NCBI GenBank assembly: GCA_020072805.1
Contig: JAIQGC010000008.1
Location: 1-56,503 of the forward strand
Source: Terriglobia bacterium
Lineage (GTDB): Bacteria > Acidobacteriota > Terriglobia > Acidiferrales > UBA7541
Direction: 5' to 3'
Length of the DNA stretch: 56,503 nt
Positions 1 through 56,503 of this stretch are shown here, piece after piece. The position numbers and the translations under genes were made by a program. The notes beneath the pieces are model-generated. The model searched no databases and was not told where the DNA came from. It worked only from the letters and a program-made list of their open reading frames with translations. Every line of letters starts with the position of its first letter. The first letter of the stretch is position 1.

Positions 1-451
1 CCAGTTCGAGCAGTTCGGGGTCCTCGACCATGTCGCACTTGTTCAGGAAGACCACGATGGCCGGAACGCCCACCTGCCGCGCCAGCAGAATGTGCTCGCG
101 CGTCTGCGGCATGGGTCCGTCCGTCGCCGCCACCACCAGGATGGCGCCGTCCATCTGCGCCGCGCCGGTGATCATGTTCTTCACGTAGTCGGCGTGGCCC
201 GGACAATCAATGTGCGCGTAGTGCCGGTTGGGCGTTTCGTACTCCACATGCGAAACGGCGATGGTGATCCCGCGCTCGCGCTCTTCCGGCGCGTTGTCGA
301 TGGAATCAAACGCGCGGAAGGTGACCTTGGGGTTGTGCTTGGATAGCACCTTGGTGATCGCCGCGGTCAAGGTCGTCTTGCCGTGGTCGATGTGCCCAAT
401 CGTCCCGATGTTTACGTGCGGCTTACTGCGCTCGAATTTCTCCTTAGCCAT
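1..451 (-). CDS. tuf: Elongation factor Tu, N-terminal part (cut by window edge)
   Basis: EF-Tu is the GTPase that carries aminoacyl-tRNA to the ribosome. The frame starts at the ATG ending at 451 ([16 protein letters not shown]) and runs off the left edge after about 150 codons. Visible hallmarks are the P-loop GHIDHGKTT, the switch region with RGITI, the DCPGHADY motif of G3 and the NKCD motif of G4. It follows four tRNA genes on the same strand, the arrangement of the enterobacterial tRNA-tufB operon, so it is probably cotranscribed with them from the promoter near 1230. The identification is certain; only the C-terminal two thirds are missing. Confidence 0.98.
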
Positions 452-515
452 GTGCGTCTGTCCTCTGTTTCCGTCTGCTTCTTCGTTCCGTGTTACGCGC
501 TCCGCCTGCAATCTC

Positions 516-590
516 TGGAGCGGGGGACGGGATTTGAACCCGCAACCATCGCCTTGGAAGAGCGAGACTCTACCGTTGAGTTACCCCCGC
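516..590 (-). tRNA. tRNA-Gly (anticodon TCC)
   Basis: The minus strand folds into a cloverleaf with acceptor stem GCGGGGG/CCCCCGC, a T-loop GGTTCAAATCC and anticodon loop CTTCCAA (anticodon TCC, reading GGA). CCA is encoded at the 3' end. It lies between tRNA-Thr(GGT) and tuf. Confidence 0.96.
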
Positions 591-634
591 CCATCTGCTC
601 CCGAACCTGGCCTGCCCTGCACCCGCCGGAAAAC

Positions 635-710
<76 letters not shown>

Positions 711-872
711 CAAACCCGATTTCCACCGAAAACCGACTGCAACGCGGCGCACGATTCCCTGACGGCTCTTGTGCCGCGCCACTCACCAGCCTTTAAACAT
801 CGCTTTGTGATGATCGCGAACGATCAACGCCTCGAGCGATTGCCCTGCAGTGTCCTGCGCTCCGCGAGCCAG

Positions 873-961
873 TGGTGGACGGGGAAGGATTCGAACCTTC
901 GTAGCCCGCAAGGAGCGGCAGATTTACAGTCTGCTGGTTTTAGCCACTCACCCACCCGTCC
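873..961 (-). tRNA. tRNA-Tyr (anticodon GTA)
   Basis: This is a class II tRNA with a long variable arm. The acceptor stem is GGACGGG/CCCGTCC, the anticodon loop CTGTAAA (GTA) and the T-loop GGTTCGAATCC; CCA is encoded. It is the second tRNA of the operon. Confidence 0.96.
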
Positions 962-1127
962 CGCGAAACTGCCTGCTGTTTCCGGCTCGCTTTACGATTC
1001 ACCCTGCACAAGCCGAATGCGGGGCGCGAAGGGACGCAAAAATGGACTCGTGCCGTAAAGACACCAGCCCGTCTGATTTTGTAACCAGAATTCGCTCCGC
1101 CTCACTCCCCTTGCTGTTTTCTGGCAG

Positions 1128-1200
1128 AGCTGGCGGAGGGATTTGAACCCCCGACCCTCTGATTACAAATCAGATGCTCTACCAGCTGAGCTACGCCAGC
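1128..1200 (-). tRNA. tRNA-Thr (anticodon TGT)
   Basis: Acceptor stem GCTGGCG/CGCCAGC, anticodon loop TTTGTAA (TGT, reading ACA), T-loop GGTTCAAATCC. CCA is not encoded directly after the discriminator base, unlike the other three. It is the first gene of the tRNA-tuf operon. Confidence 0.95.
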
Positions 1201-1217
1201 ACCGCTCAAACCTGACA

Positions 1218-1247
1218 AGGATACCAGAGAGGGCAAGGAAATTGCAA
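1218..1247 (-). promoter_or_regulatory. Promoter of the tRNA-tuf operon
   Basis: On the minus strand a -35 like TTGCAA and a -10 like TATCCT are separated by 18 bases, placing the start about 10 bases before tRNA-Thr(TGT). The match is good but inferred from sequence only. Confidence 0.5.
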
Positions 1248-1419
1248 GGGCCTGGTACGGGCCGCCAGCACGTCGGAGACCAGCTCTGTGGAAATCTTGT
1301 CCCGGCGATTCGCTATGGCTAACCAGTTCAAAAACCAGTGTACCATCTCCCTGAGGCCCCGGACAAATGCTTTCGCATTTCAGCGCTTCCACGCTCCCCG
1401 AAAGGCCCCGGTGAGGGGC

Positions 1420-2475
1420 ATGCAGCCGCGCCACAGGACACTTGCGGCGGTGGTTTTCGCCGCGGCCCTGGCCGCGGGCGCAACCGCCGTCTTTCTCCAC
1501 CTGCGGCCCTCCGGCGAAGTTCCCGCCGTCGAACTCATTGAGGATCTGCCCGCCGAAGCTTCCTCGCTCGTGTATGTGGACCTGGCCGCGTTGCGCCAGT
1601 CCGGCGTCCTGGCCCGGCTGAAAAGCCTTGCGCCGGATGCGCAAAAAGAGCCCGAATACGCGCAATTCGTGCGCGATACCGGCTTCGATTTTGAACGCGA
1701 TCTCGACCGCCTGGCCATCGCCATCGTCACCCGCGGGGACACGCGCACGTTTTACGCCGCCGTCGAGGGGCGCTTTGACGCCGGCAAAATCCGCGCGCTG
1801 GCGCTGCGTTCCGGCAAGCAGCAATCCCGCGGCGGACAGGATATCTTCACCATGCCGGTCAGCGGCAGCCCCTTGCCCGTCAGCTTCTCCTTCCTCGGGA
1901 ACGGCCGCATCCTCCTGACCGGCGGAGGCGAAGCGGATTCGCTGGTTCGTTCCCGCGCAGCGGATGCTTCGGCCCGCGAACGAAACGAACGCGCCCTGCG
2001 TCTGGCCGGCTCGCCCATCTTCGGTGTGCTCCATCCCGACCCCGCCCAAATGCGCGAGCTTTCCCGGCGTTTTCCGGGCGGCCTGCGCTCGGACCAGCTC
2101 ACCGCCCTGGCCGAAAAAATCCGCTGGGTCACCTTCGCGGCCCGCCCGGACAGCGAGCGCACGCAAATTGTGCTCGAAGCCGAAGCCATCTCCGATCAGG
2201 CCGCCGCGCAAATCGCCGAACTGACCGAAAACCTGCTCCTGCTGGCGCGCACCGCGCTGGAATTTTCCGGCGGGCGCGCGCAACTGACTCCCGCCGAGCG
2301 CGCCGCCTTCCTGGATCTTCTGCAGAACGCGCAGGTCGCCCAGATCAATCGCGGAGAAACCCAGGCGGTTCGCCTGGTATTGAACGCGGGACCTCCCGTG
2401 ATCCAGGCCTTGCTGGCTTCTTCCCCAAATCCCGCGCCGGAATCGCACCAGAATAGGGAAAAGACCCCAAGGTGA
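1420..2475 (+). CDS. Membrane-anchored protein of unknown function
   Basis: I do not recognise the family. The frame is open from 1288, but the ATG at 1420 is preceded by a purine-rich GAGGGG and starts a plausible signal anchor (MQPRHRTLAAVVFAAALAAG), so I chose it; the product is 351 residues. After the hydrophobic segment (about 8-25) the protein is soluble, rich in Ala, Arg and Leu, with recurring statements such as SLVYVDLAALRQSG, similar to periplasmic proteins that score residual quantities. The C-terminus ends in a short basic tail. It stands alone, divergent from the tRNA operon. Function is open. Confidence 0.75.
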   Translation: MQPRHRTLAAVVFAAALAAGATAVFLHLRPSGEVPAVELIEDLPAEASSLVYVDLAALRQSGVLARLKSLAPDAQKEPEYAQFVRDTGFDFERDLDRLAIAIVTRGDTRTFYAAVEGRFDAGKIRALALRSGKQQSRGGQDIFTMPVSGSPLPVSFSFLGNGRILLTGGGEADSLVRSRAADASARERNERALRLAGSPIFGVLHPDPAQMRELSRRFPGGLRSDQLTALAEKIRWVTFAARPDSERTQIVLEAEAISDQAAAQIAELTENLLLLARTALEFSGGRAQLTPAERAAFLDLLQNAQVAQINRGETQAVRLVLNAGPPVIQALLASSPNPAPESHQNREKTPR

Positions 2476-2583
2476 TCCCGGCCGCCTCGTACTAGATTTA
2501 GCCGCGGCGAACTGCCTCAAAATGGAACTGTTTTGATCCCTTGCCTTCCGAACATGCTATAGTTTCGCCTGTATTTCATAGGC

Positions 2584-2611
2584 TTGACCTTCATATAGTT
2601 ACCCTTATACT
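2584..2611 (+). promoter_or_regulatory. Distal promoter upstream of the Rrf2 gene
   Basis: TTGACC and TATACT are separated by 16 bases. This is one of two tandem sigma70-like promoters ahead of the regulator. Inferred from consensus match only. Confidence 0.4.
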
Positions 2612-2634
2612 GCGCATTTGATCGCCTAGGGCTA

Positions 2635-2662
2635 TTGACAAGAGCCTCCTGCCGAGTACATT
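2635..2662 (+). promoter_or_regulatory. Proximal promoter of the Rrf2 gene
   Basis: A perfect -35 TTGACA and a -10 like TACATT are spaced by 16 bases. The predicted start lies right at the ribosome binding site GAGGA (2669-2673), giving a very short leader. Rrf2 proteins often bind over their own promoter, so this is a candidate autoregulatory site. Confidence 0.45.
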
Positions 2663-2680
2663 AGGAATGAGGATTTGTAT

Positions 2681-3130
2681 ATGCTCTATTCAAAACCTTG
2701 CGAATACGGAATCCGCGCTTTAGTCTATTTGGCTAATTCCAGCGGAACCGCGGCCGTTGGCGCGCGGGAAATCTCCAAGGAAGAAAATATCCCCCTGCCG
2801 GTGCTAGGCAAAATCCTGCAGGATCTCGTCCGCAAGGGCTTGCTGGAATCCCGGCGCGGCCCCGGCGGAGGCTTCTTCCTGGCGCGGCGCTCCGATGCCA
2901 TTCTGCTGCGCGATATCGTCGAGGCCGTGGACGGCCTGAATCACTTTAAGCAGTGCGTGCTGGGCCTGGCGCAGTGCACTGAAGAGGCTCCTTGCCCTCT
3001 GCACTTCTCCTGGAAAGAGGTAAAGACGCGCATCACCGACGACATGGACAACACCACCCTGGCGCAGATGGCCCAGGCGGCCGAGAAAAAGCAGGAACTG
3101 AACAAGAAGCAGGGCGGGAGCAGGAAATAG
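2681..3130 (+). CDS. Rrf2-family transcriptional regulator, probable Fe-S sensor
   Basis: A 149-residue regulator with the Rrf2 opening MLYSKPCEYGIRALVYLA, a winged helix (about 1-75, including RRGPGGGFFLAR of the wing) and a Cys trio in the central region, QCVLGLAQCTEEAPC (C-x6-C-x5-C). IscR, NsrR and RsrR ligate Fe-S clusters with such cysteines, so it probably senses Fe-S status, NO or redox; this is inference. The ATG at 2681 is chosen over the TTG at 2675 because GAGGA sits 7 bases before it. No target gene is adjacent, which makes the regulon unclear. Confidence 0.9.
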   Translation: MLYSKPCEYGIRALVYLANSSGTAAVGAREISKEENIPLPVLGKILQDLVRKGLLESRRGPGGGFFLARRSDAILLRDIVEAVDGLNHFKQCVLGLAQCTEEAPCPLHFSWKEVKTRITDDMDNTTLAQMAQAAEKKQELNKKQGGSRK

Positions 3131-3597
3131 GTCGTCCGCCACGCTGGAAGCTCGCCCTTTTGGCTTAAATATCCTCAATAGCTGCCCGCAAGCGCCGGGC
3201 GGGCACAAACCGCTACTCTGCGCGTATCAATCTCGCAAAAAATGAAGTCCTGAGACGCCGCAAATCTTAAGATTGAGACGGCCTGGTATGGATTGTCTTT
3301 AGAAACGTGTAGTTTCTGCTTAATTAAAGACAGTATCCTCTTACATACAAATTTATATCGTGTTTTGAATCAACAAATTAGGCATTCTAATAATCAGTGG
3401 ACTCCCCGTTTCGCCAAACCCTCAATTCTGGGCACATAATTGCCCTATCTCTTTCGACTTTGTCGAATCTATTCGCAAACCACCGCCAGAACGTTCAAAC
3501 CGGTGGTCACGCAGGCCTCGCAGTTGTTCCGCGGGACAATGCGGAGAGACGGACTACGGCAATTAAATTTGATCGCAATCATTAAGGAGAAATGAAA
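3131..3597. other. Long intergenic region rich in palindromes
   Basis: This 467-base gap is AT-rich compared with its neighbours and has no convincing ORF. It holds a GC hairpin (TGCCCGC 3183-3189 with GCGGGCA 3199-3205, no T-tract), a 12-base perfect palindrome (AATCTTAAGATT, 3263-3274), and a nested hairpin (TGTCTTTA 3294-3301 with TAAAGACA 3325-3332, inside it AGAAAC 3301-3306 with GTTTCT 3312-3317). The chemoreceptor promoter follows. Confidence 0.6.
3365..3393 (+). promoter_or_regulatory. Promoter of the chemoreceptor-cheW operon
   Basis: TTGAAT and TAATAA with an ideal 17-base spacer, about 200 bases before the coding start, leaving a long leader. Confidence 0.5.
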
Positions 3598-5226
3598 ATG
3601 TCTTTGCAAAATCTGAAAATTGGGGTGCGCCTGGCGCTGGGCTTCGGCCTGGTGTTGCTGCTCCTGGTAGGCACCGCTTGGCTGGGGTTGAACCGCATGG
3701 GCGTGGTGCAGGAGAGCCTGGACACCATCGTAGAGCAGCGCTGGACCAAGATGCAGATGATTCAGGATTCGCTGGAAAAGGTCAACGAGAACAATATGCT
3801 GGCCCTGCGCATTCTGGAGGCCAAGGACAAGACGGAAGTCGAACAGTTGATCGCCAAGCAGGACGCCACCCGCCAGTCGCTGTCCCAGGTCATGGACAAA
3901 CTCGACGAGAGCCTGAATATGGAGCATGGCAAGCAGCTTTTTGCGGCCGTCAAGCAGACGCGCGCGCCGTACGTGGATGCGTTCGTGCGTTCGCGCAATT
4001 TGATGCTGCAGGGCAAGAAGGACGAGGCCGTGACCGTGGCCACCAACGAAATTCCCGCCAAGCGCGACACTTACATGAATGCCTGGAAAGAGTTCACGGA
4101 CTTCCAGTCCGGGCTGGTGACCAAGAGCGCCGAGGAAAGCAAGGCATCCTACAATTCCGCGCGCACCATCATCATGACCATCGTCGGGTTTACTCTTTTT
4201 CTGGCCTCCATTATTTCCTATCTGGTGACCCAGAGCATCATCGGGCCGGTGAAAGCCATTGCCACGCACGTGCAGGAGACCGCGGAAAGCGGCGACCTGA
4301 CCAAGCGGCTGAATGTCACCAGTACGGACGAAATCGGGGCCATGACTGCGTCGTTTAATGTCCTGAGCGAGCGCCTGGACAAGGTAATTTCCGAAGTGCG
4401 CGGCGGAGCCAATTCCATCTCCAGCGCGGCGCAGCAGGTGGCGTCGTCTTCGTCCTCCCTGTCGCAAGGCACTTCCGAGCAGGCCGCTTCGGTCGAGGAG
4501 ACCACCTCGAGCCTCGAGGAGATGAGCGCCTCGATCAACCAGAACACCGACAACAGCCGGCAGATGGAAGGCGTGGCCAGCAAGGGCGCGCGCGACGCCG
4601 AAGAAAGCGGCAAGGCGGTGAAGGATACCGTCTCGGCCATGAAGGAAATCACCCAGAAGATCGAAATCATCGACGAGATCGCCTACCAGACCAACCTACT
4701 GGCGCTCAACGCGGCCATTGAAGCGGCCCGCGCCGGCGAACACGGCAAGGGCTTTGCCGTGGTGGCTACCGAAGTCCGCAAACTGGCCGAACGCAGCCAG
4801 ACCGCGGCCAAGGAAATCAGCAGCCTGGCTTCGGACAGCGTCAAGGTCGCCGAGCACTCCGGCAAGTTGCTGAATGAACTGGTGCCCTCGATTCAGAAGA
4901 CCGCCGAGCTGGTGCAGGAAGTTGCCGCCGCATCGCGCGAACAGTCTTCCGGCGTCAACCAGATCAACAAGGCCATGGCCCAGGTGGACCAGGTGACCCA
5001 GCGCAACGCTTCCGCGGCGGAAGAGCTTTCCAGCACCGCCGAAGAGCTGGCCTCGCAATCCGAAGGCCTGCAACAGCTCATCGCCTTCTTCAAGGTGACC
5101 GAAGACGGCTCGGCCGCCGGCTTCTCCTTCCAGAAGCAGCAGCACTCCGCGGCGCACCACGCTGCGCCGGCCACCACCCGCAAACCGCTGACGGAGCATG
5201 AACACAGCTTCGCGCGCTTCAAGTAG
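3598..5226 (+). CDS. Methyl-accepting chemotaxis protein
   Basis: A transmembrane chemoreceptor of 542 residues that signals to CheA/CheW. TM1 is at about 9-30, a helical periplasmic sensor of the four-helix-bundle type at 31-188, TM2 at 190-213, HAMP at 211-265, and a cytoplasmic coiled coil with the highly conserved tip [20 protein letters not shown]. There is no C-terminal CheR-binding pentapeptide of NWETF type. Two ATGs, at 3592 and 3598, are possible; the second has AAGGAG at a normal 8-base distance, so I chose it. cheW follows after 14 bases in the same operon. The ligand cannot be told from sequence. Confidence 0.97.
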
Positions 5227-5240
5227 GAAAGGAGGAACCG

Positions 5241-5765
5241 ATGGCTACGACAACGGCAACTAAAGAAGCGGTAGAACAGCAGCAATATCTGACGTTCCTC
5301 CTGGCCGGTGAGGAGTATGCGATTAGCATCCTCCAGGTGAAGGAGATCATCGAGTACGACACGGTGACGACCGTTCCAAAAACACCGAAGTGGATCCGGG
5401 GAGTCATCAACCTGCGCGGCAGCGTCGTGCCGGTGGTGGACCTCGGGGTCAAGTTCGGCATGGAGGAGCGCGCGGTCACCAAGACGAGCTGCATCGTAAT
5501 CATCGAAACGCGGTTCGAAGGGCAGAACACCACCATCGGCATCGTGGCGGACGCGGTGAGCCAGGTCATGGACCTGGCCGCCGATGACATCCGCGCGGTT
5601 CCGGAGTTTGGCACGCGGGTGAAGGTGGACTACCTGCTGGGCATGGCGCAACTGGGCAAGAAGTTCGCCCTGCTGCTCGATGTCGACAAGGTGCTCTCCA
5701 CCGATGAACTGCTCAGCCTGACGGGAATTTCCGCCGACAAAGCGGGAGAACCGGCAGTCGAATAG
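5241..5765 (+). CDS. cheW: Chemotaxis coupling protein CheW
   Basis: A 174-residue single CheW domain, the adaptor between chemoreceptor and CheA kinase. Typical stretches are YLTFLLAGEEYAISILQVKEII, the WIRGVINLRG segment and VVDLGVKFGM. A strong Shine-Dalgarno AAGGAGG lies 6 bases upstream of the ATG. It is the last gene of the operon, since a strong terminator follows 42 bases after the stop. No cheA, cheR or cheB lies nearby, so this pair probably works with a kinase encoded elsewhere. Confidence 0.97.
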   Translation: MATTTATKEAVEQQQYLTFLLAGEEYAISILQVKEIIEYDTVTTVPKTPKWIRGVINLRGSVVPVVDLGVKFGMEERAVTKTSCIVIIETRFEGQNTTIGIVADAVSQVMDLAADDIRAVPEFGTRVKVDYLLGMAQLGKKFALLLDVDKVLSTDELLSLTGISADKAGEPAVE

Positions 5766-5807
5766 GCGATAGAGAAAATCCGGGATGGCTACGGACGAAA
5801 CAGGGAG

Positions 5808-5841
5808 GGGCGCCGCACGCGAGCGGCGCCCTTCTTTTTTT
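5808..5841 (+). terminator. Rho-independent terminator after cheW
   Basis: A perfect 9-bp stem GGGCGCCGC / GCGGCGCCC with loop ACGCGA, followed by TTCTTTTTTT. It ends the chemoreceptor operon just before the convergent rhodanese gene. Confidence 0.93.
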
Positions 5842-5843
5842 GC

Positions 5844-6356
5844 TTACGAACCTTTTTGCGTGGGATAGTTCTTGGCGATCCAGTCGGTGGCCAGATCGTT
5901 GGGCAGAATCAGCACGCGCAGCCGGGTGAAACCCATCTCCCGCAGCGCGGCCGCTGCCGGACGGATATTGGGGCAGCGCGAAAACGGGCAGCAGCCGCAG
6001 TAAATCACCAGATTTACCGAGCGCGGCTGTTTCTCCGCCCACTTCTTGATCTCCGCCAGTCCTTGTTCCGAGCGGGCTTCACCGAAATAGAGCGCTCCGG
6101 GAATATGCCCGCCCTGATAGAGCGTGCGGAAACCCACATAGAGAATCGTGGGGCGATCCGCTTCTTTGCCGCCGCTCAACTCGCGCGCCAGATCCGCCGG
6201 AGCGAGCGCCTGCGCGGCGCTCCACGGGTCGGAAGGGGCAGTCTGCGGAGCGCCGCTGCCGGCGGCAGGGAAGAGGGCGATGCTGAGGGCGGCAAGAGTC
6301 AGCAGCGCGGCGGCCGCGAATAATATCCGGTGAATCGCGTTCTTTTTGCTGCCCAT
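5844..6356 (-). CDS. Exported rhodanese-like domain protein
   Basis: A 170-residue protein with an N-terminal signal peptide (hydrophobic 11-30, ending near GSGAPQ) and one rhodanese-like domain. The GHIPGALYFGEARSEQG stretch is typical of the fold. The active-site loop reads YCGCCPFSRCPN, with the Cys expected to carry sulfur or redox chemistry and two more Cys nearby. The substrate is unknown; a periplasmic sulfurtransferase or redox role is inferred. The ATG at 6356 has AAGGAG ten bases upstream. It is convergent with cheW. Confidence 0.85.
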   Translation of the reverse strand: MGSKKNAIHRILFAAAALLTLAALSIALFPAAGSGAPQTAPSDPWSAAQALAPADLARELSGGKEADRPTILYVGFRTLYQGGHIPGALYFGEARSEQGLAEIKKWAEKQPRSVNLVIYCGCCPFSRCPNIRPAAAALREMGFTRLRVLILPNDLATDWIAKNYPTQKGS

Positions 6357-6414
6357 GAGAAGCGGCTCCTTTTCGAATTTTACCGGCGCGCAGGTGCCGG
6401 ACGAATCGCCGGGC

Positions 6415-7386
6415 TCAATCGCCGCTCTTTGCGGCGTTGCGCTGGCGAATCATCTTGATGGCCGTGCTGCGCAGCGTCTCCGGAACGTTCTTGTTGGTGG
6501 TCAGCATCTTGAGGTCAATGGGGTTGAGCAGCGGCAGCATGTGCATGGTCACGTCCAGCGGAGTTTTCGGATTGTTCATCAGGCTCTTGATCACCAGATA
6601 GTTCTTGCGGAACGTGCGGTTATTGGCGATCATCCGCAAAATCTCATCGCTCAGGCTGGTCATGGCCGCAAAGGATTCCACCTCGCGGTCGGTCAGCCGC
6701 GGAGACTGCAAGACCGCGCGCTGCACCACCTTGTTGGAATCCCGGATCAGCGTGCGACGCTCGCCCGAGCCGCCCTTCAGGGCCAATTGCACGCGCTGCG
6801 ATACGGTCATCTTTGACAGCCGCTCCAGCAGCGTCTTCTGTTTGTGTTTGTCCGGCTCGACCGCCGCCACTCCTTCGAGCAGCGCCTCCTCGTCCACCCC
6901 GGTCCCGCGCATCTCCTCCAGCAGTCGTTTCTGCTCGAGCGTGGCCACCGTTGAATGTTCCAGGGCGTGGGCCAGGGCATGCGATGCGCTCACCCGGTCC
7001 AGTTCATCCATCAGCAATTTCACGCCCGCGGCGGTCAGATGCGGCACGGCGTGCACCAGGTCCTCCACCGGGCAGTTCTTGTTGCGGGCCAGGCCGTCGG
7101 CAATGCCCGGCTTGTCGGCAAGATTTCGCGCGCAGTAGTGGAATAGGGTCGGCGGAGCATTTTCCGCCGGAATGGCTTGCAGGAACGATTCCACCGGTTC
7201 GCTGATCAGGGACTGCTGCGCCCGCTCGGCGATCATGGTGTCTTCATCGCTGGAAAAAGCCAGTAGGATCACGGCGCGGTCGGCCGGCTCGAGGTGCAAT
7301 GAACCGCTGCAGATGGCCATCTTGCGTTCCCGGGTGCCCAAGCCCCGCCGTAGCTGGTCGAGTAGTTCAGCGCTGAGAGGTTCCAT
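6415..7386 (-). CDS. Conserved protein of unknown function, all-helical
   Basis: A 323-residue soluble protein with no signal peptide and no motif I can name. It is rich in short amphipathic helices with repeated patterns such as LARNKNCPVEDLVHAV and LMNNPKTPLDVTMHMLPLL, which suggest HEAT- or leucine-rich-variant-like repeats. Its start codon lies inside the end of the rodZ-like gene (20-base overlap), so the two are translationally coupled. That points to a role connected with cell shape or envelope, as inference only. Confidence 0.8.
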   Translation of the reverse strand: MEPLSAELLDQLRRGLGTRERKMAICSGSLHLEPADRAVILLAFSSDEDTMIAERAQQSLISEPVESFLQAIPAENAPPTLFHYCARNLADKPGIADGLARNKNCPVEDLVHAVPHLTAAGVKLLMDELDRVSASHALAHALEHSTVATLEQKRLLEEMRGTGVDEEALLEGVAAVEPDKHKQKTLLERLSKMTVSQRVQLALKGGSGERRTLIRDSNKVVQRAVLQSPRLTDREVESFAAMTSLSDEILRMIANNRTFRKNYLVIKSLMNNPKTPLDVTMHMLPLLNPIDLKMLTTNKNVPETLRSTAIKMIRQRNAAKSGD

Positions 7387-8281
7387 CGGATGTCCGCCTG
7401 AGATTCTTCCTGCTTAGCTTGATTGTACCCGAGGAACCGGGCGAGCCGATGGGCGGCATGGCCTGGCCGTTCAAATCCAGCAACACCGCGCTGGAGTCCT
7501 GCGCGCTCACCACAAATTCGGTTTTCGCCGTGAAGCTCAGGTTTTCTCCCGCGGGCATTTGCGCGTCGAATTTCACCTGGCCGTCCGCCATGATGCGCAC
7601 GCGCGTCGCCGCGCTCGTGGATACCGTCAGTTTCAGCGGCTCTTGCGCGCCGGCGGAGGCGGGCGGTTCCTTCTGCGCCGCTGCCGGCGTTGCGGCCCCC
7701 GGCTTGGCCGTAGGCGCGCTCTCCGGCGGCGCAACGGTGGCGGTCGTGGGTGGTGCGGGAGTGGCCGCCTCGGAACTTTGCAGGGAACTTTGTACGGAGC
7801 TTTGAGCGGAATTAGGCGCGGAACTGCTTGGCGGGGCCACGCTGACCGCTGGCTCCGGCGCTCGCACCACGGCCGCTACCGCGTTCACCGGCGTCTTGTG
7901 GTGCACATAAATCCGCATCCAGCCGTAGACCAGGCCCGCCACCAGCAGCAGAAAAATAATTGCTCCGGCGACCGGAGGAACCCAGCGCGGCGGCTGCCAC
8001 GGCAGCGGCTCGAACGGCGGCGGGGCCATGCGCTCGGGCATCCTGCTGCGCGCCAGATCGTAATCCCCCAGCAGGCTTTCCTCGTCCAGCCCCAGGTAGC
8101 GCCCGATGCTGCGTACAAACCCGCGCGTGAATACTCCTCCTGGCAGCTTGCTCCACTCTTCGTTCTCCAGCGCGTTCAGGTAGCGCCCGGAAATCTTCGT
8201 GGCCACGGAGATCTCATCGAGAGAAACCTCGCGCAACTCTCGTTCGCGCCGCAACCGCTCGCCGAAATTTCCCTTGGCCAT
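7367..8281 (-). CDS. RodZ-like helix-turn-helix membrane protein
   Basis: A 304-residue protein with a Cro/C1-type HTH of the RodZ kind (about 3-75, GERLRRERELREVSLDEIS ... ISGRYLNALENEEW), one transmembrane segment (about 107-130), a Pro/Ala/Ser-rich linker, and a C-terminal beta domain of DUF4115 type. RodZ links the MreB cytoskeleton to the elongasome, so a morphogenetic role is likely. The open frame extends to 8452, but the ATG at 8281 begins the conserved sequence (MAKGNFGERLRRERE), so I chose it. It leads a two-gene operon with the overlapping helical protein. Confidence 0.88.
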   Translation of the reverse strand: MAKGNFGERLRRERELREVSLDEISVATKISGRYLNALENEEWSKLPGGVFTRGFVRSIGRYLGLDEESLLGDYDLARSRMPERMAPPPFEPLPWQPPRWVPPVAGAIIFLLLVAGLVYGWMRIYVHHKTPVNAVAAVVRAPEPAVSVAPPSSSAPNSAQSSVQSSLQSSEAATPAPPTTATVAPPESAPTAKPGAATPAAAQKEPPASAGAQEPLKLTVSTSAATRVRIMADGQVKFDAQMPAGENLSFTAKTEFVVSAQDSSAVLLDLNGQAMPPIGSPGSSGTIKLSRKNLRRTSDGTSQR

Positions 8282-8371
8282 CTCTGGAATCCGCCGGGAG
8301 CCTGCCGCGCACACTCGCGCCGCGCCGCTTTTTGGCCCCGCGATTGCACTATAGGCGGGCGCAAACAGCGT

Positions 8372-8422
8372 GTCAAACCGGGCGCGGGATAGCGGATAGG
8401 GGCGGGAAAAAGGGACCACCCC
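8372..8422 (+). repeat. Dispersed repeat, left copy (core 14 bp plus 37-bp arm)
   Basis: A 14-base core GTCAAACCGGGCGC (8372-8385) is followed by a 37-base arm starting GGGATAGCGG and ending GGGACCACCCC. The arm recurs inverted with one mismatch at 25432-25468, where the same core stands on its other side. It lies at the left edge of the accessory region. Confidence 0.85.
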
Positions 8423-8445
8423 CCTGCCTGGGCCGGTTCGCACGC

Positions 8446-8474
8446 GATCCACGTAAGCGCGTTTTATCAGGCGT
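8446..8474 (+). other. Degenerate dif-like site (candidate S0)
   Basis: GATCCACGTAA, then GCGCGTT (7 instead of 6 bases), then TTATCAGGCGT. The right half matches the right half of site S3 closely, and the TAA...TTATCAGG spacing is off by one base. It sits exactly between core genes and the first accessory gene. Weaker than the other five sites. Confidence 0.35.
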
Positions 8475-8548
8475 GTGGAATAGTTCCGCGTCGCCAGTAA
8501 TCCGTAGTCTAGGCCGCCACCGTCGGTAAAAAACCTGCGGGGGTCTTT

Positions 8549-9049
8549 TCACTTTAGACCAAGACACGCCTTGCACCACTGCACGTCCATGTTCGCCTTA
8601 CACATCTGCAGCACGTTATCAGGAGTCACGCCCAAACCAATGAATCCTTTGTAGGAAGCACAAAGCCGGCGCTGCGCCGCCTCCAATGAAGACATCCTGT
8701 TTAGGGAGAATTCGTATCCGCACGAACTTTGTACCGAATGCAGGCGGCTATCCAAATCTTCCATCTTGCTTTCGAGGTCGCTCAGTGCGGATTGATACTC
8801 ACTTCTGCGGCTACGGCAACCGTCACCCATTAGGTCATGGAATTCAGGGTCGCGCCTGCAAGCCTCGAATTCATCAAACTTTGATTTCGCATCATCGGCG
8901 GAATCTGAAGCGTCGGAAGCTGTTCGGCGAAGTCTGTCTAGGTCATCGTGACAGCTATCCAATTCCAGTGCCGGAGCGTGCGCGGCGCGCGCAGCCGTTA
9001 GAATTCCCAATGCAACTATAATCCCGACAGCCAACGTGATTTTGCTCAT
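8549..9049 (-). CDS. Secreted Cys-containing coiled-coil protein, unknown
   Basis: Unrecognised. From the ATG at 9049, which has GGAGC six bases upstream, the product is 166 residues. It has a clear signal peptide (MSKITLAVGIIVALGILTAA, cleavage near ARA-AHA) and a mature part with heptad-like Leu/Asp/Ser spacing (DSCHDDLDRLRRTASDASD ... LESKMEDLDSRL). It has about eight cysteines, which suggests disulfides in the periplasm. It is the first gene of the lower-GC accessory region and lies outside the site-bounded modules. Confidence 0.65.
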   Translation of the reverse strand: MSKITLAVGIIVALGILTAARAAHAPALELDSCHDDLDRLRRTASDASDSADDAKSKFDEFEACRRDPEFHDLMGDGCRSRRSEYQSALSDLESKMEDLDSRLHSVQSSCGYEFSLNRMSSLEAAQRRLCASYKGFIGLGVTPDNVLQMCKANMDVQWCKACLGLK

Positions 9050-9390
9050 GTTCTGCTCCATACGTGCGTCGCTCACCGGGGGAGCGATGCGGAAGTCTGG
9101 ATGCCGTTTCGCAAGATAGGAACCCTCTATGCCTCTGAGAACAGAAGAATAACCGACCCAAGTTTTACCAGATTCGGCTTCGAGCCGGCCTTTGAAGTTT
9201 CCTTCTGCGCATCGTTCTGGCAAGTATGCTACGCTACCAAGTCGGAACCCCCCGCTCCCGATGTGCGCGTGCGATGCTACTCAATAATTCCACTTGTCCG
9301 GTAAGTGCGTTTATCGGGTAGTTGCAGAACATGTATCTGTGTGCATGTTCGGCGCCCTCCGGAGTTACTTCAGAGTTGCTAACCATAAGG
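9050..9390. other. Intergenic region containing site S1
   Basis: There is no credible gene in this 341-base gap. The only structure I see is the 28-base recombinase-like site S1 at 9294-9321. Confidence 0.6.
9294..9321 (+). other. dif-like recombination site S1 (left end of Ubl module)
   Basis: Left half TTGTCCGGTAA, centre GTGCGT, right half TTATCGGGTAG. The 11-6-11 layout with TAA and TTA at the inner borders is that of Xer/dif-type tyrosine recombinase core sites. It is oriented opposite to S2 and lies 70 bases past the last gene of the ubiquitin-like operon. Confidence 0.65.
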
Positions 9391-9843
9391 CTAGACCAAC
9401 AATTTAGGCTTGCGCTGGGGTGCATCACTCTCCTTCGGTTTGGTACTTTCCAGCGGCGAGGCACTTGGCGTTTTGGTCGCAGCCCTAGCGGGCTGCGTCT
9501 TAGCGAAATATTTCTCCTTAGCCCTCGCTTCCCGCGCCCGACCCCTTGCAACCTGCTTCTTGGTCCACGTCGGTGTCCAGACCACCTTGTTCTTCGTAAT
9601 GAAGTAGTGTGACTGGCAGGGCAGGCTCCAGCTTCCTATAGAGGGGTAAAGCGAAACAGTCTTACCGTCGAAAGTCAGTTCCCAACCCGTCGGTGAGAAC
9701 GGTGTTACGACCTCCCGCCCGCACCCACAGCAGCATTTGTGAACGGCGGTGCAATAGGTGTGCGAGATGTAAAGCGTTCGCTCCTTGAGTTCGTCAGGAA
9801 TGAACTCCACGAACTCATAAGCGAGCACGATCTCAGGCTTCAT
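9391..9843 (-). CDS. DUF6527-like small Cys/His protein of a ubiquitin-like operon
   Basis: A 150-residue protein with a conserved first half and a basic, Lys/Pro/Ala-rich tail (about 95-150) that is probably disordered. Putative zinc ligands are CCCGCG (Cys37-39, Cys41) and PCQSHYFI (Cys76, His79), giving CxxC...CxxH spacing. I recognise the pattern, including the SHYFI-KNKVVW segment, as DUF6527, a family found beside ThiF-like E1 enzymes and multiubiquitin-type proteins. Its role is not established; a ligase, adaptor or acceptor function is possible. It overlaps the E1 gene by 11 bases and is the last gene of the operon. Confidence 0.8.
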   Translation of the reverse strand: MKPEIVLAYEFVEFIPDELKERTLYISHTYCTAVHKCCCGCGREVVTPFSPTGWELTFDGKTVSLYPSIGSWSLPCQSHYFITKNKVVWTPTWTKKQVARGRAREARAKEKYFAKTQPARAATKTPSASPLESTKPKESDAPQRKPKLLV

Positions 9844-11035
9844 GTATATCCTCAGATATGAGTCGATTCGATCTTATCGTATATGCGCAGTAATGCTCCT
9901 TGGTCACGTCGTCAAAGTATCCGCAAAGTTTCTTCCATTTGATGACAGCGAGGGCCGCGTTCAATGCGTTCAGTTCCGATATCTGGACGTTCTGGGAATA
10001 CTCATTGGCTGCTTCGCCGTCGGAGAATGCCGTGCGGCAGCGGACGTGGTCTCGCTTAATTGCAGTGCTGGTCGTAACCGTAACGATTCCGCCAAGCGTA
10101 TTGTCTTCCCCGAGCTGGATTCCCATCCCTACGTCGATGAACGGCATACCCCATTCCTGCAGCCGCTCAACGATTAGCCGCTTGCCCGTACCCTTGTCGA
10201 TGCAAATGAACACAAAGCTCATTTCCTTCAGTTGATCGACGGAGAGTTCGTCGATGAAGCAGTTGTGGGGGATAATCCTTTTCCGCATCCGCGAGTAAAT
10301 ACCCGCGAGGTAATCGACCTTCATCTGTTTTTTGCTCAGGTCCTCGAGCGACGACGCGCCGGGGCATCTAAAGGCATTGTGGTTGAGGAAAACATCGCGG
10401 TCAAAAAGGTGAATCTCTGCGACGGGCGTCTTGGCAACGAAATCAAGCACGTAGCTGCCAACTCCGCCGATCCCGATGATGGCAATCTTTGGCCCCTCCA
10501 ACTTGCGATTGGCCGCGACGATGCCCGCCTTGGTGGCTGCAGTATCGAGGTATTTGAAGACCGAATCGTCCTCTTCGTCAGCAACGACAACGGGACGAGT
10601 ATAGGGCGTGACGGTCTGATCCAGCGCCTGTGCCGGGCTGCAAATTATTGCGATGTACGTTTTGATCTTTTCGTAGTAATCCGCGTATTTGCCGGGGTTC
10701 GGTCCCGTTGTGGGCTTTCTAGAGATCTGGTGTTTGGGGACAAGCCCCTCGCCCAAGGCTTGATTTATGTTCTGGCTAACTCCGGGCAGCACGGAGCCAT
10801 GTTCGTCGCAAGGGGGTTCACCGACGAAGAAGACGACGTGCGATTCCGGAGGAATTGTCGTCTCTCCGGCGAGATCCAGCACGGATGCAATAATCCCGCA
10901 CTTGATCTCCTTCGCGGCATTCACATAGGGAACATCGCGGATGAACAAATGCTTCGACTTGCCAATTGAGATATCCAACCCCTCAGCGCGGAGTCGGCTA
11001 AGATCGGGGTTAAGACTGACCAGTCTCTGTGACAT
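9833..11035 (-). CDS. E1-like ThiF adenylyltransferase with N-terminal DUF6791-like domain
   Basis: A 400-residue protein. Residues about 1-165 form an N-terminal domain that resembles DUF6791 (SQRLVSLNPDLSRLRAEG ... HVVFFVGEPPCDEHG). Residues about 175-390 are a ThiF/MoeB/E1 Rossmann fold: nucleotide loop KIAIIGIGGVGSY (Gly188-Gly193), acidic LFDRD (Asp212), NAFR (Asn220, Arg223) and FICIDKG (Asp280). Such enzymes adenylate the C-terminus of a ubiquitin-like protein. There is no CxxC zinc pair; Cys333 (HVRCR) is a candidate thioester residue, by inference. The ATG at 11035 is preferred over the TTG at 11038. It overlaps the Ubl gene by 26 bases and DUF6527 by 11, so all three are coupled. 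Confidence 0.88.
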   Translation of the reverse strand: MSQRLVSLNPDLSRLRAEGLDISIGKSKHLFIRDVPYVNAAKEIKCGIIASVLDLAGETTIPPESHVVFFVGEPPCDEHGSVLPGVSQNINQALGEGLVPKHQISRKPTTGPNPGKYADYYEKIKTYIAIICSPAQALDQTVTPYTRPVVVADEEDDSVFKYLDTAATKAGIVAANRKLEGPKIAIIGIGGVGSYVLDFVAKTPVAEIHLFDRDVFLNHNAFRCPGASSLEDLSKKQMKVDYLAGIYSRMRKRIIPHNCFIDELSVDQLKEMSFVFICIDKGTGKRLIVERLQEWGMPFIDVGMGIQLGEDNTLGGIVTVTTSTAIKRDHVRCRTAFSDGEAANEYSQNVQISELNALNAALAVIKWKKLCGYFDDVTKEHYCAYTIRSNRLISEDIHEA

Positions 11036-11249
11036 CAAACTTCATCCCGTTCTGAGCCGGAACGCTTTTACCAGGAGTAAGGCTTCCACCCTGGTTGCCG
11101 TGGCTCCAGGTGACCGTAAAAAAAGCGTTTGGAGGAACGGGATTAAAGGCTAATGCCACGACCTGCTCGAAGGAGATCGATGGTCCCGGCACCTTCTTCG
11201 GTCGTCCATTAACAATGATATTGATCTCATTCTCACTCATAGGGCTCAT
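11010..11249 (-). CDS. Ubiquitin-like protein (single multiubiquitin-type domain)
   Basis: A 79-residue protein that is one beta-grasp domain of the multiubiquitin type: INIIVNGRPKKVPG, then SFEQVVALAF as the helix, and the closing strand GMKFDVTETGQS. It ends in Thr-Gly-Gln-Ser rather than Gly-Gly, which I believe is usual for this family. It would be the modifier activated by the downstream E1. AGGAGG is 2 bases before the ATG at 11249 and 11 before the ATG at 11240, so the shorter start (76 residues) is also possible. It is the first gene of the operon, with its own promoter about 100 bases upstream. Confidence 0.82.
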   Translation of the reverse strand: MSPMSENEINIIVNGRPKKVPGPSISFEQVVALAFNPVPPNAFFTVTWSHGNQGGSLTPGKSVPAQNGMKFDVTETGQS

Positions 11250-11352
11250 GTCCTCCTGTAAAGAGATGGGTTAGGAAAAGGCTCTACGCCCCACATGGCG
11301 ACGGCTCGTTCAAAGGCGTGGGCTACACACAAACAGCACCAAACACATTTTC

Positions 11353-11382
11353 ATCTTATGCGCGGTTAGTAGATACCGTCAA
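11353..11382 (-). promoter_or_regulatory. Promoter of the ubiquitin-like operon
   Basis: On the minus strand TTGACG and TAAGAT are 18 bases apart. The predicted start lies near 11346, with a leader of about 97 bases. It lies inside the S1-S2 interval, so the module carries its own promoter. Confidence 0.5.
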
Positions 11383-11450
11383 CAAGTAAGATATATATAA
11401 TATCAATTGTTAACTCGTGGGGCAGTATTTCATCGGCGCTAACGGGCTCA

Positions 11451-11478
11451 AGTCCTGATAAGTCGGGTTACCAGACAA
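11451..11478 (-). other. dif-like recombination site S2 (right end of Ubl module)
   Basis: Read on the minus strand: left half TTGTCTGGTAA, centre CCCGAC, right half TTATCAGGACT. The halves match S1 and S3, while the centre differs. It is inverted relative to S1, so the two bracket the Ubl-E1-DUF6527 operon. Confidence 0.65.
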
Positions 11479-11498
11479 GCGGAGAAATGGTACGGCGC

Positions 11499-11526
11499 TT
11501 GTCCGGTAAGAGCGTTTATCAGGACT
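11499..11526 (+). other. dif-like recombination site S3
   Basis: Left half TTGTCCGGTAA (identical to S1), centre GAGCGT, right half TTATCAGGACT (identical to S2). It faces S2 head to head across 20 bases, forming an inverted repeat with 32-base arms and 25 matching positions (11450-11527). Confidence 0.65.
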
Positions 11527-11572
11527 TTAGGTTGATTGCAACCGTCCAGAAGGGTGTTCCTTGGGAATGCAG

Positions 11573-12442
11573 TCAACTCGGTTTGTGTTCAGCAGTAGTG
11601 TTTGAGCCTAGTTGTGGAGCAACATCTTCCATGACGTAATGCACAAATTTTGCTCCCAAATCCGTTAAAACATAATACTCAGTATCATCAAACGCTGACT
11701 TCATGACGTTCCCTGCGGGTTGTTTACGCCCCGGTGATTCTTTCTTCACGAAATTTCCATACCCGTCCGTTTGACGTTCCTGTCTAATGACGCCGCCCGT
11801 GCTGAGGTCTCGGATTAGATATTTGAACAAATCAGCTTCATATGAGTCTTCACGCGGCCTTGGTTTTCCTCGGATTGCATTCCAAAGTTGCCCACGCGTT
11901 ATCCGATGGTTTCTGTAAATTGCCCGGACAACTACGAAGTGGGTTTCGTGATAAAGTTCAACCCAGTGAAGAAAAAGTCGGATAAGGTCATCATCGCAAA
12001 GCTGAATAGCACCCGCATTCATTATAAGTCTCTTTAACATCTGTTTTTTCTCTTGTGTGTCAGCTTCATCCCAAGAACGGAATGTTCTTCGCACCAGAGC
12101 CAGATATTCAGGAGACTCAATCCGTTGTTGTATTTGGTCGCCGAAATTGTCTAGGCGATGGAAAATATCGGCTAGGGCATCGCGGAGTTCGGCTATCTTC
12201 CCTTTGTGCTCTTGCAGCCACACCTGTTGAAGGTCATTGATGCCTTGCTGCTCACGCTCTGCTGCGAGACTGGCTGATGCAGCGATGAAACCACCAATCC
12301 AAGGAATACTGCCGAGTGCTGCTATGAGGAAGCGAACGTACTTTCGATTTTTACCTTGGGAGAGGCGCTGTACCAACGTTTCCTGAGAGAGCTCGACAAG
12401 CTCTGCTTCAGTGATCTTCAATTCACTCTTATCGTCCTGCAC
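11573..12442 (-). CDS. Unknown protein with a hydrophobic segment, second module
   Basis: A 289-residue protein I cannot assign. An N-terminal helical part (TEAELVELSQETLVQRLSQG) is followed by a Gly/Ala-rich hydrophobic stretch (about 38-65, RFLIAALGSIPWIGGFIAAS) that could insert into or touch the membrane. The rest is helical with a winged-helix-like region (about 170-265) including ITRGQLWNAIRG and YYVLTDLGAKFVHYV. It starts with GTG at 12442, with GAGG eight bases upstream. It forms a two-gene unit with the 78-residue protein and lies between sites S3 and S4. A defence or toxin role would be a guess. Confidence 0.7.
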   Translation of the reverse strand: MQDDKSELKITEAELVELSQETLVQRLSQGKNRKYVRFLIAALGSIPWIGGFIAASASLAAEREQQGINDLQQVWLQEHKGKIAELRDALADIFHRLDNFGDQIQQRIESPEYLALVRRTFRSWDEADTQEKKQMLKRLIMNAGAIQLCDDDLIRLFLHWVELYHETHFVVVRAIYRNHRITRGQLWNAIRGKPRPREDSYEADLFKYLIRDLSTGGVIRQERQTDGYGNFVKKESPGRKQPAGNVMKSAFDDTEYYVLTDLGAKFVHYVMEDVAPQLGSNTTAEHKPS

Positions 12443-12483
12443 GAGTCGTCCTCAAGCCAAAATTGCAATCACGTCTGTGAATC

Positions 12484-12720
12484 TCAAGTAGTTCTCAGAC
12501 AGTAATTCCGAAACCACTCTCTTGCCTCCGCTGTGGTATCAAACTCAGCCAAAACCTCATCTGGCACACCGGGAGGATTTGGCTTAACAATTTCATGCTT
12601 ATTCGAAAATGGATTCGGGTGATAGTACATGTTTGCCAACATCCCCGTATATGGATTGACTAGATTTACGGAGTTCGGACCTGAGCCTGGACGATCCATG
12701 TGCCCGGTTGCGTCTGACAC
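12484..12720 (-). CDS. Small protein of unknown function (78 aa)
   Basis: A 78-residue soluble protein starting with GTG at 12720; AAGGAG lies 7 bases upstream and decides the start. It has a Pro/Asn-rich middle (NPYTGMLANMYYHPNPFSN) and an acidic C-terminal helix (EVLAEFDTTAEAREWFRNY). Unrecognised. It precedes the 289-residue gene by 41 bases on the same strand, so the two probably form one operon, which may act as a pair. Confidence 0.65.
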   Translation of the reverse strand: MSDATGHMDRPGSGPNSVNLVNPYTGMLANMYYHPNPFSNKHEIVKPNPPGVPDEVLAEFDTTAEAREWFRNYCLRTT

Positions 12721-13088
12721 GAGTAACTCCTTTCAGGCTTCGAACCATGTGGTTTGGGACAAAGCCTAGCTTGCTTGACTCCTTATGGTCAATAATTGTT
12801 TACGCGCCTCCAAGTAAATTGCCCACATCTTTATGCCTCCAGCTTAGGACAAGGTTAGCATTCACATGTCCGATGAGTGCGTTTATCTGACATGTGGATT
12901 ACTTTAGGATGGAAATCGAACAAGAGCAGCGACGGATCTCACCGAAAACAAAATAGGGGGCGGGTAAGTTGACAGACCGGAAGTTCCTGGATCTTGTGGA
13001 AAACTAACCTTCGGAATCGTGCCAGTGTCTTTGACCTCTGTAAACTGTTTGCCAATAAACATATGTTGACACCTGGAGGAGGGCTGCA
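12721..13088. other. Intergenic region containing site S4
   Basis: There is no gene in this 368-base gap. It holds site S4 and, at its right end, the strong Shine-Dalgarno (GGAGGAGG) of the next gene. Promoters for the two divergent flanking genes should lie here, but I see no convincing match. Confidence 0.5.
12866..12893 (+). other. dif-like recombination site S4
   Basis: Left half ATGTCCGATGA, centre GTGCGT (identical to S1), right half TTATCTGACAT. The outer arms CACATGTC (12863-12870) and GACATGTG (12889-12896) are a perfect 8-bp inverted repeat. It has the same orientation as S1 and S3. Confidence 0.6.
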
Positions 13089-14243
13089 ATGGAACAAAGT
13101 CGCAAGATCACGCGCGCGGAGCTTTATGAGAAGGTGTGGAAGACTCCTATGCAAAAGTTAGCTGCCGAATTTGGTCTCTCTGACGTCGGCCTAGCTAAAC
13201 TGTGTAAGCGTCATCAAATTCCAGTACCGGGTCGCGGGTATTGGGCTCGGCTTCAATTCGGACAGAAGCCAACGCGCACGCGATTGCCGAACATTGCCGA
13301 TGTCGCGCTCGATAGCATCTTGATTGTTCCACATGAGAAACGACCACCGGAAATCCCACGACTAATGCCAAATCAACCCGCTCCTGTAATCGAGATATCA
13401 GAGAATCGCTCGATAACGCACCGACACGTTCTTCGCGTTGATAAATCTATCCTAAGATGTAAAAAGGACAAACGCGGCATGCCCGTTGCTAAACAGGGAA
13501 GATTGGTGCCAGTGGACGTATCCTTAGAATCTCTACCGCGCGCATTACGAATCTTGGATGCTCTGTTTGATGCCCTCGATGGCGCTGGGTACTGCATTGA
13601 GTGGGGCAGTCCTTACACCTCTCCAGTCAATGTGATCGTGCTCAACGAGAAGATCACCCTGTCGATATCAGAGATAATCGAACGGAAGCAGCACAAAATT
13701 ACGCTGGAGGAGACTTCGCATCAAAAGATTGACAGTTGGTGGAGTCCTCCTAGGTGGGATTACACGCTTACCGGGCGACTCAAGTTCACCCTCCTTTCGA
13801 CCGAGGCTTCGCATCTTCAACATACCTGGGCTGACAGAAAGAAACAGAGCCTAGAAAGCCGAGTTGGTGAAATATTCTTGTCGTTTGAGTTCACAGCAAA
13901 CTCAGTGAAGAAATACCGAGAAGATTGTGCGGAGGCTGCACGGCAACGAGCTGAAGAACAAAAACGAGCTGCAGAACGGCGAAGGCAGGAGGAGGAATAC
14001 AATCGCAAGTTCGAGGTTGTGAGTAAGTTTGCTCACGCTTGGCGGGAAGCCGTGCAATTGCGCGAGTTTGCAACCTCCTTGAAAAAAAGTGCAGGGTCGC
14101 CTGCTGTTCCCCTCGAGCAAAAGTTGGCAATTGTGAGAATCCTCGATTGGATTGAAAGACATGCTAATTACATTGACCCGCTCACGGATGTCGGTGAGAT
14201 AATCCGCCGATTCAAGAAGTCGGAATGGCAGTGGAACTACTGA
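13089..14243 (+). CDS. Conserved protein of unknown function with basic N-terminal HTH-like region
   Basis: A 384-residue protein. The first 60 residues (KITRAELYEKVWKTPMQKLA, then LSDVGLAKLCKRHQIPVPGRGYW) are a conserved motif found at the start of many uncharacterised bacterial proteins and look like an HTH of the transposase or resolvase kind. A charged coiled coil (about 280-315, AARQRAEEQKRAAERRRQEE) follows a beta-rich middle. The ATG has GGAGGAGG ten bases upstream. It is convergent with the nuclease-helicase gene, whose stop it overlaps by 7 bases. Homologues often occur in variable islands; function unknown. Confidence 0.72.
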   Translation: MEQSRKITRAELYEKVWKTPMQKLAAEFGLSDVGLAKLCKRHQIPVPGRGYWARLQFGQKPTRTRLPNIADVALDSILIVPHEKRPPEIPRLMPNQPAPVIEISENRSITHRHVLRVDKSILRCKKDKRGMPVAKQGRLVPVDVSLESLPRALRILDALFDALDGAGYCIEWGSPYTSPVNVIVLNEKITLSISEIIERKQHKITLEETSHQKIDSWWSPPRWDYTLTGRLKFTLLSTEASHLQHTWADRKKQSLESRVGEIFLSFEFTANSVKKYREDCAEAARQRAEEQKRAAERRRQEEEYNRKFEVVSKFAHAWREAVQLREFATSLKKSAGSPAVPLEQKLAIVRILDWIERHANYIDPLTDVGEIIRRFKKSEWQWNY

Positions 14244-16126
14244 AGACGGGGAGCTAGAGGGCTAGCAACCTCTAGTTCGGGTAGAGCATTTCTAAAATGT
14301 CGTTCTGTCTCCCCATCCATAAAATTGACATATACCCCTCGATGTGCGCGGGACATCAGAACGCGGTATACGTGCTGAAGATGTCGAGTTAACTCCGGAT
14401 TGTTTCTTTTTACTTGAGTATCGTGGGAATTCTGCGGATTGCTTATCCATTGATTTGTGGTGGGATCGTACGTGAGATCATTTCCAAAAATTACTCCGAT
14501 ATAGTCATATTCAAAGCCCTGAGCCGTATAAACCGTACCGACTTGATCCATTCCTGAATCATCGGTAGCCCATTTCCAAAAGGCGTCTTTCCTTTCCCAC
14601 GGCATAGCAAATTCACCGATTTGAACGTCTTTTACGAGGCCGCCATCAGTCTTGGAATTGCTCCAAGGCCAACAAAATCCCGCTACAATGCGGGCTGAAT
14701 TCTTCTTTTCTGCGTTTCTTTTATTAATTTCATCTACCATCTGCGAAGGGGATGAAAATATCTTGAATTGCATCCGAGCATCAAAAGCCACGTTTTCCGA
14801 ATCCGTGATACCCAAGACCTTATCGAGCCATTGCAAATAGGCATCAGAACCAGAACAACGAAACTGTGTTTTTAGTTCGAATTCAGCGATATCGCCAGTT
14901 TCAATTCCAAATCGCGCGGCAGCCTCTTTTATTAAGGCTATGCTCCCGATTTCCGTCGGCCTCACAATTTGATTTTCGTCAATAAAGAAAATGTTTAGTT
15001 TGGCAACGCGGAACAATTCGTCGATCTGCGGGTCGTTTGAACGGCTTTCGCGGAGGGTATACCGGCTATTGCTGGTTTTTCGGATGCGGTGTGCTTCATC
15101 GCAAATAAGGATTTCGATCGAGTTGGCCTCCGTCGTGGCAAAGCTGTTAAAGAAACTGAATAGGCGTCGGGCTCGAGGGCCTACTATCTTTCGGAGGGTG
15201 TTAGTAAATGCGCTTGAACCAGTTGCGTGAAAGACGATCTTGTCTTGTCGCATCAACTCTCCCATCACCTCTAATGCGATGACCGACTTTCCTGTACCAG
15301 GTCCACCCTTAACAATCACGGCAGACTTCCTGCCCGTTTGGGATAGATGTTTTGCTTTGTGCATTATGGAGTTATAAGCTGCAATCTGGTCGTCAATGAG
15401 ATTGAATATCTGCTGATTGTTGATCATTTGACTTGTGTGTTCAAGCAGCTTCCTTGAGGGGCGAATTGGGCTTGTAACAAAACGGCCAAATACATCTAGC
15501 CCATTTCCTTCGGAAAGACGCGCACGCAAATACGCACCCAAATTCTGTACGTCTTCTTTTGCAAATACCGGAAAAGAATCAGTCGTGGTTTTAAATTTAG
15601 AGGAAAAGAGGACAGGATCGGGCCCTTCACGCGAATAATTGTGACAATAGGCGCAGGAATTCAGGCTAATCTTCGGTTCTTCACCAAACACAGAAAGAAA
15701 ATCGATTAGATCGAAGTGATACCCTTGGACTTGGAGCGAGGGATGAGCTTGTTCTTTTCTGAATCTGCCGTAGTCGACAAGAATATTTCCTTCAGTGGGG
15801 CAATCCTCTACATTGTCATTGGACCATTGCTTCAGTTCAATTAACACGACGCTGTCACTCTTGAGGTAATCACGGCCAAAAATTAAGGTATCAATACGCC
15901 GTGTAGAGTATGGGAGTTCGTATTCGATGATAATGCCGTTGTCTTGGAGGCGGCTGTATTCAAAGGCATTCTTAAGAAAAAGCAGAGATTGCTGCCATGC
16001 CCTGAATTCTGATTGGTTTGCCGCTCTTTTGTAATACTGTTCGTATTTCGTGGCAATCTGATCTGCGATTGCATTGTGTAGCACAGCTTGATTGAAGTCG
16101 GTGATGGTCCCTTCGTATAAGCGCAT
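14237..16126 (-). CDS. Nuclease-helicase fusion (PD-(D/E)XK plus DUF2075)
   Basis: A 629-residue protein. The N-terminal part (about 40-110) looks like a PD-(D/E)XK nuclease: RRIDTLIFG gives Asp79 and VVLIELKQW gives Glu97-x-Lys99. The C-terminal part is a DUF2075-type superfamily 1 helicase: Walker A GGPGTGKS (274-281), DEAH box ILICDEAHR (343-346), and late motifs VYTAQGFEYDYIGV and YRVLMSRAHRGVYV. A CxxC lies at NSCAYCHNY. Such proteins recur in defence islands, so restriction of foreign nucleic acid is plausible but inferred. The ATG at 16126 has GGGAG about nine bases upstream; a GTG at 16144 is possible. Confidence 0.85.
   Translation of the reverse strand: MRLYEGTITDFNQAVLHNAIADQIATKYEQYYKRAANQSEFRAWQQSLLFLKNAFEYSRLQDNGIIIEYELPYSTRRIDTLIFGRDYLKSDSVVLIELKQWSNDNVEDCPTEGNILVDYGRFRKEQAHPSLQVQGYHFDLIDFLSVFGEEPKISLNSCAYCHNYSREGPDPVLFSSKFKTTTDSFPVFAKEDVQNLGAYLRARLSEGNGLDVFGRFVTSPIRPSRKLLEHTSQMINNQQIFNLIDDQIAAYNSIMHKAKHLSQTGRKSAVIVKGGPGTGKSVIALEVMGELMRQDKIVFHATGSSAFTNTLRKIVGPRARRLFSFFNSFATTEANSIEILICDEAHRIRKTSNSRYTLRESRSNDPQIDELFRVAKLNIFFIDENQIVRPTEIGSIALIKEAAARFGIETGDIAEFELKTQFRCSGSDAYLQWLDKVLGITDSENVAFDARMQFKIFSSPSQMVDEINKRNAEKKNSARIVAGFCWPWSNSKTDGGLVKDVQIGEFAMPWERKDAFWKWATDDSGMDQVGTVYTAQGFEYDYIGVIFGNDLTYDPTTNQWISNPQNSHDTQVKRNNPELTRHLQHVYRVLMSRAHRGVYVNFMDGETERHFRNALPELEVASPLAPRLQ
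14254..14275. terminator. Hairpin at the convergent gene junction
   Basis: CTAGAGG (14254-14260) pairs with CCTCTAG (14269-14275) around an 8-base loop. It sits just after the stop of the rightward gene and inside the end of the leftward one. There is no T-tract, so termination is uncertain. Confidence 0.3.
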
Positions 16127-16293
16127 GATTGGACGATCTCCCACACCTTTGCCATGTTGTCACTTAGAAAGACCAGGCCCCTGGCTCGCCAGAAGTTATC
16201 ATAATCCTCTAGTTAACGCACTGAAGGGGCAGCTGATGGCGGGGCCCACCAGGTAGATAGGCCAATTTTCATTCAGAACGCTTCTACCGATGG

Positions 16294-16482
16294 CTAATTG
16301 GGCTGCTTCCCCTTTACCGGAGACTCGCTCTTCAGCTTCTTGACGCGCTCCAAGACTTCAGCCCCGTTCAAGATGCCCTTTTCTGCTAACAATTCGAAGA
16401 TAGCTTCAGTGAGAAACATGTTGTAGACAGCAATCTCGTCCGGCGTAGCAGTCGTCATTTCCGTTTTGTCGTCTTGTTTCAT
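16294..16482 (-). CDS. Small acidic-basic protein of unknown function (62 aa)
   Basis: From the ATG at 16482, with GAGGA upstream, the product is 62 residues with one amphipathic helix (EIAVYNMFLTEAIFELLAEKG) and a Lys-rich tail. The frame extends to a GTG at 16536 (80 residues), but without a good ribosome site. Unrecognised. It could be a small regulator or antitoxin-like protein; there is no partner beyond position. Confidence 0.5.
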   Translation of the reverse strand: MKQDDKTEMTTATPDEIAVYNMFLTEAIFELLAEKGILNGAEVLERVKKLKSESPVKGKQPN

Positions 16483-16680
16483 CAAGTCCTCGCCTTGCCG
16501 GCATTGACGGCGTATCTTGGCGAGAGTATTGTACACGCAGTGGACAATCTAACGGATAACTAATATTGGATATATCTGACACTTACCTAACGACAGCAAC
16601 TGACGAGTAAAATGGAACAAGATAGTAGAAAGCAGTCGAGTCTGACTTTCAAGAATAAGACATAGATCAAAGGAGTCCAC

Positions 16681-16878
16681 ATGAATACCAAGAAACCATT
16701 CTTGCTTTCATCTATGGTTCTACTGGTTGTGATTGCCCTGCTTTTACAGATCACACCGGTATCCATGGAAGCGTACTATGCAACCTGTACCGGAGCTGAT
16801 CCTTGCCACGCATGCAAGAACTGCAAATACTGCAAGCATTGTGCGCAAGAGGGCGGCACCTGCGGAGTGTGCAAATAG
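16681..16878 (+). CDS. Small membrane or secreted Cys-rich peptide (CxxC array)
   Basis: A 65-residue peptide with AAGGAG seven bases before the ATG. Residues 7-28 are hydrophobic and form a signal peptide or anchor. The rest carries eight cysteines, five of them in regular CxxCxxC spacing (Cys42, 45, 48, 51, 54; PCHACKNCKYCKHC), then Cys61 and Cys64. That spacing suits metal clusters or multiple disulfides. I recall similar unnamed peptides elsewhere but know of no function. It is convergent with cas1, 27 bases away. Confidence 0.65.
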   Translation: MNTKKPFLLSSMVLLVVIALLLQITPVSMEAYYATCTGADPCHACKNCKYCKHCAQEGGTCGVCK

Positions 16879-16905
16879 TTCGGGTGTTGGTATTGAGAAT
16901 TCGGC

Positions 16906-18447
16906 TTAGCTGGCCGAGATCTTTACAAGTGCGGCTAGAGTGAGCCAATGCCTCGGATGTGGAATGCATCGACCAGCACGAATATTCGTGGCATAAGGCT
17001 CCGAAACATGGAGCGCGGCCAATATCGTCGGTACAGTGACTTTTGCGAGCCGAGGCTGAATCTTCTCGCAATAAACTCTTTCGTCTAGCCAGTCTGGTTT
17101 GTCCGATGGGTTCCACGCCCTCAACGCAGCTGCTTGCCGACGCTGTGTGGTAGAGCGTAGTGCCTGGGCCTTTGCACTAACCGTCGCCGCCCGCCCTGAC
17201 TTTGCAGCCTCAACCAGATTTTCCTTCGACGCGGTTATGGCGCAGGTTCGACAGTATTTATCCCCAAACTTGATTTCCACTCCGCAAATGCGACAAACAG
17301 CTGATGTGCGTGGAGTGGGCTCATCGGGTAGATCGAAGGAACCACCTTTCACTTGGCGACGCCTACCTTGGGTTAGCCTTGTAGGAGGATGAGAATGGCG
17401 ACTGGGTTTCTGTATTGTTGACCAAAGTATGTGAGAAATCCGCTCGGCAAACGGAGCAACATGCTGACGCCACATTGCTGTGGTTTCAGAGAGTCGGGCT
17501 GCAAACGATCCCATCAAGCGACAGCTGCCGTCCCTTTGCTCGAAAAACCATTCGCGGCGTAGCGGTTCTTGAGTGATCCAATCGAGAACGAAAGCGTCAA
17601 CTTTTGGCCGGACCGCCTCCATTAGATCGCACGCCAAACTAGCGCGCGCAGGGGTGTCTACGTGCAACACACCAACGCCTGGGTCAAGCCCAAGGGCAGA
17701 AAGAGCTAAACTGGCTTCAGATTCGAGTAGGGCGTAAAGGTAATTGAGCATTGCGTTCGGTGGATTAACCGCGAGGCGAGGCGACCCAGACAGCGGTGAT
17801 TTACGGGCGTTAAATACGCGCCAATGTTCGGAAATTCGAGGCAAATCCTTTCTTGGATATGTGATCGGAAGATGATGCCAAGCTGTCCAATACGTTGCGG
17901 CTGCATGCGATTCGAAGAGCCGAATATCCTGAAATGTCTTGGCTTTGGAAAGAGCAACAATTAGACCGGAAATCGTTTGTGCCGCAGCCTCATTTTTCAA
18001 GCGATTGCGGACAAGCTGCTCCTGGCCAGCCAGTTTGTGGCCTATCAATTCCTGTGCAATTCGAAAGGCACTTCCTGATTGGTGGGCTAGCGATTGCGCT
18101 CGTCGCAGTCGTGCGTCGGATGGTCGCACCGGGCCGGTTGTCACAAGAACTTTACCGATTCGGTCGAGCATTACAAACGCGGCGTCTTGATCGGCCAACC
18201 ATCGGAGAGCCGCGAGTGAAACCAGTCCGTCCGAACCGATTACCACGAGACGACGCAGACCGTGGCCTATGCGGGGCAGTCGCGTTTCACGCCGGGCAGC
18301 ACCGATCCCGTCCTGAATCGTCAAGTGTCCACGATCAACGTGCACTTTGATCCCGTAGCCGAAGAGTGTTATGACACCTTGTCGCAGAAGGATTGGAACA
18401 AAATTGCAGTGCTGAAGAGATTGAGGTACGGTCGGTGAAGCTGCCAT
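16906..18447 (-). CDS. cas1: Cas1 integrase with C-terminal zinc finger and HTH (casposase-like)
   Basis: A 513-residue Cas1. The N-terminal beta domain (about 24-110) has YGIKVHVDRG and the GSDGLVSLAALRWL strand-helix. The catalytic alpha domain keeps the metal triad: Glu179 (FESHAAATYW), His262 (GVLHVD) and Asp274 (LACDLMEAVRP). Unlike ordinary CRISPR Cas1, it continues with a Cys4 zinc finger (Cys385, 388, 399, 402) and a C-terminal HTH (about 465-510, TILAALHVSEPYATNIRAGR). A C-terminal HTH is typical of casposases, which insert casposons. There is no cas2 and I see no CRISPR array. It is divergent from an operon with PolB and HNH. Casposase activity is inferred; no Shine-Dalgarno is obvious at the ATG. 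Confidence 0.9.
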   Translation of the reverse strand: MAASPTVPQSLQHCNFVPILLRQGVITLFGYGIKVHVDRGHLTIQDGIGAARRETRLPRIGHGLRRLVVIGSDGLVSLAALRWLADQDAAFVMLDRIGKVLVTTGPVRPSDARLRRAQSLAHQSGSAFRIAQELIGHKLAGQEQLVRNRLKNEAAAQTISGLIVALSKAKTFQDIRLFESHAAATYWTAWHHLPITYPRKDLPRISEHWRVFNARKSPLSGSPRLAVNPPNAMLNYLYALLESEASLALSALGLDPGVGVLHVDTPARASLACDLMEAVRPKVDAFVLDWITQEPLRREWFFEQRDGSCRLMGSFAARLSETTAMWRQHVAPFAERISHILWSTIQKPSRHSHPPTRLTQGRRRQVKGGSFDLPDEPTPRTSAVCRICGVEIKFGDKYCRTCAITASKENLVEAAKSGRAATVSAKAQALRSTTQRRQAAALRAWNPSDKPDWLDERVYCEKIQPRLAKVTVPTILAALHVSEPYATNIRAGRCIPHPRHWLTLAALVKISAS

Positions 18448-18671
18448 TGGAGTCTAAGCCTCCCTTGGTAGTGAGGGCTTGTCGTCTGCTACCAACAGGC
18501 GGCAGGCCCGCTTTTCCCTGTATTTTATCAGCTTTTGGAGGATTCCTGTTCACTGAATTTAAGTGGCGGGAGGGGCTACTCAACGTGAGAATTTTTGATT
18601 TTCCGAACTGAAGCGCACTGTCTCCTCCGACGCCTAGCAAGGGATGAATAGATCCGATAAAATTGCGCCAC

Positions 18672-19499
18672 ATGTTTGCCGACTATAATCCTATGTTCCC
18701 TCCACGTCCCTTCTGGTTTGTAAGCACGGAATTGTTGACTAAGGTCTGGCACGCTGAAATCAGTGTGGTGACAAAACTTCTAGCTAAGGACCCCGACTTG
18801 CCTAAACTGTTTGATGCACCCGAAGCTACGGTTCCGCAGCGTACCGCGTGCTTCGCGCTGCTGGCGCATCGCAAGCTGATCGAGATTATCGACGAGACGC
18901 TCATAGGACGTTATGAAAACTCACCCTCCCTAGACGATGTAGAGTCAAACACAATCAAGCGCACGCACAATCTTGTTGCGGTAGACGCGCCCCTCTGGGC
19001 GCTGGAGATGCAGCAAGTAGTGGAGCGGCTGCCAGCCCACATCTACAGTTCGCTGCCGGAACCGCTCCGCAAGGGAGGCTTTGGCTCTAACCCAGAAAAC
19101 GCTGAACAAATGCGAGAAATTCAGTCTGCTAAAAGCACATTCAGCAATGTCGAACAACTTCAAGCCTTAACTGAGCGAGTACTCGATCAGCAGTTGAGGC
19201 GTTTAGGCGGTCGTTGGTCATCCGTTCAAGTCCAGAGATCGCAGAAGCCGAAAGGTCGGCGAACGCGTGATAAGGAGCGGATGCGTAGGGATAAGATGAT
19301 TGCTGAAATAGATGATGTTGGCGAAACAATCGGTGAATTCCTAAAACTGATGGACGAACGCAAAGTTAAGCCCCAGCCGACCTGGAGCGGCTGGCCGGGA
19401 TTGTGGGCACAGGCTTATAGGAATCCACGACTTCGGAAGCTCATCCACAAAGACAAGTCCCGGGCTCTGGCACGCGTCCGGCGTGAACGCAATAGATAG
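18672..19499 (+). CDS. Unknown protein, first gene of the PolB operon
   Basis: A 275-residue soluble protein I do not recognise. The first 170 residues are helical with many Leu/Glu; the last 100 are strongly basic (KPKGRRTRDKERMRRDK and KDKSRALARVRRERNR), which suggests nucleic-acid contact. The ATG at 18672 is chosen over a TTG at 18663; neither has a clear Shine-Dalgarno. It is divergent from cas1 across about 220 bases that must hold both promoters. It ends in TAG, so TAG acts as a normal stop in this element. Confidence 0.65.
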   Translation: MFADYNPMFPPRPFWFVSTELLTKVWHAEISVVTKLLAKDPDLPKLFDAPEATVPQRTACFALLAHRKLIEIIDETLIGRYENSPSLDDVESNTIKRTHNLVAVDAPLWALEMQQVVERLPAHIYSSLPEPLRKGGFGSNPENAEQMREIQSAKSTFSNVEQLQALTERVLDQQLRRLGGRWSSVQVQRSQKPKGRRTRDKERMRRDKMIAEIDDVGETIGEFLKLMDERKVKPQPTWSGWPGLWAQAYRNPRLRKLIHKDKSRALARVRRERNR

Positions 19500-19648
19500 C
19501 TCACGATCTGCCACTCTCTGCTCTCTCTCCGAAGAGAAAAACTGTGACATCGATAAAGCCTTAATTATGTGTCGTTAGAGAAGACTTTTTCGCCTGCCAA
19601 TCGGCACGAACACTAGACGTGTCCGACAGGACGAATATCCTGCGGAGC

Positions 19649-20122
19649 ATGAAACGTAGGAGATTCACAAATTCGGCCAGGCAGCGAGCCCTAGCGGTAC
19701 TTGCGCGGATGCGCAGCCGGGGAGAGTCGCTTTCTCAAGCCGCACGTCTTGAACACACTACACCACGGACAGTGCTGAGGATCATTGCAAAACAATTCAA
19801 GCGAAGTAGCTCGGGACGCTACACAGCTACACGCAGAGACACACTACGACGCGATTTGAGGGTCTTGGGCTTCGACGGTTACGTACCGGTTGTCGTTCGC
19901 TCATCGAATCAAGCACATCTTGCCTCGGTGCATTTGGTTGCGGTCAGTCGGTTCCTAAGAACCGGGGATACCGAATGGCTCAAGCCTTTCATCGGGAAGC
20001 GTGTCGGTGGCGTCGAATTGCTCACCGATCCCGACCGTCTTCAGATTTTGGCAGACGCTGACTTGGTCAAGTTGGATGGGCTCTATCGCAATCATCGTGG
20101 AGTGAAGGAGGCGTCGGTATGA
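19649..20122 (+). CDS. Helix-turn-helix protein of the Cas1-PolB element
   Basis: A 157-residue protein with an N-terminal HTH (about 10-50, GESLSQAARLEHTTPRTVLRI) and a conserved C-terminal part (GFDGYVPVVVRSSNQAHLAS ... FIGKRVGGVELLTDPDRL). I have seen relatives only as unnamed proteins. HTH proteins accompany casposases in casposons, so a DNA-binding helper or regulator role is likely. A GTG at 19619 would add ten residues. It overlaps the HNH gene by 4 bases (ATGA). Confidence 0.7.
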   Translation: MKRRRFTNSARQRALAVLARMRSRGESLSQAARLEHTTPRTVLRIIAKQFKRSSSGRYTATRRDTLRRDLRVLGFDGYVPVVVRSSNQAHLASVHLVAVSRFLRTGDTEWLKPFIGKRVGGVELLTDPDRLQILADADLVKLDGLYRNHRGVKEASV

Positions 20123-20469
20123 AGCTGCCCCACAGTCCGGCCCGTGCCGCGAGGCGCGAGGTCGAAGCGCAAGAGCATAACGGAACGGACCAGCCCCGCT
20201 GCATCTACTGCGGAAACGTCGATCCTCTTCTGGTGCGTCCGCGTCGAATCGAGAATCACCACATGTTCAGTCGTGACCGAGACCCCTTTGAAGTCCCCGC
20301 TTGCCTGAATTGCCATGCAGTTGCGCACGAGGATTTGCGGGACGCTGACGTACCAATGACCTGCGAGAAAGAACCAACCCAATTTGCTCGGGCAATCTTC
20401 CGAGCATTAGCCGTCCATTTCACACTGCTGGCCAAAGCGTGCTGGCGATTTGCGAGGAGGATGCAATGA
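20119..20469 (+). CDS. HNH-type endonuclease of the Cas1-PolB element
   Basis: A 116-residue protein with a compact HNH-like zinc fold: CIYCGN (Cys28, Cys31), then RIENHHMFSRDRDPFEVP with the His pair, and CLNCHAVAHEDL (Cys62, Cys65, His70). HNH nucleases belong to the recurring casposon gene set. Its ATG overlaps the previous stop and its TGA overlaps the next ATG, so it is translationally coupled on both sides. The exact cleavage role is unknown. Confidence 0.8.
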   Translation: MKLPHSPARAARREVEAQEHNGTDQPRCIYCGNVDPLLVRPRRIENHHMFSRDRDPFEVPACLNCHAVAHEDLRDADVPMTCEKEPTQFARAIFRALAVHFTLLAKACWRFARRMQ

Positions 20470-22382
20470 TTCACGATCTCTATCTGCGGGCGCACATCGT
20501 TGTCTCCGGCGATAAGAAAAAGCAAGCAGAACAGCCAGCTAAGCGCTTGGGTTCGCCCAAACTGTGGCCTGATTACGCTCTCGTCTGGGATACGGAGACA
20601 TCGCTTGATCTTGAACAGACGCTTAATTTCGGCATCTGGCGTTTTTGCCAGCTTAGGGGCACAGAGTACGTGGCCGTTCAAGAGGGAATGTTCTATCGCG
20701 ATGGGCTTGCTCGTAAAGATATTCAGGCGATTCACGCCTATCAGCAAAAGCATCTCGCGGACCGACTTGCAAGCGGTGCAGACACAGAGCTAACCGTGCT
20801 CTCCCAAACAGCGTTTGTCGAGAAGGTATTTTGGGAATGCGTCCGCGCCGGTGCGCTGATCGTAGGCTTTAATTTGTCCTTTGACATCGCCCGCATCGCT
20901 GTGCGTTGGACAGTCGCGCGTAATGGCGGATTCTCTTTTGTTCTCAGCCAATTGAACAAAAAACAGGTCGAGAATCAACACCGTCCGCGCATCCGGATTG
21001 CACCTTTGAATGGTGTGGCTGAACAGATCGAATTAACCGCTGTACGGCGGAAAGATGAGCAGCACAGGTGGCGTCGCAGCCGTTTTCTGGATTTGCACAC
21101 GCTTGCGTTTGCATTAACGGATAACAGCTATTCGATGGCTGGCGCAATTCAGGCGTTTGGTTCCATACCGGAAAAGATGGAGCACGAACCGACTGGACTT
21201 ATTACCGAGAAGGAAATCGCCTATGCACGTCAGGATGTTCGCGCTACGCTCGGCTTACTCAACGCCTTAAGACATGAGTATGAGCTGCATCCGATTGCTC
21301 TACTACCGGACCGAGCCTACAGCCCGGCGTCCATCGGCAAAGCGTATCTGCGCGCAATGGGAATTGTGGAGCCGATGCGGAAGTTTAAGGACATCGCGCC
21401 CAAGATTCACGGAATTGCAATGGCAGCGTATTACGGCGGGCGCGCCGAATGTCGTATCCGGCGTTGGCCGGTGCCCGTAGTACCAGTTGACCTAACGAGT
21501 GAGTATCCGAGCGTTGACGCGCTGCTCGGCATCTGGGATGTGCTGACGGCGGCGCGGCTAACGACCGAGGACGTGACGATGGACGTACGGGCGCTGTTGA
21601 CCAACGTAACCTTGGATAAATTGTTCCATCGTGCTTCCTGGAAGCGGCTCAACTTCTATGCGCGAATCATGCCAGAGGGCGATATTCTGCCAGTCCGATC
21701 CGTGTACGGCGGCAAGTCCGGCACCTGCAACATCGGTTTAAACGCACTTAACTGGAAGCAGCCAATGTGGGTTGCCGGACCTGATCTAGTCGCCAGCGTA
21801 CTATTGAGCGGCCATACTCCAAATGTCCTGGAAGCTTTTCGCATTGTTCCGCGAGGAGAGCAACATGGCCTCAGGCCGATCGAGCTGCGTGGCGCTATTT
21901 CCGTTGATCCTAGAAAAGAAGATTTCTTCACCCGTGTTATCGAGTACAGAAAACAGAATAAGGCTAATGACCGCCTGCAATATTTCCTTAAAATCCTGGC
22001 GAACAGCACATCCTATGGAACCTATCTCGAATTGAACCCGGCAAAAATTATCGCGAACAACCGCCCCAAGATTACAGTCTATTCTGGCGAGCATATATTC
22101 AAGCAGCCTGCCCCGAATACTATCGAGCGGCCTGGCATCTTTTACTTTCCCCTGCTCGGGGCTCTGATTACGTCGGGCGGCCGCCTGCTACTGGCGATGA
22201 TCGAGCGTTGTGTTCGGGATGCTGGCGGGACGTATTTGTGTTGCGATACGGATGCTTTGATTATCGTCGCGAGTAAAGCTGGCGGAATAGTCCAGATGCC
22301 AGATCATGCTTCCCCGATTAAGGCTCTCTCGTGGAGAGAAGTCGAGCAGCTTGGGAGCCGATTCGATTCGCTTTCCCCGTAG
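20466..22382 (+). CDS. Family B DNA polymerase, exonuclease and palm part, ended by in-frame TAG
   Basis: A 638-residue product from the ATG at 20466 (GGAGG six bases upstream, overlapping the HNH stop). Proofreading motifs: ExoI WDTET (Asp42, Glu44), ExoII GFNLSFD (Asn136, Asp140), ExoIII YARQD (Tyr253, Asp257). Polymerase motifs: A DLTSEYPS (Asp342), B KILANSTSYG (Lys509, Asn513, Tyr517), C CCDTDA (Asp594, Asp596). All catalytic residues are intact. It stops at TAG 22380-22382, but the same frame continues for another 332 codons with conserved sequence. It would copy the element DNA, as proposed for casposon polymerases. No terminal-protein priming motif was identified. Confidence 0.9.
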   Translation: MIHDLYLRAHIVVSGDKKKQAEQPAKRLGSPKLWPDYALVWDTETSLDLEQTLNFGIWRFCQLRGTEYVAVQEGMFYRDGLARKDIQAIHAYQQKHLADRLASGADTELTVLSQTAFVEKVFWECVRAGALIVGFNLSFDIARIAVRWTVARNGGFSFVLSQLNKKQVENQHRPRIRIAPLNGVAEQIELTAVRRKDEQHRWRRSRFLDLHTLAFALTDNSYSMAGAIQAFGSIPEKMEHEPTGLITEKEIAYARQDVRATLGLLNALRHEYELHPIALLPDRAYSPASIGKAYLRAMGIVEPMRKFKDIAPKIHGIAMAAYYGGRAECRIRRWPVPVVPVDLTSEYPSVDALLGIWDVLTAARLTTEDVTMDVRALLTNVTLDKLFHRASWKRLNFYARIMPEGDILPVRSVYGGKSGTCNIGLNALNWKQPMWVAGPDLVASVLLSGHTPNVLEAFRIVPRGEQHGLRPIELRGAISVDPRKEDFFTRVIEYRKQNKANDRLQYFLKILANSTSYGTYLELNPAKIIANNRPKITVYSGEHIFKQPAPNTIERPGIFYFPLLGALITSGGRLLLAMIERCVRDAGGTYLCCDTDALIIVASKAGGIVQMPDHASPIKALSWREVEQLGSRFDSLSP

Positions 22383-23381
22383 AATCGCAAAATTGTCCCA
22401 CATCTTCTACGACTCACGGATGAAAATTACGATAAGAATGGTGGTCAGCACCAACTTTTTGGCTTGTCGATGGCGGCCAAACGCTATGCCCTCTACACAA
22501 CGAAATGCGGCCACCGATATTGCAGTCATCGCAAGTGCGTCGCAATTGCTGACCCCAAAGCCCATGGCCTGATCTTTCTTGCGCCGAGCGATGAGCGTGA
22601 GAGCGGCCTGCCGAAATGGTGGTGGGAATTGTGGCGTTTTCTTCTAGCGCTCGAATTTAAACAGATTATAGATCCAGATTCTAATGTTCTGATGGTTGTC
22701 GGGCGTGCCATAAATACTGATACAGCTGCCGATATCGATGGCCTGCCATCATGGATTGTTCTACCCGCAATGATGAAAATGAGAATCTCAACGCCCCATT
22801 ATTTCAACCAGATGAAAGGTAAAGCCAGCCCATTCGGATTCGTTTTACATCCTCGAACGAGTGACAAACTGAAGCTTACCCTGCTGACCCCGTTCAATAA
22901 AAACCGCGCGACCTGGGCGCGTTCCCGGTGCATCAACACGCATGACGGAAAAAGCCATCGTCTGGACAAACTCTCGCGAAGAGATATTGTCACTCTGGGA
23001 GACATTTTGTGCGGCTATATCCAGCACCCTGAAATCAAATCGCTCGGGCCGGACGGAGAGAAATGCAAGGCTCATACACGCGGGTTGCTGCGCCGGATGA
23101 CGATTAGCGGCGGTTTACAGCATTGTATTGGAAAAGAAGTTTCGCGGTTTGAACAAGGTGAGTACGATTTCATCGAGAACATCGATGACGTGTGTATTCA
23201 TTATGACGGCGGGCTGGTTTCTGCAAATAAGAGTTTGATCGCAGAGATCAGAGCACTTGGGTTGCGAAAAACAACCAAAGAGACGGGGCTTGATCGCAAA
23301 ACGATTCGCGGAATTCTGAATAGAAAGAAGGTGAAAGCCTCGACGCTCGCGAAAGTGGTGATCGGGATGCGACAGGAATAG
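22383..23381 (+). pseudogene. C-terminal part of the family B polymerase, downstream of the in-frame TAG
   Basis: This is the same frame as the polymerase. It reads on from the TAG as NRKIVPHLLRLTDENYDKNG and then LFGLSMAAKRYALY, the usual junction between palm and thumb in this family, and ends with a basic HTH-like tail (LGLRKTTKETGLDRKTIRGI, about 45 residues). The usual residue at the stop would be Tyr (PYNR), a single-base change from TAG. If translated separately, the first start is TTG at 22464 or ATG at 22470. Readthrough, a disabled gene, or a sequencing error are all possible. The terminal stop is also TAG. Confidence 0.8.
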
Positions 23382-23463
23382 GTCATCCTTATTCCAAGTA
23401 GCGGAAGCGGCTCCTTGCCCCCCTAGGCGGGTACGCGTCTCAAACTCCGATGCATACACCACT

Positions 23464-24876
23464 TCAGTGACACATACCGAGATACAGCTGTTCCCCTAAA
23501 GTATCTGGCACGACAGACTGCCATCCGCTCTCAACATCGCTCGAAGCAATCGCATTGCCCCCGGCTGCGTTGTACTTGAGAAAGGACAGCTCATTGATTC
23601 TCTTCATGTGGCAGTCTACGGCGTATTGTTCTACCGTATAAGTACCTTTAGCCGTCGACCTTGTATCGACTTCCTTAACCCAAAATCGCGCCGAATCGGA
23701 ACCAGCAAATTCAGCGGTTTGGCTATCAAGATGAAGCTCTCCGTTAGGGCCTTTCGACGCGAGATGCCAACGATCAAGAACCTTTCGTCCGTAAGCAAAT
23801 CCGTTAGTTGCACGTTGATAATCCGTAATCGCTTTCCTGAAATCACCCAGCTTTAGGTATGTATTCCCGCGTTTTACTAAGAGGTCTGGAATCAGGAACG
23901 TATCGAAGTCCTCGCGACTCAGGTCCTTTAGTTGTTTCGCAAAATCTTCATATTTCAAGTTACGAAAAAACATCTCGTGCAATTTCCTGCAGAGCGCGTC
24001 ATCGGACACGTTCTTATACTCCGGGTAGAGCCGCTTCACCTGGGGAATATTCATGAGGAAAATCTCTTCGCCGATGAGCAGCTTAATAGCTTGGGTGTAA
24101 TCCTTTATAGCTTGATCGTAGTTTTTGACCTTCACGTATTCGTCGGCCCGATTCTCGTATGATTGTTTTAGGCCCGGATCACCAAGCTCTTCTTTATTTT
24201 CGATAGCGCTGCTAAAGTCGGAGATTGCGGAGTATGAATCTTTTAACTCTGATTTCGCTAAAGCCCGGTCATTATATGCGCCACCCGCTTTCGGGTCGGC
24301 CTCGATCACCCTATCGTAATTCTTGATTGCTTCCCGATATTGTTTTTCCTCGTAGTAAATTTCTGCTCGTTCCGCATACCCTGGCGCAAAATGAGGATCG
24401 ATTTGAACTGCTCTGTCGTAAGCGGCTAAAGCTTTGGTTCGTTTTTCAGGTGCATCGGCATCCGTTCCAAACAAAACCCCAAGAGTACTCATGTAAGATT
24501 TTCCAAGAAAATAATGAGGAAGCGGCGATCTCGGATTCAACGTGGCCGCTCGGCTAAAATCTTGAATTATCTGTTGGGCATATTCATTTCCCTTGGCGAA
24601 TCGTTGAAAAACAGAATAATAGAGACCTCTGAAAAGATAGACGCGATAATCAGCGGGATATTCCTTAATCAGTTGGTCCAGATCAGGCTTGTGCCACGAG
24701 CAAGGCTCTGATTTATTTTCCGGTGCGACTCCGCCGGAATTCAGAAGGTTATCCGCGTTTCGAACATTAGCTGAAATCGCAAAATACAGGTCATCGACAG
24801 CCTTCTTGTGGTCACCCGAGTCGTATTGGACCTTTGCTTTCATCACTCTCAACTCAGACTCAGAAATCAGTTTCGC
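23464..24876 (-). pseudogene. TPR-repeat protein, C-terminal part downstream of an in-frame TAG
   Basis: The frame continues directly from the upstream part across TAG 24879-24877 (AKLISESELRVMKAKV...). It holds about six tetratricopeptide repeats (for example AAYDRAVQIDPHFAPGYAER, AIKNYDRVIEADPKAGGAYN, AIKDYTQAIKLL), which form scaffolds for protein contacts. If independently translated it would start at TTG 24852 or ATG 24843 without a good ribosome site. It is convergent with the polymerase gene. Its relation to the Cas1-PolB element is unclear. Confidence 0.7.
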
Positions 24877-25272
24877 CTATGCGTCCGCTGACTTCTGCAA
24901 CTGAATAATTGTATCGATATCACTAATATTGATTGGAACGTCCTTGGCATTAATCTCGCAGGAAAATAAGATACGCGAGGAAAGAGCATCAGGGGACGCT
25001 GGAAACTCCTCGATCAGCGCATCTACTGCTTCCTTCGCTTTACGTAAAATCAGTGGATCGTTACCCTGAGGTAAAATACCCGCTAGCCGTTTCTGGACTT
25101 CAGAAGGTTCGCTAAACGCCTTCGGCTTACCTGTGAGTTCTAACGGTTCCACTATCCCTGGAATTACCGTGCTGCCAGAACGGGGAGTTTGCGAATGAGT
25201 TGGCGCCGCAAGAACCGAAATTAGCATCGCAAGGGCTAAGATGTATACTCGCGGCTTCGAGAGTATTAACAT
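24877..25272 (-). CDS. TPR-repeat protein, exported N-terminal part, ended by in-frame TAG
   Basis: From the ATG at 25272 the product is 131 residues, with a signal peptide (KPRVYILALAMLISVLAAPTHS) and one helical-repeat region (LILRKAKEAVDALIEEFPAS). The stop is TAG, and the same frame continues for 470 codons of TPR sequence, so the intact gene would encode about 600 residues exported to the periplasm. The open frame reaches 25377, but the signal peptide favours the inner start. The Shine-Dalgarno is weak. Confidence 0.6.
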   Translation of the reverse strand: MLILSKPRVYILALAMLISVLAAPTHSQTPRSGSTVIPGIVEPLELTGKPKAFSEPSEVQKRLAGILPQGNDPLILRKAKEAVDALIEEFPASPDALSSRILFSCEINAKDVPINISDIDTIIQLQKSADA

Positions 25273-25431
25273 CACAAGTAGATGCTCCAGTGCTGCGTAT
25301 TCTACCCCAAAATGATAAAAGCCGGAACTATCCTGCGAACGAACACGCCAATCCTTCTTTGAAAAGTGGGCAGACATTGGAGTTCCCGCGTGATGCCCGA
25401 GATGTCCTGCTTTCGAGATGGGCGGGGGGGA

Positions 25432-25482
25432 GGGGTGGTCCCTTTTTCCCGTCCCTATCCGCTATCCCGTCAAACCGGGCGC
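25432..25482 (-). repeat. Dispersed repeat, right copy
   Basis: The 37-base arm (25432-25468) is the reverse complement of the arm at 8386-8422 with one mismatch. It is followed by the 14-base core GTCAAACCGGGCGC (25469-25482) in direct orientation. It marks the right side of the accessory region, as the first copy marks the left. Confidence 0.85.
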
Positions 25483-25564
25483 GGGGTGAACAGCAGTGCC
25501 GCCCTGAAGTTGCCCCGCCCGGGGGTAGGTATCTGGAAATTGCTTCTTCTCGGAAAAAATGCGG

Positions 25565-25641
25565 TGGTGCGCCCGGAGAGACTTGAACTCCCAACCCTCT
25601 GGTTCGAAGCCAGATGCTCTATCCAATTGAGCTACGGGCGC
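25565..25641 (-). tRNA. tRNA-Arg (anticodon TCG)
   Basis: Acceptor stem GCGCCCG/CGGGCGC, anticodon loop CTTCGAA (anticodon TCG, reading CGA), T-loop AGTTCAAGTCT, and encoded CCA at 25565-25567. tRNA 3' ends are common integration targets of casposons and islands. I found no second copy of its 3' end. Confidence 0.96.
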
Positions 25642-25649
25642 GCGAAGCC

Positions 25650-25655
25650 ATTATA
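25650..25655 (-). promoter_or_regulatory. -10 element of the tRNA-Arg promoter
   Basis: A perfect TATAAT on the minus strand lies 8 bases before the tRNA. The matching -35 would fall inside site S5, with no strong hexamer there. Confidence 0.5.
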
Positions 25656-25657
25656 CA

Positions 25658-25685
25658 ACTCCCGATAAGTTGAATTACCGAACAA
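25658..25685 (-). other. dif-like recombination site S5
   Basis: Read on the minus strand: left half TTGTTCGGTAA, centre TTCAAC, right half TTATCGGGAGT. The halves match S1-S3, and the centre is of the S2 class (ending AC). It is inverted relative to S1, S3 and S4 and overlaps the tRNA-Arg promoter. It is the rightmost site. Confidence 0.6.
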
Positions 25686-25789
25686 GTGAACTCTCCGCGC
25701 AGTGCCACCAGCGCACGTGCATGAACTTCGCGGGCATCCCAGTAGCAAATTGCACTAAAAATGATGCAAAAAGGGGCAGTTTTGAACGG

Positions 25790-25814
25790 CCCTATCTCCT
25801 ATCCCGTCAAACCG
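25790..25814 (-). repeat. Dispersed repeat, partial third copy
   Basis: CCCTATCTCCTATCCC followed by GTCAAACCG matches the inner part of the right copy (25454-25477) with two mismatches. It lies just outside site S5. Confidence 0.6.
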
Positions 25815-25837
25815 CGATGGCTGCGTGATGTGCCCGC

Positions 25838-27145
25838 CTACTTGTGCCGTATGTTCACCGGCGCGCGCGTCCGGTCCAGCGGAGACACCTGCAGTTGCCA
25901 TTTCACCGGGACCGACGTGGGCAGATAGCACATGGTTTTGTCGCAGGCCTGATACTCCAGCCTTCCCGCAATCGTGAATACTTTTCCGTCTTTCCCGAGT
26001 GAACCCCAGAATTCCGAAGAGGAGCTTACTCGTACGTCCATGCTGATCCGGAATGTGCCCTCGAAGACCGGCACGCTCTCCTTGATCGCCGGCAAATAGA
26101 GCGTTCTGGACGCCGGATAAACCGCCGGCTTCAGTTCCAGTTGCGGGACCGCTTCCATCACCAGTTGAATGGGCTTGTATCCGTGCACCCCAGGCGCATA
26201 GACGTGCACGTCCGCGGGCAGCCGTACTACGGCGGAGATCGTTACGCGCGTGCCGGGAACGCCGGCGCGGTCGGACTGCTCGAGCGCCAGTTGCAGGTGC
26301 GGCGCTTCCACCGTATCGGTCACTTCCTGGCCCAATTCCGGAAATAGCTTGGAAATAATGCTGTTCCCGGTCAGCCGCTCCCGGTATCGCGCTTCGAAAA
26401 ACTTTTCCCGGATGACCCCGTTGCGGTCAATAAAATAATAGCCCGGCCGGGCAAAGCCCTTTTGCATCCCCGTGGCTTCGTGATTGTAGACGCCATACGC
26501 CCGGATGGTCTTCGAGCCGGGGTCGGCCAGCATGGGGTATTCGATCTTGTGACGGTCGGTGAAAAATTTCAAAATCTCTTCCGAGTCATAGCTGATCGCC
26601 GCCAGCTTGACCCCTTGCTTCTCGAATCTCGGTATGGCGCTTTGCAGCTGGACCAGCTGCCCTTTGCAGAACGGTCACCAGTCCGCCGAACGGAAAAACA
26701 GCAGCACCGTGCCGTTCGCTCCCTTCAGACTCTCCAGCGTTTGTTCCCGGCCGAACTGGTCGCGCAGGGAAAACGCCGGCGCCTTCTCTCCCACCGCCAG
26801 CCCGATGGACATCCGCTCGATCGAACTCATCTGAATCGTGTCGTCCTCGCCCATCGTCCCGCGCACCGTCACCGTGTCGCCCAGATGCGCCGCCACTTTA
26901 TCCTGCGGCTCCAGCCCGTACATCACCCGGTTGGTGTCGTCATAGAGCGCCAGCTTCGCTCCCGGCACGTCCTTCATGCACTCGGGCGACTCCGCAAACG
27001 CTTCGTCCGCGTTGCAGCCGCTGGACACCACGATCCCCGACCACGTTCCGGGTTTTGTTGCATTGCTCTGTCCAGCCGCCGCGAGAGCGGCGATATAAAA
27101 AGATGCTCCCAGGCAAAAAACAAATCGTTTTGCCAGGGAATCCAT
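25838..27145 (-). CDS. Selenoprotein: redoxin with Sec-x-x-Cys active site and DsbD-N-like domain
   Basis: A 435-residue exported protein, read through an in-frame TGA at 26677-26675. It has a signal peptide (MDSLAKRFVFCLGASFYIAAL); an N-terminal small beta domain with paired Cys (IVVSSGCNADEAF ... ECMKD); then an AhpC/TSA-type thioredoxin fold (about 120-280) with active site SADW-U-PFCKGQ (Sec157, Cys160) replacing the usual Cys. The C-terminal domain (about 300-430) resembles the N-terminal domain of DsbD, with ACDKTMC (C-x4-C). A SECIS-like hairpin lies 14 bases after the TGA. It probably reduces peroxides or disulfides in the envelope. Gene callers would split it into two. The ATG at 27145 is chosen because it starts the signal peptide. 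Confidence 0.85.
26644..26660 (-). promoter_or_regulatory. Bacterial SECIS-like hairpin
   Basis: On the coding strand GCAGCT pairs with AGCTGC around a GGTCC loop, starting 14 bases after the TGA. The GGU apical motif and the distance (about 20 bases to the loop) match the known SelB-binding hairpin of E. coli fdhF (18 bases to GGUC). Confidence 0.8.
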
Positions 27146-27318
27146 TCCGGCCGTCAGCCTCAAGACGAGACCTCCTTTTTGCTTTTCCTTCCGCCCGTAC
27201 TCTACGCCGGCCCTTCGCTGCGCACAAGGTCTTCCTGCCTGCTTTTACCGGTTTTTCGCGCAAAATGGGCAAACTGCGGAGGGCCATGCTGCTAAGGCAA
27301 CATAGTACGATGTGTTCA

Positions 27319-27348
27319 TTGCGCCGGGACCGCTGGCCTGCCTATACT
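27319..27348 (+). promoter_or_regulatory. Promoter of the GGDEF gene
   Basis: TTGCGC and TATACT with an 18-base spacer, about 30 bases before the start codon. Confidence 0.4.
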
Positions 27349-27377
27349 GGCCAAAGACAGCGTAAGTTCCGGCCGGT

Positions 27378-28544
27378 ATGACGGCCGAAGAGCGTGGTGT
27401 AACCGCGCGGCTTCAAATCCAACGTGAACGGGTTCAGGACGACGTGGAAGAAGTAAAACAGCAGTTTCCGGATGTCGAGCGCCGCCGCAATCCCTCCGCC
27501 TCGCCGGAGAAGCGCGAAGCCGGCCAAGTCGCCATTTTCCAAGAGTTGGGCAAGGCTCTTACTTCCTCCCTCCAACTCGACCAGGTTCTCAGCACCATCA
27601 TGGAAAAAATTGACCAGTTCCTCCGCCCGGACAACTGGTCCCTGCTGCTTCTCGACGAGGCCAAGCAGGAACTCTATTTCGAGCTGGCCATCGGCAAGGC
27701 TTCCCAGTCCCTCAAGGACGTGCGCGTCAAGATGGGCCAGGGCATTGCCGGATGGGTAGCGCAGCATGGCGAAGCCGTCATCGTCCCCGACGTTTCCAAG
27801 GACACCCGCTTCTTTGCCAAGGTCGACGAAAAAACCAAGATGGAAACCCGCTCGATCGTCGCCGTCCCCGTGAAATTCCGCGACACCTGCCTCGGCGTCA
27901 TCGAACTCATCAACTGTTTTGATGGCGACGGCTTCCAGGACCGCGACCTCAAACTCCTCGAAGCCCTGGCCGACTTCGCCGCCATCGCCATCGAGAACGC
28001 CCGCCACGTCAAGCGCATCCACGAACTCACCATCACCGATGACTGCACCAGCCTCTACAACGCGCGGCACATGGCCGTCATCCTGGAAACCGAAATCTAC
28101 CGCTCGCGCCGCTACAACTACGAATTTTCCCTGGTCTTCATCGACCTTGACCACTTCAAGCAGGTCAACGACACCCACGGGCACCTCACCGGCTCCAAAC
28201 TTCTCGGCGAGATTGGCGACGCCCTCAAGAATCACTGCCGCCTCATTGACTTCGCCTTCCGCTACGGCGGCGATGAGTTCGTCATCCTCCTCCCGCAAAC
28301 CTCCAAGGACAACGCCCTGCACGTGGCCCAGCGCCTGCACAAGCTCATCCGCGAAACTTCTTGGCTCACCAAGGACAATATGAACATCAAAATCACCGCC
28401 AGCATCGGCGTGGCCGCCTATCCCCAGGACTCCCGGACCAAGGAAGGCGTCATGCACCTCGCCGACGAGGCCATGTACCTGGTCAAGAACACCAACCGCG
28501 ACAGCGTCGCCGCCGCCCACATGGGCATCGTCAAACCTCTTTAA
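27378..28544 (+). CDS. Diguanylate cyclase with GAF sensor
   Basis: A 388-residue cytoplasmic protein: an N-terminal coiled region (1-50), a GAF domain (about 50-215, TSSLQLDQVLSTIMEKIDQF ... RSIVAVPVKFRDTCLGVIEL) and a GGDEF domain (about 220-380) with intact active site RYGGDEF. It makes cyclic di-GMP, and RLID five residues before GGDEF forms a product-inhibition I-site. No membrane segment is seen, so the GAF domain probably senses a cytosolic signal. The last codon overlaps the convergent MFS gene by 4 bases. Confidence 0.95.
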   Translation: MTAEERGVTARLQIQRERVQDDVEEVKQQFPDVERRRNPSASPEKREAGQVAIFQELGKALTSSLQLDQVLSTIMEKIDQFLRPDNWSLLLLDEAKQELYFELAIGKASQSLKDVRVKMGQGIAGWVAQHGEAVIVPDVSKDTRFFAKVDEKTKMETRSIVAVPVKFRDTCLGVIELINCFDGDGFQDRDLKLLEALADFAAIAIENARHVKRIHELTITDDCTSLYNARHMAVILETEIYRSRRYNYEFSLVFIDLDHFKQVNDTHGHLTGSKLLGEIGDALKNHCRLIDFAFRYGGDEFVILLPQTSKDNALHVAQRLHKLIRETSWLTKDNMNIKITASIGVAAYPQDSRTKEGVMHLADEAMYLVKNTNRDSVAAAHMGIVKPL

Positions 28545-29890
28545 TTCCCACTTCTGCCCGCCTCCGCTTCTACTTCCTCCAGCCGCAGTTTCTTCGGCTC
28601 CACGCCGAACGCCAGCACCACCACGATCTGCACGATCAGGAGCGCGATCATCAGGCTGGTGACTCCCCCGATCCCGTACGCCCGGAACAGAGCCACCACC
28701 AGAAAGGGCGTCAGAATTGTCGCGCCCCTCCCAAAGGTGTTGCAAATTCCCGTCGCCCGCATTCGCACGTCCGTGGGGAACAGCTCCGGAATGTAGATGG
28801 CAAAGAGCAGGGCCACCTGCACATAAATGGAAATGATCAATAGAAATCCCGTGAACAGCAGTGGGACCGGTTCCCGGATGAACGGATAAATCCCGCTGAG
28901 CAGGATGGTCGCCAGCGAAGCTCCGGTGATCGTCGGCTTGCGGCCCCAGCTGTCCGCGGTCAGCGCCCCAATCGCCGAACCGATCGGCGCGCCCACGGAC
29001 ATCAGGAAGGAATAGCCGAACGACCGCGCGATGCTCCGACCTTCCTGCACGAAAAAAGTTGGCAGCCAGGTCACCAGTCCGTAGATCAGCGTGTTGGCCA
29101 CGATCAGCGCAACTGCCCCCACCACCATGCGCGGCAACAGCAGCGGACTCAGCAGGGCCGCGGCGCTGCGCGTGGGCGGCGCCGGACGGAAAGGTGCCGG
29201 CGGGGGAAGGGAAGCGGGGTCGGGCGAAACCTCCCGTTCGATCCGCTGCATTGCGGCTTCCGCTTCCTCCGTCCTTCCGATCGATTCCAGCCAGCGTGGC
29301 GATTCCGGCAGCGCTTTGCGCACATACCAGACCACCAGCGCTCCCGCTCCGCCGATCACGAACATGGTCCGCCAGCCGAAGCGCGGGATGATCAGCGTGC
29401 TCAGCAGCGCCGCAATGGGCAGGCTGGACACCACCAGAACCGAAAGCGTTCCCGTCCAGCGGCCACGCACGCGCGGCGGGACAAACTCCGCCATCATCGT
29501 GTACCCGGCCACCATCTCCGCTCCCAGCCCCACTCCCATCAGCCCGCGCAGCACGATCAGCACGGTCATCGACGGCGCGAAGGCCGAGGCCATCGAGGTC
29601 ACTCCAAATACGGCCAGATTCGCCTGGTAGGTGAACCGCCGCCCGTAACGGTCCCCCAGAAACCCCGTCAGGACCGACCCCAGCATCATTCCCAGGAAGG
29701 TCACCGAGACAAACTGCGCGTTTTGTCCCAGCGTGGAAAATCCGCTCCGCAGCGTCGCTCCCAGAACGGTGGCCGCCACGTACACGTCGAAGCCGTCGAA
29801 AAACAGCCCCAGCCCGATCAGCATCAGGATGCGCCGGTGAAAGGAGCCGATGGGCAGCCGGTCCAGCCGGGCCCCTGCGTTGACCGTCAA
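28541..29890 (-). CDS. MFS transporter (probable metabolite:H+ symporter)
   Basis: A 449-residue protein with twelve hydrophobic segments. Signature loops are GDRYGRRFTYQ between TM2 and TM3 and DSWGRKPTITG in the second half, typical of the major facilitator superfamily. The opening (LGLFFDGFDVYVAATVLGATL) resembles the aromatic acid and sugar symporter groups; the substrate is unknown. The start is a TTG at 29890, since no ATG precedes the first membrane segment. It is 7 bases after the crotonase gene on the same strand, so both may serve one catabolic step. Confidence 0.9.
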   Translation of the reverse strand: MTVNAGARLDRLPIGSFHRRILMLIGLGLFFDGFDVYVAATVLGATLRSGFSTLGQNAQFVSVTFLGMMLGSVLTGFLGDRYGRRFTYQANLAVFGVTSMASAFAPSMTVLIVLRGLMGVGLGAEMVAGYTMMAEFVPPRVRGRWTGTLSVLVVSSLPIAALLSTLIIPRFGWRTMFVIGGAGALVVWYVRKALPESPRWLESIGRTEEAEAAMQRIEREVSPDPASLPPPAPFRPAPPTRSAAALLSPLLLPRMVVGAVALIVANTLIYGLVTWLPTFFVQEGRSIARSFGYSFLMSVGAPIGSAIGALTADSWGRKPTITGASLATILLSGIYPFIREPVPLLFTGFLLIISIYVQVALLFAIYIPELFPTDVRMRATGICNTFGRGATILTPFLVVALFRAYGIGGVTSLMIALLIVQIVVVLAFGVEPKKLRLEEVEAEAGRSGN

Positions 29891-29897
29891 GAGCGGC

Positions 29898-30656
29898 TCA
29901 CTTTGGCCTGCTCAACAGGGCCACGCTGCCGGCCGTAAGCGCTTCCACGGCCCGCTGGCAGTTTTGCTCGAACGAATTCTGTTGCGCGCTGAGAAAAAAT
30001 TCCTTGCAGCGCCGGCAAGCCGCCGCATCCAGCCGCAGAATGCGTTCCACCAGCGCATCCGCTTCGGTCGCCAGCCGTCCCGCCGCGCACACTTGCGAAA
30101 TCAGCCCGAACTGCATGGCCCGCTGCGGCCCGATGGGATCGCCGAATAAGACCAGCGGAAACGCGAATCGTGGCAGCGCGTATTCCCCCAGATAGGCCAT
30201 GATCGCCGCCGGCGCCAGCCCTGAACGCATCTCCGGAAATCCCAGCGAGGCTTCCTCCGCCACCAGCACGAAATCGCACACAATCGCCAGGCCGAAGCCA
30301 AACCCGAACGCGTCCCCCTGCACCTCTGCCACGCTGATCAGCGGCGAAACCCGCAGCGCCCGCTTGAACTCGACGAGCCGCGCCGATTCCGCGCGAATCG
30401 CCTCCGCATCGCGCCCCGCCCGCTCCCGTCCCGTGCAGAACACCGCTCCTCGCGCCCGGATTCGCAGCACCCGCGCCCGCGGCTCCGCCGCTTCCGCGCG
30501 CAGTTCCGCCAGCATGGCCTCGAACATCCTTCCCGTTACTTCGTTGCCCCTCTCGGCATTGTCCAAAGTAAACGTCAGGACGTCCCCAACCCGCTCGATC
30601 GTCACTCCCTCCCCGGCGGAAGCGCCGGAGAAGGTCTTTTCATTCTCAATGTGCAT
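29898..30656 (-). CDS. Enoyl-CoA hydratase/isomerase family protein
   Basis: A 252-residue crotonase-fold protein. The CoA-binding and oxyanion segments are recognisable (RIRARGAVFCTGRERAG, QGDAFGFGFGLAIVCDFVLVA, LGFPEMRSGL with the Glu expected at one catalytic position). The exact reaction is not clear, because crotonases vary widely. The ATG at 30656 is chosen because upstream sequence is not conserved in character. It forms an operon with the MFS transporter. Confidence 0.85.
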   Translation of the reverse strand: MHIENEKTFSGASAGEGVTIERVGDVLTFTLDNAERGNEVTGRMFEAMLAELRAEAAEPRARVLRIRARGAVFCTGRERAGRDAEAIRAESARLVEFKRALRVSPLISVAEVQGDAFGFGFGLAIVCDFVLVAEEASLGFPEMRSGLAPAAIMAYLGEYALPRFAFPLVLFGDPIGPQRAMQFGLISQVCAAGRLATEADALVERILRLDAAACRRCKEFFLSAQQNSFEQNCQRAVEALTAGSVALLSRPK

Positions 30657-30821
30657 GCGCGCTACGCTATACAAGCTTCGCGACACTGTCAATTCGCGCC
30701 GTCGGCCTTTGCTCCTCTGCGAAATGGATTTGCCGCTGCGAGGGCAAAGAAAAAGCGTGCCGGTTGTGGGAAGTCCCGGCACGCACGCTCGATCATGCGG
30801 ATTTCAACCCCTCTGCTGCGC

Positions 30822-31871
30822 CTAGGGTTGAACGTCGGCGAGTTTCCATGTCGGATCTGGATCGTATTGCGTTATGCTTGCGGCGAGCTTTGCGGTATCC
30901 GCCCCAAGATTCTTCTGATACACGCGGCCCTGCTGGTTGATCAGGAAGGTCATCACCCCGGAATTGCCCCACTTGTCCGGATAAGCAACCAGCGCGTATC
31001 CCGCAATCATGTTGCCGTTGATGACGTAGCTGTATTTCCCCCCGGGCGCGTGCGGCCCCTGGCCCTTCAGAATTTTGAAGTAATAACCGTGGAAAGGAGC
31101 GCGCGGGTGCGCCGGGGCGTCCTTGTCCGCGACAGGCTGGATGGTCTTGCCCGTTTTCGGTCCATACCCCTCCTCCCGCGCGGCCGCCACCAGTTTCCCG
31201 AGCGGGCTCGGCTTTTCTCCTTCGCCCGTTTCCCAATACAGTCCATTGTGTTCCCCCGGCGTGCTGATCATCTTCTGCGCGTATTCCGCCACGCCGTCCT
31301 GGTCCCAATCGCCTTCGGTAAAGTACTCCCACTGCGCTATGGCATAGGCGCGGCACGTATTGATCGCGGAAAGCTCGTTTTCTCCGATGCGCCGGTTGAG
31401 AACTTCGTCCAGACCAGCCTTCGTGTCGAAGACCCACTTGCCGTCCTTTTGCACGACGGGAATCGGCATCGGGTAATTCCTTTTGCCAACGACCACCGTG
31501 TATTTCTCCTCGTTCACCTTCAGCAACTCCGCCGATTCACTCACCGCTTCGGCAAATTCATCTAGATCGTTGCTGTCCTCGACATCGTCTCCCGAGAGCA
31601 ACTGTTCGTGTTCAGGGCCGAAGATTGCCCCGAGCGCGGCGCGATCTTTGGCTTTGACCGCCGCAACGAGCGCCTGCATTGCTTCGCTGGGCGTGGCGTA
31701 AGTTAACTGCGTCTCCGTCTGCCCAAACGCCGTCGGTGTGCCGGCAGCGAGACTCAAAGCAAGGCACACTGTGAGCGTCAGGAGGATGGCCAGCTGAAGC
31801 CTCGGAGTCGTTGCGCTCATCGTTTTGCCTCTTTCCGCATTTTGTCCGGCTCTTGCCATTGTCCGCCTCAT
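30822..31871 (-). CDS. DUF2950 exported protein
   Basis: A 349-residue exported protein of the DUF2950 family (ATPSEAMQALVAAVKAKDRAAL ... FHGYYFKILKGQGPHAPGG ... TFLINQQGRVYQKNLG). The hydrophobic signal is at about 25-50. The start at 31871 has GGAGG just upstream and overlaps the DUF3300 stop (ATGA), but the ATG at 31820 (MSATTPRLQ) would give a more usual signal peptide. DUF3300 and DUF2950 genes are commonly paired, so they probably act together in the envelope; function unknown. Confidence 0.9.
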   Translation of the reverse strand: MRRTMARAGQNAERGKTMSATTPRLQLAILLTLTVCLALSLAAGTPTAFGQTETQLTYATPSEAMQALVAAVKAKDRAALGAIFGPEHEQLLSGDDVEDSNDLDEFAEAVSESAELLKVNEEKYTVVVGKRNYPMPIPVVQKDGKWVFDTKAGLDEVLNRRIGENELSAINTCRAYAIAQWEYFTEGDWDQDGVAEYAQKMISTPGEHNGLYWETGEGEKPSPLGKLVAAAREEGYGPKTGKTIQPVADKDAPAHPRAPFHGYYFKILKGQGPHAPGGKYSYVINGNMIAGYALVAYPDKWGNSGVMTFLINQQGRVYQKNLGADTAKLAASITQYDPDPTWKLADVQP

Positions 31872-33196
31872 GGCTTCCTCCTTCCGCTCGCTGCGGGCGC
31901 GGGTTTGCCTTGCGCTCGCGGTGCCGGCGCCGCTCGGGGAGTGGACCGCGGCTGGCCCATCTGTTGCCGGCTGCTCTGGCCCCGCTGGCTGGATGCTCGC
32001 GGATCGAAATTTCCTTCGCCCCGGCCAAAGACGTGCGGCGCGGGCCGCGGCGTCGGAGCCGGCCGCGCTGCTGGAGGTGTGGGTGTCGGCCGTGCCGCTG
32101 GAGGTGTGGGTGCCGGCCGCGCCGCTGGAGGTGTGTGCGCAGGCCGTGCCGGCCGGGGTTGCGCTTGCGGTTGCGGCGCTGGCGCAGGCCGTTCCGGGCG
32201 TTGGGCGCCTTCGTGGCCGCGGTACTGATCCAGCCGCGGATTCGTCGTGTCCATATTGCGATTCATGACCCGGTTGTTCACCGGCGGACGCGCCGGCTGC
32301 TCCGGCGGCCGCACATGGTTCTGGCGATTGATGCGCTCATTGTTGGCGCGAATGTTGTTGTAATTCACGTCGCGGTGAACGGAGTTGTAGCGATTGATGT
32401 TTCCTAAAATCACATGCCGGTCCACGATCCGACGGTTGACTTCCACGTTTTCGTAGCGGTGGCTCACGTAGATTTCGCTGAGGTGAACGCGCGGCCGCGA
32501 ACGCTCCACCCATCCCCGCCCATGCCACCCGTGATAGTAGATGCGGTGGTGATGCCAGTCGCAATCGCGATTCAGCCAGGCTCCGATGAGGAACCCAATG
32601 CTGAACGTGATGGCCAATCCCCACACCGGCCGCCGGTAATAGCAAATGTAGGGGTCGTATATCGGGACATAGAGATACGCCGCATCATACGGAACGATGC
32701 TGATATAGTCCTCTTCGATCAGCACCTGCTGTTGCGGCGTGGTGAAGAGATTTCCCGCGTTGTGCGCCATGCGCCGCAGCCGTTGAATGGACATCATCAC
32801 GTCGGTGGACTGGTTGACGTAGGCCTGCCCCACCGAGGTCGTCCAGTCAATCCTGTCCGCCATCCTGCCGATTACCGATGGATAGTGCGCCACGGCCCTC
32901 ACGCTCACGTCCCACGGCTGTTCGTCGATCCCGTTCACCCCGTTTGCGCGAACCCATCGCGCCGCTTCGTCCACATCATCCACGAACGTCGCGGCTACCA
33001 GCACTTGCGAAAGCAGCGGATCGGGATACAGCGCAATGGGCGCCAGAAGATTGTCCAGTTGTTCCGGGGAAAATATCTCGTACGAATAGTCTTCCCCCTG
33101 AGCCACAACTCCCCCCGTGGAAGGTCCCGAAGCTGCTTCCAGGAGCGGAAGATTCGCAAGGCAAAAAACCAGCAAGCAGGCCAGTGCTCTACGCAT
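31868..33196 (-). CDS. DUF3300 exported protein with Pro-rich tail
   Basis: A 442-residue protein with a signal peptide (MRRALACLLVFCLANLPLLEA), then the DUF3300 core (FSPEQLDNLLAPIALYPDPL ... VPIYDPYICYYRRPVWG), a hydrophobic Gly-rich stretch and an Asn/Arg-rich region. The tail (about 335-440) is low complexity, dominated by Pro, Ala and Arg with near repeats PTPPAARP. AAGGAGAG precedes the ATG at 33196; a start at 33241 is unlikely. The partner DUF2950 overlaps its stop. Function unknown. Confidence 0.9.
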   Translation of the reverse strand: MRRALACLLVFCLANLPLLEAASGPSTGGVVAQGEDYSYEIFSPEQLDNLLAPIALYPDPLLSQVLVAATFVDDVDEAARWVRANGVNGIDEQPWDVSVRAVAHYPSVIGRMADRIDWTTSVGQAYVNQSTDVMMSIQRLRRMAHNAGNLFTTPQQQVLIEEDYISIVPYDAAYLYVPIYDPYICYYRRPVWGLAITFSIGFLIGAWLNRDCDWHHHRIYYHGWHGRGWVERSRPRVHLSEIYVSHRYENVEVNRRIVDRHVILGNINRYNSVHRDVNYNNIRANNERINRQNHVRPPEQPARPPVNNRVMNRNMDTTNPRLDQYRGHEGAQRPERPAPAPQPQAQPRPARPAHTPPAARPAPTPPAARPTPTPPAARPAPTPRPAPHVFGRGEGNFDPRASSQRGQSSRQQMGQPRSTPRAAPAPRAQGKPAPAASGRRKP

Positions 33197-33524
33197 GGGT
33201 GAAATCTCTCCTTCCAGGCGGGCACAAAATATTTCCACCACTTCCCACTGCCATAAACCACAAACTGCCCTGTTTCTCTAAGCAGCTGGCAGGGGCACTG
33301 CACGCTCGCCCCGGTAGCAACCTATATCCTAGGATTTCCTGCCTGCATCGCAGTGTTCCACGTCACTCCCTCCGGTGATTCACATCATGTCGCCGCCTCA
33401 AAGCCTTGCCGCGGAATCTATTAGGAACAGCCCAGGCCTGCCAATCGTTCCCGCCGGGCAAGCGCAATCTTCAAATCCTCGCCGGCAGCAGCGCCGCAAG
33501 GGGACTGCGCAAGATGGGGAGGAA
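33197..33524. other. Intergenic region, nothing clear
   Basis: 328 bases between DUF3300 and the kinase stop. The DUF3300 promoter should be here, but no convincing hexamer pair is visible, and there is no ORF or hairpin of note. Confidence 0.4.
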
Positions 33525-36500
33525 TCAGGCGTCCAGGACCGCGCGCACTTTTTTCAGGAGAATCGGCTGGCTGAAGGGTTTCTGAAGAAATGTTTTTTCG
33601 GATTCAAATTGGCCGTAGGGCTTGAGGTGGTCCCCCGTATACCCGGACATGCACAGGATTCGAATTCCCGGACGCATCTTCTGCATCTGCCCGCAGAGTT
33701 CCACCCCGCTCATCCCCGGCATGATGACGTCGGTCAGCAGCAAGTCGATCCTGGCGCTGCTGTTCTCCGCCAGGGCCAGCGCGGCGGGTCCGTTTTCGGC
33801 CCGCAGCACCTGGTATCCGCCCTCTTCCAGCAGGGTGGCGGTCAAGTCCCGCAGTTGCGCTTCATCCTCCACCAACAGCACGGTCTCCGTCCCGCGGCGC
33901 ACTTCCGCGTTTGCTCCGGCCGGCAGGTGGGTTTCCGCGCCTTCCGCCTTCGGAAAACAGATGCGGAAGACGGTGCCTTTGTCCGGTTCGCTATACACCC
34001 AGATGCTGCCGTTGTTCTGCTTGACGATTCCATACACCGTGGCCAGTCCCAGCCCCGTCCCTTTTCCCGTTTCCTTCGTCGTAAAAAACGGCTCGAAGAT
34101 CAGCGGCAGGTTTTCCGGCGCGATTCCCGCCCCCGTATCGGCGAACGAAAGCATTACATAAGCGCCCGGCAGCATGAGGGGATGCTGCGAGACGAAATGC
34201 TCGTCGGCTTCGATGTTCGCCGTCTCCATTACAATGCGGCCGCCGGTGGGCATGGCGTCCCGCGCATTCACCGTCAGGTTCATCAGGATCTGTTCGATTT
34301 GTCCCGGGTCTACCTTCACCAGCCACGGATCTTTCCCGGGCTGGAAGGTGACGGACACATCCTCGCCGACCAGCCGCTTGAGCATCTCCGAAGAACTGCT
34401 CACGACCTTATTCAGATCCAGAATCTGCGGATGCACCATCTGGCGGCGGCTGAAGGCCAGCAATTGCCGGGTCAGACTGGCCCCGCGTTCGGCCGCCCGG
34501 CGGATCTGCGAAATTTTATCCGCTGCCGCGGCGGGCTTGCCGGACTCGATCAAGCCGCCCGCCAGGTCCGTGTATCCCATGATCACGCTGAGCAGGTTAT
34601 TGAAATCATGCGCCACGCCTCCCGCCAGGCGCCCCACCGCCTCCATTTTCTGAGCCTGCTTGAATTGCGCTTCCAGCCGCTTGTTCTCGGTGACGTCCTG
34701 CACCGTCCCGGCCATCCGCACGGCCTTCCCGCTGCCATCCCGGAAAACATTTCCCTGCGAGTGCACCGTGCGCGTTTCCCCGTCCGGCCGCATCACCCGG
34801 TGCTCGATGTCGTACGAACTTCTTCCCTGGAAGGCTTCGTGCACCGAGCGGTCCACGAACTCCCGGTCTTCCGCGTGCACGTAGCCGAGAAACGCCTCGT
34901 AGGTCGCTCCGAACTGCTGCGGCTGCACCCCGAAGATCCGGTAAATTTCATCCGACCAGTACAACGCATTCGTCGCTATGTCCCAGTCCCAGTTCCCCAT
35001 CCGCGCGATTCGCTGCGCATCCGAGAGCCGCTTCTCGCTCTCCCGCAGCGCGTCAATAGCCCTCTTCTGTTCGGTGATGTCCTGATCCGTTCCCTCGTAG
35101 TAAAGCGTCTTGCCGCGGGCATCTCGCACGACGCGCGCATTGACTCGCGTCCAGCCCCGGCTGCCATCTTTACGATAGAATTCGTATTCGTAATCGCTCA
35201 CTACACCGCGTTCCTCGATCAGTCTCTTGAACTCCTCGCGCTGCCCCGGAACTACGTATTCCTGGCGGCCGATATCACTGACCGTTGTGATCATTTCCTG
35301 GGGAGAATCGTAGCCCCACATGCGCGCCAGGGCCGGGTTGACACTCAGGTAGCGTCCTTCCGGGGTGCTTTGGAATATTCCCACTACGGCATGGTCGAAA
35401 ATTCCCCGGTATTTTTCCTCTGCCTGCCGCCGTTCCGTTATGTCCGCCACCGCGCCCACCGTGCGCACCGCACGCCGCGCGCTCCCTTCTCCTTCGAAAT
35501 AAGTCTGCGCCCGGACGGTCACCCAGCGCATGCTCCCGTCGGGCCGAACCACCCGGTATTCCATTTCATGGGTGCCGGTTCCCTCGGGGGCATGCGCGGC
35601 CTTTATGATGTTCAGTGTTCTTTCCCGGTCTTCCGTGTGGATTCGCCCTAAAACCACGGGCAAGATGAATTGATCATCTGGCGCCAGGCCGAAGATCTGC
35701 CGGCATTCCGGGGAACAGTAGACGGAGTCCGTCTGGTGGTCATGGTCGAAAACGCCCAGTTGGGAAACCTGCACCGCCTGTCGCAACTGCTCTTCGCGCT
35801 GCCGCAGCGCCTCTTCAGCCTGACGCCGCTCCGTTATGTCCGCCACGGCTCCGATCGTTCGCACCGGCCGCCGCGCGCTCTTTTCTCCTTCAAAAAATGT
35901 CTGCGCACGGGTAGTCAGCCAGCGAATGCTGCCGTCCGGGCGAACCACGCGGTGTTCCACCTCGTATAACCCGTCTCCTGCGGGGTCATGCGCGCGCTCG
36001 ATGGCCCGGGTGACGAGTTCATGGTCGCCCGGGTAGATGCGGCTGAGCAGCAAAGAGACGTTGAATGCATCATCCGGTCCCACCCCATAAATCCGCTGGT
36101 GTTCCTCCGAGGCATAGATCTTGCCGGTCAGATGATCGTGGTCGAATATCCCCAGTTTGGAGACGCTCACCGCCTGCCGCAACTGCTCCTCGCGCTGCTG
36201 AATCGTGGCTTCGGCCTTTTGCCGCCCGCGCAGATTCATGATTCCAAAGGCGAGCACCTCCGCCAGATTCGCCAGCAGGGGCATCTCCTGCTCGCCGAAG
36301 GCTCCCGCCTGCCCGGAAGAGATGCTCAGCGCCGCGAATGCCGTCTCTCCGTCCATCAGCGGCAATGCGCAGCACGAACGATACCCTCGTTTGCTGGCTT
36401 CATTGAGCCAGATGGAAAACTCTGCGGCCTCCCTCATATCGGGAATCACAACCGCTTTTCCGGTTCGGATAGCCGTTCCCGTCGGACCCCTTCCGTACTG

Positions 36501-36737
36501 GGAATCGTCCCAGGAAACTTTTATGGCCGAGAGATATCCATCCTCGTGCCCCGCCCAGGCCATCGGCCGCACCTTTTTTTCTTCGTCGTGCTCTGCCTCG
36601 CCCACCCAGCTGAAGCGGTACCCCGCATCCACAATAATCGCGCAGGCCTCTTTCAGCAGACTCCTCTCGTCTGTCGAGCGCAGTACCGCCTGCACGATCC
36701 GGGTCATGGCCGTCAGCGCGATTTGAACAGTGCTCAT
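33525..36737 (-). CDS. Hybrid sensor histidine kinase: GAF, four PAS, HisKA, HATPase, REC
   Basis: A soluble hybrid kinase of 1070 residues from the ATG at 36737 (MSTVQIALTAM). Order: GAF (about 25-175), four PAS/PAC units (about 185-310, 310-440, 440-565, 565-690), HisKA with the H-box GGVAHDFNN (His710), HATPase with NARDAM, DTGAGIAPE and GTGLGLA, and a C-terminal receiver (about 950-1070) with phosphoacceptor TDVIMPGMSG (Asp1003). The first two PAS units are close copies. No membrane segment is present, so it senses internal signals. No response regulator gene is adjacent. The open frame reaches 36842, but the sequence before MSTVQ looks non-coding. Confidence 0.93.
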   Translation of the reverse strand: MSTVQIALTAMTRIVQAVLRSTDERSLLKEACAIIVDAGYRFSWVGEAEHDEEKKVRPMAWAGHEDGYLSAIKVSWDDSQYGRGPTGTAIRTGKAVVIPDMREAAEFSIWLNEASKRGYRSCCALPLMDGETAFAALSISSGQAGAFGEQEMPLLANLAEVLAFGIMNLRGRQKAEATIQQREEQLRQAVSVSKLGIFDHDHLTGKIYASEEHQRIYGVGPDDAFNVSLLLSRIYPGDHELVTRAIERAHDPAGDGLYEVEHRVVRPDGSIRWLTTRAQTFFEGEKSARRPVRTIGAVADITERRQAEEALRQREEQLRQAVQVSQLGVFDHDHQTDSVYCSPECRQIFGLAPDDQFILPVVLGRIHTEDRERTLNIIKAAHAPEGTGTHEMEYRVVRPDGSMRWVTVRAQTYFEGEGSARRAVRTVGAVADITERRQAEEKYRGIFDHAVVGIFQSTPEGRYLSVNPALARMWGYDSPQEMITTVSDIGRQEYVVPGQREEFKRLIEERGVVSDYEYEFYRKDGSRGWTRVNARVVRDARGKTLYYEGTDQDITEQKRAIDALRESEKRLSDAQRIARMGNWDWDIATNALYWSDEIYRIFGVQPQQFGATYEAFLGYVHAEDREFVDRSVHEAFQGRSSYDIEHRVMRPDGETRTVHSQGNVFRDGSGKAVRMAGTVQDVTENKRLEAQFKQAQKMEAVGRLAGGVAHDFNNLLSVIMGYTDLAGGLIESGKPAAAADKISQIRRAAERGASLTRQLLAFSRRQMVHPQILDLNKVVSSSSEMLKRLVGEDVSVTFQPGKDPWLVKVDPGQIEQILMNLTVNARDAMPTGGRIVMETANIEADEHFVSQHPLMLPGAYVMLSFADTGAGIAPENLPLIFEPFFTTKETGKGTGLGLATVYGIVKQNNGSIWVYSEPDKGTVFRICFPKAEGAETHLPAGANAEVRRGTETVLLVEDEAQLRDLTATLLEEGGYQVLRAENGPAALALAENSSARIDLLLTDVIMPGMSGVELCGQMQKMRPGIRILCMSGYTGDHLKPYGQFESEKTFLQKPFSQPILLKKVRAVLDA

Positions 36738-37112
36738 CTCTGCTGTCTTCTTCCTTCGTTCCTTCCGGCTTGGCGCGAAAGCAATCCTCGACCCTCCCTC
36801 CCGGACGCGCCTCTCCTGGCTCGTCTCCAGGGGATGGTGCATTCCCAGGCGGGGTCTAACGCAATCTACCGCGCATCTTTGCCGGAGGGCGTTTTTCCAT
36901 GGGACTGCGCTTGTATCGGGTATTGAGGAACTTTATATATGGCGTGCACGTAAAAACCCCATGCGCAGGCCTTCTTCAGTCCTTTCCGCCTTTTTCCGAA
37001 GTTTGGGAATTGCCTTGCGCGCAAGCCGATCGCTTTGCACTTCGGGCGTATTTGAATATACTCCGTCCGCGGATGGGGAAACGAAGTACCAGCAATTGCG
37101 GAGGTCTACGCC
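36738..37112. other. Divergent intergenic region
   Basis: 375 bases between the divergent kinase and cytochrome genes. Apart from the cytochrome promoter near 37050 I see no gene, RNA or strong repeat. Confidence 0.45.
37035..37062 (+). promoter_or_regulatory. Promoter of the cytochrome c gene
   Basis: TTGCAC and TATACT are 16 bases apart, about 50 bases before the GTG start. Confidence 0.5.
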
Positions 37113-38144
37113 GTGAGTCGCAGTTCTTTCTCCCGGATCGTTTGTGGTTTATTGGCCTTCTGTGCGCTGATTGCACTCTTGCCTTCCAGCAGAGTTCCAC
37201 GGGCTGCCCAGAATCGGATCTCTCCGGAAAATGAGGGTAAGGAATTCCGCGCGGCCCCTTCCCCCCAGCGCCTGGCTCGAGGACGCTACATCGTACGCAA
37301 TATCGCGCACTGTTTTCGTTGTCATGGCGAGGCCGATTTCCAGAACAACTTAGGACAGCCAAAACCCGGAACCGAGGGCGCCGGGTATATCGTCAAAGAT
37401 GAGTCGTTCGAGGGGGAGCCGTTCCCGGACGGCCTGGTGCACCCCAACATCACCCCCGACAAAGAAACCGGAGCCGGTACCTGGAGCGACGCCCAGTTCG
37501 AGCGGGCCATACGCCACGGCATCGGTCACGATGGCAGGGCGCTCAGTGACTTCATGCCCTACGCATTTTTCCGGAGCATGACGGATGAAGACGTGGCTTC
37601 CGTGATTGTCTGCCTCCGTTCCCTGCCGCCGGTGCACAACCCCCTTCCCAAAACAAAGCTCCCGTTTCCTCTCAAAGTCGACTTCCACCCGGAAATGGAG
37701 CCGCCGTTTCCAGCCAACGCCAGCGAACAGGTGAAACAGGGCTGGTATCTCGTGCGCCTCGCGCAATGCAATGATTGTCATACCCCTGCCGATGAAAAGA
37801 GCAACGCCAAGACCGACATGATGTTTGGCGGCGGCTTCCGTTTCACCGGCCCCTGGGGAGACATCGTTTCGCCAAATATTACATCGGACCCTTCCGGGAT
37901 CAGCCACTATGACGCCGCCATGTTCATCAAGACAATGCGCACGGGGCGCGCCTCCGGAGGCGTGCGGGACCTGAATCCCTTTATGCCCTTCAGCGACTAC
38001 CGGAACATGACGGATGAAGATCTGAAAGCGATCTTTGCCTATCTCCAGACGGTCAAACCCGTCAGACATCAGGTGGATAATTCAGAGCCGCCCGTCTATT
38101 GCCCGCTCTGCCGCCAAAAACACGGATTCGGAGACAAGAACTAG
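37113..38144 (+). CDS. Dihaem cytochrome c, exported
   Basis: A 343-residue protein with a signal peptide (about 5-33) and two c-type haem motifs, CFRCH (67-71) and CNDCH (219-223), each in a cytochrome c domain with a downstream Met (FMPYAFFRSMTDED and FMPFSDYRNMTDED). The duplicated layout resembles the cytochrome subunits of periplasmic dehydrogenases. A closing CPLC lies at the C-terminus. It starts with GTG, with GGAGG eight bases upstream. No dehydrogenase gene is adjacent, so the electron donor is unknown. Confidence 0.92.
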   Translation: MSRSSFSRIVCGLLAFCALIALLPSSRVPRAAQNRISPENEGKEFRAAPSPQRLARGRYIVRNIAHCFRCHGEADFQNNLGQPKPGTEGAGYIVKDESFEGEPFPDGLVHPNITPDKETGAGTWSDAQFERAIRHGIGHDGRALSDFMPYAFFRSMTDEDVASVIVCLRSLPPVHNPLPKTKLPFPLKVDFHPEMEPPFPANASEQVKQGWYLVRLAQCNDCHTPADEKSNAKTDMMFGGGFRFTGPWGDIVSPNITSDPSGISHYDAAMFIKTMRTGRASGGVRDLNPFMPFSDYRNMTDEDLKAIFAYLQTVKPVRHQVDNSEPPVYCPLCRQKHGFGDKN

Positions 38145-38377
38145 CGCACGCCCGGCGAATCGAAGTCTAGGGCCACGGGCCTGGTTTTGCGGCCAGCGCC
38201 GTCACCTTCTTGCACCCGGCACTGCGGGAAGCGCCGAATCAATCTTCCTTAACCACAAAGCCGGAAATAGACAAACCAACTGCGCCCGACAATTGAAAAC
38301 TGAAAACTACTCCCCCCCGCCAACGACATCGCCTATACTCGGCATCGAACCACTGAGCCCCGCGCTCCAGGAGCCTC

Positions 38378-40699
38378 ATGAATCGGCAGCAAGCCGCGCG
38401 TTACGCGCGCTGGTCGGCAGGCGTGGCCATCCTCCTTGTGGCCATCACCGCTGGCGTCTATCTCGAGCGCAGTTGGCTGGCCCTCCGCGAGCGCCGCAAA
38501 GCTCCCCCGCCGGTTCCTTCCAGCGTCGAGCGCCAGCTTTCCGCGCTCACCTTCTCCAAGGTCCAGCAGGACCGCACCCTCTTCACCGTGCAGGCCTCCA
38601 AATCCACCGAATTCAAGGGCTCCATCGAAGACCTCCTCGAAGACGTCCGGATCACCATCTTCGGCCCGCGCGGCCTCCGCCACGACACCATCCACACTAG
38701 TCAATGCCGCTATTCCAAGGATCGTGGCAGCATCGCCTGTGCCGGCGACGTCAGCATCGATCTCCTCAGCGCCGAGGACGCCGCGCGCATCGCCCAGGGT
38801 GATGCGGCCGCTGCCGCCCGCCGCCTGCGCGTGGAAACCAGCGGCGTCAGCTTCGAACGCGAATCCGGCAAAGCCTCCACCTCTCAGCCCGTTCATTTTA
38901 TTTTCCCCGGCGGCGATGGCCAGGCTGTCGGCGTTGAATACGACACCAACGAAGAGCGTCTGCGCCTCGGCCACGACGTGCGCCTGCATCTCACCGCCGC
39001 CGTCCAGCAAGGTCCCGCGGGCGATCTGCGCTTGAGCGGCACGAGCCTCGAGTACCGCAGCAAGAACAGGGAAATGGCCCTCGCCGGCCCGGTTCGCGCC
39101 GATTCGCAGAACTGGTCGCTCGCCGCCGGAGAACTCCTCCTCGCCCTCGACGAGCAGAACCGCGCCCGCCGCATGGACCTCAGCGCCGGCCCCGGCGGCG
39201 CCGCGCGCCCTGAAGTGCAATCCCGCCGCGCCGGATCCCCCGCCCGCCTCAGCTCCGACACCATGACCGCGCAATTCGACCAGCGTGGCTCTCTCTCCCG
39301 CCTTGCAGGCAGCGGCAACGTCGCTGCCCAGCTCTCCGCCGCGGGCGCAGATACAAACCTCACCGCCGCCACTTTCGACCTCTCCTACTCTCCGGACACT
39401 CACGCGCCCCGGCAGCTCGCCCTGGCCGGCGCCGTCACCGTGAACTCGCGCTCGCCACTCACCAACACCGTCACTACCGCCCGCCGCCTGCGCACCGACT
39501 CCCTCCGCCTCAACTTCGCTCACTCCCGCACCGGCAACTCTACCTCGCTCGAGTCCGCCGAAACCTTGGCCCCCGCCGCGCTCGACTGGGAAGAATCTTC
39601 CGCAACCTCGCCATCCATCGCCCGCTCTACCCGCCTCCGCTCCGATAAGCTCCGCGTCAACTTCCAGCCCGTCGCTGCCGCCGCAAACTCCTCCCCCCGC
39701 ATGGCCTCCGCCGAAGCCACCGGCAACGTTCAGATGACCCGCACCCTGACGGGCAAGCCCGAACAGACCGCCACCGCCAGGCAAGCCACCGCCCGCTTCG
39801 ATCCGCGCGGCGACTGGTCTGAAATCACCTTGAACGGCGACGTCCTCCTGCGCGAAGCCGCCCGCACCGCCCAGGCTGCCAAGGCCGTCTTTGATCGCGC
39901 CGCGCAATCCGCGCAACTCTCCGGCAAAGCCGTGGTCGCCGACGCTGCCATGCGAACCACCGCCCGCATCATCACTTTCCTCCAGTCCACCGGCGAACTC
40001 CGCGCCGAAGGCGGCGTGCAATCGAGCGACTTGCTCCCGGACTCCGGCGCCGTCCAGCTCGCCCCCGCACCCGCAAACCTCACCGCCGACCATCTCCTCG
40101 CCAATTTCGAAACCGCCCGCGCCCTCTATTCCGGCCACGCCCGCCTCTGGCAGGGCGCCTCCGTCCTCGACGCTGACTCCATCGAACTGCAAAAGAACGA
40201 GCGCCGGCTCCTCGCCACCGGCCATGTCCGCGCCGTTTTCCCCGAGGCCGCCTTCTCCCCCAACTCCGCCGCTTCCGCCAAGTCCCGCTCCGCCGTCTGG
40301 CGCGTTCAGGCCGGCTCTCTCTCCTACCAGGACGCCGAAGGCCGCGCCCACGCCGAAGGCCAGGTTCTCGCGCAGTCCGCCACGCAAAAAATCCAGTCCG
40401 CCGCGCTCGACCTCTTTTTAGCCCCTTCCGCCAATCGCTCCGCGCGCCAGGTGGCCCGCGCCCTGGCTACCGGAGGCGTCCTCATTGAGCAGGGCGCCCG
40501 CCGCGGTTCCGCCGAGCGCGGCGAATACTCCGCCGCCGAGGGCAAATTCGTCCTTTCCGGCGGCAGTCCCTCCCTCTCCGACCCCCAATACGGCCTCACC
40601 ACCGGCCGTCAATTGACCTTCTTTTTGGCCAGTGATACGATCATCGTGGAATCTGAAAAAGGTTCACGCACTCTCACCAAACACCGAGTCGAGAAATGA
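38378..40699 (+). CDS. LptC/LptA-like LPS export protein
   Basis: A 773-residue protein with one N-terminal membrane anchor (about 13-30) and a long periplasmic beta-rich part: LptC-like (about 50-200, FTVQASKSTEFKGSIEDLLEDVRITIFG) followed by repeated OstA/LptA-like segments (NVAAQLSAAGADTNLTAATF, TGNVQMTRTLTGKP, TGGVLIEQGARRGSAERGEY). It would form the bridge that carries LPS across the periplasm. AGGAG lies 5 bases before the ATG. It is directly followed by lptB. It is much longer than enterobacterial LptC, so it may combine LptC and LptA roles. Confidence 0.85.
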   Translation: MNRQQAARYARWSAGVAILLVAITAGVYLERSWLALRERRKAPPPVPSSVERQLSALTFSKVQQDRTLFTVQASKSTEFKGSIEDLLEDVRITIFGPRGLRHDTIHTSQCRYSKDRGSIACAGDVSIDLLSAEDAARIAQGDAAAAARRLRVETSGVSFERESGKASTSQPVHFIFPGGDGQAVGVEYDTNEERLRLGHDVRLHLTAAVQQGPAGDLRLSGTSLEYRSKNREMALAGPVRADSQNWSLAAGELLLALDEQNRARRMDLSAGPGGAARPEVQSRRAGSPARLSSDTMTAQFDQRGSLSRLAGSGNVAAQLSAAGADTNLTAATFDLSYSPDTHAPRQLALAGAVTVNSRSPLTNTVTTARRLRTDSLRLNFAHSRTGNSTSLESAETLAPAALDWEESSATSPSIARSTRLRSDKLRVNFQPVAAAANSSPRMASAEATGNVQMTRTLTGKPEQTATARQATARFDPRGDWSEITLNGDVLLREAARTAQAAKAVFDRAAQSAQLSGKAVVADAAMRTTARIITFLQSTGELRAEGGVQSSDLLPDSGAVQLAPAPANLTADHLLANFETARALYSGHARLWQGASVLDADSIELQKNERRLLATGHVRAVFPEAAFSPNSAASAKSRSAVWRVQAGSLSYQDAEGRAHAEGQVLAQSATQKIQSAALDLFLAPSANRSARQVARALATGGVLIEQGARRGSAERGEYSAAEGKFVLSGGSPSLSDPQYGLTTGRQLTFFLASDTIIVESEKGSRTLTKHRVEK

Positions 40700-40705
40700 C
40701 GAGGT

Positions 40706-41431
40706 ATGTTGAAGCTTCAGGCCGTTGAGATCAGCAAGACCTATCGTGGACGCAAGGTCGTTGACGATGTCAGGCTGGAGATCGGTCAGGGCGAAGTCGT
40801 TGGGCTACTCGGTCCCAATGGCGCCGGCAAAACCACCACCTTCTCCATCCTCGTGGGCTTGGCGCGTCCCGATTTCGGCCACGTCCTCCTCAATGGCCAG
40901 GACATCACCGACCTTCCCATGTACCTCCGTGCCCGCGGCGGCATCAGCTATCTCCCCCAGGAGCCTTCCGTCTTCCGCCAGCTGACCTGCGAGGAAAACC
41001 TCCTTGCCGTCCTCGAAACTCTTCCCCTCACTCCCGAACAGCAGCGCGATCGCCTCGAGGAATTGCTCGCCCAGATGGGCCTGGCCACTGTCCGCCTCAA
41101 CGGCGCCTACTCCCTCTCCGGCGGCGAACGACGCCGCCTCGAAATCGCCCGCTCCCTTACCCTCCAGCCTGCCTTCATCCTTCTCGACGAGCCCTTCTCC
41201 GGCATCGATCCTCTCACCGTCAAGGATCTCCAGGAAATCATCCGCGGCCTTAGCCGCTCCGGCATCGGCATCCTCATCACCGACCATAACGTCCGGGAAA
41301 CTCTCAACGTCACCGATCGCGCTTATATCCTGAATCGTGGCAAAATCTTCAGGACGGGCACTCCCGAGGTCCTCAGCACCGACCCGGAAGTCCGCCGTGT
41401 TTATCTCGGGGATCAATTTCGCCTGAACTAG
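40706..41431 (+). CDS. lptB: LPS export ABC transporter ATP-binding protein LptB
   Basis: A 241-residue ABC ATPase: Walker [11 protein letters not shown]-loop [12 protein letters not shown], signature [13 protein letters not shown], Walker [13 protein letters not shown], switch His in ITDHNVRE. The DHNVRE and YLGDQF endings are specific to LptB. It powers LPS extraction from the inner membrane. It starts 6 bases after the lptC-like stop. Confidence 0.96.
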
Positions 41432-41447
41432 GAGCGGCGATTCGTTT

Positions 41448-42890
41448 ATGGGCTGGCAAGGCCTCAAGCTAAATCTCAAGGTCGCGCAGAAGCAGATTCT
41501 CACGCCCGGCCTCGTCCAGATGGTCAGCGTCCTTGCGCTCAACCGTCTTGAACTTCGCGAGATGCTTAATCAGGAGATGATCGCCAATCCCGTCCTCGAA
41601 GAACTCACCGACGAGCCCACCGTCACCGACAACTACAGCGACGAAACTTTCCTGAAGGAGGAAACCGAAAAAATCCCCGAAAAGCCCGAGGCCAACCCCT
41701 TCGACGAATTCGATGTCGGCAGCTTCTTCAATAAATACCTCGATAGCGGCGGCGACGGCGGCAAATCCCAGGAGCACGAGTTTTCCGAGCGCCCCTCCTT
41801 TGAAAAATTTCTTTCCTCTCCCGCCGGCTTGAGCGAGCACCTCACCTGGCAGCTCAGCGCCACCATCTGCTCCGACCCCGTCCGCGAAATCGCCGAAAAT
41901 ATCATCGGCAACCTCGATGAAAACGGCTACCTCACCGCCAGCGCCGAAGAACTCTCCCAGGACGGCCAATACTCCGCAGATGATATCGAAGACGCCATCG
42001 CCGTCGTCCAGGAGTTTGACCCCCTGGGCGTCGGCGCCCGCGACTTGCGCGAATGTCTCCTGCTGCAGCTCAAGGCCCTCGACCCGCAAAACGTCCTGGC
42101 CCAGCAGATTGTCGCCGAGCATCTCAAGTCCGTGCAGTCCAATCAGCTCAAGGAAATCGCCCGCATCCTCAACCGCCCCGTCGAAGTCGTCAAGCGCGCC
42201 GTGGACGTCATCAAACGCTGCGATCCCCGCCCCGGCCTCCGCTACAACAAAACCGAGCCCCGTCTCGTCGAGCCCGACGTCTATTTCCGCAAAGTGGACG
42301 ACCAGTGGCAGGTCTTCCTTAACGAAGACGACATGCCCCAGCTCCGCCTCAGCCCCACCTACCGCCGCCTCCTGGCCCGCGATGCCGCCGACCGCGAAGT
42401 CCGCAACTACGTCAAGGAGCGCTTCACCGCCGCCATTCAGCTCCTGAAAAATATCGAGCAGCGCAAACACACCATTCTCCGCGTTTGCCAGTCCATCATC
42501 GCCCGCCAGGGCGATTACCTCGACCACGGCCCCGACGCCCTCAAGCCCATGATGATCAAGGAAGTCGCCGAGGAAGTCGGCGTTCATCCCTCCACCGTCA
42601 GCCGCGCCGTCGCCAGCAAATACGCCCACACCTCCCAGGGCGTCATCGAACTCCGCTCTTTCTTCTCCGAATCCGTCAACGGCCCCGAGGGCGGCGGCAT
42701 GTCCCTGCTCACTCTCAAGCGCGTCGTCAAAAAAATGATCGAGGAGGAGGATTCCGCCAAACCTCTCACCGACGACCAGATCGCCAAAAAACTCGAGGAC
42801 GCCGGCATCCGCGTCACCCGCCGCACCGTCGCCAAATACCGCGAAGACATGCGCATCCCCAGCACTCACCAGCGCCGCGTGAAGGCCTAG
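41448..42890 (+). CDS. rpoN: RNA polymerase sigma-54 factor
   Basis: 480 residues. Region I is Gln/Leu-rich (LKLNLKVAQKQILTPGLVQM), region II is acidic (about 55-110), the core-binding part follows, then the HTH (KEVAEEVGVHPSTVSRAVASKY) and the RpoN box RRTVAKYREDM that reads the -24 element. It directs transcription from -24/-12 promoters with activator ATPases. It lies between lptB and rapZ, the usual neighbourhood of rpoN in Gram-negatives; the hpf and ptsN genes often found between are missing. Confidence 0.98.
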   Translation: MGWQGLKLNLKVAQKQILTPGLVQMVSVLALNRLELREMLNQEMIANPVLEELTDEPTVTDNYSDETFLKEETEKIPEKPEANPFDEFDVGSFFNKYLDSGGDGGKSQEHEFSERPSFEKFLSSPAGLSEHLTWQLSATICSDPVREIAENIIGNLDENGYLTASAEELSQDGQYSADDIEDAIAVVQEFDPLGVGARDLRECLLLQLKALDPQNVLAQQIVAEHLKSVQSNQLKEIARILNRPVEVVKRAVDVIKRCDPRPGLRYNKTEPRLVEPDVYFRKVDDQWQVFLNEDDMPQLRLSPTYRRLLARDAADREVRNYVKERFTAAIQLLKNIEQRKHTILRVCQSIIARQGDYLDHGPDALKPMMIKEVAEEVGVHPSTVSRAVASKYAHTSQGVIELRSFFSESVNGPEGGGMSLLTLKRVVKKMIEEEDSAKPLTDDQIAKKLEDAGIRVTRRTVAKYREDMRIPSTHQRRVKA

Positions 42891-42898
42891 GCCGCGCC

Positions 42899-43774
42899 GT
42901 GGCTAAGTCTCCCAGTCCCGCTTCCCGCCAACTGGTTATCCTCACCGGCCTCTCCGGCAGCGGCAAGAGCACCGTCCTCCGCACTTTCGAGGACCTGGGT
43001 TTCTACTGCGTGGACAACCTCCCCGTCGATCTCATTCCTTCCTTCGCCGAACTCCACGCTCAGAGCGGCGGCGATTTCACCCGCGCCGCTCTCCTCGTTG
43101 ACGCCCGCGAAGGCGCCCGCCTGGAAAAACTTCCTGAACTCTACCGCCGCTTGCGCGCCGATTTTCCCATCACTCTCGTCTATATCGAAGCCGGCGAGGA
43201 CGCCCTCCTCCGCCGCTACAGCGAAACCCGCCGCCCCCATCCCCTCGGCAAGGATTCCTCCGTCCGCGAAAGCCTTCTCCGCGAACGCGCCTTGATGAAG
43301 CCCATTCGCAAGCTCGCCGACGTGGTCATTGACACCACTCGCTTCAACGTTCACGAACTCCGCCATTTCATCACCAAACGCTTTCAGAATCCCGGCCGCC
43401 ATCCCATGCTCGTCTCCGTCGTCAGCTTCGGCTACCGCTACGGCATTCCCACCGACGCCGACCTCGTCTTCGACGTGCGCTTTCTCCCCAATCCCCATTT
43501 CGTCTCCGCCCTGCGCCGCTTTTCCGGAAAAAATCCCAAGGTCGTCCGCTTCCTGAAGAAATTCCCCCAGACCGCGGAATTCCTCAAGCGCATCGAGGGC
43601 CTGCTCGTCTATCTCATCCCTCACTACATCCGCGAGGGCAAAAGCTATCTCACCGTGGCCATCGGCTGCACCGGTGGCCGCCACCGCTCCGTCGCTCTCG
43701 GCGAAGCCATCGGCGCGCGCCTCGCCGCCCGCGGTTTCGATTCCAAGGTCGTTCATCGCGACGTCGAAAAGTAA
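42899..43774 (+). CDS. rapZ: RNase adapter RapZ
   Basis: 291 residues starting at GTG 42899, 8 bases after the rpoN stop. The N-terminal P-loop domain has GLSGSGKST and FYCVDNLP; the C-terminal domain has VVSFGYRYGIPTDADLVFDVRFLPNP and the anion-binding IGCTGGRHRSVA. In E. coli it guides RNase E to a small RNA controlling GlmS; here the target is unknown. The open frame extends far upstream in antisense-like GC-rich sequence, so the GTG at the start of the domain was chosen. Confidence 0.96.
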   Translation: MAKSPSPASRQLVILTGLSGSGKSTVLRTFEDLGFYCVDNLPVDLIPSFAELHAQSGGDFTRAALLVDAREGARLEKLPELYRRLRADFPITLVYIEAGEDALLRRYSETRRPHPLGKDSSVRESLLRERALMKPIRKLADVVIDTTRFNVHELRHFITKRFQNPGRHPMLVSVVSFGYRYGIPTDADLVFDVRFLPNPHFVSALRRFSGKNPKVVRFLKKFPQTAEFLKRIEGLLVYLIPHYIREGKSYLTVAIGCTGGRHRSVALGEAIGARLAARGFDSKVVHRDVEK

Positions 43775-43815
43775 CTCCGCGGCCTTTGCCGCCCTCCCCG
43801 CCGGCCCGCGGCAAC

Positions 43816-43844
43816 TTGACACGCCGCCGCGCCGCGCTTAGCGT
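43816..43844 (+). promoter_or_regulatory. Possible promoter of the msbA-like gene
   Basis: A perfect TTGACA with a 17-base spacer to TAGCGT in the only sizeable gap of this gene run. Confidence 0.35.
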
Positions 43845-43868
43845 ACCTACTGTTACCTCAGGAGACGG

Positions 43869-45748
<1,880 letters not shown>

Positions 45749-45752
<4 letters not shown>

Positions 45753-46687
45753 CCCAGCCAGTCAATCCTTCGATATCTCCCCGCGGTTGCGTTTCCATGA
45801 CCGGCTTCGCCCAGGCGCGCTCCGAATACGCCGGATGGTCCATCCGCATCAGCGTCAAGAGCGTCAACCACCGCTTCCTCGACGTGAAGCTCCGCCTTCC
45901 CGAGGGCTTCGATCTCTACGAATCCGCTCTGCGCCAGGCCGTCCGCGAGAAAATTCAGCGCGGCCACGTCGAAGTCTCCGCCAGCTTTCTCCCCGGCGCC
46001 GCCGCTCCCTTGCGCATCAATCAGGAGCTGGCCGCCGGCTATCTGCGCGCCGCCGAGGAATTGCGCCTGCAGACCTCCGCCGCTGCTTCCGTGGATGTCG
46101 CCGGCATCCTCCGCCTTCCCGGCGTGGTTCTGGGCGTCACTCCGGCTCTGCCCGAATCCGAAGAAGAACAGGAGCGCCTCGGCAAATCCCTCGCCGCCTG
46201 CCTTACCGAAGCCCTCGGCAAGCTCGACGAGATGCGCCGCATCGAGGGCCGCCATCTCGCCGAGGATCTCCGCGCGCGCACCGCGCGCATCGGTGAACAT
46301 GCTGCGCAAATCCGTGAACTCGCCGTCAAGCTCCAACCCGCCTTCCACCGCCGTCTCGATTCCAAACTCAAGGAACTCCTCTCCGGCGCCGGCATCGAAC
46401 CCGCGCGCCTCGCTCAGGAGGCCGCCCTCCTCGCCGAGCGCGGCGACGTCAGCGAGGAACTGGACCGCCTGCGCAGTCATCTGACACAATTTACGGGCCT
46501 CCTGGAGGGCGGCGGCGAGGCCGGCAAAAAACTCGACTTCCTTCTCCAGGAAATGCACCGCGAGGCCAACACCCTCCTCTCCAAGACTCCCGGGGTGGAA
46601 AGCGAAGGCCTGGCCATCACCGGCCTGGCCCTCGAAATTAAAGCGGAGATCGAAAAACTTCGGGAACAGGTGCAGAACATCGAATGA
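45749..46687 (+). CDS. yicC: YicC-family endoribonuclease
   Basis: 312 residues. The conserved start SMTGFAQARSEYAGWSIRISVKSVNHRFLDVKLRLP and the C-terminal DUF1732 part (KKLDFLLQEMHREANTLLSK) identify YicC, a metal-dependent RNase that cuts small RNAs in E. coli. It overlaps msbA and gmk by ATGA on both sides, so these are coupled. The N-terminal 15 residues before SMTGF are extra; a start closer to the motif is possible. Confidence 0.94.
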
Positions 46688-47322
46688 ACCCCACGATCGA
46701 AATCAATCCTCTCGTCCTGATCGTCTCCGGTCCTTCCGGCTCCGGGAAGTCCACCCTCATGCAGCGCATCCTCGATATGGATCGCACCATGCCTTCGGTC
46801 TCCTGTACCACGCGCCCCCGCCGCGCGACTGAGAGCAGCTGGAAGTGCTATGATTTCGTTACGGAAGAGCAGTTCGAGGCCATGGTCCGCGAGGATGAGT
46901 TTCTTGAGTACGCGCGCGTTTTCGGCAAGCATTCCTACGGCACGCCGCGCAAATGGCTCGTGCAGTCCCGCGAGACCGGAAAAGACCTGGTCCTGGAAAT
47001 TGACGTACAGGGGGCTGCTCAGGTAAAGAAGAAGCTGCCGGAAGCGGTGGGCATCTTCATCCTGCCCCCCTCGCGCGAGGAACTCGAGCGCAGGCTTCGC
47101 GGCAGGGGACAGGATGCCGAGGAAGAGATTCAGCGGCGCTTGGCTCAGGCCCGGGATGAAATTCAGGCGTTCGGCAAGTATTATGATTATTGCGTCATCA
47201 ATGACGATGTCGAGCGCGCCGGGCGGGATGTTCAGGCGATTGTAACGGCCTTGCGCTGCTCCAGTGCGCGCAACCGCGGCCGGGTCCAGAGTCTTCTAAC
47301 CTCGTTCGGAGGAAAAGGGTGA
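46684..47322 (+). CDS. gmk: Guanylate kinase
   Basis: 212 residues. P-loop SGPSGSGKST, GMP-binding SVSCTTRPRR, and the DLVLEIDVQGAAQVK segment. It converts GMP to GDP in nucleotide synthesis. The usual GxxY/DG after TTRPxR is changed (ATESSWKCYDFVT), which is common in acidobacterial sequences by my impression. It stands in the usual yicC-gmk-rpoZ-coaBC order. Confidence 0.96.
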   Translation: MNPTIEINPLVLIVSGPSGSGKSTLMQRILDMDRTMPSVSCTTRPRRATESSWKCYDFVTEEQFEAMVREDEFLEYARVFGKHSYGTPRKWLVQSRETGKDLVLEIDVQGAAQVKKKLPEAVGIFILPPSREELERRLRGRGQDAEEEIQRRLAQARDEIQAFGKYYDYCVINDDVERAGRDVQAIVTALRCSSARNRGRVQSLLTSFGGKG

Positions 47323-47323
47323 G

Positions 47324-47545
47324 ATGAGCGTGCAGACAAAAGCTCCCGAAAGTCAGTTTGCTTATGTCGTCGTTGCGGCCCGCCGGGCTCGCCAGTTGAT
47401 GGCCGGCGCTCCGCCGCTCCTGGAAAACCCCCGCACTCAGAAGGCGACGCGCATCGCCACCGAGGAACTCGACCTCAGCCTTCTCGAATTCGAAGTCCCC
47501 AAGATGGTCACTGAGGAAGAGAAGGAAGCCCGGCGCCGCAGGTAG
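47324..47545 (+). CDS. rpoZ: RNA polymerase omega subunit
   Basis: A 73-residue protein. YVVVAARRARQLMAG, then KATRIATEELDLSLLEFE, matches the omega helices that hold the beta' subunit. GGAGG is upstream, and the ATG lies two bases after the gmk stop. Confidence 0.9.
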   Translation: MSVQTKAPESQFAYVVVAARRARQLMAGAPPLLENPRTQKATRIATEELDLSLLEFEVPKMVTEEEKEARRRR

Positions 47546-47562
47546 CCCGGACTGGAGACGCC

Positions 47563-48801
47563 ATGCGCATCACCTTGGGCGTAACCGGCGGCGTCGCCGC
47601 TTATAAAGCCGCGGAACTTGCCCGCCGCTTGCAGCAGGATGGCTTCTCCGTTCAAGTTGTCATGACTCGTGCCGCTCGCGAATTCGTCGCGCCCCTCACC
47701 TTCGCCGCTCTCACCGGACAGAATGTCATTACCGACCTCTTCGCCCGCGATACCTCCGGCTCCGCCAATCTCGAAAGCGCCGTCGAACATATCGCCGTCG
47801 CCCAGCGCACCGATCTTCTCCTCGTCGTTCCCGCCACCGCCGATATCCTCGCCAAATTCGCCCGCGGCCTCGCCGATGATTTCCTCTCCACTCTCTTCCT
47901 GGCCACCGCCGCTCCCGTCGTCGTGGCCCCGGCCATGAACGTCAATATGTGGCAGCATCCTGCCACGCGGGAAAATATCGAAATGCTCCGCGCCCGCGGC
48001 GTCCGCATCGTCGAACCCGGCGAAGGCTATCTCGCCTGCGGCATGACCGGCCAGGGCCGCCTCGCCGAACTCGAGGACATCCTCGCCGCCGTCCGCGACG
48101 CTCTCCATCTCAAGCGCGATTTCGAAACCGAAACCGTCCTCGTCACCGCCGGCCCCACCTGCGAAGACCTCGACCCTGTCCGCTATCTCACCAACCGCTC
48201 CTCCGGAAAAATGGGCTACGCCCTCGCCCAAGCCGCCGCCCGCCGCGGCGCCAAAGTCATTCTCGTCAGCGGCCCCACCGCTCTCCCCGCTCCCGACGGC
48301 GTCCAGTTCATCCCCGTGCGCAGCGCCGAAGAAATGCACAAAGCCGTCCTCGCCTCCTTTTCTTCCTGCACCGTGGCCATTTTCGCCGCCGCCGTCGCCG
48401 ATTACCGCCCCGCCGCCCGCCACGCCCACAAGATGAAGCGCACCAAGGCCCCCCTCACCATCGAACTCGAACCCACTCCCGACATCATTGCCGATGTCGC
48501 CCGCCACAAAGCCGATCGCCTCCTCGTCGGCTTCGCCGCGGAAACCGATCACCTCGCCGAAAACGCCCGCAAGAAGCTCGCTGCCAAGAATGCCGACCTT
48601 ATCGTCGCCAACGACGTCACCGCCCAAGGCGCCGGCTTCGATCTCGACACCAACATCGTCACTCTCTTCTCCCGCGACAATCGCGAAACTCCTCTCCCCC
48701 TGATGAGCAAGTCCGAAGCCGCCCAGCGCATCCTCGATGAACTCGTACGCCTCCGCTCGCTCCCCCACACCGCCTCCGCCTCCCGCCGTTCGGCTGGTTA
48801 G
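47563..48801 (+). CDS. coaBC: Bifunctional phosphopantothenoylcysteine decarboxylase/synthetase
   Basis: 412 residues for two steps of coenzyme A synthesis. The CoaC flavoprotein half (1-185) has TGGVAAYKAAELARRL, the active-site His in VEHIAVAQ, the PAMNVNMW substrate segment and GYLACGMTGQGR; the CoaB half (about 190-400) has VTAGPTCEDLDPVRYLTNRSSGKMG and AVADYRPA. It follows rpoZ by 17 bases. Confidence 0.97.
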   Translation: MRITLGVTGGVAAYKAAELARRLQQDGFSVQVVMTRAAREFVAPLTFAALTGQNVITDLFARDTSGSANLESAVEHIAVAQRTDLLLVVPATADILAKFARGLADDFLSTLFLATAAPVVVAPAMNVNMWQHPATRENIEMLRARGVRIVEPGEGYLACGMTGQGRLAELEDILAAVRDALHLKRDFETETVLVTAGPTCEDLDPVRYLTNRSSGKMGYALAQAAARRGAKVILVSGPTALPAPDGVQFIPVRSAEEMHKAVLASFSSCTVAIFAAAVADYRPAARHAHKMKRTKAPLTIELEPTPDIIADVARHKADRLLVGFAAETDHLAENARKKLAAKNADLIVANDVTAQGAGFDLDTNIVTLFSRDNRETPLPLMSKSEAAQRILDELVRLRSLPHTASASRRSAG

Positions 48802-48807
48802 CGCATC

Positions 48808-49659
48808 ATGCCTGCTCCTCTCTCCCCGCAGCTCCGCGCCATGCTCGCCCAGCGCCTCTCCTTCTATGAGGACCTCGGCATCCGTCTCTTTTTCCGCCGC
48901 AGCCCCAATCCCGCTGCCGGAGAAACCACTTTCGAATCTCCCGTCGATTTTCAATCCCCATCCCCGGCTCTCCCGGAAAAGGAAGAAGAACACTTGGCCA
49001 AACGCTCCGCCGCTCCCGCGTCTCCGAAATCCAGCGCCACCCTCTCTCCCCCGGCCGATTCGCTCTTCTCCGCCGCTATTCCCAACGACACCCTCGAAAA
49101 AATCCGCGCCGATATCGGCCCCGACTGCCGCCTCTGCCGCCTCTGCGAAAAACGCAATAAAATCGTTTTCGGCGACGGCCACCCCGCCGCTAAGCTCATG
49201 TTCGTCGGTGAAGGCCCCGGCCGTGATGAGGACGCTCAGGGCCTCCCCTTCGTCGGCCGCGCCGGCAAACTGCTCACCCAGATGATCGAAGCCATGGGCC
49301 TTCAGCGTCAGGACGTCTATATCGGCAACGTCGTCAAATGCCGTCCCCCCGAAAATCGCCCTCCCGAAAAGGACGAAGTCGCCATGTGCTCTCCCTTCCT
49401 CCTCCGCCAGATTGACGCCATCCGTCCCCAGGTCATCGTCGCCCTCGGCGCCACCGCCGCCCGCGCCCTTCTCCAGACCGAACGCGGCATTTCCGAATTC
49501 CGCGGCCAATGGCAGGAGTTCCGCGGCACAAAATTCATGGCTACCTATCACCCCGCTTATCTTCTCCGCAATCCCGCCGCCAAGGGCGACGTCTGGAAGG
49601 ACCTGCAAAAAGTCATGGCCGTCCTCGGCCTGGCCCCCAAAAAAGGCAAGCAGGCCTAA
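48808..49659 (+). CDS. Uracil-DNA glycosylase, family 4/5 type with Fe-S cluster
   Basis: 283 residues. After about 90 low-complexity residues comes the glycosylase: CRLCRLCEKRNKIVFG (cluster Cys), FVGEGPGRDEDAQGLPFVGRAGKLL (active-site motif A with GEGPGxxED), VVKCRPPENRPP, a later Cys (AMCSPFL) and motif B MATYHPAYLLR. The GEGPGRDEDAQG form is that of family 4 enzymes. It removes uracil from DNA in base-excision repair. It follows coaBC closely. Confidence 0.93.
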   Translation: MPAPLSPQLRAMLAQRLSFYEDLGIRLFFRRSPNPAAGETTFESPVDFQSPSPALPEKEEEHLAKRSAAPASPKSSATLSPPADSLFSAAIPNDTLEKIRADIGPDCRLCRLCEKRNKIVFGDGHPAAKLMFVGEGPGRDEDAQGLPFVGRAGKLLTQMIEAMGLQRQDVYIGNVVKCRPPENRPPEKDEVAMCSPFLLRQIDAIRPQVIVALGATAARALLQTERGISEFRGQWQEFRGTKFMATYHPAYLLRNPAAKGDVWKDLQKVMAVLGLAPKKGKQA

Positions 49660-49665
49660 CCCCAC

Positions 49666-50565
49666 ATGGGTATCCTCCTCGGCCTCGTCGCCGCTCTCAG
49701 TTGGGGCACCGCCGACTTCTTCGCCCGCTTCGTCACCCACCGCATCGGCGCTCTCCGCACCCTCTTCTACATGCAGGCGGGAGGTTTCCTTTTCCTCTCT
49801 CTCGCCTTGCCTCTCCTCGGTGGCTGGGGCCATCTTCACGACGGCTCCGGCTGGACTCCCTGGGCCTGGGGCTCTCTCGCCGGTTTGCTGAACACCGCCG
49901 CCATGTTCGCCCTCTACCGTTCGTTCGAAATCGGCAAACTTTCCGTCGTCGCTCCCGTCTCCTCCAGCTATCCCGCCCTCACCGTCCTGCTCTCCCTTCT
50001 CACCGGCGAGCATCTGTCCGCCCTCCGCGCAGTCGGCATCGCTCTCACCGTCGCCGGCGTCATTCTAGCCTCCATGAGCTCCGCTCCTCCTCGCAATCCT
50101 TCCCCCGGTGGCCCGCCCCCGCCCACGCAAAATAATTCCCGCACCGCCATCCTCTGGGCCGTTTGCGCCGCTCTCGGCTTCGGCGTCCTCTTCTGGCTGC
50201 TCGGCATCCGCGTCGTTCCCCGCGTCGGCGGTCCCGCCTCGGTCTGGATGATCCGCCTCTCCAGCATGCTCCTCTCCTCCGTCCTGGTTTTCGCCTGGCC
50301 TCGCCGCGCTCCGTCCCCCGCTCCCTTCTCCCGCCGCAATCTCGTGCTGCTTGTCTCCGGCATGGCCCTGCTCGACACCTCCGCCTTCGTCTGCACCAAC
50401 GTCGGCATCCTCTTTGACCAGGTCTCCGTCGTCAGCGTTCTCGCCTCCCTCTACGGCGCCGTCACCGTGGCCCTCGCCGCCGCCTTCCTCCGCGAAAAGC
50501 TCGCCTGGTGGCAGTGGTCCGGCATCGCCCTCATCTTCGCCGGCGTCTTCTTCGTCAGCCGCTGA
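49666..50565 (+). CDS. EamA/DMT-family transporter
   Basis: 299 residues with ten hydrophobic helices in two EamA repeats. The first is WGTADFFARFVTHRIGALRT; the second has LASLYGAVTVALAAAFLREK followed by WQWSGIALIFAGVFFV, the diagnostic end of EamA repeats. It exports an unknown small metabolite. It lies 6 bases after the glycosylase gene. Confidence 0.9.
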   Translation: MGILLGLVAALSWGTADFFARFVTHRIGALRTLFYMQAGGFLFLSLALPLLGGWGHLHDGSGWTPWAWGSLAGLLNTAAMFALYRSFEIGKLSVVAPVSSSYPALTVLLSLLTGEHLSALRAVGIALTVAGVILASMSSAPPRNPSPGGPPPPTQNNSRTAILWAVCAALGFGVLFWLLGIRVVPRVGGPASVWMIRLSSMLLSSVLVFAWPRRAPSPAPFSRRNLVLLVSGMALLDTSAFVCTNVGILFDQVSVVSVLASLYGAVTVALAAAFLREKLAWWQWSGIALIFAGVFFVSR

Positions 50566-50625
50566 CCCGTGCATTCTGAATCCCGAACCTAGTTTGTTCC
50601 GGATCATCTAAACAAATAAGAAAAC

Positions 50626-50680
50626 GTGTCATTCCGACCGGAGGGACGGCGCTTTTTGCCGCCCCGGAGCGGAGGAATCT
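50626..50680 (+). repeat. Acidobacterial-type dispersed repeat
   Basis: GTGTCATTCCGACCGGAGG, an internal GGCG/CGCC hairpin, then GGAGCGGAGGAATCT. I recognise this TCATTCC...GGAATCT pattern as a common intergenic repeat in acidobacterial genomes; only one copy is in the window. Confidence 0.45.
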
Positions 50681-50743
50681 CTCTTCGGTTTCGAATTTCA
50701 CCATCATCTCAACCCCGCTCGACCTGTTACACTACTTCGCGCG

Positions 50744-53182
50744 ATGAACGAACTCTACTGCGACGTGGCTCTCCCCGTTCCCCTGCCCTCGCTCTTTACC
50801 TACGCCATCCCCCCGGAAATGGCCGAGTCCCTCCGCCCCGGCTCCCGCGTCCTCGTTCCTTTTCGCCGCCGCACCTTCGTCGGCGTCGTCGTCACCCTCG
50901 GTACCCAGCCTCCCGCCTCCGCCAAAGTCCGCCCCATCTCCCAGTCCCTCGATCTTCTTCCCGCTCTTCCCGCTCCCCTCATGGCCCTCGGCCAGTGGAT
51001 GACCAGCTACTACCTCGCCCCTCCCGGCGAAGTCTTCCGCGCCATGCTTCCTCCGCTCACCGAACTCCGCTCCCGCCAGGAGCTGCGCCTCACTCCCGCC
51101 GGCCACGCCGCCCTCGCCGAAGGCCTCGAATCCGGCCTCTCCGCCGAAGAATTCGACCTCCTCGAAGAACTCGGCCGCGCCGAAAAACGCCACGGCTTCG
51201 CCGCGCTCCCCAAGCCCGAAGAAAAAAAATCCGCCGCCGCCCGCCTCCTCCGCCGCAACCTTCTCCAATTGCAGGAAGCCGTCGTTGGCAGCAAACGCCG
51301 CATGCACCGCGTCATCGCCTGGAAATCCGGCGCCGCCGAATCCCTCACTCACCTCGCCGAAAAAGAAGAGCGCATCCGCCAAATCCTCGAGGTCGAACGC
51401 GGCCCTCTCCCTCTCCCCATCCTCCTCCGCGCCGCTCACGTCACTCGTTCGGTGATTGATCGCCTCCTCAAGCAAAATCTCCTCGAATCCTGGGAAGAGC
51501 CTATCGACCCCGGCGAAGACCCTTTCGACGCCGGCTTCACTCCCCCCGCCCACGATCTCAATCCCGGCCAGGCCGCCGCCGTCGCCGCCGTCCGCGCCCG
51601 CCTCGACTCCGGCGAATTCGGCGTCAGCCTTCTCTTCGGCGTCACCGGCAGCGGCAAAACCGAAGTCTATCTCCGCGCCATTCAGGAAACCCTCGCCCGC
51701 GGAAAAACCGCCATCGTCCTCGTCCCCGAAATTGCTCTCACCCTTTGGATCGGCCGCCTCTGCCGTTCCTGGTTCGGCGCGCGCTTCGAAGGCGTCGCCG
51801 TCCTCCATTCCGCCCTCAGCGACGTCGAACGCGCCCGCGAATGGTGGCGCGTGCGCAATGGCGAAGCCCGCGTCGTCGTCGGCACGCGCTCCGCCGTCTT
51901 CGCCCCCGTGGAAAATCTCGGCCTGCTCATCGTCGACGAAGAACAGGAGAGCAGCTACAAGCAGGAAGAAACCCCGCGCTATCACGGCCGCGACGTCGCC
52001 ATCGTCCGCGGCAAACTCGAAAAAGCCGCCGTCCTCCTCGGCTCCGCCACTCCCTCCATGGAATCCTTTCATCACGCCCGCGTGGGCAAATACGATCTCC
52101 TTCGCCTCGCCGGCCGCGTCGAGGACCGTCCCATGGCCCCCGTCGAAATCGTGGACCTCCGCGAGGACTTCCGCGAAGGCCATAACACCAGCCCCATCTC
52201 CGCCGTTCTCCGCCGCGGCATCACCGAAAATCTCGCCGCCGGCACCCAGACCCTCATCCTCATCAACCGCCGCGGCTATTCCTGGTTTGTTCTGTGCCGC
52301 AGTTGCGGCGCTTCCGTCCACTGCGTCAATTGCAGCATCTCCCTCACCTACCACAAGCAGCGCAACCGCCTCGAATGCCACTACTGCGGCGCCATGCAGC
52401 CCGTCCCCAAGAAATGCCCCAAGTGTGACTCCCAGTATCTCCACTATTTCGGCGAAGGCTCCGAGCAACTCGAAGAGCGCCTCCGCAACGAATTTCCCAG
52501 CGCGCGAGTCGCCCGCCTCGACCGCGACACCGCCCGCACCAAGCGCCAGTACCAGGAAACCCTAGCCGCCTTCGCCGGCGGCGCCCTCGATATCCTCGTC
52601 GGCACCCAAATGCTCGCCAAGGGCCACGACTTCCAGCGCGTCACCCTCGTCGGCGTCGTCTCCGCCGATTCCACCCTCAGCCTGCCCGACTTCCGCTCCG
52701 CCGAGCGCGCCTTCCAGCTCCTAACGCAAGTCGCCGGCCGCGCCGGACGCGGCCAGCTTCCCGGCCGCGTCCTCGTGCAAACTTTCTATCCCGAGCACTA
52801 CGCCATCCAGGACGCCGCCAAACAAGACTACGAAGCCTTCTTCGACCGCGAACTCCACTTCCGCCGCATGATGTCCTACCCCCCCTTCACCGCCCTCGCC
52901 AACATCATCATCCGCGACACCAGCCTCGAAAACGCCATCCGCTGGTCCCGCCAGCTAGGCCAGTTCTTCGCCCCTCATGACGGCAAAACCATAAAAATCC
53001 TCGGCCCCGCCGCCGCCCCCCTTGCCCGCATCAAAAAAGAGCACCGCTTCCAATTCCTCCTCAAATCCCCCCAGCGTTCCCTCCTGACCAAACTCCTCCA
53101 ATCCGCCCTGTCCTACGCCGATTCCCGCGAAATCCCCCGCACCGCCCTCCTCATCGACATGGACCCCCTCAGCCTCCTCTAA
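50744..53182 (+). CDS. priA: Primosomal protein N' (PriA helicase)
   Basis: An 812-residue replication-restart helicase: 3' DNA-binding domain (about 1-105), winged helix, Walker A GVTGSGKTEVYL, DEEQESSYKQEETPRYHGRDVA for the Walker B and aromatic loop, and a zinc region with paired CxxC (CRSCGASVHCVNC ... CHYCG ... CPKC). The helicase C domain has GTQMLAKGHDFQRVTLVGV and QVAGRAGRG. It recognises stalled forks and loads DnaB via other primosome proteins. Confidence 0.97.
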   Translation: MNELYCDVALPVPLPSLFTYAIPPEMAESLRPGSRVLVPFRRRTFVGVVVTLGTQPPASAKVRPISQSLDLLPALPAPLMALGQWMTSYYLAPPGEVFRAMLPPLTELRSRQELRLTPAGHAALAEGLESGLSAEEFDLLEELGRAEKRHGFAALPKPEEKKSAAARLLRRNLLQLQEAVVGSKRRMHRVIAWKSGAAESLTHLAEKEERIRQILEVERGPLPLPILLRAAHVTRSVIDRLLKQNLLESWEEPIDPGEDPFDAGFTPPAHDLNPGQAAAVAAVRARLDSGEFGVSLLFGVTGSGKTEVYLRAIQETLARGKTAIVLVPEIALTLWIGRLCRSWFGARFEGVAVLHSALSDVERAREWWRVRNGEARVVVGTRSAVFAPVENLGLLIVDEEQESSYKQEETPRYHGRDVAIVRGKLEKAAVLLGSATPSMESFHHARVGKYDLLRLAGRVEDRPMAPVEIVDLREDFREGHNTSPISAVLRRGITENLAAGTQTLILINRRGYSWFVLCRSCGASVHCVNCSISLTYHKQRNRLECHYCGAMQPVPKKCPKCDSQYLHYFGEGSEQLEERLRNEFPSARVARLDRDTARTKRQYQETLAAFAGGALDILVGTQMLAKGHDFQRVTLVGVVSADSTLSLPDFRSAERAFQLLTQVAGRAGRGQLPGRVLVQTFYPEHYAIQDAAKQDYEAFFDRELHFRRMMSYPPFTALANIIIRDTSLENAIRWSRQLGQFFAPHDGKTIKILGPAAAPLARIKKEHRFQFLLKSPQRSLLTKLLQSALSYADSREIPRTALLIDMDPLSLL

Positions 53183-53282
53183 CCCCGCTCCCCAACGCTC
53201 GAATTATCCATCGTTGTAGAGGCCGGGCGGAATTTATCCCGACCTGGTCGGGAGCCTGGCTCTTCCTCTTGTCCTATGTAGC

Positions 53283-53300
53283 GCCAGGCTTCAGCCTGGC
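53283..53300. repeat. Short palindromic intergenic element
   Basis: GCCAGGC and GCCTGGC with a TTCA loop form a perfect 7-bp hairpin. It lies about 100 bases after priA and may act as its terminator, although the T-tract is weak. Confidence 0.45.
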
Positions 53301-53335
53301 ATCTTGCCTTTCATCTTCCAATCGACCCTGCCGCA

Positions 53336-53536
53336 CACAACCAAACAACCTCGTGGACACAGGCAGCCTTCCTCATCGACTCCGAATGCGGCGCCCATTG
53401 CAGCGACTCCTCCATCGGCTGGTCCGAAAACGGCTTCAACTATTCCATCAGCATCAAAGCCGAAACAAAGGAAAACCTGATCAAAGTGGCCAATTCCGCT
53501 ATCGCCGCAAGCCATAAATCCGCAGCCCACCAGTAA
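53336..53536 (+). pseudogene. C-terminal remnant of a lost gene
   Basis: The frame ending at TAA 53534-53536 reads as natural protein (SWTQAAFLIDSECGAHCSD, then ENGFNYSISIKAETKENLI and KVANSAIAAS) but has no start codon and fades upstream into intergenic sequence. I read it as the last 60-odd residues of a decayed gene. The protein is not identified; the overlapping frame starting at 53269 looks spurious. Confidence 0.4.
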
Positions 53537-53563
53537 CTCGATACCGCTAATTAAGCGCGGGTG

Positions 53564-53590
53564 CCGCACCCTCGCTTTTCGAGGGTGCGG
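53564..53590. repeat. Palindromic repeat, copy 1 (before the TPR gene)
   Basis: CCGCACCCTCG and CGAGGGTGCGG form a perfect 11-bp stem with a CTTTT loop. A related copy lies at 56257-56285, so the pair flanks the TPR lipoprotein gene. It can also act as a terminator-like structure. Confidence 0.7.
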
Positions 53591-53743
53591 GTTTAGACTC
53601 CACCTCCAGCACTCCCTAACCAATCTATCCACCCAGCGTTGATTTCCACGCATAGTATCATTAACGACACGTCCCCTCCCCGCAGTTGCCTCTCCCCGGA
53701 ATCTCCCCCCTATGATGAACGTGCACCCCATCCAGGAGGCACC

Positions 53744-56197
53744 ATGCCGCTCTCTTCCCCCCGGTCCCTGTCCATCCTTTTCCTGCTCCTCGCTTGCGCT
53801 TCCTGCTCTCACCCGCAAAGCCCACAAAAACCTCTCGGCGACGCCGAACTCCTCGCCCTCGTCGCCGGCAACGTGCTCCCCGAAAACATCGTTCATGAAA
53901 TCGACGCCCGCGGCCTGTCTTTCAATCTCAGCAGCGCTTACCGCGCCCAACTGGCCGACTGCGACGCCTCCCCGCTCGTCCTTGCCGCTCTCGGCAAAGC
54001 CAAGCCCAGCGCCCTCCCCCAGGGTCCCGGAAGCAAGGTCGCCGCCGATTTGCTCCAGAGCCTGGCGGCGGTCGGCAAGCTGATGGCCGCCCATAAGGAC
54101 AAGGAAGCCGCCGAGCAACTCCTCGTCGCCCTTCAGTCCAACGGCGGCCCGGAAGCCGGTTTCGTCATGGGGGAACTCCTTCGCCGCAATGAGCAATGGG
54201 AGATGGCCCTGGAAACCTACACCAAGGTGCTGGAAATCGATCCATCCTTTCCCGAGGTTCACACCAAGATGAGCTATCTTCTCTATCGTTTGGGAGAGGC
54301 GGAAGATAGTTTGCGTGAAGCAAAAAAAACGCTTTCCCTGACCCCGCAAAACGCGGAAGCGCATAAGAACGCAGGGCTAGCTTTCGAGGGCCTGCGGAAA
54401 TTTGACGCTGGCGTTGCCGAATACCGGGAAGCCCTGCGCATCAAGCCCGACTATCAGATCGTCCATTATGATCTCGGGGTTCTTCTTTATAAAAAACGTG
54501 ATTTGGACGGCTCCATTGCCGAATACCAGAAGGCTGTGGCCTTGGATCCCAAGGACGTCGACGCTCGTTTCAATCTGGCGGTCTCTTGCGCTGCCAAGGG
54601 CGACCTCGATTGCGCCATCCGTGAATATCGTGCCACCAAAAAGGTGGATCCCTCCCGCACCGATGTCCGCCAGAATCTTTCCTCCGCTCTCATTCGCCGC
54701 AATTTGGACGCCGAAGCCATCGTCGAACTCCGCGAACTCGAAGCTATGGCCCCAGGCATGGAGATTTGCCATCAATGCCTTGGTCTGGCCATGCACAAGA
54801 CCGGGGATCTGCGCGGCGCGGAGAAAGAGTTTCGCAAAGCCGCGCTAATGGATCCCTCCGACCCCAACCCTCACATCGGTCTCGGCGGTGTCTATAAGGA
54901 ACAGAAATTAAACGATGCGGCCTTGAAGGAATACCGCCGCGCGCAAGAACTCTACCCCGATTCCGTGGACGTCCACGTGGCCATCGGAAGAGTGCTGCTC
55001 GAGACCGGAAAGACTGTCCTCGCCCTCCAGGAACTGCGCGACGCCGTTCGCCTGGGCCCCGCCAACCCGACGGCTCACGATCTTTACGGCAGGTCTTTGG
55101 CCGCCGATGGCGATCGCAAGGGCGCCATTGCCGAGTTTCAGGAATCCATCGCGCTCGATTCCAATGACTCCCCGGTTCGCCTGGAATTGGCCGCCGCTCT
55201 CGAAAGGGAAGGGGATTGGCCGGGGGCGTTCACTCAATATCATCAGGCCATTGCCCTGGATATGCGCAAGCTGGAAGGGCCGGACCATCCGAACGTGATG
55301 TACGCACTCAACGAATCCAAAAAACGTTTCGAGGAAGCAAAAAACAGACTGGAAAAACGCCTCGCCGCGCTAAAGAGCGCCGGAAAAACCGATGAGGCCA
55401 AAGAATTGGATGCCAAAGTCCGCGCCACCGAGGCTTCCGTGGGCCCTTCCGAAAAACTGGACGCCGCGATGCAGGAGGGCATGCAGGCTCTCAAGACAAA
55501 TCAACTCGATCGGGCGGAGAATACCTACCAGGAGGCCCTGGCCCTGGCGGAAAAGATTCAGCCCCACGATGGACGGTTGGTGACCATTTACAACTATCTG
55601 GGCAGTCTTCATATTGCACGCAAGGATTTCGCGGGCGCCCATGCGGCCTTCGAACGCCAGTTGCAGGCTTCTCAGGAGGTGTATGGTCCACAATCCCCAG
55701 CGATGGCCGATGCGCTCCAGGCCTTGGGAACCAACGCTCTCTTTCAGCAGGACTACCCGGCTGCCGGAAAGTTTTTTTCAGACTGTCTGGCCATAAACGA
55801 AAAGGTTTTTGGAGAAAATAACGCTCGCGTTTCAGGCAGTATCCGAATGCTCGCGACTGTCCCTGCCTACCAGAAGGACTATCCTCGGGTGGAAACTCTT
55901 CTCTTGCGCTCTCTGAAGATTGACGAATCCTTATTCGGTTCAGACAGCCCCGGCCTCTACCCGTCCTGGGCGTCTCTCTGCGGTCTTTACGATCAATGGG
56001 ACAAGCCCGAAAAACTGGAGTCCTGCAACCGCCATCTCCTCGCCTCAATGGAAAAACGGTCTGGTGAGAATAGTCCCATGCTGGTCCCTGTGCTTATGAG
56101 CCAGGCTAAGACACTCCGCAAACTTGGCCATCCCCAGGAAGCCGCCAAATTTGAAGAGCGTGCCAAAATGCTCCAGGCGCCTCCGCAACCCAACTGA
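53744..56197 (+). CDS. Large TPR-repeat lipoprotein
   Basis: 817 residues from the ATG at 53744 (GGAGG upstream; the frame is open from 53639). A lipoprotein-type signal (LFLLLACASC) is followed by a short conserved part (PLGDAELLALVAGNVLPENIVHEID) and many tetratricopeptide repeats (about 125-470), for example AEYREALRIKPDYQIVHYDL and AEYQKAVALDPKDVDARFNL. A charged helix (about 525-570) leads to a second array of kinesin-light-chain-like TPRs (about 580-800, YQEALALAEKIQPHDGRLV). It is probably an envelope scaffold; partners are unknown. Confidence 0.9.
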   Translation: MPLSSPRSLSILFLLLACASCSHPQSPQKPLGDAELLALVAGNVLPENIVHEIDARGLSFNLSSAYRAQLADCDASPLVLAALGKAKPSALPQGPGSKVAADLLQSLAAVGKLMAAHKDKEAAEQLLVALQSNGGPEAGFVMGELLRRNEQWEMALETYTKVLEIDPSFPEVHTKMSYLLYRLGEAEDSLREAKKTLSLTPQNAEAHKNAGLAFEGLRKFDAGVAEYREALRIKPDYQIVHYDLGVLLYKKRDLDGSIAEYQKAVALDPKDVDARFNLAVSCAAKGDLDCAIREYRATKKVDPSRTDVRQNLSSALIRRNLDAEAIVELRELEAMAPGMEICHQCLGLAMHKTGDLRGAEKEFRKAALMDPSDPNPHIGLGGVYKEQKLNDAALKEYRRAQELYPDSVDVHVAIGRVLLETGKTVLALQELRDAVRLGPANPTAHDLYGRSLAADGDRKGAIAEFQESIALDSNDSPVRLELAAALEREGDWPGAFTQYHQAIALDMRKLEGPDHPNVMYALNESKKRFEEAKNRLEKRLAALKSAGKTDEAKELDAKVRATEASVGPSEKLDAAMQEGMQALKTNQLDRAENTYQEALALAEKIQPHDGRLVTIYNYLGSLHIARKDFAGAHAAFERQLQASQEVYGPQSPAMADALQALGTNALFQQDYPAAGKFFSDCLAINEKVFGENNARVSGSIRMLATVPAYQKDYPRVETLLLRSLKIDESLFGSDSPGLYPSWASLCGLYDQWDKPEKLESCNRHLLASMEKRSGENSPMLVPVLMSQAKTLRKLGHPQEAAKFEERAKMLQAPPQPN

Positions 56198-56256
56198 CTT
56201 GTTCGCCACCTTCGCTCAGTCCGGCCCAGCCATGCTCCATCAAGCAAACCGAGGGC

Positions 56257-56285
56257 GCCGAACCCTAGGTTTTCAAGGGTGCGGC
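56257..56285. repeat. Palindromic repeat, copy 2 (after the TPR gene)
   Basis: GCCGAACCCT and AGGGTGCGGC pair with one mismatch around AGGTTTTCA. The stem and the flanking TCTAAATTCCA resemble copy 1 at 53564-53590, in the same orientation. Confidence 0.65.
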
Positions 56286-56503
56286 TCTAAATTCCATTGC
56301 TTGTTCGCTTTCAACTTTCAACTTTCCACTTTCAACTCTTCATCTTCCCGCCCTCCACACGGCCCCGCAAACTTCCCATCCACCGCCCCATTGCTCCCAT
56401 TCCCTGCAATTCACTTAACCATTTCCCACAACCCTGCTATCCTTCCCCGTGTTTGCCAAGTCCCACCCCCGCCCGATCCCCTCCTTGCCTCGTTATCTCC
56501 TAG
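56286..56503. other. Right-hand intergenic edge
   Basis: Pyrimidine-rich sequence without a clear gene. A GTG at 56449 opens a frame to the window edge (MFAKSHPRP...), but it has no ribosome site and is too short to judge. Confidence 0.35.

Follow-up and report, generated by a model that had tools for sequence, protein, structure and literature searches.

A 17.1-kb bacterial casposon beside the rodZ promoter of a Terriglobia bacterium, from a clade that appears to target sigma70 promoters

The window, that is the whole stretch of DNA analysed here, comprises 56,503 nucleotides (contig C54) of the 3.98-Mb genome of a Terriglobia bacterium. It encodes the only Cas1 of this genome, at 16906-18447 on the minus strand. 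The gene is intact and its product matches the Pfam Cas1 family (E 5e-41). A first-pass annotation of the DNA had described a Glu-His-Asp triad, a zinc finger and a C-terminal HTH domain, and these are borne out by alignment and modelling: E179, H262 and D274, together with E277, do not vary in 31 aligned relatives, the CxxC...CxxC finger (C385, C388, C399 and C402) is nearly invariant among the 31 aligned proteins, and the C-terminus is helical in an AlphaFold model (mean pLDDT 81.5). The best match of the model in the PDB is the Methanosarcina mazei casposase (6opm), with the Archaeoglobus fulgidus Cas1 a close second.

Diverging from cas1, on the plus strand, are genes for an HTH protein that is kept in related casposons (19619-20122), an HNH-type protein recognised by its sequence motif and by tblastn (20119-20469), and a B-family DNA polymerase (20439-23381). 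The HNH-type protein has tblastn matches in five related loci (L177, L187, L190, L201 and L203), and its position between HTH and PolB is conserved. These three proteins of the divergent operon in the first-pass annotation are confirmed, the polymerase by its motifs Exo I, A, B and C, but its reading frame is broken by a single in-frame TAG at 22380-22382. The B-family assignment rests on the motifs and on a PF03175 match to the polymerase of one relative (L166), since a profile search against the PDB returned no match. Motif C reads DTDA in the window copy versus DTDS in relatives. As the TAG falls on the position of the tyrosine of the LNPY motif, found in 17 of 17 polymerase relatives, the window copy is probably decaying; this is the simplest reading, with sequencing error as the alternative. 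Even with its polymerase truncated, the copy may still be movable by Cas1. The first gene of the operon (18663-19499, plus strand), called a basic unknown in the first-pass annotation, is lineage-specific, with homologues in no relative, and was rejected as a core gene.

An inverted-repeat search around this core found arms at 8385-8445 and 25409-25469 (E 2e-9), both overlapped by a 17-bp exact direct repeat. Comparison with relatives resolves these into a 14-bp target-site duplication (TSD) and a 37-bp terminal inverted repeat (TIR) starting GGGATAG. On the left, promoter side the TSD GTCAAACCGGGCGC (8372-8385, plus strand) is followed by the TIR GGGATAGCGGATAGGGGCGGGAAAAAGGGACCACCCC (8386-8422, plus strand), which has one mismatch to the right arm (25432-25468, minus strand); on the distal side an exact copy of the TSD follows at 25469-25482 (plus strand). 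The extent first proposed, 16906-23381, is thus far too small for an element that runs from 8386 to 25468. The first-pass annotation had suggested looking between 14 and 26 kb for inverted repeats and 13-16 base duplications; the left end lies outside that range. Judged from its sequence, the element is a 17.1-kb bacterial casposon. Casposons are recognised by a Cas1 with its catalytic residues outside any CRISPR locus, by terminal inverted repeats with a target-site duplication and by a family B DNA polymerase gene of their own; each of these is found here, though the last is interrupted in the window copy. No tyrosine or serine recombinase or other transposase domain was found in Pfam scans of the larger ORFs of the element.

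A generic scan of the fetched loci for 12-mer direct repeats adjoining an inverted repeat, with no particular sequence required, matched almost exclusively casposon loci, and nearly all of the duplications were of 14 bp and started with GTCAA on one strand. The TIR pattern is also specific: in its longer consensus form it matched about 40 ends, spread over 28 of the 250 genomes of the class, whereas a reversed control pattern matched none. A short motif, CTATCCC-GTCA, was discarded as a MITE marker; its matches fall by chance in coding sequence and lack the longer TIR.

Besides its core, the casposon carries cargo. On the minus strand there are ORFs at 8549-9223 and 11573-12442, a DUF6527 protein (9391-9843), a protein with DUF6791 and ThiF E1-like domains (9833-11038) and a helicase-like protein of Schlafen group 3 that weakly resembles candidate defence proteins (14237-16144); a further ORF lies on the plus strand (13089-14243). 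The minus-strand TPR protein at 23464-24852 is probable cargo, with homologues in one related locus (L176) and inside the casposon of another (L182). The DUF6527 and DUF6791-ThiF pair (9391-11038) may form an operon for ubiquitin-like conjugation or for defence, and the names of the families suggest a defence role for the cargo. Schlafen cargo recurs near casposases: in L189 (386-3731) a homologue of the helicase adjoins a second cas1.

A tRNA-Arg gene lies about 80 bp past the distal end of the casposon. Its proximity had been pointed out in the first-pass annotation; it is neither boundary nor target, the target being the rodZ promoter at the opposite end. Its 3'-end was rejected as a target site, as that end is not copied elsewhere and the real TSD is elsewhere. 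Adjoining the tRNA is the relict end of a second casposon-type element (25675-25819, minus strand), with a TIR GGGATAGGAGATAGGGCCGTTCAAAACTGCCCC at 25773-25805 followed by GTCAAACCGCGATG at 25806-25819; the same end is present in two genomes of the same genus (L107 and L108). Its TSD is related to that of the complete casposon, with GTCAAACCG in common, which suggests that an earlier element had entered at this rodZ site. A search with the TIR consensus found no partner end for it. A complete mini-element bearing tRNA-Arg, from 25483 to 25805, was considered and rejected, its left TIR being no better than shuffles. Within the casposon cargo, 25 bp at 12733-12757 are 80% similar to the anticodon region of tRNA-Arg and may have been left by another integration.

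Six Cas1 sequences used as queries against 84,980 genomes yielded 58 loci, of which about 46 are from Acidobacteriota (Terriglobia, Edaphobacter, Granulicella and soil MAGs in the named records) and one from a Chloroflexi MAG (L203) that carries HTH, HNH and PolB; the rest are distant Cas1s, several of which adjoin CRISPR arrays. A maximum likelihood tree places 30 acidobacterial casposases and the Chloroflexi sequence in one clade (support 100), and this clade, the M. mazei casposase and the A. fulgidus Cas1 are split (100) from the remaining sampled Cas1s, including ones beside CRISPR arrays. The phylogeny that had been proposed as a check places the window Cas1 outside the sampled bacterial CRISPR Cas1s; the protein belongs with about 45 Acidobacteriota casposases. 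That Cas1 might be a stray CRISPR adaptation gene adjoining an unrelated PolB island, as the match of generic CRISPR Cas1 models to it could imply, we consider exceedingly improbable: no subtype model scores above its cut-off, the genome has no second cas1, and the tree puts the protein outside the sampled bacterial CRISPR clades. Such an origin would be supported by relatives located at CRISPR arrays, or by relatives devoid of PolB and TIRs, and the opposite is seen, the order PolB-HNH-HTH-Cas1 recurring in relatives together with TIR and TSD. The absence of CRISPR noted at first holds, no CRISPR-type repeat being seen across 12-27 kb of the window; what would mark a CRISPR-Cas adaptation module (cas2, repeats, or a Cas1 inside a CRISPR subtype) is not what is found here.

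Mobile boundaries occur in the window and in at least 14 homologous loci. Of the two circumstances that would have refuted the casposon-like locus of the first-pass annotation, a Cas1 grouping inside a CRISPR subtype and a lack of mobile boundaries in every homologous locus, neither applies, the first as judged from the bacterial CRISPR clades sampled, and the interpretation is supported. Movement is seen at a tRNA-Gln site, where one genome (G337) has a clean empty site for the element of two others (G094 and G163), with a single target copy and joined flanks that align unbroken over 359 bp, an exact empty site for a relative. Another genome (G155) has at this site a stub of about 140 bp only; in L221 (about 1357-1499) such a stub is MITE-like and has a casposon right end at the tRNA-Gln promoter. 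Two Edaphobacter genomes, G233 and G329, have flanks of 98% identity to either side of the tRNA-Gln promoter site and yet carry different casposons next to the promoter, of 9.9 kb in one and 16 kb in the other. Beyond these, both genomes have one and the same older element, which abuts the newer casposon head to head with a TSD in common. This is recent mobility, with entry on the promoter-proximal side. No exact empty rodZ site was found among relatives, the nearest of which are about 50% identical in RodZ, so that comparison at rodZ is limited to the promoter and gene order. For the window copy, the signs that bear on mobility are promoter conservation and a gap: rodZ and a GGDEF gene (27378) are neighbours in several relatives and 19 kb apart in the window. 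Searches of plasmids and viral contigs found no casposons at useful identity, and the M. mazei casposase had no match in viral contigs.

Some elements with casposon ends are without cas1. One genome (G398) has elements of 2.9 kb and 1.5 kb and another (G494) one of 1.4 kb (L107 5045-7902, L112 4024-5546 and L113 2010-3396), with TSDs that are exact or near-exact in the 2.9-kb and 1.4-kb elements and imperfect in the 1.5-kb one. All three lack cas1 and polB, and the 2.9-kb element encodes a Cys/Met PLP enzyme. No Cas1 match was found in the genomes G398, G451, G494 and G155. Such elements probably move in trans, or are relics. A 5.3-kb element in L037 (5129-10402) has its right TIR at the truncated N-terminal end of cas1; N-truncated cas1 genes are also present in L038, L039 and L040, and resemble deletion derivatives.

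The initial GTCAA of the TSD is TTGAC on the opposite strand, where it belongs to the -35 box of the rodZ promoter (8348-8376, minus strand; -35 TTGACA at 8371-8376, a 17-bp spacer and -10 TATAGT at 8348-8353). This promoter lies about 63 bp ahead of the start of rodZ, identified by PF13464 and PF13413, and the same promoter precedes rodZ in 16 of 19 element-free relatives. Elsewhere in the clade, the sites are the tRNA-Gln promoter (L035, L038, L039 and L205), the promoter of an ORF whose N-terminus identifies it as valS (L036, L177 and L178), and that of an M20-type peptidase-like ORF (L107 and L108). When promoter-side flanks are aligned, GTCAA is the strongest part of the site motif, and a second conserved block appears at about -25 to -19 (permutation p 0.0004), which is the -10 box on the opposite strand. 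A promoter was found at 13 of 18 casposon sites versus 24 of 795 background GTCAA sites, taken from whole loci, intergenic and other, and the distal ends of the same elements serve as an internal control. Ends defined by the TIR pattern only (24 promoter-side, 17 distal and 6 other) were pooled with TSD-defined sites and deduplicated. With a -10 box counted as TAnnnT with at least four matches to TATAAT, 18 of 26 promoter-side ends have one (at a distance of 17 bp in 14 cases and of 18 bp in the other 4) versus none of 16 distal ends (Fisher 5e-6). Where a promoter-side end lacks the -10 box, it is in some cases a tandem junction with the TIR of a neighbouring element in place of the box, and at some sites the box is weak (L037, L041, L164 and L182).

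It is possible, though rather unlikely, that the casposase reads GTCAA alone, promoters being a by-product of TTGAC in intergenic DNA usually being a -35 box and of insertions on the promoter-proximal side being the ones that are tolerated. The strength of GTCAA in the motif agrees with this, as does the known need of casposases for the first TSD bases. Against it stand the -10 box, which most promoter-side ends have at 17-18 bp and distal ends lack altogether, and the place of the casposon at these sites, on the upstream side of the promoter. We therefore favour the reading in which this casposon clade appears to target sigma70 promoters, with the element on the upstream side and the host gene unbroken, which is apparently new; in the literature searched, which covers few subscription journals, nothing links casposons to Acidobacteriota or to promoter targeting. 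For the window, a 17.1-kb casposon at the rodZ -35 box, with recognition of the sigma70 core promoter and promoter-proximal reuse of the site, is very likely the best explanation. The more general proposition is likely, if held less firmly: that the casposase of the clade targets the sigma70 core promoter (duplicating the -35 box, with the -10 box as leader), that promoter-anchored arrays grow with CRISPR polarity, and that cas1-less cargo elements spread.

Characterised casposases produce 14-bp TSDs with conserved first leader-side bases, and require an upstream leader motif (PMC6614799, PMC6977970). The window clade fits this scheme, with the promoter seemingly taking the role of the leader. 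A Cas1 oligomer would join the GGG... ends to both sides of a 14-bp stagger, and the core promoter would be recognised through TTGAC in the promoter-proximal end of the TSD and through the -10 box 17 bp further on. The reader of the promoter could be the HTH domain of Cas1 itself, the separate HTH protein, or bound RNA polymerase. The version in which integration is guided by RNA polymerase or sigma factor bound at the promoter, and not by DNA reading by Cas1, seems unlikely to us; it would account for selection of the complete core promoter geometry and for several of the promoters being those of housekeeping genes (rodZ, tRNA-Gln and, by its N-terminus, valS), but the M. mazei and Aciduliprofundum boonei casposases pick their sites on naked DNA (PMC6977970, PMC6614799). 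As most of the -35 box is duplicated within the TSD, the host gene would keep a working promoter and the casposon would be harmless upstream of it. A later insertion would reuse the regenerated site, promoter-proximal to older copies, as new spacers are added at the CRISPR leader. PolB would presumably act on the excised element, filling it in or replicating it, and may have a role in copying or repair.

CRISPR adaptation has been proposed to descend from casposons. Those of bacteria had been described in only a few genomes, and their targets were ill defined; the present analysis adds a large clade of bacterial casposons whose ends are defined, a target rule that is sharp and testable, and strains that differ by one insertion. 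The bacterial family 3 includes AceAut-C1 and NitAL212-C1 (Krupovic 2014, PMC4046053), was described in 2014 from four elements only, none of them from Acidobacteriota (PMC4046053), and is reported at intergenic sites (PMC6614799). The window casposon has the features that characterise family 3, a bacterial host and HNH and HTH genes of the kind that family 2 also has, with the same Cas1, PolB, HNH and HTH core, TIRs and TSDs, and its Cas1 has a C-terminal zinc finger and HTH, as the Cas1 of AceAut-C1 has a zinc-binding domain and HTH fused C-terminally (PMC4046053). We therefore call it family-3-like, an argument from gene set, host and C-terminal domains made with a tree that contains no family 3 reference Cas1. 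Unlike the described family 3, the clade comprises about 45 loci with a GTCAA TSD and a sigma70 promoter target. The archaeal host and tRNA 3'-end target of family 2 are not found here, the relatives being Acidobacteriota and the site the rodZ promoter; family 2 targets tRNA genes at their 3' ends, and the TSD in M. mazei is of the CGCA type. Shared with M. mazei (family 2) and A. boonei (family 4) are the 14-bp TSD with conserved leader-side bases and the upstream leader motif; tandem insertions are shared with archaeal families 2 and 4, the C-terminal HTH of Cas1 with family 2, and 6opm is the closest structure. Like Tn7-type site-specific transposons, the clade inserts beside an important host gene, presumably without harm, but the enzymes are unrelated, and Tn7 inserts at the end of glmS whereas the window clade inserts upstream of many promoters. 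With CRISPR-Cas adaptation the clade shares the chemistry of Cas1 and new insertions that adjoin a promoter-containing leader; it differs in having no Cas2, repeats or effectors, in inserting whole elements and not spacers, and in the promoter being directed away from the element. Stacking beside a promoter appears, on our analysis, to be new, and would be a natural parallel to the leader-end growth of CRISPR arrays.
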